From Henckelia pumila (lineage: Eukaryota > Streptophyta > Magnoliopsida > Lamiales > Gesneriaceae), in the NCBI RefSeq assembly GCF_033568475.1, contig NW_027331831.1:8928001-8992000 (forward strand): a stretch of DNA of 64,000 nt, given 5' to 3'. Below the pieces are notes generated by a model. That model was given only the letters and a program-made list of their open reading frames with translations, was not told the DNA's origin and searched no databases. The position numbers and the translations under genes are program-made. Positions 1 to 64,000 of the stretch are shown here, in pieces; positions within the stretch are counted from its first letter, which is position 1, and the number at the start of each line of letters is the position of its first letter.

Positions 1-520
1 GTAAATATTTAAATTAAATTTATGTAAATAATCCGAAAGGATATTTGAGTAAAGAACTCAAAAAGACAAATTAATTGGCCACAAATAAATGATGAGGGAT
101 GACATCAAAGTGATTTGAAAAGTTATAAGGTTGTGCTTGGATTGAGGTATTTGATTTGAGAGTGAATTTCAAATTAATGGATTTGAAATCCATTGATTTG
201 AATCCATTGTTTATTAAATCTCTTGCTTGGAATAACATGAAATTTCAAAGTGAAATTTTAAATTCATTGATTAGTTGCTTGACTAAAAATTTAAGGATTT
301 CAAATGATAGAAAAGTTTAATATATTATTTTTTATTCTTTATATGTTTTGAAATTAAAATTAGTATTAAGATTACAAAATAATCATGTTTAATTAATTTA
401 AAATCATATAAATTAAAATTTTATTTATTTTAATTAGATTAAATCCTAAATTTACATAAATAAACTTTAAACAAAATTTTATGCTTTTCTAAAAAAACAA
501 ATATATAAATTATGAGTAAC
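1..520. other. Gene-free AT-rich spacer
   Basis: No credible coding exon on either strand; only short AT-rich frames. Around 120-300 there are imperfect repeats of a phrase like 'tttgaaatccattgatttgaa', typical of decayed non-coding plant DNA. I see no border of a known element. Confidence 0.6.
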
Positions 521-678
521 ACTCTTGTGAAACGGTCTCATCCGTGAGACAGGTCAATCCTACCCATATTTATAATAATAAGTAATACTTTTGGCATAAA
601 TTGTAATACTTTTTAATGGATTACCCATACAAGAGACCCGTCTCATAAAAATGATCCTTGAGACCGTCTAATAGGAGT
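521..678. mobile_element. MITE copy 1, 'acggtctca' terminal inverted repeats
   Basis: The ends are imperfect inverted repeats: 521-540 (ACTCTTGTGAAACGGTCTCA) and 659-678 (TGAGACCGTCTAATAGGAGT), matching at about 15 of 20 positions when one is reversed. The interior has the paired phrases 'aagtaatacttttggcat' and 'ttgtaatactttttaatgg', so the whole unit is roughly palindromic. No coding capacity. Two further copies lie in the window (17607-17735, and one split between 26775-26884 and 59374-59408). The superfamily was not determined; a target duplication is not clear. Confidence 0.65.
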
Positions 679-2463
679 TTTTGCCATAAATTATTAAACT
701 TCAATTTCTTTTTCGTCATACTAATAGCATAAAAAATATTTTTCTTGCAATAACTCTACAATAAAATCAAAATTCAGTAACTTATATTAATCAAAAAAAT
801 ATTTATAAAATATGTTGGAACGATAAAAAAATAATACAAAAAACTTTAATACAAATTTCAAACAATGGTTTTTAGGAACGAAAACACGAAAAAATTCCAA
901 CAACTAAATTCTTCGACGAGCTCGATATTCTTCATACATCTGCATCGCCAAAGTTTCTCAAAACATTGTCCATTCTCGTGTTAACTCTGAAAGGTGCAAG
1001 AAAATCAGGATCATTTTATATACAACATCAACAAAATAATATTCATCTAAACACAATTTACAAAAACATGATATGACTATCTCAACATGATATAATATTG
1101 ACATTAACATATATATATCAATCAAGTTTCGCATATGCATGCGGGAAAATAAGCAACAAATTCAAACCCCAAACCATATACTTTATACAACTATTGCAGC
1201 AAGAACATGTATTTTGTTCCTGTATTGGGGCTGTGCAATGCCCTATGATCCCACACAATTAATTATTTCAGCAAGAGTTTGCGCACTCTACCAACCCCAA
1301 ACTGAAACTATGAAACCCGATTTTTATCACATTTATGCGCTTATAAGTTATAGCAACAGAAAGAGCAAACTGAAAGAACAAGAAACAAAAAATAAATCAA
1401 GTGCAACAGAAAGAAAGGACAAGCTGGACCAATCAAGCTACTTTTTTTCCTGACAAATATTCAATTCAAGTACTTATTATAAGCTAATAATTCAAGATTC
1501 AAGCCGATTTCCAAAGCCAACCGAAGGACCAACGACGATTTTATCTTAAAAGAGAAGGATGAGTTGGCCAAAACTAAACTAAAAGTATCCATTTTATAAA
1601 AAGACAAACCACTGAAAAGAGTCTTCATTCAGTCTATGTCGAATATCTTTCCTGCCTTTCCTTTCGGAGGTGTGCATGTCTGTCAGAGGAAAGTCTGTTG
1701 ATGTGGAAGAATTACTAAAGTAAGGCTGCGAAGGACTCTTATTGTAGTGTGAGCCTTGAAAATGAATTTGAAATTGATTTCAAATATGAGGGATGAATAT
1801 GGATTTTGTAAAACTAAAAATTAATTTTTAAAAAATCAAATCAAATAATCGTTTGGTTTTAATAGATATTTTTCTAAAAAATTGCTTTTTTAAGCTACAA
1901 TTTTTAGCTTTTGAAATAGTTCTAATTTTGACTTTAAAAAATATTTTTTTAAGCACTTAAATGACCATTCAAACACCTTTGTTAACCAAAAAAGTATTTT
2001 TTATTTTTTTTTAAAAAAATACTTTTATGATCTGACTTTTGAAACCAAACGGGGCCAAAATCAAAAAATTCAAAAGTGTATAAAAGTCCGCACCGGATTT
2101 TTACAGGCCGAGGGTTGTTACACTAACCGGGCCGAACTAATCTTTGAGTGGGTCTCGGCCCAGCCATTCATTTTCACCTGTACAGACATAATGGGAGTTA
2201 TAATTTATAAATATTTATTTAGATATGTAAATTTCAATTTTATTCATGTGTTTACAGGAGGAGCGTGGCAATTTTTTTTTTTAATTTTGTTTGTGGAAGA
2301 GGATTTTTATAATCGAGTTCTAAACTCAAAACTTTCGTGTGACAAATGAGCTATAAATTATTGACGTGATATATTAGTCATGTATATTTTAATTCAATCA
2401 ACAAAAAAAAAGACTTCTCAAAAGTCAAATTGTGAGACGAAAGATTCGATGTGACGTAAGAAA

Positions 2464-2567
2464 TTTTTTGATTTTTATATCAAAAATATTAATTTTTCAC
2501 AGAAAATCTACTCTATTTTTTGATTTTTTATATTAAAAATATTAATTTCTCACAGAAAATCTATTCT
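2464..2567. repeat. Tandem duplication, about 52-bp unit, two copies
   Basis: Two adjacent AT-rich units (2464-2515 and 2516-2567) share 'tttgattttt', 'aaaatattaattt' and 'cacagaaaatcta' in order, with a few substitutions. Non-coding. Confidence 0.7.
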
Positions 2568-2713
2568 TAGATCATGGCGATTAACTTTACTCATGAACAT
2601 GTTATTAAATGATTAATATCATTGTTACAAATTTACAATTGTGTGTTGGGTGGGGTGTTTTTTGTTTTAATTAAACACATATAACGAGGGATTTTTTAAT
2701 CATTAAACTTCCC

Positions 2714-2781
2714 AAATCAGATTTCTAAAAATTGCAAATCTCTAAACAAATCAGATTTCTAAAAATTGCAAATCTCTAAAT
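2714..2781. repeat. Tandem duplication, 34-bp unit, two near-identical copies
   Basis: Units 2714-2747 and 2748-2781 differ only at the last base. Each starts 'aaatcagatttct' and ends 'gcaaatctctaaa'. The near-identity points to a recent slippage or duplication event. Confidence 0.85.
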
Positions 2782-4700
2782 ACCATCATATCCATCACTT
2801 ATCCCTATGAACGGAAAGACGGTCAAAGGCAAATGATCCAAAGATTTGCTATTAGGGATTTTATAAAACTTAATTTTTTTTTTGAATCATATAAAACTTA
2901 ATTTAATTTGGGGCTATGATTGGAAAATTTTTGGTAGAGGCTTTAATAATTAAAATTTAATCATGTAATTATAAAAATTTAATATGAGTATTAGTTATGT
3001 AATTAGTGATTATAATTAGGAAAAAAAATGATCGTTAGAACATTAATTACGTGTCCTTATATTAATATACAATGGATATTATATGAAAGTTACATAACTT
3101 AAAAAAAATCATATTTTTATATATGTGACTGAAATTGAAATTTTTGAAATAGATCACATGATGATCGTTACCTGGATCGAGATTTTCTTTATTCAAAATT
3201 TAGAAGATAAATAATGAATCTAAATATTTGGTCAAATTTTGTCAAAAAAAAAAAATATTTGGTCAGATTTTACGTTCATGTTCATTCACACACACTGACA
3301 CACATATGTCAAATATGAGTATAATAATATATGATACGAAATGATATGATAAAGCGTGTAGAAATGTATGATTTTGTTTTCTAAAAGATTGAATAATGTT
3401 GTCTTCTAATAGAAACAAGATTCTCATTGAATATAATCGACGGCAACTTTGAAAGCTGCATGTATGGGTAACATGAGAATCATGAGATAGCATATAATTA
3501 ATTATGTCGGACGTAATCATAATTAATAATAATAAACATAAAATCATTCAATTTCACAAATATAAATTGGTGAAAGTTTTAATAAGATATCTACCCATTA
3601 ATAAGTGGGTGTGATCGACTGCCTTCCGGACAAGTATTCTATTTCAAATTTATTAATTTTAATTTTTTAAGAAGTATTTCCCATATATACTAGACATATA
3701 TTTATTTATATTTTTATATAATTTTTTAAAAGTAAAGTGTTCTTGTAAATTGAAAAATCATGTAAGAGACCAAATCTAAACATATTCAAGTAATGTTGAA
3801 AAGAGTTTTTAGGAATCACTTCTCAGCTTTTATATAACAAAATTTTGAAAAGTTTAAAAATTTTGTTTAAAAAAAGCTAAAAATTGTTTTTTAGAAGCTC
3901 TAAACAACACTACCTTAATATCTCAATATCAAAGAACAAAAAGATTCTTCAAAAAAAAAAAAAAAGAACAAAAAGAACAAAAAGAAAAACTTGTTAGAAC
4001 AATAATTTGGGTTCAAAAGCTCAATTGAATCATTGCTGGGAAAGTACGTAGCCACGACGTATAAATGCATCTAAATTTATACTTCTTGCATGATATATAA
4101 TAAGAGACGTGCATTCTCTATGAAATTTGTATAAAAGTCATAGATATATCTCTTATATTTGTATACCACTAATAAAAGTTCAACCCCTTAGAATTACTAC
4201 CTTTTATCGATGAAGTTCTTTTATGATAATTTCAACATTACTTTATTAATTGATGACTAATATTTAAAATTTTTAAAAATATTATCTTCTTCTTCTTCTC
4301 ATTCTCATTTTTATACAAGGAACGATATAGCAGTTTCAAATTGTGTTACACTTTACTCAAACAAGCTTTATTTGCACAAATTATTAAAAAATAAACGAGA
4401 TAAACATCATGCATAAATAAAATAGAATAAATAATAGACAAAACATTCGATTAATATATATATTTTTAAAAACAAAAAATCATCAATAAATTCATTCATC
4501 GTGTTTGAGATATAATTTATTGTCGATTTTTTATATAAAAAAATAGAAGAATCGATTTTTTTTTAAAATCAATGAATTCGTCTAATTTTTAATAATTTTT
4601 GCAAATGAAACTTATTTGAGCAAAGTATATTGTTAATTAGGTTATAAACTCATGAGATGACATGAGATGACTTGTCTATTAGGTGGTTTGACCTCATTAG

Positions 4701-5007
4701 TTTATAAGCAACTCTTTATTAGTTTAATATTTTAATGTGGGATATCGTAACATTGCTGACCCCTTGAGAAGCCGACGTCGCGACGGCCTACTCTAGACGG
4801 CTTTCACTCACCTTTCAGTATTCGTGATTGCATGCATCCATACACCTTAATCCAACCTATAATTTTTCTAATTATCGAACACTGATATGATGATAGTCCT
4901 TTCCTACGTCGCCCCTTCCGCTACGTCGGCTTTCAACGAGAGAGTCAATGTTATGTTATAAGCCACTTTTTATTAGTTTAATATTTCAATATGAGATATC
5001 GTAACAT
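4701..5007. repeat. Direct repeat pair of about 53 bp flanking a 200-bp GC-richer core
   Basis: 4701-4753 and 4955-5007 are near-identical (both contain 'attagtttaatatt' and end 'gatatcgtaacat'). The 200 bp between them is richer in GC, with phrases such as 'gccgacgtcgcgacggcc'. This could be a small inserted element with a long flanking duplication or a fragment of a larger repeat; family unknown. Confidence 0.55.
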
Positions 5008-6745
5008 ATAATATAACACGGTGAAAACAGTGTAGCAAGTGATTTCTTCCCTTTACGAACCAACCATATATATGCATAATGTATGTCACGATCCACGAGT
5101 TGAAGTATCGTATACCACTTGCCACTTATAAAAAAACGGATCTTCCAAAATGTATAGTCATTTTTTTTTTAGTTGAAAGAAAATATTGTCACAATTGATC
5201 GGACTCGAGATCTCATTCAATACCAAAGACCTTGGTATCGAATGAGTTAAAGTGTTAAACGTCTTCGTCCAAATGTACCGTTAATATCAATAATGTATCA
5301 TTTTCATTTTTCATAACATGTACGTGTATCGTAATTATTAAATAGTGGTTGTTGGGACGTCACTCTGGGAAACCACATGTTTATATTATAAAAATATATA
5401 CAGTTCTATTTAATTTAAATGATTGATAGCGGATCGCCGGATCCTTTACACCGATCGTATCATAGAGAAGATATTGAATATTATCTCTAACTACAGTCCA
5501 TGCAATAATATTGTTTAATATTCCAGAATAAAACATCTAAAATTAAATTTATAGATATATAAATAATATAATGTTGTGGAATAAGTAATAACTGGGATGT
5601 GCATGATTGTAAGTATTTGTAACTAATATTGTTCTCTACATACATTTGGAGACCGGAGATTTTGTATGGACGCTTTATATACGTCGGTTTAAATATTGTA
5701 TACGATAGGCTAATCGTGTAAAGATTAGGTTTCAGAATATTTTGGTTTATCATCTGAGACATTACTAGATTGTATAAACTTTTATTTTTTTGAGCTCTTT
5801 TGTAAACTATGATTTTATGGGATATTCATCATAATATAATGCATGCATGTCTTGTTCCTCAAAAGTAAAAAAAAAAAAAAACTATTTATAAAACTAATGA
5901 ATTATTTTACATACGCTTTTCCCAATGGTACAAGTATATCTGTCAACAAATTTTTTGACTATTCGATTTTTGAATCTGTCGCATCTGGTCGGATGGCTCG
6001 GATCATCATTGCAAATCAAATTATTTGACTTGCAAAAAGATTCGCGTCATCCGTACCCCATCCGGCCACTTTCTGAGTGGGGTAGCATCTAGAGATTCTC
6101 GATTTTCATGTACATAATATACTTGTGTTTAAAATAGTATCTCAACTATTGGATCACAGTAAAATATTTCAAATAATAATGATAAAAATAATTTGATTGT
6201 CAAAATCAATATACCCACTATGATACAGTGTTTGGAAGAGTTTCTAAAAAATACTTATTAGTTTTTTCCTTAATAAAATTTTAAAAATTTTGTTTAAAAA
6301 AAATGAAAATTACGTCGTAAAAGATCTATCAAACACTATTTACGTATTAATTGAAAATTTTAAAACATAATTTAAAAGTCCTTCTAATTAATTACTCTCT
6401 CTCTATATCTATATCCTGGCATGACATGGAAAATTGTTCCGAAAATAATTGCTACAGCTCGTACCTTCCATATGCAATGTATATTATTTAATACGAGAGA
6501 TTGAATAAATTTTGACTTCCCGTTATACACATTGTTAATTATTAATTAATTTTATAACATAAGTTTGACCCGACAGCACATTATGCAATCTTCTCAGATC
6601 GTGTATAAATACGATAAAACGAGAGTAAAGTTTGAGAATACCTTTACAAAGATATTGGGAGATTTCAAATCTTAAAAAAAGGAATCTATATATAATTCAT
6701 CCGTTCGATATCAAATAAAGTTCGTCCCATATGTATTTTAAATAC
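5008..6745. other. Gene-free AT-rich spacer
   Basis: No exon with plant coding character. The minus-strand frame 5487-5762 and plus-strand frame 5843-6028 lack any recognisable motif. Nothing else could be supported. Confidence 0.55.
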
Positions 6746-6926
6746 TTTAGTTTATAAACTATTGCGTTAGTTCAAAAGATTTATCTATAGTGCACCGAAA
6801 GGTAACGGTTGCGGGTTTTCACGTCCCAGTGTGATTTATCTAACTAGCGTAGTTTGCAAACTATTGCGTTATTTCGAGGGTTTATCCAAAACACACCGAA
6901 AGGTAGCGGCTGCGGATCCTCACGTC
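6746..6926 (+). repeat. Two tandem copies of an about 80-bp dispersed repeat
   Basis: Copies at 6746-6825 and 6845-6926 share in order 'aaactattgcgtta', 'tttatc', 'accgaaaggta', a 'cggttgcgg'-like phrase and 'cacgtc'. A third copy lies inverted at 8623-8709. The conserved GC-richer phrases inside AT-rich spacer suggest a dispersed retroelement or SINE-like fragment; I could not name the family. Confidence 0.6.
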
Positions 6927-7810
6927 AAAAAAAAACAAAAACAAAAACAAAACAAAACTATAGCATTATAAGCTCCAATAATTATACCAAATATGAATAA
7001 ATTTTCAAAAACAAAAAACAAAAACAAAAACTTGCAAAAACGTAGCATATGACCTACTAACAACTACAGCACACCAAATATTTGGTGGGCCTAAGAGTGG
7101 GTTATCAAATTTATAAATAAACACAATTATCAATGGCTCCATGGCAAGATAAAAGAAATGAAGCTTGCATATAAATTACTCAGACACAATCTTAACCTTG
7201 ATATTAAAATGATAACAAAAAATGGAAATAAGGGACGACGCTAGGATTTTTGTCCAGTATAAACAACAATATACTATAATAATTAATAAAGCCAAAAAAA
7301 ATAGTTGTGGCTGATCGATTCCAAAAAAAAATATTTCTTAAGATTTGAACACAATCTGCACAAAACAAATAGCAACTGTTAATTAATGTTAAAATGTCAG
7401 AAAAATGTCGAAGAATAGTATGCACAGAACTCGCAATAAAATTTTTTTGATAGGAAATATAAACTCTATATTTGAAAAATAAACATAAATTCATTCTCGA
7501 TTGCAAAAAGAACACAAAATTTTAAAATGTTTGACTAACAATGAAGAAAAAGTAAAACCTAATTTTTGGTGAAATTTTAGAATTTATAGAGAATATGGAA
7601 GGTTAAATAGTAAATAGTATGAACGGGAGGGATTGTTAATCAAAGCGTATGATGTTTGTGGCTCATGAGTATAAAATATTATACAGAAGGATAATAGGAT
7701 ATAGACTGTATATATCTGGGTAATAATAACAAGTAAGAATTTGAGCCTCTAAAAATTATAAAAAAGAAAAAAAATTGTTATTATTTTTGGATTCAGTATA
7801 TATATATATA
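6927..7810. other. Gene-free AT-rich spacer
   Basis: Contains A-rich tracts near 6926-6955 and 7010-7040. The minus frame 7204-7515 has no recognisable domain. No RNA gene or element border seen. Confidence 0.5.
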
Positions 7811-8458
7811 GGGTGCGGGGGATCCATGTACATCCGTGTCCAAAACAACTCCGATTATCTTGAAATTTTCACGGTAAGGTCGTCTCGAAAATGCGAATCC
7901 AACGATATATCATATGATACAAATTTCAATCTCGGTGGTCGGAAATGTAAAGGTAAAACTGCAATTTTGGTCCTGTATATTTGTCACTTTGCGATTTCGG
8001 TCTTCTATGCTTTCATATTTCAGTTTTAGTCCTGCATGTTCCGATTTTTGGCAATTTCAATATTTTTTTTTCCGAAAATGTTTACGTGACACTATACATG
8101 TCAGATTCACATCAGCACTGCAATTGTGCTACATCAGTGTCACATCAGTAAAAAGACTAAAATTGTCAAAAAAATAAAGATAGCGGACTAAAACTAAAAC
8201 ATGAAAACATAGAGGACCAAAATCGCAAAGTAACAAACTTACACGATAAAAAAAAACAATTTTTCCGAAATGTGAATATGGCCGAAAATTGCATATTTCA
8301 CCTAATTTTCGGTCATCTTCACATTTTCGACCACCGAGATTGAAATTTGTATCATATGATATATCGTTGAATTTTTATTTTAGAGACGACCATATCATGA
8401 AAATTTTAAAACAATTGGAATTGTTTTGGGCACGAGGGTACGTAGATCCCACGCACCT
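7811..8458. mobile_element. Fold-back / TIR element of about 650 bp
   Basis: Long inverted arms: about 7811-7950 and 8317-8458. Both contain (in inverse orientation) 'acgatatatcatatgatac', 'aaatttcaatctcggtggtc' and the outer 'ggtgcg...ggatc' terminus. Inside, a second palindrome pairs about 7965-8037 ('cactttgcgatttcggtc', 'cagttttagtcctg') with about 8181-8245. Almost the whole unit can fold on itself. No transposase frame, so it is non-autonomous. Superfamily uncertain (Mutator-like or hAT-like MITE); the target duplication is obscured by flanking (TA)n. Confidence 0.75.
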
Positions 8459-8479
8459 AAACTTCCATAATTTGTGTAA

Positions 8480-8484
<5 letters not shown>

Positions 8485-8525
<41 letters not shown>
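8485..8525. repeat. (TA)n microsatellite
   Basis: An uninterrupted TA run of about 40 bases right of the fold-back element; the Ile-Tyr-rich frames across it on both strands are artefacts. Confidence 0.95.
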
Positions 8526-8529
<4 letters not shown>

Positions 8530-8622
8530 TTTTCGGCCCAATGTATGCAGGCTGGCTCCGCCAGTGCTAGGAGCCATATACTTGCAAAATTTCAACCTTG
8601 CTTAAGGGTATCGTTTTTTTAA

Positions 8623-8709
8623 ACGTGGGAACCCGTAATCGTTATCTTTTGTTGCACATTGAGTAAACTCTCAGATGAACGCAATAACCTGCAAAACATG
8701 CTAGTCAGG
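8623..8709 (-). repeat. Third, inverted copy of the dispersed repeat at 6746-6926
   Basis: Read on the minus strand it gives the same ordered phrases as the two tandem copies: a 'gcaggttattgcgtt' start, a 'tgagagtttac' middle, 'aaagataacg' and a 'gggttcccacgt' end. Confidence 0.55.
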
Positions 8710-9159
8710 CAAACTACATTAGGTAAGCCATGTGCAATAGACTAATCTAAGAAAATGTTGGTAATAAAGGGAATCAAACACTTAATTATTAGTCAAGTGC
8801 TTACATACTCCACTAACTTGAACACCTATTTGAGAGCAAAATTAACTTTTTTATACTAGACCCAATGAATCTACCTTATTTAAGGTTGGGATGTCTATGT
8901 CTGAATACGTGAACTAATGGGAACAAATTCTTCTGAGATAAAATGATGTTACATTCTATATTACAACAATCATTGATTGACACGTGTGATAATTTACATG
9001 TTTAAAAAATTATCACATCAATATAAACTTAACAACTGAAATTAACTGTCAATATAAGAGAGAATCTTACATCAATTGTTACAGACGAATTTTTTTTGAA
9101 CGAATGACCCCAAAAGAATTGGGGCCTTTTCGATCCCGGACAAAGACAACACTCTTGTG

Positions 9160-9735
9160 ATAAGTTTATCTCCAACCCATTAGGTAATTTTGGTGTCACA
9201 CTAAATTCAAGATAGTGTAATTCTTACATCAAATACAAAAGTCATCCTACTCTAAACTCTACACTAAAAATAATATTCTCTATTATTTTATCCACAACAA
9301 TTAATTTATTCCACCAAATATTTTTAAACACAATAATTAAATATCATCAATATCTAAAATAATAAATTTTGTATCGTTTTATTTGATTTCAATAAATTTT
9401 GGGTCTTTTAATCTTAATTTTTTTTCCAAAATATTTAAAAATGTAAATATTAATATTATTATAATATATTATATTATACATAATCTTAATATATATTATA
9501 AATAATTAAGAAATAGAAAAAAAGAGAAACAAATAGCGTAGAGCTACAATATTGCACCAAATAACCAAAAAAAAAAAAAAGAAAAACAAATATCGTAGAG
9601 CTGCAGTGTTGCACCAAATTTGGTGCAACAATGTAGATCAACACCAACCTAACACTGAAAATAGCGCTAACATAGTGTTGGATTGAAGATATAAAATTGC
9701 CAAACATAGTATTGAATTAGAGATGGTCTACGAAA
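9160..9735. repeat. Probable MITE-like repeat region
   Basis: The left border 'atctccaaccca' (about 9168) and right border near 9720-9733 ('ttgaattagagatgg') are roughly inverted. The interior holds a duplicated unit at about 9516-9570 and 9576-9620 ('aacaaatagcgtagagct' / 'aacaaatatcgtagagct', each followed by 'gcaccaaat'). No coding frame. Class tentative (Harbinger-like). Confidence 0.4.
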
Positions 9736-10360
9736 TTACTTACAAAATGAGTCAGGACTCAGAATCATAGAGAATTGAGCGCATTTCTACGTGATTAACT
9801 CTTGACATTAAATGTGATTGCATGATATTAATCAATCAACTCTTGAAAGGTATATATAAATTAATGTTTGTTATTCCGTCAATGGAAGCATTTCCCTCAT
9901 ATTTAAAAGTGAAAAAGGAATAATAATACGTAAAATTGTAAATGATATTATCAAATTAACGGTTATATTGTTTTAATCTTATCATTTCTTTTTTTATCCG
10001 TCCCAAACATATAATTTAGTTTTCATATTTAATATTATCGTTCATGCTATTTTACTAATTACCCCATTAAATTAATATCATTTTATTATATTAAAATCTT
10101 TATTAAATAAAAATAAAATAATAAATTATTTTCTAAAATTTATTTTTTTCATGCATTTTTTTAATATGATGAAAACATACATTTGCCTATATCAATTAGA
10201 ACGAAGGGACCCTTATAATTTGAGTAATGCTACGTGTACACGAAATCTTATACGTTGGGTTACACATGACACTTACAATTACATGATTATCCCTACACTT
10301 TATTAAAAAAAAATCTTTCTTCCACGTCATCTTAAAATTGATCGAGTCTCTCTTATATAT

Positions 10361-10409
<49 letters not shown>

Positions 10410-10579
10410 TGCTAATAAATGAATCACTACTCAGACTCAGCTGTCATATTTTATTGTCATTTGAAATTGAATATTTCCCTTTCAAAAAAAAAGAAAAAAG
10501 AAATTGAATATTTCACCAATAAATACCCCAATCCGACCAAAGCAAAGAACCCCAAAGAAAGAAAGAAAGCACAGCTTCA
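9736..10579 (+). promoter_or_regulatory. Upstream region of the MATE gene with (TA)n
   Basis: No coding exon. It ends in a (CA)n/(TA)n microsatellite (about 10361-10407), then a short purine-rich leader ('aaagaaagaaagaaag') up to the ATG at 10580. Core promoter position could not be fixed; a plausible 5' leader lies between 10408 and 10579. Confidence 0.4.
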
Positions 10580-11865
10580 ATGGAGGAAACCACCAATGAT
10601 AAATTAACACAGCCGCTTCTCTCTCCGAAAGAAGAAGATTACGAGGCCCTTCCGGTGCTTTCATCGTACCCTTTATCCAACCATTCATTCGCTTCTTCCT
10701 TCGTAGCAGACGGCGATGATATAGCTCCGATCGCCGGAATCCATGGTTTCTTCGACGCCTTCCGTACGGAGTGTAGGAAGCTCTGGTATTTGGCTGCTCC
10801 CGCTATCTTCACTTGCATTTGCCAGTACTCCCTCGGTGCCATCACGCAAACGTTTGCCGGCCACGTGGGCACCCTCGAACTCGCCTCCTTCACCATCGAA
10901 AACTCTGTTATCGCCGGATTATCCTTTGGCCTCATGGTATCGATTTTTTTTAATCTGCTTTTTTTACAACCTCTAAAAATAAGTGATTATGGAGATTTTT
11001 TTAATGAATACTCTGATACCAAAAAATGAGCAATTTGTTTGGTGATTTTTTTGAACAGCTGGGAATGGGAAGCGCGCTGGAAACCCTTTGCGGGCAAGCG
11101 TACGGCGCCGGGAGAATCGAGATGCTGGGCGTATACATGCAGAGATCGTGGGTCATCCTCCTCGCCACGGCGGCTCTGCTGATGTTTCTGTACATTTTCG
11201 CGACTCCTTTCCTTCTGCTGATCGGCCAAACGGAGAGCATCTCAATCTGCGCCGGAAAATACGCGCTATGGATGATTCCACAGCTCTACGCGTACGCCGC
11301 GAATTTCCCGATCGCCAAGTTCTTGCAGGCGCAGAGCAAGATGAGTGCTATGGCGTGGATTTCCCTGTTGACCTTGGTCCTGCACATATTCTTCAGTTGG
11401 CTGCTGATGCTGAAGCTGGGTTACGGGATGGGCGGCGGCGCCGTGGTTCTGAACGCTTCGTGGTGGTTCATAGTGGTGGCGCAGCTGGTATACATATTCG
11501 CCGGCCGGTGCGGCGGAGCTTGGTCGGGGTTTTCGTGGAAGGCGTTTCATAATCTGGGGGGTTTCGTGAGATTGTCTCTCGCATCGGCCGTCATGCTGTG
11601 GTGAGTGCAAAAACAAAAATTTGACTTGGTCAATTTTGTCTTTCTTATATTATACGTAGATAATCAAATATTATTATTCCACTAAAAAGACAAAGATAAT
11701 TAAATATTATGCCCAAAATGTGGTTCACGCTTTCCCATCGTCTTATTGCTCGATTATAATTTTGTCAGTTTCAGAAACTTCTTCTTTCTAGCAAAAATGC
11801 ATTTTTTATGTGACCAAAATTGTTTTTTCCCACATATAGACATTAGGGATTAACATGTCACGTTG

Positions 11866-11897
<32 letters not shown>

Positions 11898-14800
11898 GGT
11901 TTTCCTTGAATTAATGGACTAATAAAATATTTGTCAACCTTTTCTGTTTACAAAAAGCAAGTCTTTTGGTGTTTTTCATGGTTTTTGAAAAAAATTAGTT
12001 TTCGACCCTTTCCTTTCAAGGCTAAGTTTCCGGATAAAGTCTATACATTGAGTGGGACTTGTTAAATACTAGTGCGTTTCTACGATATTTATTGATTATT
12101 ATATACGTGCTTGTTGAAATAGTTTTAATCTGAGATACAATTTAGACAGATAAATTGGAGAAAGAAATACAATACATATTATTTTGATATATATATATAT
12201 ATATATATATACATGCCAATTTAATATGAACTGTTAAAATAATCTTTACAATAAAATTATTTCTATTTTTAAATTCATCTATTTAAAAAACACACACACA
12301 CACGCAGAAAAGAAGCTTCGTTTTAACATATACTTTAAAACATTTTCTTAGTGTTTTATAAGTAGGTCAAACGAGAATTAAGAGGTTTTTATGTAAATAA
12401 TTGTCCAAACTTGTTAAAAAAAAAATTAATCAACAAATCGTTTTTTTAAAATAGTTCTCTAAACAAATTATCGATTGTGAAATTTCATTTATAAGATAGT
12501 TTTTTTAAACATATATTAATTGTTTAAACAACTTTTAAAAGCTATTATAAAAATTTTGTAGAGAACACTTGCAAAAATATTTTTTAGGTATTTGTCAAGT
12601 AGGAATTGAAAAACCCTCACGGAGTAGAGAACCTCAAGATTTAATATCCATTTTTAGCTAAGCGACGGGTTTACCAAATTTCTTATTCAAGTAATTGATG
12701 TGTACTTTGTATGATATATGTTTATTTCTTGTTTTATTATTTATTTTAAATAAATGGAAATTATTATTTTTTGATCGGAAATAAATGGAAATTATAATAT
12801 GATATTAATGCACATTTCAATCAACAATACCTGTGCACAATTAAAGTCATTGTTTTCCAAACGGTGCGTTGTGTTTAATGAAATGTATGGGACAGAATTC
12901 TTCTAAAGTTCTAGAAATTATTAATCAATTATTTGTAGGCACGTTGCAACTCTGCGGTAGATCTCGTGTTAATAAATATTTTCACATTCTACACACTGAC
13001 AGCTAGTTTCTAAATATATTTTTATTTATTTCATTCAAAAATAGTTCCATTATTTTTTCAGAATTTAACTAATAAGAGTATAGATTAACATAGAAACTGA
13101 ACTATATATTTAAGATAAAGATAAAGAAAATAAGTTTCGGTGATTGAAACTGATGTATTATATTTTTGGTGCTACATTCTGAAATACTAATAATTTTTTT
13201 GAGTCTATAATTATTATTTATTTCATTTATCTGGCTTTTACAATTGTGAGGATAAAAAAATAAATGAATGTTTATTTGTTGTAAATGGCGACAGCTTGGA
13301 GATGTGGTATTTCATGGCTTTGATACTCTTTGCTGGATACTTGAAGAACGCTGAAGTAGCTGTCGATGCTCTGTCCATTTGGTAAATATATATTCTCCAA
13401 AATCATATACTCTAATTTAGGAATTTTTATCAAATTTTTTTTTTAAAATTTAAGTTAGACGTACCATCATATTTCCAGTAAATTAAAATACTAATAAATA
13501 AAAACTCCAGAAACCCACATATAATTTTTAAACACAGCGGAATAAATGCAATATTGATATCATCTTAGGAGATATGAGTTTTTTTTTTTTGTTGTTATAA
13601 ACTTCATTGAAAGTATATGTAATTGACTCATTTCTATATTAAAAAATTGAAAATTTTATGCATTATTTCATTGCATTATTTCATTAAAAGAAGGTCCGTG
13701 ATTCATCATTCAACTAGTAAATCGAAAAAGTGGTCGATATTTCACACGTCGATAATAACATATATAGAATTTGTTATTTGTCATGTAAACAACAAATAAA
13801 ATGGTCCCTACTCTATTTGTTTCATCATAAATGATCATTCCACCAAATTTGTGCTTGAAGGACCCCGTGTGTTTGGATAATTGGATGGTTTGCCAAATTT
13901 TTGGTTTTACAAAAAATCATACTAAAACTATTTCATTTTATTTAAGAATGCATATTAATAAAATTTGACCTTCCGACTTTAGGAAATGATTCGAAAAATA
14001 AGTTTCTAAATTTTCGATCTAAACACACTCTTGACGTGTACGATTCAAAATATTGTTACAATTCTTGAATATAAATTTTAAAATGTAACATAAATAATTA
14101 TCTGTAGTTCTTGTTTTAGGGAATAATTTTGAGTTTATATTTTGTGCAGCACAAACATATTGGGGTGGACTGTCATGGTAGCCATTGGCTTCAATGCAGC
14201 GATAAGGTGCTGTATTCCTATCTTACGTTTGATGTTTAATTGCATGCATTGTCGTATACATGGTGGGAAAAATAATATAAAAATGTTTTCAATATTATAA
14301 TGATGAATCCACTGTTTGTTAAAAAAGCAAATATCACATGTTTTTTGTTTTCGTCGATCACAAAGATCTTTAATGTGTGGCAGACACTTTTGTGTCACCC
14401 AGTTGCAAACTCACGGATAAGTTTTTTGTGAAATCGTTTTAATATTTACATTGAAAAATAATATTTTTTCATAAATAGAGTTCGTTTGAAGATCCATCAC
14501 ATAAAATAGATCCGTCAATGGAAGCGTATTTCTAACAAGTCTTCTCAGACTTTTGGCTACTACAGTAACTTTGATAAACTGTATTTTCCTCAGTGTAAGG
14601 GTGTCTAATGAATTGGGGGCGGCGCATCCAAGAACGGCTAAATTCTCGGTGGTGGTGGTGGTGATATCCTCGTTCTTGATCGGCCTCGTCATCTCTGCGA
14701 TCATCCTCATCTTCCAAAAACAGTATCCTTCCTTATTTTCCAACAGTGAAGATGTCAAAAAAATTGTGTACCAACTCACACCATTGCTTGCATTCAGCAT

Positions 14801-15503
14801 TGTCATCAACAATGTTCAGCCTGCCCTCTCAGGTGATTTATTTTGGGTTTTTGTCGAAATTCGTCTTACTTAATTATATGTTGAAGAATCAAGAAAGCAT
14901 GTAATTATTGTTGGTGAATGAATGAATGCAGGGGTGGCTATTGGGGCTGGATGGCAAGCACTGGTTGCCTACGTTAACATTGCATGCTACTACCTCTTTG
15001 GTATTCCTTTGGGTCTAATATTTGGGTATGCAATTAACATGGGAGTACATGTAAGTACACATAATTTCTTGCAAATATATATTTACTTTTATGTATTTCG
15101 ATTGTATGTATACAGTTACTGAATACATTTGCATTACATTGGGTTTTCAGGGTATTTGGTATGGAATGATAGCAGGAACAGCTGTGCAAACATTAATTCT
15201 CTTCTTCATTGTTTATAGAACAAACTGGAATAAAGAGGTAAGAACGACTGTTTGCAACCTCTAAAACTAAATAAGTGATTATAAATTTTTTTTTTAACAA
15301 ATTTATTTACATTTAGAAGTTGCAAACACAATTTGAAAGCTTCATTGTCCTCATTTACTTTGTGTTATTATACTTTTTGAAGATTGACTTATTTTTGTAA
15401 TATGGTACGATTAATTTAACTGGGCGTCGCTCAGGCATCTGCTGCTGCTCTAAGGATCAAGACCTGGGGAGGGGAATCAGATCCTAAAGGAAGCCATGTT
15501 TAA
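10580..15503 (+). CDS. MATE efflux transporter (DETOXIFICATION family), 8 exons
   Basis: Multidrug and toxic compound extrusion carrier; family members export flavonoids, organic acids or xenobiotics against H+ or Na+ at the vacuolar or plasma membrane. Exons: 10580-10936, 11059-11600, 13295-13381, 14150-14206, 14594-14832, 14932-15050, 15151-15237, 15435-15503. All introns are GT-AG and the frame is kept, giving about 518 residues, normal for the family. The acidic, Ser-rich N-terminus (to about residue 50) is cytosolic-type; about 12 membrane segments follow. Family landmarks: [17 protein letters not shown] at the exon 2 start, CLEMWYF across exons 2/3, [12 protein letters not shown] in exon 5, GVAIGAGWQ across exons 5/6, GIWYGMIAG in exon 7. 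The pattern resembles the TT12/DTX33-35 group, but substrate and exact orthology cannot be read from sequence. Intron 2 (about 1.7 kb) contains poly-T and (TA)n tracts. Confidence 0.93.
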
Positions 15504-16039
15504 GATGTGATCTTCTTTAACGAATAGCTGATTTGTTGTGCATTGTCTATATCAGAGAGTTCTTGTTTTTCTATAACATATCAAGACCAAGATCTATGAA
15601 CGCCCATGGATTCGAGGGGAGCGTTGCTACCAGCATGAATTCAGGGTAGAATTTTGAAATCTTCTTGTGCCAGTAAAATAATATCATACGATGGAGAGTT
15701 TGTGTATACCTGTAACTTTAGTTTCATTCTATGGGAAGTAGTGTATTGCACAGAGTATTTTTGTATCCCTGGGAAAAAGCTTGTCATGGATAAATTGCTA
15801 TTTTAAATTTGACACTCGCATCTGTTGATATACCGAGTCCGTTGATATATATATATTTATAGACATACACACAGATGAGAGAAGAGCAAACCGTCTACAA
15901 CATGACTGTTTCGAAAACTAGAAGCATAAATATATATACGTATGAATACAATTCGCACAACAATGGTGAGCTGTACCCAAGAAAGAATACAAGATAAGCA
16001 GCAGAAATTTACCATACAATGATACAAGCAACGAGTTGT
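15504..16039. other. Convergent 3' ends of the MATE gene and the next minus-strand gene
   Basis: 536 bp between two stop codons facing each other. It should hold both 3' UTRs. No extra frame supported. Confidence 0.5.
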
Positions 16040-18972
16040 TCAACTTTGCAGAAAGAGGGCGGCTCCAACCAGACCGATCCACAAAGCTAACGACACCCAG
16101 AAGGCGCGGCTTTTCTCCAAACCAGTTGGTGGTTTCCACACCAAGAAGTCGCCTAAATAGTCTTTGGTTGATGGAAGTTGATTTGTCGTGGAGCCACTCT
16201 CCTTGTACTTGTCAGACCAAGTCACTGCATAACTGATACAATGAACAGAAAGCACGTCAAACTTCGACAGAACTTCAGGACTAAAACATATGTCAAAATC
16301 ATTGTTTCAGAAGATTGAACTCATTGGATCTGATTAAACAAATGTTGTATACTTTAACAAGCTCTCGTGTGCATGCCAGAGTTTGGGGAATTCTAAGGAA
16401 GACATGTCGATGTTGATTTTGTACTGAGCAACAAATTTGCAGAAATAAGCACCCGAAACCAAATCAACCAAATATGAAAGGAGACAGCGCGTGAGTTATT
16501 CTAAACCTATAGTCTATGACCCAGGCTCTGATAGTATATGGAAACCACGTTTTCAAAAATCGAGTTTAAAAAACAGTTTTATACTTCAACAATATGTGAA
16601 GTATCAATCTGGAAATGCACAACAGTTTGCAAAAATAAGCTCACCTGTCATAACTCGAACCGATTATTGGAATAGTAACCATCTCTTCTTGAGTAATCTT
16701 AAGCTTGGGTGCTTGTAGTATATAGCGTAAATTTGCAGCTTGTCGTCGAATGCTGACACTGGGATGCGTCTTTTCTAACTGCTGATACAAAGAAATGCAG
16801 TCGGCATGGCGATTCTTGGCCTCATAAGCCATGGCAAGCCATATTTGTATCTGTACATATGAACTCTGTGCAGCTCAGATGAATGGGAAAGGAGAGGTAT
16901 ATATACAACACATAATATACAAATCTCCAACCTCGCCGCCGAACATGGTCGACCTGGGGATGATCGTGAGTGCGCCTTCGAGAAACTCGATTGCACGACC
17001 ATACATGCCCTTTTCATAGGCTTTTTGACCCAATTGGAACATCAGCTGGGCTGTTTGTCTGCGTTCCGCTTGCTCCTTAGCTACCTATACATCGCATGCC
17101 TAAATGGTTAATGCTTCCTCAACGGCTAACTGCACCAGTCCAGACCCTCGTGTGAAAAGTCCAAAAGGGTCTAAAACCCTCTAAAAAGATATTAATAAGT
17201 TAATATATCTTTCATTTTTTAAAAAATCAATCACATTTAACCCCTATGTTTAAAAAAAACTAAAATTCGGCACATTGCACCCCCTGAACACATACAATTG
17301 ACAAAATGCATTTCGAAGGTGGAGTTTTTACCTTAAACGTTACTAATGTATTTATATAAATTAAATTAATATGATTAAATTTAAAAAATAAATAAATTTG
17401 AATAATCAAGTTTTCTTGATTAAATCTAATCATCAGATGCAACTCTCTAGTATTTTTTTCTGTAATACAAATTAAATCAAAATTTTACATTGATTCATTG
17501 ATCTTTTGTGATTCTTCATTTTTGTACTGTGCATTCACTTCTCTATTCATTATCATTCTTCAGTCTCCATGCTAATCAATTTAAAATACACCAAAAAATT
17601 TATTAGAGGGTCTCACAGGTTAATTTGATCTCCTATTCAACCCCGCCCATGAAAAAGTATTACTTTTTATGCCAAAAGTATTACTTTTCATTATAGTTAA
17701 GAGCCGTGTCAACACGCCTCATGGATATAGATACGTGAAAATTTTTTATAAATGTTAACTCTCAAGCTTCTAGTGGCTCTTTTTTGCAAGTCCAGAAGAT
17801 TAGAGTGGAGTAACAAGTTTCATGTTAAAAAAAAAGCACACAAAGAAAGCAAGTCAACCCAGAAGGATTACATAGTAAACTACGAATAAAGAACAAATAA
17901 AGAGCAGACAATGCTATCTATTTCTCTGATTGTAGCTACAAGGAGATAATAAACAATATAAAAGTTCCCAAAGCTCATTCAAAAACCACCTTGCCGAAAG
18001 ATTGTTTATATATTTGGTCAAAAGACGAGGATTTTTTTATTACACAATCCAGTACACATCTTTAAATAACAAGATAAACTAATTTCAAAGCCATCTTTTT
18101 AAGAAAACTAAAAATTCAGACCAATTCAGCAAACAATGTTATAAATTACTCATTTTTGTCTTCACATTCTTGAATAAAAACCCTCTGGCTAAAGATATCA
18201 AACAGTTTCTTCCCAAACATTAGAAAAACTTGAGAGATCACCAGTTTACATGGCGGCTAGACATGCAATTAACAAAATCCCAATTTCAATCCATCGTATC
18301 ACAAGGAAATCAACTTATTACTTTTAGGTTCTTGATCTTGCCTTTTTTCAACCCATCATATTCAAAATTTCCAATCAGACCAAGCCAGATCCAAAGCAGA
18401 CAATCACATAATACAAAAATCATAGGAAACAATCATGCCTCAGCCAAGAAATGGAAACCAAGAAGCTTAAATTCAGTAGTAGTAAAAAAAAGGAGTAAAG
18501 AACAAACCTTTTCCAGTTCTTTCTTCACTCTCATCCGCTTCTCTTCTTCAGTCTGTTCGCCACCATTTCTATCGCCATATTCTTCATCAACCTTGTTCTG
18601 CAACTCCTCGGCTTTCTTCTCCAGCTCCTTCATCTCCTCAATCTCCTTCACCCTCTTCCTCATCTCCTTCTCCCAGTCGAACCCATCATCCTCTCCCAGC
18701 TCCTCATCGAGCCCATTCCCGTTCCCATTCTCATCGTCGCTGGAATTCTCGTACTCAACACCGTTCACCCTCGACTGGCTCGATGTCCTCTTGTTCAAGT
18801 GCCGCTCTTTATGATCGAAGACAGATTCGAAGTGAGAGGTGAGGTGTATATCCTTCTTGAAGACGCTCAAAACGGCGTCGGAGGGAAGGAGGCGGATTCT
18901 GAGTTCGGGGACTCGAGGAGGGGATACGGAGAACTCTAGGAAAGGGGATATGTTGCTGACTACAACGGCCAT
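16040..18972 (-). CDS. Predicted plastid TPR-like protein with C-terminal membrane anchor, 4 exons
   Basis: Exons on the minus strand: 18972-18508, 17084-16932, 16850-16645, 16232-16040; GT-AG introns, frame kept, 338 residues. Residues 1-80 look like a transit-peptide plus basic stretch. About 85-155 is a very acidic, then Lys/Glu-rich coiled-coil-like part (FDWEKEMRKRVKEIEEMKE). Residues 156-270 are helical and TPR-like (LMFQLGQKAYEKGMYGRAIE; then WLAMAYEAKNRHADCISLY). The end is a short hydrophobic helix, FWVSLALWIGLVGAALF, three residues before the stop, i.e. a tail anchor. I take it as a conserved plant membrane-attached TPR-like scaffold, probably in the chloroplast; no function can be assigned. 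Intron 1 (17085-18507) contains a MITE copy. The start at 18972 is the first Met of the acidic frame. Confidence 0.85.
17607..17735. mobile_element. MITE copy 2, in intron 1 of the TPR-like gene
   Basis: Shares the phrases 'gagggtctcaca', 'catgaaaaagtattacttt', 'tatgccaaaagtattac' and a right end near 'gccgtgtcaacacgcctca' with copies 1 and 3. Ends are degraded. Confidence 0.6.
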
Positions 18973-19518
18973 GGAGACGGCGTCGTATGGAGATATTATC
19001 TAGAAGTAGAAGACTGGATACGGAGGTTTTGGTTTGAGCTTGTGTCGTCGGGAGAGATGATGGGGGAGTGCAGATATTTTCAGCAAGTAGAGATGAAAGG
19101 ACGAAAAAGGGCTTGGATGGATTCACTTGGTGGGGACTGGGATAATCATGAAAAGTTGCGATCTTGAGGGGTATTATTGTCTTGAAGTAGCAGAGACGTG
19201 GCGTGCTCAAATCTTGGATTTGGAGTCAAAGGCAGTCGAAGGCTCCAAGCATGATTAAAATATTAAATTAAAGAAAAATACACATTCTTTTCTTAATTTT
19301 TTTTAAAATCAATTATTAAATAGTTTTGACTTTGAAGTTAATGTGATCCCCGCATAGGGAAGATAGGTAGCATGCTTTGAGCGGCATTTTTGGTGGCTAA
19401 AGGTGGAGGTTGTGGCGTTTCCATTACCCCATTTTCCGTTGAATAAACACGTAAAAAGTGTGCTACCAATAGCAATCTTGCTTCACTTCATTCATTACAT
19501 TTCTGAAAAATAACAGCA
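18973..19518. promoter_or_regulatory. Shared head-to-head promoter region
   Basis: Only 546 bp separate the ATG of the minus-strand TPR-like gene (18972) from the ATG of the plus-strand GT77 gene (19519), so both 5' UTRs and promoters must fit here. The half nearest the TPR gene is GC-richer; the middle (about 19250-19330) is AT-rich. No specific operator was recognised. The minus frame 18809-19210 is probably a shadow over the 5' UTR. Confidence 0.5.
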
Positions 19519-22241
19519 ATGGAGGCTCGCTGTTCTATTCTGTTCTCCGATTTCTACTACAAGAAGGTGAAAAGATTCCAACTTTACAGCTCCCTCGGTT
19601 TTGGTTAAGATCATGTTGTGTAGTGGTCAAATGTTGAGTTTTTCTTTTTTTTTTTTCCAATTTCGCAGGCTTTGCGAAGTGGGCTGTGGCTTGTTTGGCT
19701 TTGTGGGATTTTCTTGATTTGTGTGTCCTTCTATGCTACGCTGCTGCTGTCCAAGGAACGGAAGATTATCAACGAGGGCCCCAAGATTACACTTTTTACT
19801 GCACCTCGGCCTTTCACGGGTTTCATAGGTGAAAGGCAGGCTCTTGCAGTGAGATCATGGCTGGGTCTGTCTGAAAATATTAATGTCGTTCTTTTCAGCC
19901 AAGACCCTTCTGTTTTCTCCCTGGCGGAATCATTGGGATCCAGGGTCTTAGTTGAGCCTAATATTGACTTCACGTGAGTCTTCGAGTCATGCTAGTTCCA
20001 CGCATGTGTGAACAAAGATTTTTACCTTCAGGAGTGGGAAGGCAAGAAAGATGATGTTTCTTTTGACTCTTGATGTTCTAAATTGAGTTACAAAAGGCGT
20101 AGATACGGATCCTTTAGGATTTTGATGTTCTTGTTAGTCGAAAATTCTGGATTCTAAGATTCTTTTAAGATAATGTTGCAGTTTGCTCAACACTTGTCCT
20201 TTATTCCGTGTAGGTTCCTTGGTACACCATATTTTCATTCCATGGTTGCGAGATCTCTGGCATCATCATCAGATGTTTCTGTACTGGTAAATCCCGATGC
20301 GATTATTTTATCGGACTTTGTATCCACTTTGAATTATGCCCACAAGCTCGACGAAGACTGGCTCCTTGTTGCTGCAACACAAAATATTTCACATTTCCCT
20401 TTCCATTTGGATTCCGGTGGGAAAAGGTGGCTGACAGATGACGGTAAACATGTTGGGATAAAAAAGGTATGAGGTTCATTTTCAGGCTTGATCAGGCATG
20501 AGGGATATAATACTATTACTAATGTTTTTTTAATCCTATCCTCATTATCAGTTGCAGGAGTTTCTTTCTCAGAAATCGTGTGGAAAGCTACACGGAGAAG
20601 GAGTGATTATCGCATGGAATAACGTGGATTTGCCTCTTCACAAGGGCATCCTTCCCCCGTTTTTGTATGGCAAAGGACTCCACAATCGATGGATCATAAC
20701 CGAGGCCTTGAACTCTGATTTTAGGCTTGTAATTGAAGCAAGTTTGACTATTTCTAGTTTTTACCTCAACAACCTTCACCAAGAAAAGTATATGGCAAAT
20801 ACAAGTTGGGAACTAAGTGGCAATTCCCTTCTGGGAAGGCTTTATGGATCATTTTCTTTTCGCAAAGCCAAGTATTCAAGTCTGTTCATGTTATTTGAGT
20901 ACGGAGGACGTTATCTTTTTGTTAATAAAAACCAAAACATTGCTTATATGCTGGGGTACAAAAGATCATTAAACTTGTGGAAAAAAGGCGTTTCTGTGTC
21001 TCCAATGGAAGAGGAAATACAGAGTTGTCTTGATTCGATAGAATCACTTGCAGAAATTGAAGGACGCCTGGTGAATGAGCAGTCAAGATTGTGGACCTCG
21101 ATTACAATGCCACTCTCTCTTGAAAATCTACTGTCAGTTCGTGCTGATCAGAACAAGACGATTGTACTTGGTGTTGCTGGATATAGCTACAAAGATATGC
21201 TAATGAGCTGGGTATGCAGGCTACGCCACCTCCGATTGTCAAATTTCTTGGTCTGTGCGCTGGACAGTGAAATTTACGAGTTCTCCATCTTGCAGGTTAC
21301 CTTCAATTGACATTGATAACCTTGGAAGACAGTTAATTCACACTTCTTCTTAGGCTTTAGTCGTATTGTGAACTTTTACAAGACTCATTTTCCAAAATTT
21401 CTGTGAGAATAGATATTGTTTCACATTTGTGTTGACATTTTCTTTATGTATACAATGTTAGGGCCTGCCAGTGATCAAGTTTTTAAATCCTCCAACCAAC
21501 ATAAGCTTCGATGACTGCCATTTTGGAACTGAATGTTTTCAGAAAGTAACAAAAGTCAAGTCTAGAATGGTTTTACAGATATTAAAGCTCGGTTATAATG
21601 TGCTTTTAAGTGATGTGGATGTTTACTGGTTTGAGAATCCATTGCCCTATCTTAGGTCTTTTGGTCCCTCTGTTCTTGTGGTGCAGTCTGATGAATATAA
21701 CATGGCAGGTATGTAATATTGGTCCTTCTGTTCTTGTGGTGCGGTCCTATGAACTTTATGTTTCTTAGCCATTCAAACATGTTATCTTCTTGCAGGGCCA
21801 ATAAACTTACCTCGCCGCCTTAACTCTGGTTTCTATTATGCTAATTCGGACATTGCTACCATCAAGGCAATGGAGAAGGTAGTGAATCATGCTGCTAACT
21901 CCAATTTCTCTGAACAACCGAGTTTCTACGACACATTATGTGGTGAAGGTGGATCCAACAGGTTAAATGATAACCAATGCATGGAGCCTGAAACAAATTT
22001 GTTGGTTCATTTCTTGAACAGAGACCTCTTTCCAAATGGTGCATATGGAGGCCTCTGGGAGGAAAAAGATATAAAGAAAATATGCATGGATAAAGGTTGT
22101 CTCATCCTCCATAACAACTGGATTGGTGGAAGAAAGAAGAAGCTGGAACGGCAGGTATTATCGGGGCTTTGGGAGTACGATATCAACACTAGAATGTGTT
22201 TGCAAAGTTGGCAAAGAATTGACATCCCTAGTTATTTTTAA
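19519..22241 (+). CDS. RAY1: GT77 arabinosyltransferase, RAY1-like, 6 exons
   Basis: Golgi nucleotide-sugar glycosyltransferase of family GT77; the Arabidopsis relative RAY1 (REDUCED ARABINOSE YARIV 1) acts on arabinogalactan-protein glycans. Exons 19519-19566, 19669-19973, 20214-20466, 20552-21295, 21462-21708, 21796-22241; GT-AG introns, frame kept, 680 residues. It is a type II membrane protein: a short cytosolic N-terminus of about 19 residues, then a hydrophobic segment at about 20-43 (GLWLVWLCGIFLICVSFY). The catalytic domain begins with KITLFTAPRPF. The C-terminal half has the metal-binding DXD motif in LLSDVDVYWFENP (exon 5), followed by RRLNSGFYYANS and a late HNNWIGG. Named from recognised motifs and gene shape, without alignment, so a different GT77 member is possible. 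Divergent from the TPR-like gene. Confidence 0.85.
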
Positions 22242-22546
22242 CAACATCATGGATGCCTTTGTAAGTTTGATTCCTGATTGTTGTTATTAACGTGGGAGGA
22301 GAAATCAAGAAGCTACTTTCTTGTCTGATATTCTTTGTCAGCTCTGAGCTTTGGACTTGTCAATGGGATCCTTCGATAAAAGTCAGAATAAGTATAGCCC
22401 TTCAAGGAAAAAACAAAAGGGATATTTGCCACGAACAAAGCTTTACCAGTTTGAGATCCTAGAGCCCGAGAAATTTCCAAACTGGAAGCTATTATAAGCA
22501 TGCACTATGCACAAAATTCTGCAAGGACCTTGGCGATGCTGAAGAG
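22242..22546. other. Spacer between the GT77 gene and the PADRE gene
   Basis: 305 bp on the same strand between the GT77 stop and the PADRE ATG; it must hold the GT77 3' UTR and the PADRE 5' leader. A non-coding first exon of the PADRE gene cannot be excluded. Confidence 0.45.
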
Positions 22547-23143
22547 ATGTGCTCTTGTTTACGGGCTAGTTCGGTAAAAGTAAATGATTCCAAAAGAAGA
22601 GAGGAGCTGCAAGATGAAACTATTTCATTCAGTGCAGGCACACAACTCAAAGCTCTTTGCGTCCGAATAGTTCATGCTGGTGGTCGAATAGAAATGTATC
22701 AAAGTGCAGTCTCAGCCTCTACTTTGATTCGGAAATATCCAGGTATGTGTGTTACTAGGCCTAATGTCTTCAAGCGTCCCTATGAATCCCTTTTATCAGC
22801 TGATGATATACTGTTACCCGGGCATAAATACTATGTAATTCGGTCTACTACTGTGGAGAAATTGAAGCGTAGATTCTCACAAAAAGGGAGAACCGATGAC
22901 CCTGGCAGGAGTAGCATGTCAATCTTGAAATGGAAAGAGGTTGAAGATGCTGGAGATGATTGGGTAGAAGAATCAATAGGTTCTGCTAGGGACTTTTATA
23001 TCTGTAAAGACACTTGGTCGAGTAGTGTTGTGAAAAAAAATGTGAGAAAGAGGAGACCATTTGTACCACCCATCCAGAGGCCAAAATGGAAGGAGCCTGA
23101 ATGGGAGCCAAGTCTAAATTCTATACAAGAGCTATCTCCATGA
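22547..23143 (+). CDS. PADRE / DUF4228 domain protein, single exon
   Basis: A 198-residue intronless frame. It begins MCSC followed by a basic stretch, where relatives usually have a Met-Gly-Asn myristoylation start. The domain core is seen in VRIVHAGGRIEMYQSAVSAS (about residues 38-57), a GMCVTRP phrase, and SADDILLPGHKYYVIRSTT (about 83-101). This is the typical DUF4228 order: a strand with 'GG' then 'L..G..Y...P'. The C-terminus is basic with RKRRPFVPP and ends in a Trp/Pro-rich tail. In other plants many members respond to pathogens or stress; biochemical role unknown. The Cys at positions 2 and 4 could be acylated (inference). Confidence 0.82.
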   Translation: MCSCLRASSVKVNDSKRREELQDETISFSAGTQLKALCVRIVHAGGRIEMYQSAVSASTLIRKYPGMCVTRPNVFKRPYESLLSADDILLPGHKYYVIRSTTVEKLKRRFSQKGRTDDPGRSSMSILKWKEVEDAGDDWVEESIGSARDFYICKDTWSSSVVKKNVRKRRPFVPPIQRPKWKEPEWEPSLNSIQELSP

Positions 23144-23832
23144 ATCTCTTTTGCGAATTGATACTTGGAACTAAGAACCCTGTCGTATTTGTGGGGTGAT
23201 CCTTACAGTATTTCTTCGTTATAGTTTCCTTCAAACTTGTACTGCATGCATCTGTACTAGAATTGGAATCAAACAAGATGGTAATAAAGGAAATTTTAGA
23301 TTGAACACCTAAGTATTCCTATAACTAGTGGTGATGACTGATGCCATAATTCAAATCTTTTTTATACACCACAGAAGTTGAGCAATCGTGTTTCTAATCA
23401 TGCAGGAGAACAGGGTCCTTTGTACTTTCATTCCAATTGCATTGGCTCACATGTATCCTTGCACCAAAAACCACAGATAATAGTGATGATATCAAAGCAT
23501 TATATTTTGATCAGTCGGAAAATTCGGTGCTTCCAGAGGGTGGGCATTTGTAGTGGGACTGAAGATTATGGTTCCACATGTAAAAACAGATGTCCACACT
23601 TGGATGCCCTAACTGCAGCATCGAACTTACCTTGATCGGTCTGCTATATAAGCAGCCGAGCATGACAGTATGATAACAAATGACAAATCTGTAAAAAGTT
23701 GCTACTGCATTATCAACTTCAGTAGAAAACACACTGAGAATTGCATAAAAATTAAATCGTTGAATAAAATTTTTCCAGAGCGCATCATCAATGCACTCAA
23801 AATGTTTAAAATCATGATCTTCTAGTGTCAAG
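23144..23832. other. Convergent 3' region between PADRE gene and PHT2;1
   Basis: Both neighbours end here, so it holds their 3' UTRs. Frames at 23378-23635 (+) and 23511-23843 (-) have no domain and overlap each other; not called. Confidence 0.5.
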
Positions 23833-25972
23833 TTAAAGTACAAAAGATAAAACCTTGGTCAAGATCCAAGTGTAAATGACAGCAAATGTTGCACCAGCGG
23901 GAATTGTCACAGCCCAAGAAGTGACAATCTCTCTCACCGTCTCAGCTCGTACACTGTTAAGCCCTCTAGCAAATCCTACCCCCATCACTGCCCCCACCAG
24001 AGTATGAGTAGCAGAAATAGGGAGCCCCAGTTTCGACGCCCCTAAAACAACAGATGCTGCTGCAAATTCAGCAGCAAATCCTCGAGTTGGTGTTAGTTCT
24101 GTAATTTTCTTACCGATAGTAGCGATAACTCGGTATCCCCAAATCATGAGCCCTGCAACAATCCCAAATCCTCCCCATGCTAGGATATCATTAGGAATCA
24201 CAATCTCAGTTCCACTCAAGCCACCTTGGAGAAGGGACAGAGCCGCAGCCAAAGGGCCAATGGAATTGGACACATCATTTCCTCCATGTGCAAATGACAT
24301 GAAGCAGGCTGATAAAATTTGCATGTAGCCAAATACTCCATAAACTATCTCTAGTTGGGTGCCTGTAGGGCCAGCTATATCGGATAGAAAGCCGATGTTC
24401 TTACTGAGATGGGTTTCCTCCTTTGGCTCTAAATCTGCTTTAGCAGACTTGGCTAGGAGGTGTCCTAATTGTTTCCTTGTGATTCTGTCAACTAAAAATG
24501 CAGCTGCAGCACCACAGGCTAAGGCCTGAGCAAAAGCTATGGAGAGGGTCTTGGCGAGAGGGAATGCTGCAAAAGAAATGCCGGTGACTCCTAAAAAGAC
24601 AGCAATTGGTGCAGCTGCAGCGGCTGCTTGTCCTGGATTCGGAGCACTGTAAACAAACTAGAAATATTAAGGAGAGTTAGAGTTTCAGACAAAACATTCT
24701 GCAAATAATGCTGCTTTGTGATCAAGATTTGTGCAACAGATGAACGTACCCTTCGAATGCATTTATAGACAAGGAATGACGTCAGTGCTCCGATGACAGG
24801 TGAAATGACCCACGACGAAGTTACCCTTGCCAGTGAACTCCAAAAGATAGCATCGGTTCCTCCATAAGCAAGACCAAATCCAACCATTGATCCAACTATA
24901 CAATGTGTAGTCGAGACAGGCCAGCCATAGTACGATGCTACCTGAGTAGAAAAATTGAACTTAGAAACTCACTTTGGGGAGTGCTTGAACTCAGAATTTC
25001 TCAGTTTCTTTCAATGTGAAGATCGATATTATTGGCTTTGCACAGGCACTAACACCACCAGTGGCAGATGTTTATGGAGATATCAGCGGCATATAACACG
25101 TGATATAAATGACAGCATTTGTATAATCCAAGAAACTATAGACAATCAATTATATACCCGAAAATTGAAATGAACTGCATCTAGTTTAATGAATCAAGAA
25201 GAAGAATAGCTATCTATTCAAAACATTTGCAAACACTAAAGTGCACCTGCAGCCAAGTACCAGCAGCAGCCAAACAAGAAAGCAAACCAGCAAAGAGTAA
25301 AGCATCCTTTCCTTGGAAAACATTGGCAACGAGAATCCCCTTCTGCATCGTACTTGTGACATTGCTGCCCATCAGCAACGCCCCTGAAAACTCCAACACG
25401 GCAGCCAAAACCACGGCTTGCCGCAGTGTCAACGCCCCAGAACCGACTGAAGTCCCCATTGCATTGGCCACATCATTAGCACCAATATTCCAAGCCATGT
25501 AAAATCCAAACAAAAGGGTAACATAAGATAAAGCTTTGATCTTGAATGGCAACCCATGCCCCAATGAACTCATGAAAAATGGCAGAGTAAGAGCCGCCAA
25601 CGCTATGCACACTGATATAGCAGAGGCTGTTTTCGAAGATATGTTGAAAGCCCGGGCCATTCCAGACAAATCATCTTCCGATTTCGCAGTCTCCGCATGA
25701 TGATTCCCTTTTCCTCCCACAACACCTCCATTATCCTCACTCTCCGACTCCGCAAAAGAGGATAAGGCCGCAAAAGGGCGTCTCAAGAGTGTGAAGGGGC
25801 CCCTTAATCTTGATATCTGATGCTTGAGAACCAGAAAATCCTTTCTGGGACACTGAGATTCACTTGCAAAAACACAAGACCTGTGCTTTGGGATATAAAG
25901 GCGAGAATTATGAACTGATAAAGCTTGTGATGTGGTGTTTCTGGTTGAAGACAAACAATAGGTAGAAGTCAT
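23833..25972 (-). CDS. PHT2;1: Chloroplast inner-envelope phosphate transporter PHT2;1, 3 exons
   Basis: PiT-family phosphate carrier of the plastid inner envelope that brings phosphate into the chloroplast with H+ or Na+. Exons on the minus strand: 25972-25247, 24941-24750, 24657-23833; all phase 0, 580 residues, close to plant PHT2;1 proteins. Residues 1-75 are Ser/Arg-rich and lack a clear hydrophobic signal, as a transit peptide. About 12 membrane segments follow in two halves. The first PiT signature is GANDVANAMGTSVGSG (exon 1) and the inverted second one GGNDVSNSIGPLAAAL (exon 3), separated by a hydrophilic loop (KSAKADLEPKEETH). YYGWPVSTTHCIVGS and LGLPISATHTLVGAVMG are further family marks. 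The exon 3 acceptor is fixed by the conserved FVYSAPNPGQ start. Confidence 0.95.
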
Positions 25973-26774
25973 GACTAAAAGGTGTCACAACTCAAATGGA
26001 TGAAAAACACAACTGAGGAGCGAATATTTGAGGGAATTATTCAGTTTGATTCTCGGCCATGGAATGTAGAGGACGACTGGGAATGGCCGACTCTGCATCT
26101 CCTTGATTTTTCGACTTCTTTTTTGGCCATCTTTATTTATTTGGTGGAAAAGTTAAGAGGAGAGTGTGGATTTGGTTGATCAGTGGAACGAATGGTGGAA
26201 AATTCAAGATTTGAATTTGTTGTCTCGAGCTGCGATTTGTTTGTTTTTTTACTTGACATGTTCATTACACAAGCCACAGATCTTTGTCAAGAGGGAGACA
26301 TGTTAAAAACGTTGAAGAGCAAAAAAAAAAAAAAATACAGCTCAACTAATTTTACACATTATTTTTTATACACAATATCCATACAAAGTATTTTATCTAA
26401 ATACACAATTACATAGCTGGACCCGACATAAGTCCATCGTCTCAGGTTCAGATCTAAAAGAGAGCCCAAAAATTTTCTTAACTACTAGCACTGTATGTTT
26501 GTGTTTCTATGAATTTTAAATTTTTTGTTACGCTGATTTTCATGAAATAGTACAGACATACACACACATTACATTTTGTCACGTATATATTCAGTAACAA
26601 TGCCACTCAATCATTGAATTTAAGCTAAGTTTACACGTTGTAAATTTAGTTTTAAAAATCATATTTAATAAAAAAAAATAAACACATTTTATTGTCTTGA
26701 GACTCAATTTTTTAAAATTCGACAGACTTTGAAAATCTTATGTACGACATTGTTCATAAATACTTTTAACACGA
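25973..26774. other. PHT2;1 upstream region and AT-rich spacer
   Basis: Should contain the PHT2;1 promoter and 5' UTR. Small plus frames (25982-26179, 26183-26416) run antisense to the promoter and show no domain. An A13 tract lies at about 26322. No element border until the MITE at about 26775. Confidence 0.45.
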
Positions 26775-26884
26775 AACTCCCATAAGATAGTCTTAGGAAT
26801 TGATTTTGTGATAATGATTTCCTACTCGATTCAACTCATTAAAAAATATTATTATTTATGTCAAAATTATTACATTTCATTGTA
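26775..26884. mobile_element. MITE copy 3, left part, cut by the Helitron
   Basis: Degraded left two-thirds of the same MITE family ('gatttcctactcgattcaac', 'tatttatgtcaaaattattac', 'atttcattgta'). It stops abruptly at 26884 and its expected continuation ('gatatatgagtcggattgac') appears at 59384, 32.5 kb away. Confidence 0.72.
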
Positions 26885-27895
26885 CTAGAAAAAAAACACG
26901 TTCTACGCACGTGTATCTAGTTATTTTTAAATAATTCAATCAAAAATCATATTAATAATATAATATTTGCATTTCATATTTACTATTCAATTAAATTTAC
27001 TTATATTTATGATCAAATATGAATAAAAAGTTATATTTATTAGTATTGTGTTTCTGCAATATAATATGATAAAACGATATTTTATTATAAAAAAAAATTA
27101 TACAATTACACATACTTTATAATTAATTCGTTTTTAATCAAATTTTATTAAATTATTGCTTCTATTTAAAAAGGGATACTAAAAATAAATAATAAGTTAA
27201 ATTATTAACATTTCAATAGTAGTTTAATATACGTCAATAGTTTTATTTTATATAATACAAAGTATGAGTGAATAAATCATAAAACCAAAAATCAAATGTT
27301 CTCTAAAAATCAATTTATATGTAATAGGATGAGCAGATATGTAAAATAATTTATATATTTAAATTATTTTTTTCCAACTTAAATCCTAATAATAGTTTCA
27401 ATTAATTGACCCATTAATTTTATACATAACATGATAAAGAGATATGTGGAAAATTATTTTTTACAATAACCTTTTCAATCTAATTTAAACACTAATGATA
27501 CTTTCAAGTTATTGACTTATAACCATAGAGAGACGTGAATAATAATGAATCTCTATAATTTTAAAGTGATTATTAGTTATTAGTATTAAATTTGATACAT
27601 AAATTTTTTAATTGGTAAAAAAATCAAACAAAACACTTTTTTTAAAATGATAAATTTTAGAATGAAGATATAATAAAAATTTAATATGATAATTAGCATA
27701 ATTAAAGTTAGTATCATAATTAACAATTACTAATAATTTATAATTAAATCATTATTTTTTAACAAATTTTATTAAACTAATTTAGTACTATATTTGTAAA
27801 CAACTAACATTAAAAAATAAACAATAAATTAAACCAAGTGAAATATTTATGAGTAGAACAAATATATATTATATAGTTAACCCTATTTACTTTTT

Positions 27896-29901
27896 GTGAA
27901 GCCTCAGGTTGCTAATCTCATTTTTAGGATAATTAGTAATTAAACATCATTAATAAACAAAGAAAGGAATAAGATCAAACAAATTTATTTTTTTTTTCAA
28001 AAGGGGGTGCGCGGGATCGGTCAAAAAGAGCAGACCGTTCGCCCCCTTAACCCAACTCTCGGGTTGGGAACAAAATACGCAGCGCTCGGTCCGCTAAAAA
28101 GAGCAGACCGAGCACAACACTGGGCAACCTTGTGCTCTGGTTTTTGACAGCAAAATTTGATCCTTCCAACCTCTCCAATTCAACATAATGATGTCCCAAA
28201 AAATGTAGATATATATAGAACAAGATCTAAACATGTTTATAACAAGCTAATACATCAAAGTAGAGGTTTGAATCCAACCAAAAGCATGAAGTTATACAAA
28301 GTGTTCATCAATTCTTCAAGAACAACAACTAGAGTGTTTTCTAACATGCTTTCTAGACTTAATATACATTGTTGCAACTACAACAACCCAAGTCCACATC
28401 TCTAGACTCTCTCATGAGCTACCCTCGTCGACTTTGGCCAGCTCCTGCCCCATCTGTTGTCATGCACACATACAAAACAAAGCAACAGCCGGATAAAATC
28501 CGGTGAGAAAACATTTCCAGTATAATTGACATATATAAAGCGTTAAATAAATCAAATCAACTCTATTCATATCGACTCAACAATAGAGTAAATAACGCAT
28601 ATATCGATTAAGAATTGATTCATAATTCGTCATTGCCATCAAGATTCGTAACCGATCTTGACATAGATATCCATCTATCGTAGTCATTCTGAACTAGAAA
28701 ATAAGATCGCCTCAGATCTTGGCATATAATCAATTCAATATCATATCATATTATCATCATATCGATTCAAACTCAAAGATCCTCTACCTGAGATGGATCG
28801 ACAACATCAAATCAACTCAAAACAATAACAAGTATGTGGTTTTGGCGGGACAACTCAAGAAGAGTCATTCTCGAGTTTCAAAATTCCTGACTCGTGATGT
28901 CGTCATTATACCTTCGTATTTCTGGGTTCTGAATACTTCAAATCTGAAATATAACAATCAGAACATTCATATCAAACTTCATTCAAGATGATCAATCCAA
29001 AATCTGATCAAACTCATCAATATAACTTCAATACAATCATTTCAAACCTCAAGCAAACTTCTTCGGTTCAAAGTCGGACTTCCTAAGTTGATCGAACTTG
29101 AAACTAATCTGAAATGTAACGATTATGATCAAGAAACATCAGTGTAAAATCACAAGATTCTCAGCTCAATCATAGGCTAGCAGAACAGTTCAAAACACGA
29201 TTTGACGGCGTAGCGATTGAAAATCGGTAACCGACGAAATATCAAAAACATTTCTAACTTCATATACGATTCACCACATAATACACCAGCAAAACATCAT
29301 TCACATCTTCTTATCAGGAGCTATACCAATCAATATACATGCTGAAATCATAATTGAATACAATTAACACGAACTCTTCAATCCGGTTTCGATATCGAAT
29401 CATATAACCGTTGAAGAACATGATCAAAGTGTAAAATCTGATCTCTGCTCATATACTGATCTCGAAACCTAAAAAAAACATCATAATACTTACAAAAGAT
29501 CAAAGCCCTCGTCACAAGGATTCCAGAACAATTTATGGAATCAAAATCGGACGATCGGATCAAAAGATACGGCGATTTGAAAATCGAAATTTCAATAAAA
29601 ACGAAGAAGGTTTCGGCTTTGTTCAGAGTTTCTCTCAACTTTCTGAATTTCTTAACTAACTTACACGTATATGCTGAATAATATAATTCATAATCGGATA
29701 ACTTTAGGTACAATTGCAATTTAGCCCCTGAAACTTCAAAAATTGCAATTAAGTCCCCGGCTCTTATTTTAAATCAATTTCAATCCTAAATAATTTAAGA
29801 ATATTAGAATTTAAATCAAAAATCTAAATATTCCCAAATTACATATACTCGGATTAAAATTAAATTACCTCGGATTACATTAAATAATCTTGGGCCTTAC
29901 A
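27896..29901 (-). repeat. Element A 3' LTR
   Basis: Intact 2,006-bp LTR. On the plus strand it opens TGTGAAGCC and closes GGGCCTTACA. It pairs with the split copy at 39942-40629/54917-56259, differing by scattered substitutions and small indels. Frames inside (28157-28405, 28719-28991, 29378-29719) are not genes. Confidence 0.95.
28051..28113. repeat. Two strong stem-loops in element A LTR
   Basis: CCCAAC (28051-28056) pairs with GTTGGG (28063-28068), and GCTCGGTC (28084-28091) pairs with GACCGAGC (28106-28113). The phrase 'aaaaagagcagaccg' is also directly repeated here. The second hairpin is preserved at 40140-40147/40162-40169 in the other LTR. Possibly in the R/U5 part of the transcript. 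Confidence 0.6.
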
Positions 29902-29914
29902 TTTTACCTCCACT
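29902..29914 (-). other. Element A polypurine tract
   Basis: On the minus strand AGTGGAGGTAAAA directly abuts the TG of the 3' LTR, the expected plus-strand primer position. Confidence 0.7.
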
Positions 29915-29937
29915 AAGGCATGAGTTCGTCCTTGAAT

Positions 29938-30892
29938 TCATAAACAATATAGATATACAGTATGTATACACATAAGAATAAAGAATAACTGTAAACTGAA
30001 TAAGAACTCACATAAGTGAAATAGATAAGGAAATCGTTGTCTCATGTCATCTTCAGCTTCTCATGTCGCTTCTTCAACTCCGTGCCGACTCCATTGAATC
30101 TTCACCAATGGAATGGTCTTCGTTCGGAGTTGTTTTACCTTCCTATCGAGTATCTGAATCGGCTGCTCAAAATAGCTAAGAGTTTAATCCAACTCAGCTT
30201 CATCAGGTTTCAAGATATGAGATTCATCAGGTTGATACTTGCGAAGCATCGAGACATGAAATACATCATGGATACCAGATAAATATATAGGAAGAGCGAG
30301 TCGATAAGCAAGATTGCCTATCTTCTCGAGTATCTCATACGGCCCAATAAATCGCGGAGATAACTTCCCTCGCTTGCCAAATCTGACTGTGCCCCTGAAC
30401 GGTGAAATCTTCAAGAACACTCTATCTCCCTGTTCAAAAGATAATGGCCGACGTCGAACATTCGCATATCTGGCTTGTCTATGCTGTGCTGTTCTCATTC
30501 TTTACTGGATCAATTTCACTTTCTCAGTCATCTGTCTAATCATATCCGGTCCCAACTCCGGCACCTCTGACACATCATCCCAATACAACGTCGATCGACA
30601 TTTCTTCCCATATAATGCTTTAAATGGAGCCATCTCTATACTCGTCTGATAGCTATTGTTATAAAAAAATTCCGCAAGTGGTATGGAATCTTTCCATGTA
30701 GTACCAAAATCAAGTACTACAGCTCTAAGATTATCCTCAAGAGTCTGAATAGTTCGTTCAGATTGTCCGTCAGTTTGAGGATGATAAGCAGTACTCAAAT
30801 GTAAGCGCGTACCTAGAGCTTCCTGTAAGCTATGCCAAAAGTGTGAACTAAATCTAGGATCTCGATCATATACAATCGATTTTGGCACACCG
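29938..30892 (-). pseudogene. Element A pol 3' part: integrase core end and chromodomain (broken)
   Basis: Continuation of A pol after element C. It includes [20 protein letters not shown] (integrase D), [19 protein letters not shown] (integrase E), RFIGPYEILEKIG and a C-terminal chromodomain-type WSRHGVEEATWE. Stops interrupt it, for example after VKLIQ near 30502 and after PDEAELD near 30184. The end of the frame is approximate. Confidence 0.85.
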
Positions 30893-32786
30893 TGTGAAGA
30901 TTCGGTTTTTTTTAGTAACATTACAAGAGTTGAAAGGCCAACATCAATGTAGAAATTGAAGAGTCATGATCAAGGTTTGTAATAGCCCAATTCATGGCTG
31001 ATAATGACATTAAAATGGGATTTAATGGCCTTAAACCATGACCATTCAGCTGATCTAAGTTGCCTATAAATACTCCCAAAGTTTGAGTGAAAAATCACAA
31101 CCAAGAAGCATTTCAAAGTCCATTGTACTGATTTTTTTCGTCACCCCATATGACTTCGAAATCCAATCTCCACCGTTCACAATATACCTTTTTATGTTAT
31201 ACATATTCTGTCCAAGTTTCAACCCAATACAACGGTTAGATTTACCTAAAAGGCCTTCGCGATAATACGTGGTAGATTTTAGGCGAGAAGGGAGCGCCTT
31301 CAGTTCTTCGACCAAAAATGGTATCAAATGATCGTCAAAGCCGATCTTCACCGTTCATAATATTTTTCACATCCTTATGAACGTGCTGACAAAATTTCTG
31401 ATCGATCCGACGGTTCAATATTCCGAAAATACTTCTGCAAGTTGACTGAATTTTGTTGCATACAAATCCGAAAATAACGTAAGTGGGTTTTTGTTTCTTT
31501 AAGCCACATTTGTTTCAATTCGATGGAAATCATTGAGTCTTGTTTCTATTGGACTCTTTTTGTTCATTTTAATTCTCTAAGCATTATTCTAAGAAACCAT
31601 CGAAATCTTTGTTTGGGCTTATTCTTGTTTGAAATCACCAAGTATCCGTTTAAAGTTTTGATCGTACACTTTTTTGTTTTATGTCCTTTGATTCCGTATA
31701 TTTTTTGTTCCGCATGAATCCTTTGTTATGCTTCATTTTGAAGTACCTTATGATTCGTTATGCATTCCTTTGCTAAGCCTTTGTTCAGATTCATTATCTT
31801 CTTTTCGTTCCAATTGATACCCATGTGATATGTTCATTTGTGATGATTCTGATTTGAATAATGGCGCATTGGGAAAAGACTATGAGGGAAAAGGCCCCAG
31901 AGGGAGCCTGTCTACGGGAAAAGGCCCCAGAGGGAGCCCATGCGTGGGAAAATGCCCCAGAGGGAGCCCGTTTATAGGAAAAGGTCCCAGAGGGAGCCCA
32001 AAACCAGTAAAAGCCCATGGTCATTATGATAAGATATGAATAAATATATTTTTAAAAGAATGATGTTTCTGTTTTGAAAACTCAATCGTACATTCCTAGT
32101 TTCATGTCCTTTGATTTCGTTTCATGTTTCGTTCTGTACGATTCCTCTTTTATGCAATGAGATCTTGAAATGCACTGTTAGGATTCAAATTAATAAATGG
32201 TAAGGAAATTCGGAAAATATGATATGATAAGGCCCTGATGCGGTGGGTTATAATAACCGTTTAAGGCCTCGTCCCCTTAGAGGAGTAACAATTAGGGACT
32301 GATCAGTAGCCAGGATTAACGAGATGAATAACAGTGCCATGTATAAGTTATGATTCGGTTATGATATGTCTTGATTCTTTGTTTCGAATTCTGTTTGTCT
32401 CCTGTCTTGACTCCTATTGAATTCGTATCATTTATATATATTCGATATTTGTGTATACAATTGGCCCCCACTTACTGAGTGTTTCCCAAAACACTCACCC
32501 CCTTACTTCCCTCCCCAGATACGGGCGAAGATGAGTTGGAAGATGATGAACAACACGCATTTTGGGGTTGGTGATCAAGTACAAGATATGAAAATTCAAG
32601 AATTTATTTCAGTCTTATTTCTTACTACGTTAATTGCTTCCGCACTTTTGTTTTTCACTGTAAAAAACAGTTATGGTTTATGAAATAGACTGGTTTTTGG
32701 AAAGATTTGTACTACGAGGCTTGTTGTTTCAATGTTAAATTGTTAAACAACGCCGATGTCAACTGGGCCGGTTCCGGGGCGTGACA
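30893..32786 (+). repeat. Element C left (5') LTR
   Basis: Starts TGTGAAGATTCGG and ends CCGGGGCGTGACA. Frames in it (31083-31265, 31523-31717, 32417-32683 and the minus ones) recur identically placed in the right LTR and are not genes. Confidence 0.93.
31886..32005 (+). repeat. 30-bp tandem repeat, 4 units, in element C left LTR
   Basis: Four 30-bp units starting at 31886, 31916, 31946 and 31976, core 'ggccccagagggagcc'. A period of 30 keeps the frame, so it reads as a 10-residue repeat (GKGPRGSP...). Adjacent units with no unique spacers, so not a CRISPR array. Confidence 0.92.
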
Positions 32787-33579
32787 TTTTAGTGGTATCA
32801 GAGCCTCCAGATTCCATAATCCGGATGGGAAGAGCTTCTTGCTGAAAAAAAAATCAGTTGTGAAGCAGCCCTTGTTCAGATAGACCAGCTGGGACAATAG
32901 ACCAGTTGGGAGAGAAAGAATCCGATAAGACAAAATAGTTGGCTGATAGAATAGATTTGTTAAGAGTAATCTGATTCTAGAATGAACTTCACTTTTGTCC
33001 TTGAACGAGTTATGGGACGTGCAAGTACTCAAATCAAGTTAGCTACAAATCAACACCAGTTAGCGCAAAGAACGCACATGAAGAAGAGCCAATAGAAGTA
33101 GACATGCGTGAAATGCGACAGACTAAGCTTATCACAGAAAGGATGAATTTTAATTCATAGATCTATCACACTATATCTTGTGTGTTTAGCTAAGGGTAAA
33201 CCAATTAAGGATGATTCTAGTTAAGAGAAACTCAGTTAAAGGAATTTAGGTTTGAACTATTGAAAAACATGGATATATTTAGAGAGGAATTCAACTATTA
33301 GTAATTCATCTAGTAGGAATTTGGGTATGTAATGCTTATAGACAATATTAAGAAAAGTCCGGCTAAAAAAAACATGCCGAGAGGATGGGGATTTTAGTGA
33401 ACTTGATAGAACAATGTAAGATAATTACGTAATTTGAGTTCAATTAGTAGAGATATGCCAATAAGAAATTTTTTGTATGGACATTAATTGTATCAAAATT
33501 ATTTTTGGGTTTAAATAAGATCATGGGTGATCGTTGATAGACTCATAAAATTCGTGCATCATCGCATGAATTTATTCTA

Positions 33580-33905
33580 GACAAGTTGGTTACCCTAGAC
33601 ATAGACAATATGGTGCGATTACGAGGAATCATGACAAGCATACTATCTTGTAGATATCTAAGTCAAATTCTTGAAGTTGGACCACTCGTGATTAAAGGGA
33701 TCTTGAATAAATATTTGAAGTATGAAGAAAGTCCAATCCAAATAGTGGATACCAAGGACCAAGTTTTGAGATGAAGAACCATTCCGTACATAAAAATAAA
33801 ATGGTCTAACCACACGGAGAGAGAGGAACTTCAGAACTTGAGGAAAAGATGCGCAAGATATATCCCTTTATTTTTAAAGGGCAAGTTGACTCGAGTTTCG
33901 AGGAT
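33580..33905 (+). pseudogene. Pol C-terminal remnant inside element C
   Basis: Reads ...LKYEESPIQIVDTKDQVLR, stop, then IPYIKIKWSNH, a match in order to the end of A and B pol (ERPIQILDRKEKQLRNK, IPLVKIQWSRHG). It is broken by a stop near 33774 and a frameshift near 33830. Confidence 0.7.
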
Positions 33906-33930
33906 GAAACTCTCAATAAAGAGGGTGGGA

Positions 33931-35826
33931 TGGGAAGATTCGGTTTTTTTTAGTAACATTACAAGGAGTTGAAATGCCAACATCAATGTAGAAATTGAAG
34001 AGTCATGATCAAGGTTTGTAATAGCCCAATTCATGGCTGATAATGACATTAAAATGGGATTTAATGGCCTTAAACCATGACCATTCAGCTGATCTAAGTT
34101 GCCTATAAATACTCCCAAAGGTTGAGTGAAAAATCACAACCAAGAAGCATTTCAAAGTCCATTGTACTGATTTTTTTCGTCACCCCATATGACTTCGAAA
34201 TCCAATCTCCACCGTTCACAATATACCTTTTTATGTTATACATATTCTGTCCAAGTTTCAACCCAATACAACGGTTAGAGTTACCTAAAAGGCCTTCGCG
34301 ATAATACGTGGTAGATTTTAGGCGAGAAGGGAGCGCCTTCAGTTCGTCGACCAAAAATGGTATCAAATGATCGTCAAAGCCGATCTTCACCGTTCATAAT
34401 ATTTTTCACATCCTTATGAACGTGCTGACAAAATTTCTGATCGATCCGACGGTTCAATATTCCGAAAACACTTCTGCAAGTTGACTGAATTTTGTTGCAT
34501 ACAAATCCGAAAATAACGTAAGTGGATTTTTGTTTCTTTAAGCCACATTTGTTTCAATTTGATGGAAATCATTGAGTCTTGTTTCTATTGGACTCTTTTT
34601 GTTCATTTTAATTCTCTAAGCATTATTCTAAGAAACCATCGAAATCTTTGTTTGGGCTTATTCTTGTTTGAAATCACCAAGTATCCGTTTAAAGTTTTGA
34701 TCGTACACTTTTTTGTTTTATGTCCTTTGATTCCGTATATTTTTCGTTCCGCATGAATCCTTTGTTATGCTTCATTTTGAAGTACCTTATGATTCGTTAT
34801 GCATTCCTTTGCTAAGCCTTTGTTCAGATTCATTATGTTCTTTTCGTTCCAATTGATACCCATGTGATATGTTCATTTGTGATGATTCTGATTTGAATAA
34901 TGGCGCATTGGGAAAAGACTATGAGGGAAAAGGCCCCAGAGGGAGCCTGTCTACGGGAAAAGGCCCCAGAGGGAGCCCATGCGTGGGAAAATGCCCCAGA
35001 GGGAGCCCGTTTATAGGAAAAGGCCCCAGAGGGAGCCCAAAACCAGTAAAAGCACATGGTCATTATGATAAGATATGAATAAATATATTTTTAAAACAAT
35101 GATGTTCCTGTTTTGAAAACTCAATCGTACATTCCTAGTTTCATGTCCTTTGATTTCGTTTCATGTTTCGTTCTGTACGATTCCTCTGTTATGCAATGAG
35201 ATCTTGAAATGCACTGTTAGGATTCAAATTAATAAATGGTAAGGAAATTCGGAAAATATGATATGATAAGGCCCTGATGCGGTGGGTTATAATAACCGTT
35301 TAAGGACTCGTCCCCTTAGAGGAGTAACAATTAGGGACTGATCAGTAGCCAGGATTAACGAGATGAATAACAGTGTCATGTATAAGTTATGATTCGGTTA
35401 TGATATGTCTTGATTCTTTGTTTCGTATTCTGTTTGTCTCCTGTCTTGTCTTCTATTGAATTCGTATCATGTATATATATTCGATATTTGTGTGTACGAT
35501 TGGCCCCCACTTGCTGAGTGTTTCCCAAAACACTCACCCCCTTACTTCCCTCCCCAGATACGGGCGAAGATGAGTTGGAAGATGATGAACAACACGCATT
35601 TTGGGGTTGGTGATCAAGTTCAAGATATGGAAATTCAAGAATTTATTTCAGTTTTATTTCTTACTACGTTAATTGCTTCCGCACTTGTGTTTTTCACTGT
35701 AAAAAACAGTTATGGTTTATGAAATAGACTGATTTTTGGAAAGATTTTTACTACGAGGCTTGTTGTTTCAATGTTAAATTGTTAAACAACGCTGATATCA
35801 ACTAGGCCCGGTTCCGGGGCATGACA
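33931..35826 (+). repeat. Element C right (3') LTR
   Basis: Starts TGGGAAGATTCGG and ends CCGGGGCATGACA. Carries the same four 30-bp units at 34925-35044. Confidence 0.93.
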
Positions 35827-38800
35827 CACCGTGCAATCTTGCCACTTCTCGAATATAGAGATCTGCCATTTGATCATGACGATAAGTCATTTTGCCACGA
35901 TCATCATTCATCCCGAGGATGCGATGTTGTTTGGCTGATCATTGACGATAAGTCATTCGGTAGGGAATAAAATATGCAGATTTCGTCAATCTGTCAATGA
36001 TCAGCCAAACAACATCGCATCCTCGGGATGAATGATGATCGTGGCAATTTCATCCCAAAATCCATGGAAATATGGTCCCATTTCCATTCAGGAATAGATA
36101 AACTCTGCAATAGACCTCCAGGCTTCTTCCTTTCAGCCTTCACCTATTGGCAATTCATACATTTTGATACAAATTCAGTCACATCAGACTTCATTTGTTT
36201 CCACCAGTACCGATTCTTCAAATCGTTGTACATTTTTCTGCCTCCAGGGTGAATGCTGAATCTACTGCTATGAGCTTCTTTCAATATTTGCTGTTTCAAA
36301 TCAACCACATCAGGAACAACAATTCGGTTATTCACATATAATACATCCTCATCACTAACCTTATATTCAGACTGATGTCCTGATCTGATCATTTCAATCG
36401 ACCTCTGAACATTCAAATCAGATTTTTGTGCTTCTTTGATTCGAATCAACAGTTCTGGCTCAGCACTGATAGCAGATACTCTCATCGGTCTTCTATCTGT
36501 CTCAAATATATATCCAGAAATACAGCAGTCTTCAATCAAATTAGATACACCTATAGTAGACAAGGACAAAGCACATACCTTCCTACTTAGGGCATCTGCT
36601 GCTGCATTCGACTTCCCTGGATAATATTTGATTTCACAATCGAAATCTTTCAATAAATCGAGCCATCTTCGTTGTCTCATATTCAGTTCAGACTGTGAGA
36701 ACAGATACTACAAACTGTTGTGATCAGAAAAGATTTCGAATTTTTCACCATATAAATAATGTCGACAGATCTTCAATGCAAAGATGATCGCTGCCAATTC
36801 AAGATCATGAATTGGATATCTAGCTTAATGTGGTTTCAGTTGTCGAGAAGCATAAGCGACAACATGTCCTCTCTACATTAATACACATCCCAAACATTGG
36901 TGAGAAGTATCGCAATAAACAACAAAATCACCAGTACCTGAAGGGATTGTCAAGACTGGTGCTGTAGTCAATCTTTTCTTCAGCTCTAGAAAAGTAGATT
37001 CACATGTGCATTTTTCTGTGTAAGCTGTGTCATAGGCTTTGCAATAGACAAGAAGTTTCGAATAAATCAACGATAATATCCTGCCAAGCCCATGAAACTT
37101 CAAATTTCTGGCACAGATGTTGGCCTTTGCCAACTGATCACAGCTTCCACTTTGCTTGGATCAACTGAAATACCATCTCCTGATATAATATGACCCAAAA
37201 ATACCACTTGTTTCAACCAAAACTCACATTTGGATAGCTTAGCATACAGTTTCTCTTCTCTCAATGTCTTCAAAACTGTTCTCAAGTGTTCAGCATGATC
37301 ACACAAATTCTTACAGTAATCAAAATATCATCGATAAATATGATCACGAAGTCATCTAGATACTTTTGAAATACTCTATTCATTAATCCCATAAACACTG
37401 CTGGTGCATTCGTTAGACCAAAAGGCATGACTATAAATTCATAATGGCCATACTTGGTTCTAAAAGCAGTCTTAGGGATATCCTCATCTCTTACCCTCAA
37501 TTGATGATAGCCAGATCGTAAATCAATCTTCGAATATACTGACGAACTCTGCAATTGATCAAATAAATCATCTGTACGAGGTAAAGGATATCGATTCTTT
37601 ACAGTTGCTTTATTCAATTGCCGGTAGTCAATACATAGCCTCATCGATCCATCTTTCTTTCTAACAAATAATACCGGAGCACCCCATGGGGAAACACTTG
37701 GTTTGATATAACCTTTGGCTAACAACTCTTCAAGCTGTTCTTTCAGTTCTTTCAATTCAATTGGTGCCATACGGTAAGGTGCTTTTGATATCGGTTGCGT
37801 ACCTATCATCGATTCTATGCTGAAGTCTACCTCTCGAAACGGAGGCAATCCCGGAATCTCATCAGGGAAAATATCAGCGAATTCACTAACCACTGGAAAA
37901 TCAGCCAATTCCGGGCTAGTCTTCAGTACATCAACTGCATAAATCAGAAATCCCTCTGCCACTTTCTGCAACAAATCAGTCATAGCAAGAACATATATCA
38001 AAGGAATTTTGGCTCGTGAACCCTTACCATAAAATTTCCACTCGTCCGCCATCTCCGGTCTGAACCTCACAATCTTCTGGAAACAGTCAACTGTGGCTCT
38101 GTGCTTGGTTAGCATATCGATACCGATTATGCAATCAAAATCAGATAAACCAAGAACAATACAATCCAGCTCAATCTCATGACCCTCGTACTGTAGCATA
38201 CAATTTCTGACAGACTTCATTGATATAATACCTCTTCCCAAAGGAGATGAAATAGACACTACAGTCGCTAAGGGTTCAACATGCAATGCATGTATTGCAA
38301 CAAATTGTTCGGAAATAAATGTATGTGATGCACCAGTATCAAATAATACATAGGCAGGATAACCAGAAATGAAAAAGTTACCTGCAATCACATCATCAGG
38401 CGCCGCTTGTGCTTGCTCCTCAGTCAATGCAAACACCCTAGCCTGCTGCCTTGGAGGTTGATTCACTGACTGACCTCCTCCTCCTCCTACTCTACCCTGT
38501 GCTGCTGGTTGTGGTTGAAACGAATGAACAGAAGATGCAGGTTGAGCCACTGGTCTCGATGATCCAGTACCCTGTGCACCTCCAGAACCACGCTGTGGGC
38601 AGACTCGTGCAAAATGACTTGTCTGATTGCAAATGTGACAAGTACCAAAAACTCCTCGGCATTGTTCACTGGTATGACGTCCTCCACACTTGATACAATA
38701 CACATCAGATTTCTGTCCAGTTCTAGACTATCAGGATCCACTCAAACTAGAAGAGCTACTACCTCCAGATCTCTTGAACTGTTTGCTCTTACCCTTGAAG

Positions 38801-39588
38801 AAACTCTTCTTGCCACTGCTACTACCTCCTGCATCAAATCGAGGTGGTGGTGGAATCTGTGGCTGCTCTTGTGGTTGTTTCATTAGTTGTGGCACAAACT
38901 GTGCTCCTCGTTGCCTCAATATCCCTGCTTCAGCTCCCTTTGCACGATTCAAAGCATCGGCAAAGTTATTCGGTCTTTCCGAATTTACAAGAGTAAACAC
39001 ATCTGGATTCAAGCCATTTATAAATAGATCGGCTTGAGCTTCATCATTGACAACAATATGTGGAGCAAACTTCAACAGGCTAGTGAACTTTGCAACATAT
39101 TCTTCGATATTCATTGGTCCCTGTTGCAAACTCGCAAACTCCGCTCCCTTGTCCTTACGATAAGAAACAGGAAAGAATCGCTGATAGAAAGCAGTTTTAA
39201 ATACAGACCATGTGATAACTGTACCTTGATGTTCATATGCCCTCTTCGTCGCTATCCACCAATTCTTTGCAAGTCCATGTAGTTGATGAATCACCAATCT
39301 CACACGACGATCATCTGTATAGTCGAGGGACTCGAATAACTGCTCAATATCCTCTAGCCAATTTTCACAATATTCCACAGCATTCTCAGTTCCTTGCAAC
39401 TTCTGTGGTTTGAATGACTGAAATCGTTTCAGAAGTTTCTCCATCGGATTAGCATCACCAAACACATCAGTAGAAGTACAACTCTGTCCAAGTTCAGGTG
39501 TTGTTGCTGGTATTTGTGCAGCATTAGTCTGTTCAGGCTGATTTACTGCCAATGTCTGTCTAACTCTCGGTACAGGTCGGGGAGACAT
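35827..39588 (-). pseudogene. Element A gag-pol 5' part (gag, protease, RT, RNase H, integrase N-part), broken
   Basis: Gag starts at 39588. Next come zinc knuckles [13 protein letters not shown] and [14 protein letters not shown], protease [22 protein letters not shown] and FIDDIL, RNase H region, and integrase [11 protein letters not shown]...CMNC. Visible breaks: two consecutive in-frame stops (TGA TAG) at 38733-38728 before the zinc knuckles; a one-base loss just after FIDDIL near 37313; a stop after SVPEI near 37100; several changes in RNase H (36680-37130); a stop after NCQ at 36144; and an inverted insertion at 35891-35956. Not functional. Confidence 0.92.
35892..36047. repeat. Perfect 55-bp inverted repeat in element A integrase
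   Basis: Arms 35892-35946 and 35993-36047 are exact reverse complements over 55 bp with a 46-bp spacer. The phrase 'gataagtcat' is repeated at 35881 and 35947. Compared with the same stretch in element B, 35891-35956 is extra: an inverted copy of downstream integrase plus a short duplicated return point. Confidence 0.9.
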
Positions 39589-39924
39589 ATCTGATAATCA
39601 AACAGATTAGTGTACAGTTCAGTATCATATCATAACACATTTCTGTTTCAGGCCCTCCTCTGATTAGCACTTTCATGCATCTTCAAGAGATCGAGTTCTG
39701 ATTCATACTGATTCAATACATGCTGTTACTCAACTTCAGAAAATCAGATAGCATGTAATATGAAAGACTGTACTACATACTATTCTCATTTAATCACAAA
39801 ATCATGTGATCATAAATATAGGAAGGTAATAAATCATATACATACAAGTATGAAATCATTAAATAAAGCAATCAATCAAACTCGATCTACTCCGCTCATC
39901 TATTCTCAGTCTGAGAAACTTAAT

Positions 39925-39936
39925 GCTCTGATACCA
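39925..39936 (-). other. Element A primer-binding site (initiator tRNA-Met)
   Basis: Minus strand TGGTATCAGAGC, complementary to the 3' end of plant initiator Met-tRNA, five bases inside the 5' LTR. Confidence 0.9.
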
Positions 39937-39941
39937 CCTGT

Positions 39942-40629
39942 TGTGAAGCCTCGGGTTGCTAATCTCATTCTTAGGGCAATTAGTAATTAAACATCATTAA
40001 TAAACAAAGGAAGGAATAAGATCAAACAAATTTTTTATTTTTATTATTTTTTTCAAAGGGGAGTGCACGGGGTCAGTCAAAAAGAGCAGACCGTTCGCCC
40101 CCTTAACCCAACTCTCGAGTTGGGAACAAAATAGGCAGCGCTCGGTCCGCTAAAAAGAGCAGACCGAGCACAACACTGGGCAGCCTTGTGCTCTGGTTTT
40201 TTACAGCAAAATTTGATCCTTCCAACCTCTCCAATTCAACATAATGATGTCCCAAAACATGTAGATATATATAGAACAAGATCTAAACATGTTTATAACA
40301 AGCTATACATCAAAGTAGAGGTTTGAATCCAACCAAAAGCGTGAAATTATACAAAGTGTTCATCAATTCTTCAAGAACAACAACTAGAGTGTTTTCTAAC
40401 ATGCTTTCTAGACTTAATATACATTGTTGCAACTACAACAATCCGAGTCCACATCTCTAGACTCTCTCATGAGCTACCCTCGTCGACTTTGGCCAGCTCC
40501 TGCCCCATCTGTTGCCATGCACACATACAAAACAAAGCAACAGGCGGATAAACTTCGGTGAGAAAACATTTCCAGTATAATCGACATATATAAAGCGTTA
40601 AATAAATCACATCGACTCTATTCATATCG
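39942..40629 (-). repeat. Element A 5' LTR, part next to the body
   Basis: Matches 27896-28570 of the 3' LTR. It is interrupted at 40629 by element B; the rest is at 54917-56259. Confidence 0.93.
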
Positions 40630-42575
40630 TGTGAGACCCCGTTTCTAAACTTCTATACTCGATTAATTAAACACAAACGAACACGAGGAGCCGCGGAAAA
40701 ACGAATCAATTTTTTTTTTAAATCCTGCGCGCCCGCGCCATCCCCACGCTCTGCCGGCCATGCGCGCCCGCGCGATGATCCTCGCACGCCCGCGCACAGC
40801 CCTCGGGCAAAAACCAAATTTGCTGCACAGTGAGGCGCGCCCGCACGTCAAAGTGGCGCGCCCGCGCGTGCCTCTCGGTTTGATGAAGCCTGGACACGAA
40901 ATTATTAACTCCACAAGCTCAAAACGATAATCCAAGCAACCAAGGTTCCAACCATATATAGTTAATACATGAAATAACGAGTTTGAAACACTAACAAAAC
41001 AAGATATTAACAATACAAGTTAGACAATAGGATTTGTCCGACTAAACAAGACGACACAAGTTCAAAGGACACAACCCTAAGACACGGTGTCTCACTTCTA
41101 TCATCTCACCCCGAGCTAACCCAAACCACTCGGCCCTGCTCCTGATCCTCCTGTTTCCAAGTACACATACAAACAAAGACAACAGCCGGATAAACCGGTT
41201 AGAAATATAATTTCTAAGTAAAAGAGACAGACATGCAATATCAGATAAACACCTCAGATTGAAATGCAATAATCAATAACAAATCAAAATGAGAATGAAT
41301 GTATGCATGACTTCAAAACTCGGGACTATCAAATCAGATAATCAAAATATCAATCGGTATTCGGTTGGGATCCCGGGGCCAAGTCTTCACAACAACTCAC
41401 CGACACACCCATTCGGGGTGGATGTCGTTCAACTCAACCCCTAGACTTCAGAGCAACTATAAGAAATATTCTGGCACTTGAAAAAACTCGAAATCCAATA
41501 ACACTTCAATATAGCTCCCTAAATCGTCTAATTTCAAAACGAATCGAGAAATCGGCTCAATATGGATGCAAGTGTAAATAAAATGATCAATCAAATTCAC
41601 ACCAGCAATTAAACACGCAGTATGTGATTTTCGGGGCTCGAGAATCAATCGAACTCGAGTATTCAACCCCATTCGAATCAATGTCGTCTTTTACCTTTCA
41701 AGTCCGTCGAGGATTCAATCTGAAAATAACAACGAACTCAAATAAATAATCAATCGAATCACAACAAATCGAAACAAATAAACTCAATCAATATACCGTC
41801 TTCGCTTCTCCATTTGATCGACTCCCAAGTTCGATCCAAATCCGAAAATCCAATCCAAATCTGAAATGAAGAATATACGGATCTGATATCAATCTACCAA
41901 ATCAATCAAACCCGGAAATCAAACCGAAATAAAATAACCGATAGTCCAAACTCGATTTCGACGGCATAACGGCTATAATCGGTCAAACCAAAAATTATCA
42001 ACCTCATCAAACCATTCTATACAATCCATATCAACTTCCCAACCAACAAATCAATCAAAATCCAACCAAAATCCAACACCCCATTTTCGAAATATACCTC
42101 AAAAATCATATAAAATCCAAACTTCGTTCTTTTTCCAAACTGACTTCGAATACACGATCTATGCTAGCTCAAGAACAACATACTCCAAGATTATTAAATT
42201 CTAACGACCCGACAAAAATCAAAGTTCGAGGATCGTAGCAAAACTTACGTCAGAACAAAGCCCTCATTGCGGTGATCGTGAAACTCAACTCGGAATCGAA
42301 ATCTAACGGTCGGATCGAGCAAATCAGACGAAAGCAAGGCTTGAGGAATCGTTGGCTATGGCTTCTAGGTTCAGCACGTACGAATGGAGAGGAAGGGAGG
42401 AGAGGAAATGATGTGATGTGATGGTCAAGTTGCAAGGTAAAATAATATAATCCAACTTTTGCATTTCGGTCCCTGAAACTCTCAATTTAATTCGATTCAA
42501 TCCCGGCTCAATAAATCTCCAAAATAAATAATAATCAATTCCAATAATCACGAAAAGTAATTTCAGGGCCTTACA
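40630..42575 (-). repeat. Element B 3' LTR
   Basis: Plus strand TGTGAGACCCCG...GGGCCTTACA. Includes the GC-rich block listed separately. Frames 41042-41269, 41457-41681 and 42250-42551 recur in the other LTR and are not genes. Confidence 0.95.
40720..40880. repeat. GC-rich 'gcgcgcccgcg' cluster in element B LTR
   Basis: About six imperfect copies of 'gcgcgcccgcgc' within 160 bp of otherwise AT-rich LTR. The counterpart at about 53086-53210 has fewer units and differs mainly by indels here. Strongly CpG-rich. Confidence 0.8.
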
Positions 42576-42588
42576 ATTCTCCCCCTCT
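42576..42588 (-). other. Element B polypurine tract
   Basis: Minus strand AGAGGGGGAGAAT abuts the TG of the 3' LTR. Confidence 0.8.
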
Positions 42589-42665
42589 AAGATTCGATTT
42601 CGTCCTCGAAATCTGACATATCACAGACTGAAACAAGAAAGAACCATACTGAAAAAGAACTCACC

Positions 42666-43894
42666 TCAATCGAACAATTCTGGAAATCGCTGCCTCATAT
42701 CAGATTCGGTCTCCCAAGTTGCTTCTTTGACTCCGTGACGACTCCACTGAATCTTCACTAACGGAATCTACTTGTTTCTGAGTTGCTTCTCTTTTCTGTC
42801 GAGAATCTGAATCGGTCGCTCGAAGTAACTCAGAGTCTCATCAAGTTTGGCCTCGTCTGGTTGAAGAATGTGGGACGGATCCGGATGATATTTCCGCAAC
42901 ATCGAGACGTGAAACACATCGTGGATGCCTGAAAGAGACGGAGGAAGAGGTATCCTATAGGCAAGATCGCCTATCTTCTCCAGAATTTCATACGGACCAA
43001 TGAATCTCGGAGACAACTTTCCTCTTTTCCCGAATCTGACAGTGTCTCTGAACGGAGAAATCTTCAGAAACACACGGTCCCCCTGATCAAAAGACAGTGG
43101 TCTGCGTCTGACATTCGCGTACTTGGCCTGTCAATCTTGGGCTGTCTTCATCCTGATTCGAATCAACTTCACCTGCTCTGCCATGTCGCGAATCATATCT
43201 GGACCCAACTCAGGTGATTCTGAAATCTCATCCCAAAACAACGGAGATCTGCACTTCTTACCGTACAAGGCTTCGAAAGGTGCCATCCCAATACTCGCCT
43301 GGAAGCTGTTATTGTACGAAAACTCCACTAGAGGCAAGAACTCCTTGCCAACCTGATCCAAAATCAAGCACTATTGCGCGAAGCATATCCTCCAAAGTCT
43401 GGATCGTACGCTCGGACTGACCGTCGGTCTGAGGGTGATACGCTGTGCTCAAGTGCAAACGAGTACCCAATGCCCCCTATAGACTGTGCCAAAAGTGAGA
43501 AGTAAACCTCGGATCTCTGTCTGATACTATCGACTTCGGCACGCCGTGCAATCTCACAACCTCTCTGACATACAACTCGGCCATCTGATTGTGACGGTAT
43601 GTCATACAGTATGGAATGAAACAATCAGATTTCGTCAACCGGTCAATCACTACCCAAATCGCATCACAACCTCTGATTGAACGCGGTAGCTTCGTGACAA
43701 AATCCATAGAGATATGATCCCACTTCCATTCCGGAACAGGAAAACTGTGCAATAATCCACCTTGTTTCTTCCTCTTGTCTTTCACCTGTTGACAATTCAG
43801 ACAACGGGACACAAATCTCGTGACATCTCCTTTCAGTTGCTTCCACCAGAACTGAGTCTTCAAGTCGTTATACATCTTTCGGCCTCCAGGATGA
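42666..43894 (-). pseudogene. Element B pol 3' end, second copy (integrase to chromodomain)
   Basis: From [19 protein letters not shown] (integrase zinc-binding region) to the chromodomain end ATWETESDMRQRFPELFD with stop at 42668-42666. Bases 42732-43894 repeat 48094-49256 over exactly 1,163 bp, with about 23 substitutions and no indel by eye. Both copies share the same one-base insertion near 43360/48720 that breaks the frame after VLDFG. A further stop (TGA for CGA) lies at about 43130 in this copy only. Confidence 0.9.
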
Positions 43895-44255
43895 TTAGCT
43901 CCTTGACAATCGCATGTCGAAGTGGGCGTGTTTGTTCACCAAAGAGTTCTTTGAGATGCAAATGAATGTCAGCAGCATGCATTGCACTCTCAAAACGTCG
44001 CTGAAGCTCATCATTCATAGAAGCCTGCATATAACACTTGGCTTTCAAGTCATGGTCACACCAATCCTTGTAAGTCTGTAGCTCCTCAAGGCTACAATCA
44101 GTCGGAGCCATATCAGGGGGCGACTCATCAAGTGTGTATGCAATCCTCTCCGAGTTCAAGACGATTTTAAGATTTTTTAGCCAATCGAGGTCATTTGGAC
44201 CGGTCAGTAAATATTTGTCGAGTATAGTAGATAGCGGATTGCGAATTGATGACAT
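43895..44255 (-). pseudogene. Copia gag, N-terminal fragment
   Basis: Starts MSSIRNPLSTILDKYLLTGP, then DWLKNLKIVLNSERIAYTLD, and ends around [18 protein letters not shown]. This is the order of plant copia gag (UBN2-type) proteins. About 120 residues remain before the junction. Confidence 0.8.
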
Positions 44256-45918
44256 TGTCAAAACTTGTACTGAAAAATAATAACAGATAAATGTCAATGA
44301 CTATTTTAAAATATTTAATAAGATATAAAGTGTGGACTTTAACTTTATAAATATTTACTCCCACTGTTTTTGACATTTTTACTACCCTCAAGTAAAAACG
44401 GAAAACTCCTTTCCTCAGTAGGTACATAAGGTCCAATTAGCCAATTACGATCCCGAATAATATCAGCCAATCATAATTTCTAAAAGGTAGTTTCCAATTG
44501 CATCTCCATGCAACCCTTACGTAAACTTTTGTCTCACGTTTGATTAGGACCCAATAATATGACGTCGTTCATCTTTACGTGTCAAGCCTTACCCATCGAT
44601 ATCGAACCTTAATGAACGGTCGCCATGAGTTCCCCCAATAATATGAGCCGAAGTCATGGGAGTTCCACGTAGTTCACATCACCATGTCAATGGATGTCAC
44701 AGCTTTCCGGCATCCAAACCCCCCAATAATATGAGCCGAGTATTGAATACGGGTAGCGTTCATCATGCATCCATTGTCGATGGAAGACATGGAAATTATA
44801 AACACATTTATAATTCCCCTTTTCGGGCTTGATATAAATTTTGAATCTAATTCAAAATGAGGGTTTTTAATTTTGAAAAGGTCTCATCATTAATTTTAAA
44901 GATCGCCATGTTTGATCGTATGTTTGCCGGATTCATGCAACTTTGTTATTATAAAATAATAACGCACATACCAATTAACAAGGATGATCAATCGCCCCAA
45001 AAACTATTTGGCCCGTGTGAGCCAAACACGGGCCTAGGTCCAATTTCTAGGGAATGCATGGGATGCAAATGCAACAATTACATAAGCTTCCAATATTTAC
45101 ATGTCTTGGATCTTCATAATTCATCATGGCCCACCATCTTCCAATCTTGAACTTCCGCTGTCAAATATTTTACATGAAAATATCCATGGCAAATAGGGAT
45201 ACATCTCATGGGGTGGAACGGGCCATAAACCAAGCCCACTTTATAATTTGATAATTATTACAACCATTCAACACAAAATATCCTAGCATACACCTAGCAA
45301 ATTGGTCTTGGGCTTTTAATCATCCTTCATGCACAATATCACATATCATACACCATCAATTAATTATCTCAATAATCAATTGATCAAATATTATATATCT
45401 TGGTCCAATCACTAACCACCACAATTATAAAATAAATTAACAAAATAAACAAACACCTTTGTTTACTTTAAAATTAATTTATTTATAATTGAATTTCTTG
45501 TAAATCATAATTTACTATAAATAATCAAAGTCACACTTTAACTATTTATTTTATGAGAAAAATCACATATTATAAAGTTTAATTTTTCATAAAAATCAAC
45601 TATAATATATTTAACAATTTAGGGCCTATGACACATGATATTCCAAAACACCTTTTGAAAAACTCAAGTCGTCATAGTCGTCACCGAAACTCCGTCGCCG
45701 GATTCCGGCCAAAAAATTATTATTATTATTTTTTATTAAAAATATGGGGCAGCCCACGGCTGCCCCTAGGACACCTTCGGGCAGCCTATGGGCTGCCCGA
45801 AACCATAAAAAAAATATTTATAAAAACAGCCCAAAATTGATAAATCTTGATTTTCTCATGCGGTTAGAAATTGACCTCAACATAATATCCAACAAATACT
45901 ACACAAATGAGTAACCTA
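44256..45918 (-). other. Copia leader with repeated motif and GC hairpins
   Basis: Long untranslated leader between the primer site and gag. The plus-strand motif CCCAATAATATGA occurs near 44552, 44633 and 44721, with a weaker copy at 44453. Two GC hairpins with 9-bp stems lie at 45746-45766 and 45778-45799 in AT-rich surroundings. The small plus frame 44857-45150 is not supported as a gene. Confidence 0.6.
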
Positions 45919-45932
45919 GGCTCTGATACCAC

Positions 45933-46490
45933 TGAAGGGGATCGGTTAACTCGTGCCCGGAAACGCAGCGGAAATATAAAAATTTTTAACAAAAGAAATC
46001 CGAGCACTTGTGTAGTATTCAAAAACTCAAACAACCATAGGGTGTTTAGAATTTTACCTATCAATCTCAAAGATTGATTTATGGCTCCAACCAAGTTGAT
46101 AAACAACTAGGCTCTTGAAAAAGGGTAGACTCAATCTACAAGCTTCCAAGAGCACTCCTTGCTCAAAATGGATTCAACACTTTGAGCCTCCGAATTAGGT
46201 CCACGACTAGACAATCTAGATCCGCTCTAAATATGCACTAGAATATTTAGAAAATTTTGCATTGAGATATCCTTTTCTTTCTTCCTCAAAAAGTTGAAAG
46301 AAAAATTGGAGAATTCTTGGAGAGGGTTTCAGCCACTTCTAGAATTTCATTAGTGGAATATGTGAATGTGTGTATGTAATTATAATGGAGAAGGATTAAT
46401 TAGGCACAATTAAGCCATGCATGGAAAAGTGCAAGTCATGCATGGAAAATTGTAAACTATCATCCAACTCTTCAAATTCCATCACACACA

Positions 46491-46545
<55 letters not shown>

Positions 46546-48093
46546 GCCCAAAATATATATACATATATAAATATATATATTTAAATGTTTTGAACTTATT
46601 TTAATTAAATATTAAACCTAAACCCATTTAAGTTTAATCAATTAATTAAATTCAACTTGAACTCATTCAAGTACACTAGTAACAATAATTATATAACACT
46701 ATTTTATTTGAGCTCTTAGTGTTTAATTATTTGTACATTAAAATGTCAACTAGTGTTAAATTAATTCAACACTTGAATTAATTAACTAAGTTCAAAATAA
46801 TAGTTTAGAAAATCACCATTTTCATAAACTAATTATTTTAAGTCAACTTTTAATCTTGGAACACATTCACAAATTAAAAGTTACTTATTCCATTCATTCT
46901 CCAATTTAGAAGTCAAACTTCTAATTTATTTTACTTATAAACTCCTTTATAAGTTGTTCAACACATTGAACTTATTTTAATCTCAACGGGATCTAGAAAG
47001 CTAGTACTTGTGTAACCCTCAATGGTTCACTGATACAACTAGCAGTGGGTTCACATCTCCATGTGATTCGGGATCAACAAGTCCCTTATATGAGCATACC
47101 CTATATATAGCTCCATTCTTATTGATCAACACATTGATAATAAGAACGTCAGAAAACTCAAGTCTGATAGTACCCAACCAGTCATGTAAACGTCTAGCAG
47201 CATCGCTTACATGACTCCCTAGGTATCAAATGATAGTGCCTGCAAGAACCAATCAATTATGGTTAGCGTACAGTACGGTCCCTTCAACTCATATATCCCG
47301 ATCGATTCGACAACCATTGGTTTATCGAGAGTTGTCATTGAATCAATAACTATGTGTCATGCCGTAGTTGCATCGAAAATGTAATTCAAGAAACTCCTTT
47401 CTTAATTACACTTACTCTGATCAGAGATTTCAAGCTACGTATGCATGATATAACATAGGATATCCATACCCGTAGGTAAGTGGTGAATCCCCGACTACAA
47501 TGCATTGACTCATATATGTTTCATCACAACACCCAACATTGCCACCTGATGACCCCAGATGAGTCGGTAAACAAGTCAAAGTGAAGCACTAGCATATAGA
47601 GTCTCTATGTTGTCCCGAGTTATAAGGACTAATGGTGTACAACCATAAACTAGGACTTCTCCACTCGATAAGTGAGAACCACTTGGAAAATCCTTTAGGG
47701 AGGGTTGTTCAGTGCACTCTACAAGGAGCACCTATTTGCATGCTTGGACATATCCATGTCCCCTACCAATGAAACATGGTACTCACATCGCAAATACTAG
47801 TCTCAAGCTCGAGCGGCCTTTATCCTTCTTTATGGCGGCTGAATCGACTAGGAACAGTTTAGAATATACAGTATTCCAAATATGAGTTTCATGATAGTCA
47901 TCACATGACCATCTCATATTCTTTCTACTATTTGTATATTCAAGGGCTTTATCTATGCAGCTTGCATGGGTATAAAGATAAAGATGTGCCAAATTAAATA
48001 ATGCCAAATATTATTAAAATAAAGATTGTCATACAAGAGTTCTCTCAAGGACCATCGGCCAACATATTGGCTCGACGGGCACCTACTCTAACA
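45933..48093 (-). repeat. Copia 5' LTR
   Basis: 2,161 bp with TG...CA ends. Contains a (TA)n tract of about 48 bp at 46494-46542. Frames 47008-47214 and 47783-48007 are not genes. Confidence 0.8.
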
Positions 48094-51000
48094 TCCGTGA
48101 CGACTCCACTGAATCTTCACTAACGGAATCGACTTGTTTCTGAGTTGCTTCTCTTTTTTGTCGAGAATCTGAATTGGTCGCTCGAAGTAACTCAGAGTCT
48201 CATCAAGTTTGGCCTCGTCTGGCTGAAGAACGTGGGATGGATCCGGATGATATTTCCGCAACATCGAGACGTGAAACACATCGTGGATGCCTGAAAGAGA
48301 CGGAGGAAGAGGAATCCTATAGGCAAGATCGCCTATCTTCTCCAGAATTTCATACGGACCAATGAATCTCGGAGACAACTTTCCTCTTTTCCCGAATCTG
48401 ACAGTGCCTCTGAACGGAGAAATCTTCAGAAACACACGGTCCCCCTGATCAAAAGACAGTGGTCTGCGTCTGACATTCGCGTACTTGGCCTGTCGATCTT
48501 GGGCTGTCTTCATCCTGATTCGAATCAACTTCACCTGCTCTGCCATGTCGCGAATCATATCTGGACCCAACTCAGGTGATTCTGAAATCTCATCCCAAAA
48601 CAACGGAGATCTGCACTTCTTACCGTACAAGGCTTCGAAAGGTGCCATCCCAATACTCGCCTGGAAGCTGTTATTGTACGAAAACTCCACTAGAGGCAAG
48701 GACTCCTTGCCAACCTGATCCAAAATCAAGCACTATTGCGCGAAGCATATCCTCCAAAGTCTGGATCGTACGCTCGGACTGACCGTCGGTCTGAGGGTGA
48801 TACGCTGTGCTCAAGTGCAAACGAGTACCCAATGCCCCCTGTAGACTGTGCCAAAAGTGAGAAGTAAACCTCGGATCTCTGTCTGATACTATCGACTTCG
48901 GCACGCCGTGCAATCTCACAACCTCTCTGACATACAACTCGGCCATCTGATTGTGACGGTATGTCATATGGTATGGAATGAAACAATCAGATTTCGACAA
49001 TCGGTCAATCACTACCCAAATCGCATCACAACCTCTGATTGAACGCGGTATCTTCGTGACAAAATCCATAGAGATATGATCCCACTTCCATTCCGGAACA
49101 GGAAAACTGTGCAATAATCCACCTGGTTTCTTCCTCTCGGCTTTTACCTGTTGACAATTCAGACAACGGGACACAAATCTCGTGACATCTCCTTTCAGTT
49201 GCTTCCACCAGAACTGAATCTTCAAGTCATTATACATCTTTCGGCCTCTAGGATGAACACTGAACCGACTGCAATGCGCCTCTCGAAGAATACGCTGTCT
49301 CAACTCAGAAACATCGGGCACAACAATACGGTTATTCACAAATAGTACATCATCCCTGACCTGAAACTCTGACTGGTGACCTGATCTAACCTTCTCAATC
49401 GAACTCTGACTGCTCGGATCGGATTTCTGAGCCTCTCTGATCGACTGAAACAACTCTGGCTCTGCCTGAATCGCAAAAACTCTAATGGATCTTCTATCGG
49501 TCTCAAACTCCAAACCAAAAGTACAACAATATTCAATCATCTGAGAGACACCAATCGTAGAAAGAGACAATGAGCAAAGCTTCCGACTAAGAGCGTCTGC
49601 AGCTGCATTCGAATTTCCAGGATAATACTTGATCTCACAGTCGAAGTCCTTAAGCAAATTCATCCATATTCTCTGTCTCATGTTAAGCTCGGACTGAGAA
49701 AACAAGTATTTCAGGCTCTTGTGGTCAGAAAATATCTCAAACGACTCGCCATAAAGGTAATGGCGTCAGGTCTTCAAAGCAAACACAATCGCCGCAAGCT
49801 CAAGGTCATGGATCGGATAACGAGTCTCGTGCGGCTTCAGCTACCTCGAAGCATAAGCTATGACGTGCTTCCTCTGCATAAGAATGCATCCAAGACCACG
49901 GTGAGAAGCATCACAGTAAACGGAAAAACCTCCCGTACCTGATGGAATACACAAGATCGGAGCGCTGGTCAACCTCTTCTTCAGTTCAATGAAACTGGCC
50001 TCGCACTCCTCGGACCAAACAAACGGTGCATTCTTCTGGGTCAACTGAGTGATCGGCTTTGAAATGGAAGAGAAACCCTCGATAAATCGGCGATAATACC
50101 CCGCTAAACCCATGAAGCTTCGGATTTTTGGCACTGATGTCGGTTTCGGCCAATTCATAACTGCCTCGATCTTACTGGGGTCAAAAGAAATTCCATCTCC
50201 TGATACAATGTGGCCTAAGAAAACCACTCGGTCCAACCAAAACTCGCACTTCGATAGCTTAACATACAACTGTTCGGCTCGCAAAGTCTGCAATACAATC
50301 CTCAAATGCTCTGCATGATCTGAACGATTCTTCGAATAGATCAGAATGTCGTCAATAAAGATAATGACGAACTCATCCAAATACCGCTGAAAGATACGAT
50401 TCATTAGATCCATAAAAACTACTGGAGCATTTGTCAAACCAAACGGCATGACTACGAACTCAAAATGCCCATATCTGGTTCTGAAAGCTGTCTTAGGCAC
50501 ATCTTTGTCGCGAACTCTCAGCTGATGATACCCTGATCTCAGATCTATCTTCGAATACACTGAAGAACCCTGCAGTTGATCAAAAAGATCGTCGATCCTA
50601 GGTAGAGGATACTTGTTCTTGACCATCGCTTGATTCAACTGACGATAATCGATGCAGAGTTGCATAGAACCGTCCTTCTTCCTTACAAAAAGCACTGGAG
50701 CACCCCAAGGCGATACGCTAGGTCGGATGTATCCCTTGGCAATCAAATCTTCTAACTGCTCCTTCAACTCCTTCAATTCTAACGGAGCCATTCGATAAGG
50801 TGCTTTTGAAATAGGCTGAGTACCTGGTGCAAGTTCGATGTTGAATTCGATCTCTCGAATCGGCGGCAAACTAGGAATCTCATCTGAAAACACATCCGGA
50901 AACTCGTTCACCACTGGTATCTCAGTCAACTCAGGACTAGACCTCTGCACATCTACTGCATAAATCAGGAACCCTTCTGCTCCTCTCTGAAGCAAACGAG

Positions 51001-52653
51001 ACAAGGACAATACAGAAATCAAAGGAATCTTGGATCGAGAACCCTTACCGAAAAACTTCCAATCATCTGCCATCTCAGGTCTGAAGCGAACCACTTTCTG
51101 AAAGCAATATACTGTCGCCCTATACTTGGTCAGAGCATCAATCCCGACAATACAGTCAAAATCAGATAATCCAAGTACAATGCAGTCTATCTCAATCGAA
51201 TTCCCCTCGAATTCTAACACACAGTTTCGGACCATTCTCACCGAAATAATTCCTCCACCCAAAGGTGAAGTAATCGAAACAACATCAGATAATGGCTCAG
51301 CAAATAAATCATGCATCACAACAAATCTTTCAGAAATAAAACAGTGAGAAGCACCCGTATCAATCAACACAAACGCAGGATAACCAAAAATCGAACAGTT
51401 ACCTGCTATCACGTCATTCAGAGCTGCATTGGCCTGGTCCTTTGTCAGAGCAAACACCCTCGCCTGCTGTCGAGGAGGTTGGTTCTGATTCTGATTACCT
51501 CCCTGACGAGATTGCTACTGGGGCTGAAAATAATGGACTGCAGAAGATGATCTTTCAGGCTGAGTTGGCGGTCTAGAAGAACTGCCGCTCTGAGCTCTAT
51601 CGGATCCTCGCTGAGGACAGACTCTAGCAAAGTGACCCGGCTGCTGGCAGATATTGAAACTACCAAACACGCCTCGACACTGATCACTTGGGTGGCGTCC
51701 TCCACACTTACTGCACGATGCTCCTGAAAACCCTGAATTCTGTCCGGAACTGAATTGTCTAGAGCCACCGGAGCTCGATGAACTGCTCCCAGACTTCTTG
51801 AATTGCTTCCCCTTCGGTCTATACTGATCTCGCCTGTTTCTGCCACTGTTGTCTCCCTCAACCCTCTGAGACTGATTCGACTGCTGAGAAGGTTGGTACT
51901 GATACTGGGATTACTGAGGCGAAACTGAACAGGCTGGTTTTGAAAAGATCTCTGTTGCTGCTGAGGAGCTACCTGATTTTCTCGCTGCATCAACAGTCCA
52001 GCTTCGGCTCCCTTTGCCTGATCCATTGCATCTGCAAAGTTGTTGGGTCTCCCGGTATTGACCAAGGTAAAGATCTCAGGGTTCAAGCCATTGATGAAGT
52101 GATCGGCTTTGGCTTCCTCGTGATCTGAAATGTGAGGTGCAAACCTCAAGAGGCCGTCGAACTTGCTCACGTACTCCTCGATACTCAAATTTCCTTGCTT
52201 CAGATTCGCAAATTCGGCACCCTTTTCCTTACGATATGAGACAGGAAAGAACCGCTTGTAGAACTCAGTCTTAAATAAATCCCAAGTAACAACGGTGCCT
52301 CGATTCTCACTTGCCCTCTTGGTTGTGGTCCACCAATTCTTGGCAACACCCTGAAGCTGGTGAATGACTAACCTGATTCTGCGGTCATCGGTATAGTCGA
52401 GAGAATCAAAGAGCTGATCGATGTCCTCTAGCCAACTCTCACAGTCAACGGAGTTCTCGGTGCCAGTCAAGGTAGGCGGTCGAAAAGATCAAAATCTCTT
52501 CAATGGAGTCTCCATCGGGGTTGCGGTTGCATCAAACTGATCCACTCCAGTACTACCCTGATCATTCGGAGGAGTTATTACTGGCGGCGGATTCTCAGTA
52601 CAAGGAGGAGTCAAAGGTGGTGGATTCCTTCTCACAGATCGTCGAGGTGCCAT
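48094..52653 (-). pseudogene. Element B gag-pol, main copy, broken
   Basis: Gag starts at 52653 (MAPRRSVRRNPPP). Breaks: stop in gag after PLKRF (about 52490); a frameshift in the Gln-rich part (about 51900) before the zinc knuckles; the second knuckle has Phe for its first Cys (FNICQQPGHFARVC). Protease [22 protein letters not shown] and [11 protein letters not shown], and RNase [10 protein letters not shown] follow. Stops after AYASR (about 49840, TAG for CAG) and in ALKTW (about 49770, TGA for TGG). Integrase [27 protein letters not shown] and [12 protein letters not shown], then a one-base insertion near 48720. It ends at 48094 inside the chromodomain (KIQWSRHG), where copia begins. Confidence 0.92.
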
Positions 52654-52969
52654 CTGATATCAAAGGTTAGGACACAATATCTCAAACTCAATCTCAATCT
52701 CAAACCTCGATGTCCAAACTCTGCTCTGAGTACTCATGAATTCCGATAATATCCAATGACAGATAATAACACAAGGACAGATATATATCACGTAATTCAT
52801 GCTTTATAAATTAAATCACAACTCATGTAATTCAATTAATTCAAGAATCAATAAAGCATGCTCGCATGTATTTAAATAATCATTTAAATAAATCAATCAC
52901 ATGCGAGAATTCAATTCGTGCGGACTCGATCTACCCTGCTCACTCTAGTTCAAATCCAAGAATCTTATC
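52654..52969 (-). other. Element B untranslated leader
   Basis: Between the primer-binding site and gag ATG. No other frame. Confidence 0.7.
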
Positions 52970-52981
52970 GCTCTGATACCA
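52970..52981 (-). other. Element B primer-binding site (initiator tRNA-Met)
   Basis: Minus strand TGGTATCAGAGC, five bases from the 5' LTR end. Confidence 0.9.
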
Positions 52982-52986
52982 CTTAA

Positions 52987-54911
52987 TGTGAGACCCCGTT
53001 TCTAAACTTATATACTCGATTAATTAAACACAAACGAACATGAGGAGCCGCGGAAAAACGAATCAATTTTTTTAAAAAAAAATCCTGCGTGCCCGCGCCA
53101 TCTTTACGCGCGCCCGCGCATGACGCTCTGCCGGCCACGCGCGCATGCGCACAGCCCTCGGGCAAAAACCAAATTTGCTGCACAGTGAGGCGCGCCCGCG
53201 CGTGCCTCTCGGGTTGATGAAGCCTGGACACGAAATTATTAACTCCACAAGCTCAAAGCGATAATCCAAGCAACCAAGGTTCCAACCATAGTTAATACAT
53301 GAAATAACGAGTTCGAAACACCAACAAAACGAGATATTAACAATACAAGTTAGACAATAGGATTTGTCCGACTAAACAAGACGACACAAGTTCAAAGGAC
53401 ACAACCCTAAGACACGGTGTCTCACTTCTATCATCTCACCCCGAGCTAACCCAAATGACACGGTCCTGCTCCAGATCCTCCTGTTGCCAAGTACACATAC
53501 AAACAAAGACAACGGCCGGATAAACCGGTTAGAAATATAATTTTTAAGTAAAAGAGACAGACATGCAATATCAGATAAACACCTCATATTGAAATGCAAT
53601 AATCAATAAAAAATCAAAATGAAAATGAAAATGAATGTATGCATGACTTCAAAACTCGGGACTATCAAATCAGATAATCGAAATATCAATCGGTATTCGG
53701 TTGGGATCCCGGGGCCAAGTCTTCACAACAACTCACCGACACACCCATTCGGGGTGGATGTCGTTCAACTCAACCCCTAGACTTCAGAGCAACTATATGA
53801 AGTATTCTGGCACTTGGAAAAACTCAAAATCCAAGACCACTTCAATATAGCTCCCTAAATCGTCTAATTTCAAAACGAATCGAGAAATCGGCTCAATATG
53901 GATTCAAGTGTAAATAAAATGATCAATCAAATTTACACCAGCAATTAAACATGCAGTATGTGATTTTCGGGGCTCGAGAATCAATCGAACTCGAGTATTC
54001 AACCCCATTCGAATCAATGTCGTCTTTTACCTTTCAAGTCCGTCGAGGATTCAATCTGAAAATAACAACGAACTCAAATAAATAATCAATCGAATCACAA
54101 CAAATCGAAACAAATAAACTCAATCAATATACCGTCTTCGCTTCTCAATTCGATCAACTCCCAAGTTCGATCCAAACCTGAAACTCCAATCCAAATCTGA
54201 AATGAAGAATATACGGATCCGATATCAATCTACCAAATCAATCAAACCCGGAAATCAAACCGAAACAAAATAACCGATAGTCCAAACTCGATTTCGACGG
54301 CATAACGGCTATAATCGGTCAAACCAAAAATCATCAACCTCATCAAACCATTCTATACAATCCATATCAACTTCCCAACCAACAAATCAATCAAAATCCA
54401 ACCAAAATCCAACACCCCATTTTCGAAATATACCTCAAAAATCATATAAAATCCAAACTTCGTTATTTTTCCAAACCGACTTCGAATACACGATCTATGC
54501 TAGCTCAAGAACAACATACTCCAAGATTATTAAATTCTAACGACCCGACAAAAATCAAAGTTCGAGGATCGTAGCAAAACTTACGTCAAAACGAAGCCCT
54601 CGTTGCGGTGATCGTGAAACTCAACTCGGAATCGAAATCTGACGGTCGGATCGAGCAAATCAGACGGAAGAAAAGCTTGAGGAATCGTTGGCTATGGCTT
54701 CCAGGTTCAGTACGTACGAATGGAGAGGAAGGGAGGAGAGGAAATGATGTGATGTGATGGTCAAGTTGCAAGGTAAAATAATATAATCCAACTTTTGCAT
54801 TTTGGTCCCTGAAACTCCCAATTTAATTCGATTCAATCCCGGCTCAATAAATCTCCAAAATAAATAATAATCAATTCCAATAATCACGAAAAGTAATTTC
54901 AGGGCCTTACA
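52987..54911 (-). repeat. Element B 5' LTR
   Basis: Pairs with 40630-42575. Shorter mainly because of lost GC-rich units around 53086-53210. Confidence 0.95.
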
Positions 54912-54916
54912 TATCG

Positions 54917-56259
54917 ACTCAACAATAGAGTAAATAACGCATATATCGATTAAGAATTGATTCATAATTCGTCATTGCCATCAAGATTTGTAACCGATCT
55001 TGACATGGATATCCATATATCGTAGTCATTCTGGACTAGAAAATAAGATCGCCTCAGATCTTGGCATAGAATCAATTCAATATCATATCATCATCATATC
55101 GACTCAAACTCAAAGATCCACTACCTGAGATGGATCGACAACATCAAAATCAACTCAAAACAATAACAAGTATGTGGTTTTGACGGGACAACTCAAGAAG
55201 CGTCATTCTCGAGTTTCAAAATCCCTGACTCGCGATGTCGTCATTATACCTTCGTATTTCTGGGTTCTGAATACTTCAAATCTGAAATATAGCAATAAGA
55301 ACATTCATATCAAACTTCATTCAAGATGATCAATCCAAAATCTGATCAAACTCATCAATATAACTTCAATACAATCACTTCAAACCTCAAGCAAACTTCT
55401 TCGGTTCAAAGTCGGACTTCCTGAGTTGATCGAACTTGAAACTAATCTGAAATGTAACGATTATGATCAAGAAACATCAGTATACAATCACAAGATTCTC
55501 AGCTCAATCATAGGCTAGCAGAACAGTCTCAAAACACGATTTGACGGCTTATCGATTGAAAATGGGTAACCGACGAAATATCGAAAACATTTCTAACTTC
55601 ATATACGATTCACCACATAATAAACCAGCAAAACATCATTCACATCTTCTTATCAGCAGCTATAACAAACGATATACATGCTGGAATCATAATTGAATAC
55701 AATTAACACGAACTCTTCAATCCGGTTTCGATATCGAATCATATAACCGTTGAAGAACATGATCAAAGTGTAAAATCTGATCTCTACTCATATACTGATC
55801 TCGAAACCTAAAAAAACATCATAATACTTACAAGAGATCGAAGCCCTCGTTACAAGGATTCCAGAACAATTTACGGAATCAAAATCGGACGATCGAATCA
55901 AAAGATACGGCGATTTGAAAATCGGAATTTCAATAAAAACGAATAAGGTTTCGGCTTTGTTCAAAGTTTCTCTCAACTTTCTGAATTTCTTAACTAACTT
56001 ACACGTATATGCTGAATAATATAATTCATAATCGGATAACTTTAGGTACAATTGTAATTTAGCCCCTGAAACTTCAAAAATTGTAATTAAATCCTCGGCT
56101 CTTATTTTAATTCAATTTCAATCCTAAATAATTTAAGAATATTAGAATTTAAATCAAAACTCTAAATATTTCCAAATTAAATATACTCGGATTAAAATTA
56201 AATTACCTCGGATTACATTAAATAATTCTGGATTAAATTAAATAATCCTGGGCCTTACA
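54917..56259 (-). repeat. Element A 5' LTR, distal part
   Basis: Continues the LTR interrupted at 40629; corresponds to about 28575-29901 of the 3' LTR. Ends TTACA at 56259 followed by target copy ctttt. Confidence 0.94.
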
Positions 56260-56316
56260 CTTTTCAATACCATGATCAACGTTATTGTCTTTATTATATC
56301 TGTACTATCTATATTA

Positions 56317-56667
56317 TCTAGACTATATTATAATAGATGAGGACCTTATAGTAATCGTTTTTTTTTTTGCACACAAAAATTTTTTTATTATGATTTTACT
56401 CCTAAATTTAACACATATCTTCTTCAATTTATATCTCTAATCATTAATGTATCCTCATTTTTTTATAACATAATTATCTTATTTTCTCTTTATCTTATTT
56501 TTACAAATTATATTATCCATTTTTATTAAATTTTCCAAATACATTTTTACAAATTCTATGTACTTTTTTTAAAAATCACATGTTTTTTCTCTATTTTAAT
56601 TTTTTCACATTTTTTTCTCAATAATTGAATTGTCGAACACGTAAAAATCACATGTCATAGTTGCTAG
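56317..56667 (+). mobile_element. Probable mini-Helitron (about 350 bp)
   Basis: A|TCTAGACTATATTATAATAG at 56316/56317 and CTAG|T at 56664-56668. An imperfect hairpin (ACACGT...ACATGT, one mismatch) lies just inside the 3' end. It lies inside the larger Helitron in the opposite orientation. An alternative start at 56308 cannot be excluded. Confidence 0.45.
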
Positions 56668-56877
56668 TATAATATAAAATATGAGTGAATAAATTATAAA
56701 ACGAAAATACCAAATTTTTCTAAAAATTAATTTATGTGTAATATGATGAGAAGATATGATAAGAAAAATCATTTAATAATATACATAACATTACAAGGAG
56801 GTATAAGAAAAATTAAATCATTTTTACATTAACCTTTTTCATCTACTTAAATAGTATCAATAATATCAGAAGAGAAT

Positions 56878-57522
56878 ATATATATATATATATATATACT
56901 TCAAAAAATATATATATTTAATTTATTATATCATAAAAATATGAATAAAATGGCAAAAATTAAAAGTGAATAAAATAACAAAATTATGCTTCAGTTTTAA
57001 ATATTATTTCTCAAATAAAATTTTTTACTTCTATCTACATTTTTATAGATAGAATCTATTAAATACACATTCTTTTTTCATAATTTCAATGAAAAAGACT
57101 TTTTTTTTTCTTGTCAAACATATACTCACTTTTATATATAAGTTTTTTAAATATTTTTTTAAGAATTATGAAGACGATGTCTATAGAATTAATCAAAACT
57201 ATATACAATTTAAGGAAAAAGTACAAAATTCACAACGCAATTTTTTTTTTTTATTCCTAAATGATTTATATATATATATATATATAGGATAGAAATATTT
57301 TATATCTATAATTTTATGAGAATATGATGAAATTCAATTAAGTGTTGTATTGAATTATTCAAAAATAAATGCATCAATTTAATGAATAAACAACACATTG
57401 ATTCTTCACAAATTAAATATCCCAAATTTGATCCTAATTTTACATAATTTTTCCACACAAATGTGGCAAATATACAATGCAAAAACTTTGTCCACCATTC
57501 ATACTTTTATAGTAGTAATAGA
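56878..57522 (-). repeat. Helitron 5'-terminal unit, inner copy
   Basis: On the minus strand starts TCTATTACTACTATAAAAG at 57522, preceded by A, the same kind of end as at 59373. It shares with the outer copy 'gacaaagtttttgcattgt', 'caatgtgtt', 'atgaaaaaagaatgtg' and more, in order. Confidence 0.7.
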
Positions 57523-57527
57523 TAAAA

Positions 57528-59373
57528 TATATATATATATATGTGTATATATATATTACTTCAAAAAAATATGTATTTAATTTATTATACCATAAAGTGT
57601 GAATAAAATGACAAAAACTAAAAATGAATAAAATAACAAAAATATGCTTGAGAAATATTATTTCTCAAATAAATTTTTTTTACTTCTATCCACATTTTTA
57701 TAGAATTGATTAAATACACATTCTTTTTTCATAATTTCAATGAAAAAGACTTTTTTTTCCGTGTCAAACATATATTCATTTTTATATATAATTTTTTAAA
57801 GATTTTTTAAGAATTATGAAGAGGATGTCCATGGAATTAATCAAAACTATATACAATTTAAGTACAAAGTACAAAATCCACAATGCAAATTTTTGTTATT
57901 TTATTCACTAAATGATTTATATATATATATATATAAAATAGATGTTGAATCCTGACTTTTGATGATAACAAAACAATACATCATTGTTTTAGTAAGGTCG
58001 CCATTTACTTGTATGCACAGGTAATCTACCGACATCAAGACATCAGCTGACCCCGAAATATCAACTGTATTAAGCAGTATGAGCTGATCAAAGCATGTCA
58101 ACCGTTACTTGTCAACCGAGCAAAACATATCTACCGGCTAAGATATCTACTGAACTTCGAAGGGGGTCAACTACACGCTACATTTAGAAGTCACAAATTC
58201 CCAGTTCTCGAAAAGTTGACAAGACAACTTAAATACAAAGGACGAAGCATTTAAGGAGCCGTCTGATAAAGAAAGAAAATCATAAATAACATTTAATGTG
58301 AGCGACACATTGATTAGACAATTAAAGGCGCTCCCAGTACAAGATATTCAGAAGATACTATTAATATCTGACATCAGACGTTTTCCTACCGTTGACAGAA
58401 GAGAAAGACGTTGGAGAAAATTGATATAAATATCAGAGTCTTTCTACAAAGAAAAAGACCACGATTACAAAGAATTTGCATACTTGAGCTCTTGAATCTA
58501 CTTTGAATACTCGACCGCTCATTCAACCCTTAGCTAAAAAGCATATCCCATCTACAAGGAGATCTTTTCAAGGGTCACTCAAATCCAGCTATTGTTTGAA
58601 AAACACTATCTGCTACAAGGATTTGATAGTCTAAGTTTTCAAGAAACTTAGACGTTTATCATCACCAACTGAAGAAAACTTTGATAAGAGCTTTAAATCT
58701 TATCACTGTAAATCTAGGAGTTTCATCTTGGGCATTGGATAAGTCCTAACTTGGATCGGGTGTATTGCAGAAGTTGTAATAACCAAAGTCTTCTAGTGAA
58801 TCCTTCCGAGGTGGAAGAAGGAGTGACGTAGGAGATTGAGTTCCGAACATCCAGAAACATATCTGTGTTTATTTACGTTATCGCATTACAATATTCCATT
58901 ACTATCATCTAGCATATTAAGAGTTGTTTCCGCACTATCAAAAGTAGCTCTTATACTTCTAGACAGCTAACAGAAAATCGGTTGAGTAAACTAACATTTG
59001 CTCAATCACATTTAGAATTAAAGATTATCATAAGTGTGTATTCACCCCCCTCTAGACACGCTAACGATCCCCAACCATAGATGATAAAAATATTTTATAT
59101 CTATAATTTTTTCTCATATTTTATGAGAATATGATAGAAATCAATTAAAATATTGTATTGAATGATTCAAAAAATAAATGCACCAATTTAATGAATAAAT
59201 AACACATTGATTCATCACAAATTGAATATCTCAAATTTGACCCCAATTTTTACACCATTTTTCCACACAATGCCCATGCAATTAATACATATAATTCATA
59301 GTTTTTGGGCAATGTGGTAAATAGACAATGCAAAAACTTTGTCCACTATTCATACTTTTATATTAGTAATAGA
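57528..59373 (-). repeat. Helitron 5'-terminal unit, outer copy, split by a solo LTR
   Basis: About 700 bp after removal of the insertion at 57945-59083. It parallels the inner unit over its whole length, so the 5' end of the Helitron is tandemly duplicated. Confidence 0.7.
57945..59076. mobile_element. Probable solo LTR (copia-type)
   Basis: 1.13-kb insertion in the Helitron repeat, bounded by 'atagatg' at 57938-57944 and 59077-59083. It begins TTGAATCCTGACTTTTGATG and ends near 'cacccccctctagacacg...ccaacc', a wording typical of plant copia LTRs. No coding frame. Exact ends are uncertain by 1-3 bases because TG...CA borders would not give a clean 5-bp target copy. Confidence 0.6.
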
Positions 59374-59408
59374 TAATAAATAATAGATATATGAGTCGGA
59401 TTGACCTA
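59374..59408. mobile_element. MITE copy 3, right part
   Basis: Continuation of the MITE cut at 26884 ('gatatatgagtcggattgac'). It is cut again by a CACTA terminus at 59409. Confidence 0.65.
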
Positions 59409-59690
59409 CACTAAAAAAAATGCCGCTTGACGAAAAAAATGTTTTTTCGTCGCAAAAAACGTCGCAAATGCTGATTTGCGAAGTTTTTTACAATGGTTAT
59501 GAAAGCATCGCATAATCGTCTGTCGAATGCACATTGCGACGGTTTTTTAAAAACCATCGCATATTTGCTACAGTTTTGTAAGGGATTAACCGTAGCAAAA
59601 TTTGCGACGTTTTTTTAAAAAACCGTAACAACATGTACTATCGCAAATGTTGCAACAGTTTTTTAAAAACTAACATCTCACTCCCTTTGA
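59409..59690. mobile_element. CACTA (En/Spm) terminal fragment with subterminal repeats
   Basis: Starts CACTAAAAAAAATGCCGC. It is followed by many copies, in both orientations, of a 'gcgacggttttttaaaa' / 'cgtcgcaaa' unit, the usual subterminal repeats of plant CACTA transposons. No matching inverted TAGTG end and no transposase, so a fragment or a deletion derivative. Confidence 0.75.
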
Positions 59691-60552
59691 AGTCCGGATA
59701 ATTGTGGAATTATTTATTTTGCATTCATATCCTGTAAACAGACTCACAGGAATTTTTTTTTATCTATACATTTTTTAATCAAACAAACGAAGTCAATGGG
59801 TTATTTTTAGTAGGTAACATCTAGTCTAGAGCATGCCAACTAAAAATAATTATCCTAGTCATTCTCCGTCGTTGAATTTATATGTTTAATATGTGAATTA
59901 TAGATATAGATGATTCAATTATTTATACGAAAAACCAACGTAGTAGACTGGACTCTTTCAACTCTCTAGAAAGAAAGTTCACAAATATATTTGTATGCTC
60001 TAATTTCAAATTCATCTCTCATCTTAGCAATTTCAGATTAATGAATTTCCACAAATCCAAATCCATAAATGCAAACGAATCTAATTAATTTCCATGGATT
60101 AAATTCATCCCTAACGTGAAAAAAATTAGAATTATGTATTTAATATTTTCAAGAATTTATTTCTTATCCATCTCAAAGTTCTAAAATTTTTCTTTGGTAC
60201 AATGTAATTTAATATGTTTAACAATTTGTATATAACATCGATAAATGATTTGTTTGGATGTACTCATAAAAAGATTTGAAATTGCGATTAGCCGATTACT
60301 TTGTATTTTGTAATAAAATGAAGGGGAAAAGGACAATAAAAAACTATTCACAGCCGAAGTTTGTGTTTCTCATACTTCGTACATATCGTTGCGAAGACTT
60401 TGATCCTTGAATCTGTCAAACTCCCACTCCCAAAATCCATACTAGACTCTGCTCTTCTGCACTAATTCGGATTTCCATATATTTGCATATCTTTCTCTGT
60501 TATTTTTTCGAATCATTTCATGAATGCCTAAACATATTTTTGTCTCTAGAAT
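59691..60552 (+). promoter_or_regulatory. Upstream region of the PIRL gene
   Basis: AT-rich spacer then a pyrimidine-rich leader (about 60340-60552). No coding exon found. In-frame TAG at 60547-60549 just before the ATG. Confidence 0.4.
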
Positions 60553-63002
60553 ATGGATATGAATCTTGGGAATGAGTTTACGGATGTTAGATTGACTGAT
60601 GATGTTGTTAACAGCCAAAAAGATAATGAAAAAGATAATGATTCTGTGGATGAAGAGGTGATAAGGGTTTTAAAAGAAGCTTTGAATAAAGAAAATTTGG
60701 TGGAAAGAATTGACCTTTCTGGGCGCCAGCTGAAATTTCTGCCCGAACCATTTGGCAAGATTCGTGCTTTGGTGGTTCTTGATCTTTCGCAGAATAATCT
60801 TGAGGTTTGTATTATGATCCAATAATTTCATTTTCTTGTTAACTTGTGTTGGTTTGTGATGCTTGACGATTATTATTATTTTCCCTTTCGGTTTAAAAAG
60901 TCTGTTGCTTTCTTGATTTGGCTGCTGGAGGTAACGATAAATGAGAAAGGAGAGTGATACTAGTAGAATTTGGTGTTCAAGATTGAGTTTTAATATGAAT
61001 TATTTCCTAAACAAGTAATTCGTAATTAGTTTGTACCTTTCGGCTTATGTATGGTGTTGACTGATCTGAAGCTTTCTTGAGTTATGGTTTGCTGAATTCA
61101 ACAAGGAAACATGGGAAAAAAAGAAAACAAAAAAAGGAAAGAAAAGAAAAGAGAGAACTTGGTGGGATCGTGAGGTTCTTGTTTGAATTGATTAAAATCA
61201 GAAGGAAACAAGACCGTGGAGGATGAGATGGGCGTTAGCAGATCCGGACCTTTAGTGTGCTCGGCACTCGGTTTCTTAATTTTTTGTTAGGAAAATCTCA
61301 AATTTTCGTGCATAATTTGCCTGTGTGATGCATGACACTGAAAACCTGCTGAAGCTAGAAATTGGTAGTGTCCATATTAATTTAGCTGATCGGACCGTCC
61401 TAACGGGGAACGATCCTCCCAATCAATCAGAGTAAATTCTGAAAATTGAAACTGTTGTATAACCTTTGGGGATTCAAATCATAGTTTTGATGACTGTGTT
61501 ATGAGTTGCACAAATCGATGATGGCTTTCTTTTACAGGTTTGGTTCGGTATTCTTACTTTAGACGAATAATTGCTTGTATGTGTTGAACTCAAGATTATT
61601 TGCAAAAAAAATTTTAGGTTTGGTGTCTCTGGAGTTGGTCCATTGTCCTATGGTTGAACATGAACAATCACTAAAACCATTGTTACTTTTGGAACTTTAG
61701 GCTTTGCAATGATCATGCAAATTTCAAACTGGAGTTGACTGGATTGTGCCAATCATCCTAACAAGCTTTATATGTTTTGTATATGTTATCTTTTTAACCA
61801 AATGATCCTCCCTTTCCCAAGGCTTCAACTTGGATGAATTCTCTTGAACTTTTTGGTTGTTCAGACGTGCCCCTGTTTTACTTTTTCGAAAATTTAAAAT
61901 GGTATAATTGAGGGTCTTCTTCAGAGACTTGCACTTTCTGGTACAACAGTATGAAGAAACTGAAAACGGGTATCTGAATGACTACACACTTTTCCGAGGT
62001 GTAATATAACCAAGAAAGTGATTATTTTTTCCTGCTCGACCATTTGTTGGAACCAAGAAGTAGATCCATCAAAAATTCTTGTTGACGAGATTCTTCTTTT
62101 GTTCCAGGTCATTCCTGATTCAGTTTCAGGACTACAGAAATTGGAGGAGTTCAACGTCGCATCCAACCTTCTTGAAACATTACCCGATTCCATTGGCTTG
62201 TTGATAAATCTTAAAGTCTTGGATGTGTCAGGAAATAAGCTAAAAAAGCTCCCGGAAAGTATTGCTGGTTGCAGGTGAGACGCTGAAACCGATTAAATTC
62301 GGATGTACTAAACTGGCGACTTTCTGGTCTGACTAATTATATCCACTTTTATTCAACAGATCTTTAATTGAGCTGGATGCGAGCTTTAATAACTTGATGT
62401 TTTTGCCAACAAATATCGGTTATGGATTAGTGAATCTTCAGAAGCTCTCCATTCCCTTTAACAAGTTGAGAGCCTTTCCAAATTCCATCTGTGAAATGAA
62501 ATCACTGATACATTTGGATGCCCATTTCAATGCAATTCACGGACTACCAAATGCGATTGGAAGACTTACAAATCTTGAAATTCTGAATGTCAGCAGTAAT
62601 TTCAATGATTTAACGGAGGTGCCTGAAACAGTTGGTGATCTGAGAAATCTCAAAGAGCTCGATCTTAGTACCAACCAAATCCGAGCTCTGCCTGACTCAA
62701 TATATCAGCTGCAGAATCTAACCAAGCTTCACGTGGACCAGAATCCACTTGTGATCCCTCCGTTGGAGATTGTGAATAAAGGGCTCCAAGCTATCATGGA
62801 ATACATGACGAAGAGGCGGCTTGACATGTTAGAAGCTGAACAACAGAGAATTATACTCGAAAAAAATGCTGAAACGGAGACGGGATGGGTAGCATGGGGC
62901 ACATCCACATTAAGTAACGTTTACACCGGTGTTTCTCAGACTGTTTCCGGGTATCTTGGAGGAAACGCCCCAAGGGATCCATATCTGGATCAGCAATTGT
63001 GA
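60553..63002 (+). CDS. Plant intracellular Ras-group-related LRR protein (PIRL), 3 exons
   Basis: Cytosolic leucine-rich-repeat protein of the plant PIRL family, related to animal/fungal Ras-binding LRR proteins; some members are needed for pollen development. Exons 60553-60804, 62108-62274, 62360-63002; GT-AG, frame kept, 353 residues. Residues 1-45 are acidic and polar. About nine LRRs follow from residue 48, with units such as [38 protein letters not shown] and [18 protein letters not shown]. After the LRRs comes the family motif [17 protein letters not shown], then [13 protein letters not shown] and the end [10 protein letters not shown]. The in-frame stop six bases before the ATG supports the start. 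'tctctag' just upstream could be an acceptor of an earlier exon, which would lengthen the N-terminus as in larger family members. Which PIRL number it is cannot be told. Confidence 0.92.
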
Positions 63003-64000
63003 GTGGCAGCAACGACGATTGCTAAAAAAATAGGTAGCCTTTGTGTCTCTGAACTTGAAGTATGTATTGCTTATGAATCTATACATCTGCCTTTCAAATA
63101 AATTTACTGAATGAAGATTTGGTGGTTAAACCGCAGATTGATTTTGGAAATTTGTGTCTCAGGATTTTAAATCCTTGATTGTTCTTTCGTCATTTATTTT
63201 AATTAAAGAGGCCTAAAGTCAAGGACAAAAAAATTCTTTTTTAGCTGGAGACGAGTTTGTTAAATGTTGAACACTTGAACCTAAAATATTATTTCTAAAT
63301 TTCCACTTTACATATTATCATGTACTGGAAACTGTGTTTATCATCTCGAAATAAAGTTATGAAAACAGAAATGAAGGCAAACAAATACTTCATTCGTCTC
63401 AAATATATAATAGTGTTTGAGAGAGCTTAGGAAGTACTTTTTAATTTTCATTTCACAAAATTTTCTCTTGAATCTAGCCTGCAAGAATGGACTTTTTTGT
63501 AATTTTTAGGGTAAATGGATGTTTTGGTAATATAACATTTTCTGTGACAATAATATCATTTTTTACGTATTATTATATTTAAATTTAAATTTTTATCTTT
63601 TACTACATTAATTGATTGCATTTATATAAAAAAAAAAAATTAGTTGAAAAAACATCCAATAATCTTCTACACTTTGTCCTACATATTTAAATTTAATAAA
63701 TAAATATTTTATATTAACTATTACTCAAATTAACCATTAATATATCTTTTCACTTCTTATTTTTATTATAATCCAATAGAATCTAGTATTTATAAAATAT
63801 TGATATAAAATAAACATTATTGATTTAAATATATTTTATTTTATTTTATTTTATTTAAAAAATATAACAGTACAAAAATATATTTTTAAAATATATTTGT
63901 ATGCATAAATATTCATATTTTTTTATTAAAAAAAGGTAAATTCTTTGATTAAATTTAAGAGTGTAAATTTTTTAGCTAAACTAGTTCGACAACTTGAAAA
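63003..64000. other. PIRL 3' region and AT-rich spacer
   Basis: 3' UTR then a gene-free stretch. At about 63390-63430 'attcgtctcaaatatataatagtg' resembles a Stowaway-type MITE end, not resolved. No further gene seen to the window end. Confidence 0.45.

Follow-up and report, generated by a model that had tools for sequence, protein, structure and literature searches.

A copia fragment flanked by a 1,163-bp target duplication inside a gypsy element of Henckelia pumila: probable one-ended integration

The window analyzed here is a stretch of 64,000 nucleotides from Henckelia pumila, and the locus of interest lies in a Ty3/gypsy LTR retrotransposon (element B in Table 1), which itself sits within the LTR of a related element, A. 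Pfam domains for gag, protease, RT, RNase H and integrase are present in element B, in the order of a gypsy element, and its own 5-bp TSD is intact (TATCG, at 40625-40629 and 54912-54916). The element is abundant in the genome, and from 10,302 first-look candidates the best 40 were listed.

Element B is interrupted by a piece of a second retrotransposon, consisting of a 5′ LTR, a primer-binding site (which we take to be of the initiator-tRNA type), a leader, and then 120 codons of gag. The translated gag matches Pfam Retrotran_gag_2 (PF14223) with E=7e-5 and 22.8 bits, which is below the curated cut-off of 27 bits. Relatives occur in at least 39 places outside the window, at 94-98% identity, and on the evidence of gag, primer-binding site and an LTR with genomic relatives the fragment belongs to a Ty1/copia element family of this genome. 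A normal LTR retrotransposon has both LTR ends and an identical TSD of 4-6 bp, whereas the fragment has a single LTR end and is flanked by a duplication of 1,163 bp.

Table 1. Features of the locus, in positions of the window
Feature	Position	Strand	Basis or remark
Element B, Ty3/gypsy LTR retrotransposon	40630..54911	(-)	Self-BLAST, Pfam domains, 5-bp TSD
LTRs of element B	40630-42575 and 52987-54911		Self-BLAST
Left copy of the 1,163-bp target duplication (part of B integrase / 3′ pol)	42732..43894	(.)	98.0% to right copy, ungapped
3-bp microhomology TGA, target and copia gag, at the left junction	43892..43894	(.)	Boundary alignment with relatives
Copia fragment, 5′ part only	43895..48093	(-)	Relatives from genome search, boundary alignment, Pfam Retrotran_gag_2 (below curated cut-off)
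Copia gag start, 120 codons, cut at the junction	43895..44255	(-)	Translation; Pfam PF14223
Copia primer-binding site, TGGTATCAGAGC	45920..45931	(-)	Pattern match
Complete copia 5′ LTR, 2,161 bp	45933..48093	(-)	Inner edge adjoins primer-binding site; outer terminus as in relatives
Right copy of the 1,163-bp target duplication	48094..49256	(.)	Alignment and tree; starts directly at the integrase-type junction

At the right junction (48093|48094) an exact LTR terminus meets the target, and the terminal sequence, CCTACTCTAACA, is also the 5′ LTR end in 10/16 copia relatives. The left junction is a break in gag at 43895. Copia sequence continues beyond this breakpoint in all 16 relatives fetched; over the next 1 kb, in a comparison that used one of the 16 as reference, 12 (the reference counted) align essentially throughout and four stop earlier. 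Alignment to the relatives bears out the initial annotation, which had described a copia piece with an LTR terminus at one side and a broken gag end at the other. The microhomology at the break is present in both partners: TGA precedes the breakpoint in 16/16 relatives, and the right target copy has TGA at the equivalent place. Whether the same junction occurs elsewhere, a question raised in the initial annotation, was answered for the left junction by a 40-mer search (up to 3 mismatches) of the 885-Mb genome, which found it at one place, the window itself.

The two flanking repeats have exactly the equal lengths and positions first assigned to them. They differ by 23 substitutions and no indel, and at 98.0% identity over 1,163 bp chance is not an issue. 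The sequence outside both ends of the repeat is unrelated between the copies. The first 5 bases of the right copy, TCCGT, are what would be a normal 5-bp TSD, and TSDs of this length were found in 15 of the 18 copies of the copia family in which both LTR edges were read, in agreement with the figure of about 5 bp originally given as normal. In a tree of 22 sequences from the repeat region the left and right copies are sisters, with support of 100/99 from a bootstrap that according to the tree program had not settled; the stem has a length of 0.019 and the tips 0.011 and 0.010. A frame-breaking insertion, noticed at the outset in both copies, is indeed common to them and is present in 0/20 other B copies fetched, all 20 of which are uninterrupted at the copia site. 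The left copy is at most about 95% identical to other genomic copies among the best 40 of the 10,302 candidates, and these 40 include no third copy above 95%, the window's two copies aside. The sister relationship and the private insertion count against a donor elsewhere. The intact TSD of element B indicates that the copia insertion and the duplication took place inside this single element, and counts against exchange with B at another locus. It is concluded from the tree, the private insertion and the TSD that the duplication was taken from the integration site itself, and covers 1,163 bp as against the normal 5 bp. Neither copy shows signs of error-prone copying, the 23 differences being divided into 12 on the left and 11 on the right by the majority state of the other copies (6 and 5 by a strict rule, with 12 ambiguous).

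The K2P divergence between the repeat copies is 0.0201, compared to 0.0397 between the LTRs of B (Fisher p=0.0038), and at non-CpG sites only it is 0.0156 compared to 0.0290 (p=0.036). The initial annotation had placed the first of these values close to or slightly below the second; it is actually about half, so that the dating was off by a factor of roughly two. The age of the duplication per lineage is 0.0099 (95% CI 0.0063-0.0148), and the terminal branch of the copia fragment, which is an upper bound on the age of the copia insertion, is 0.0087 (0.0061-0.0120; p=0.68 for the comparison with the duplication). Both lie at about half the age of element B (0.0152-0.0243). The ages of the copia branch and the duplication are equal within error, which fits one combined event; from the extremes of the confidence intervals, we estimate that the two could lie as far apart as roughly half the insertion's age.

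The explanation that we consider probable is that a copia cDNA, incomplete or broken, was integrated aberrantly at one end only (half-site integration) in the older gypsy element, and that host repair joined the second end. In the scheme that we infer, from the half-site intermediate through the priming step to the identity of the copied strand, integrase would have joined the intact 5′ LTR end at the right junction, and the other cDNA end, in gag and lacking an LTR end, would have been closed by host repair. The sense-strand 3′ end of the cDNA may have paired, via the 3 bp, with the target at a point 1,160 bp rightward of the nick, a polarity that is expected if plus-strand synthesis had stalled about 2 kb past the primer-binding site. 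The annealed end could then prime synthesis back over the insertion site, and resolution with the left arm would leave the 1,163 bp present twice. Strand-displacement synthesis from the free target 3′ end, followed by end joining, would be an equivalent route. One-ended integration is supported by the unique left junction with its microhomology, the intra-element duplication and the agreement of the ages within error, and further by the normal 5-bp TSDs of the family, by another family copy that may be a second instance of a long duplication, and by the close resemblance in anatomy to HIV cases (both discussed below). The initial annotation had suggested one end joined by integrase and one sealed by repair, and on junction anatomy, ages and the HIV parallel this stands as the best explanation. 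The support is only partial, because the sequence alone is also compatible with end joining between a freshly occupied and an empty allele.

In this second explanation, which we regard as unlikely, a normal two-ended copia insertion with a 5-bp TSD was followed soon afterwards by an illegitimate microhomology exchange, in which the chromosome carrying copia, broken in gag, was joined to its copia-free homologue at a point 1,163 bp past the insertion site, with loss of the 3′ part of copia. If end joining with an allele lacking copia came very soon after a normal insertion, the resulting DNA would be identical: the same junctions arise automatically, including the start of the duplication at the TSD, and a 3-bp microhomology is typical of end joining. 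Illegitimate recombination is also a recognized route of LTR-element decay in plants. The point age of the duplication slightly exceeds the copia branch, in the direction expected of diverged alleles; a real difference would favor two alleles that had diverged beforehand, but the one observed is far from significant. The exchange requires two events and a heterozygous insertion, and by itself does not account for the family copy that retains both LTR ends and is flanked by a 2.24-kb duplication (below), for which an exchange between two copies must be added.

An assembly artefact, in which two haplotypes were mis-joined, is very unlikely. The window is on contig C77 (at least 8.99 Mb) and not on C1-C4 (183-233 Mb each), but it contains no N, and the left join shares just 3 bp, which is too little for an assembler overlap. 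The lack of a further copy above 95% among the best 40 of 10,302 candidates also speaks against an artefact, and on the same result a second haplotype in the assembly was rejected. A pre-existing tandem duplication hit by copia was rejected by inference, as copia would have had to land precisely where the two repeats meet and later lose its other end at that very point. Double-strand-break repair inside an integrated copia element, with resection past the 3′ LTR into B, synthesis templated by another B copy (ectopic gene conversion) and then end joining in gag, is highly improbable: B has many genomic copies and templates abound, but an ectopic donor for the left copy is largely refuted by the tree and the private insertion, and by its 98% identity to the right copy. 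A template switch from copia RNA to B RNA, or the reverse, during reverse transcription, with the chimera arriving as part of B, was rejected as highly improbable. Although chimeric copia DNA is known from Arabidopsis (available part of PMC10462705), B had inserted before the duplication arose, the left junction was found nowhere else in the genome, the 20 fetched B copies are uninterrupted, and the other junction coincides exactly with the LTR terminus.

One-ended integration has its closest counterpart in aberrant integrations of HIV-1 and avian retroviruses, in which, according to the available part of Varadarajan et al. (2016; PMC5041404), one end is mostly normal and the other often truncated. 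In aberrant HIV proviruses the abnormal junction usually shows a short homology, and the host sequence is duplicated over hundreds to thousands of bp rather than 5 bp. The exact LTR end, the truncated end with 3-bp homology and the long duplication seen here are alike. However, the retroviral events were provoked in infected cells with drugs, a mutated integrase or a defective viral end (unperturbed controls gave 0/99 and 0/85), whereas the case in H. pumila is a natural plant copia insertion. Natural LTR-element insertions flanked by long direct duplications are described for HERV-K(HML-2), where they reach 250 bp (Kahyo et al., 2017; PMC5488345); these duplications are several-fold shorter than 1,163 bp, belong to another host and element class, and in the available part of that paper are not described with breakage of one end. 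Truncated plant copia insertions are likewise described among new EVD and ATCOPIA21 copies in epigenetic mutants of Arabidopsis, and for these the authors weigh VLP events, post-integration events and re-insertion of extrachromosomal DNA. In the available part of the report, however, all of the truncated insertions keep two LTRs and two have clear TSDs (PMC10462705), whereas the fragment in H. pumila has lost one end entirely and is flanked by a target duplication of over 1 kb. The open-licence literature gave no example of a plant LTR element whose target duplication reaches a kilobase, which does not prove absence from print. Work in plants by Schiml and colleagues from 2016 reportedly describes tandem duplications arising from adjacent single-strand breaks, with distant opposite-strand nicks filled in to give direct duplications; these are said to be much shorter, and to involve no integrase or retroelement.

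If one-ended integration is right, the locus preserves a natural trace, open to dating, of a half-site integration that host repair brought to completion in a plant; in the available parts of the literature covered, this process has so far been described for retroviruses under drugs or with mutations. Integration of LTR elements would also be a direct source of kilobase duplications. Annotation based on TSDs would class such copies as truncated or TSD-less, and they would easily be missed.

The window contains the one clearly one-ended case found; among the first 16 copia relatives, of which only some were resolved, no further one-ended copy was identified. In four relatives the similarity ends less than 1 kb past the breakpoint: one (L016/L052) has both LTR edges and a matching TSD, one (L005/L041) has no LTR end, and the remaining two are L008 and L013. 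A family copy at C2:88.08 Mb has both LTR edges present, with a duplicated flank (2,241/2,258 bp) replacing the TSD. This is a possible second long-duplication case, although an exchange between two copies would also account for its 2.24-kb duplication. A tentative and rather doubtful extension is that the integrase or cDNA of this copia family regularly fails to join both ends together, and that kilobase target duplications, whether or not one end is lost, arise repeatedly as its natural by-product and are an unrecognized source of segmental duplication in this plant genome. Together, the window and the C2:88.08 Mb copy suggest long direct repeats with an LTR terminus at the inner edge as a candidate signature for a genome-wide survey. 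The LTRs of the C2:88.08 Mb copy agree at 1,200 of the 1,201 bp compared.

Element B, a Ty3/gypsy retrotransposon located in an LTR of the related element A, is flanked on both sides by an intact 5-bp target duplication (TATCG), and its left and right parts are therefore one insertion. It contains two direct repeats, the left and right copies, which are a stretch of its integrase/3′ pol region. Pairwise comparison confirms the description in the initial annotation: each copy is 1,163 bp long, 23 substitutions separate the two, there are no indels, and the sequence flanking the copies is unrelated on both sides. Between them lies a piece of a copia element.

Features of element B and of the copia piece inside it (window positions)
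Feature	Position	Strand	Remarks
B LTRs	40630-42575 and 52987-54911
B domains (Pfam)		minus	Ty3/gypsy; gag, protease, RT, RNase H, integrase, in that order
Left copy	42732-43894
Right copy	48094-49256
Copia fragment	43895-48093	minus	5′ part only
Copia 5′ LTR	45933-48093	minus	complete, 2,161 bp
Copia primer-binding site	45920-45931	minus
Copia interior after primer-binding site		minus	long leader, then first 120 gag codons

The copia gag matches Pfam Retrotran_gag_2 with E=7e-5, though the match falls short of the curated cut-off of that model. A genome search placed the copia piece at 39 locations outside the window among the 40 listed, at 94-98% identity. In all 16 relatives fetched, the copia sequence continues beyond the breakpoint at 43895. 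The relatives read ...GCAAAGTGA ahead of the breakpoint, the right copy reads ...AGGATGA at the equivalent target place, and the window reads ...AGGATGA/TTAGC, such that a 3-bp microhomology, TGA, is common to copia relatives and target at the left junction. The right junction is the exact LTR terminus of the family, and CCTACTCTAACA ends 10 of the 16 relatives. The alignments thus bear out the suggestion of a perfect LTR terminus at 48093 and a ragged end in gag at 43895. The possibility of further copia/B chimeras had also been raised; the left chimeric junction, searched as a 40-mer with up to 3 mismatches, occurs at one place genome-wide, namely the window, so the chimera appears not to have itself moved in detectable form. 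The insertion point is uninterrupted in all 20 other B copies fetched.

A maximum-likelihood tree was built from the left and right copies and 20 of the 38 further B places listed. In it the two copies are sisters (100/99, from a bootstrap that had not yet settled), with a stem of 0.019 and tips of 0.011 and 0.010. Of 10,302 first-look candidates the best 40 were scored, and the other B places among them show identity of about 95% or lower. The two copies have six private states in common, including a frame-breaking single-base insertion found in none of the 20 other B copies, which agrees with the earlier view that this insertion predates the duplication. On this sequence evidence, it is concluded that the duplication originated within this B copy, later than the frame-breaking mutation.

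The divergence (K2P) is 0.0201 for the duplication, 0.0397 for the B LTRs, 0.0367 for the A LTRs and 0.0182 for the LTRs of element C, which is nested in A. The duplication is therefore about half as old as B (p=0.0038; p=0.036 without CpG sites), and not close to or slightly below B in divergence, as was initially thought. The end branch of the window copia is 0.0089 in a tree that combines the 4.2-kb copia piece with 12 of the 16 relatives. A direct count over 4,152 sites assigned 35 derived changes to the window copia and 43 to its sister L037, leaving 3 unresolved. Per lineage, the rate for the duplication comes to 0.0099 and that for copia to 0.0087 (p=0.68), the copia branch being an upper bound on the age of the insertion. 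The two ages agree within error, and a single event would fit. Of the two point estimates, that of the duplication is slightly greater, which if real would favour a rival explanation involving diverged alleles; the extremes of the intervals would also allow the duplication to have followed the insertion after as much as about half the insertion's age. Taking 1.3e-8 substitutions per site per year, the ages would be about 0.8 My for the duplication and 1.5 My for B, and are only indicative.

The initial annotation proposed integration of one copia end, with the duplication made by repair at the other, and this is the best explanation of the structure, and a fairly likely one. The retained end is the 5′ LTR. 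Plus-strand synthesis that stops about 2 kb past the primer-binding site leaves a sense-strand 3′ end, and the gag end would bear such an end, either from stalled synthesis or from a break in the cDNA there. This 3′ end would anneal via the 3 bp to target DNA lying 1,160 bp further right, synthesis would copy back across the insertion site, and the left arm would then be joined. These intermediates, which we infer from the final DNA, would give exactly the observed order.

The main rival is a two-step history, in which a normal insertion was followed by microhomology joining to a copia-free homologue; this would give DNA identical to that expected from one-ended integration. Misassembly is unlikely, given that the left join overlaps by 3 bp and the window is without N. 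Both ectopic conversion and template switching can largely be ruled out.

The anatomy of the window copia matches that of aberrant HIV proviruses, as described in PMC5041404. In most of these, integrase joined one end normally, and the second end is often truncated; the aberrant junction usually shows a short homology, and hundreds to thousands of bp of host DNA are duplicated. The explanation offered by those authors is that the unintegrated 3′ end primes repair synthesis on nearby DNA, followed by recombination, and the polarity seen here is consistent with such priming. It is rather likely that the window case is a natural plant version of this process. Two further systems are close but not identical: HERV-K has long target duplications of up to 250 bp (PMC5488345), and truncated copia insertions in Arabidopsis keep two LTRs (PMC10462705).

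Normal insertions of the copia family were surveyed at places all located via the gag/leader region, the sample thus being of copies that reach this region. The first batch comprised 16 of the 39 places outside the window (left stretch fetched for 7, LTR edge in 5). In the second, 20 of the remaining 23 places were read at the right end, and 19 contained the terminus; all 19 had the left stretch fetched, with the LTR edge in 13. Both edges were therefore readable in 18 (5 and 13), and 15 of these are flanked by identical 5-bp target duplications. L047 and L064 (C4:120.29 and 120.45 Mb), both among the 15, have their target duplication and 12 bases of right flank in common, and probably go back to one insertion that was later duplicated. 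Two more of the 18 seem to be in tandem arrays with a shared LTR: the terminus of L061 (C3:79.06 Mb) adjoins sequence found beside internal LTRs on the polypurine-tract side, and a primer-binding site precedes the left LTR of L066 (C4:89.44 Mb). L069 (C3:7.80 Mb), whose terminus abuts polypurine-tract-side sequence as in L061, also seems to be an LTR-sharing array. In L063 (C2:64.41 Mb), 2 bp separate the LTR terminus from the apparent start of another LTR, resembling a two-LTR-circle junction or an end-to-end insertion.

The last of the 18, at C2:88078229 (L076/L096/L100; with L101, these sequences span about 88.07-88.09 Mb), has both LTR edges without a matching 5-bp target duplication, its interior being known from fetched stretches alone. 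Positions 1-2,241 of its right flank reappear on the left as a 2,258-bp stretch that runs exactly up to the LTR edge, with 97.1% identity overall (BLAST). A tract of about 300 columns, GC-rich and full of repeats, has 39 differences in 276 aligned bases, and outside it there are 6 in 1,959 (summed blocks). Of 1,201 LTR positions compared, 1,200 match. It is possibly a second case in the same family. Two young copies that had inserted 2.2 kb from each other could also have produced the structure by unequal exchange, and the LTR identity does not rule against this because L074 and similar young-subfamily copies are nearly as close (1 mismatch). As an origin of the window case, unequal exchange between copies is excluded, gag being joined to B by 3 bp.

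In the nest at 27894-56226, C interrupts the interior of gypsy A and B interrupts one of A's LTRs; B is about 72% alike to A and carries the copia piece. Element C (30893-35826) has 1.9-kb LTRs, 98.1% identical and each with a 30-bp tandem array, around an interior of about 1.1 kb, and looks non-autonomous; its two LTRs have diverged about as much as the left and right copies of the 1,163-bp duplication. An imperfect palindrome-like inverted repeat of about 650 bp (66% self-match) lies beside an AT repeat at 7812-8533. Gene pieces at 10523-26000 and 62337-63002 encode a MATE transporter, a nucleotide-diphospho-sugar transferase, a PADRE domain, a PHO4 phosphate transporter and a leucine-rich repeat protein.
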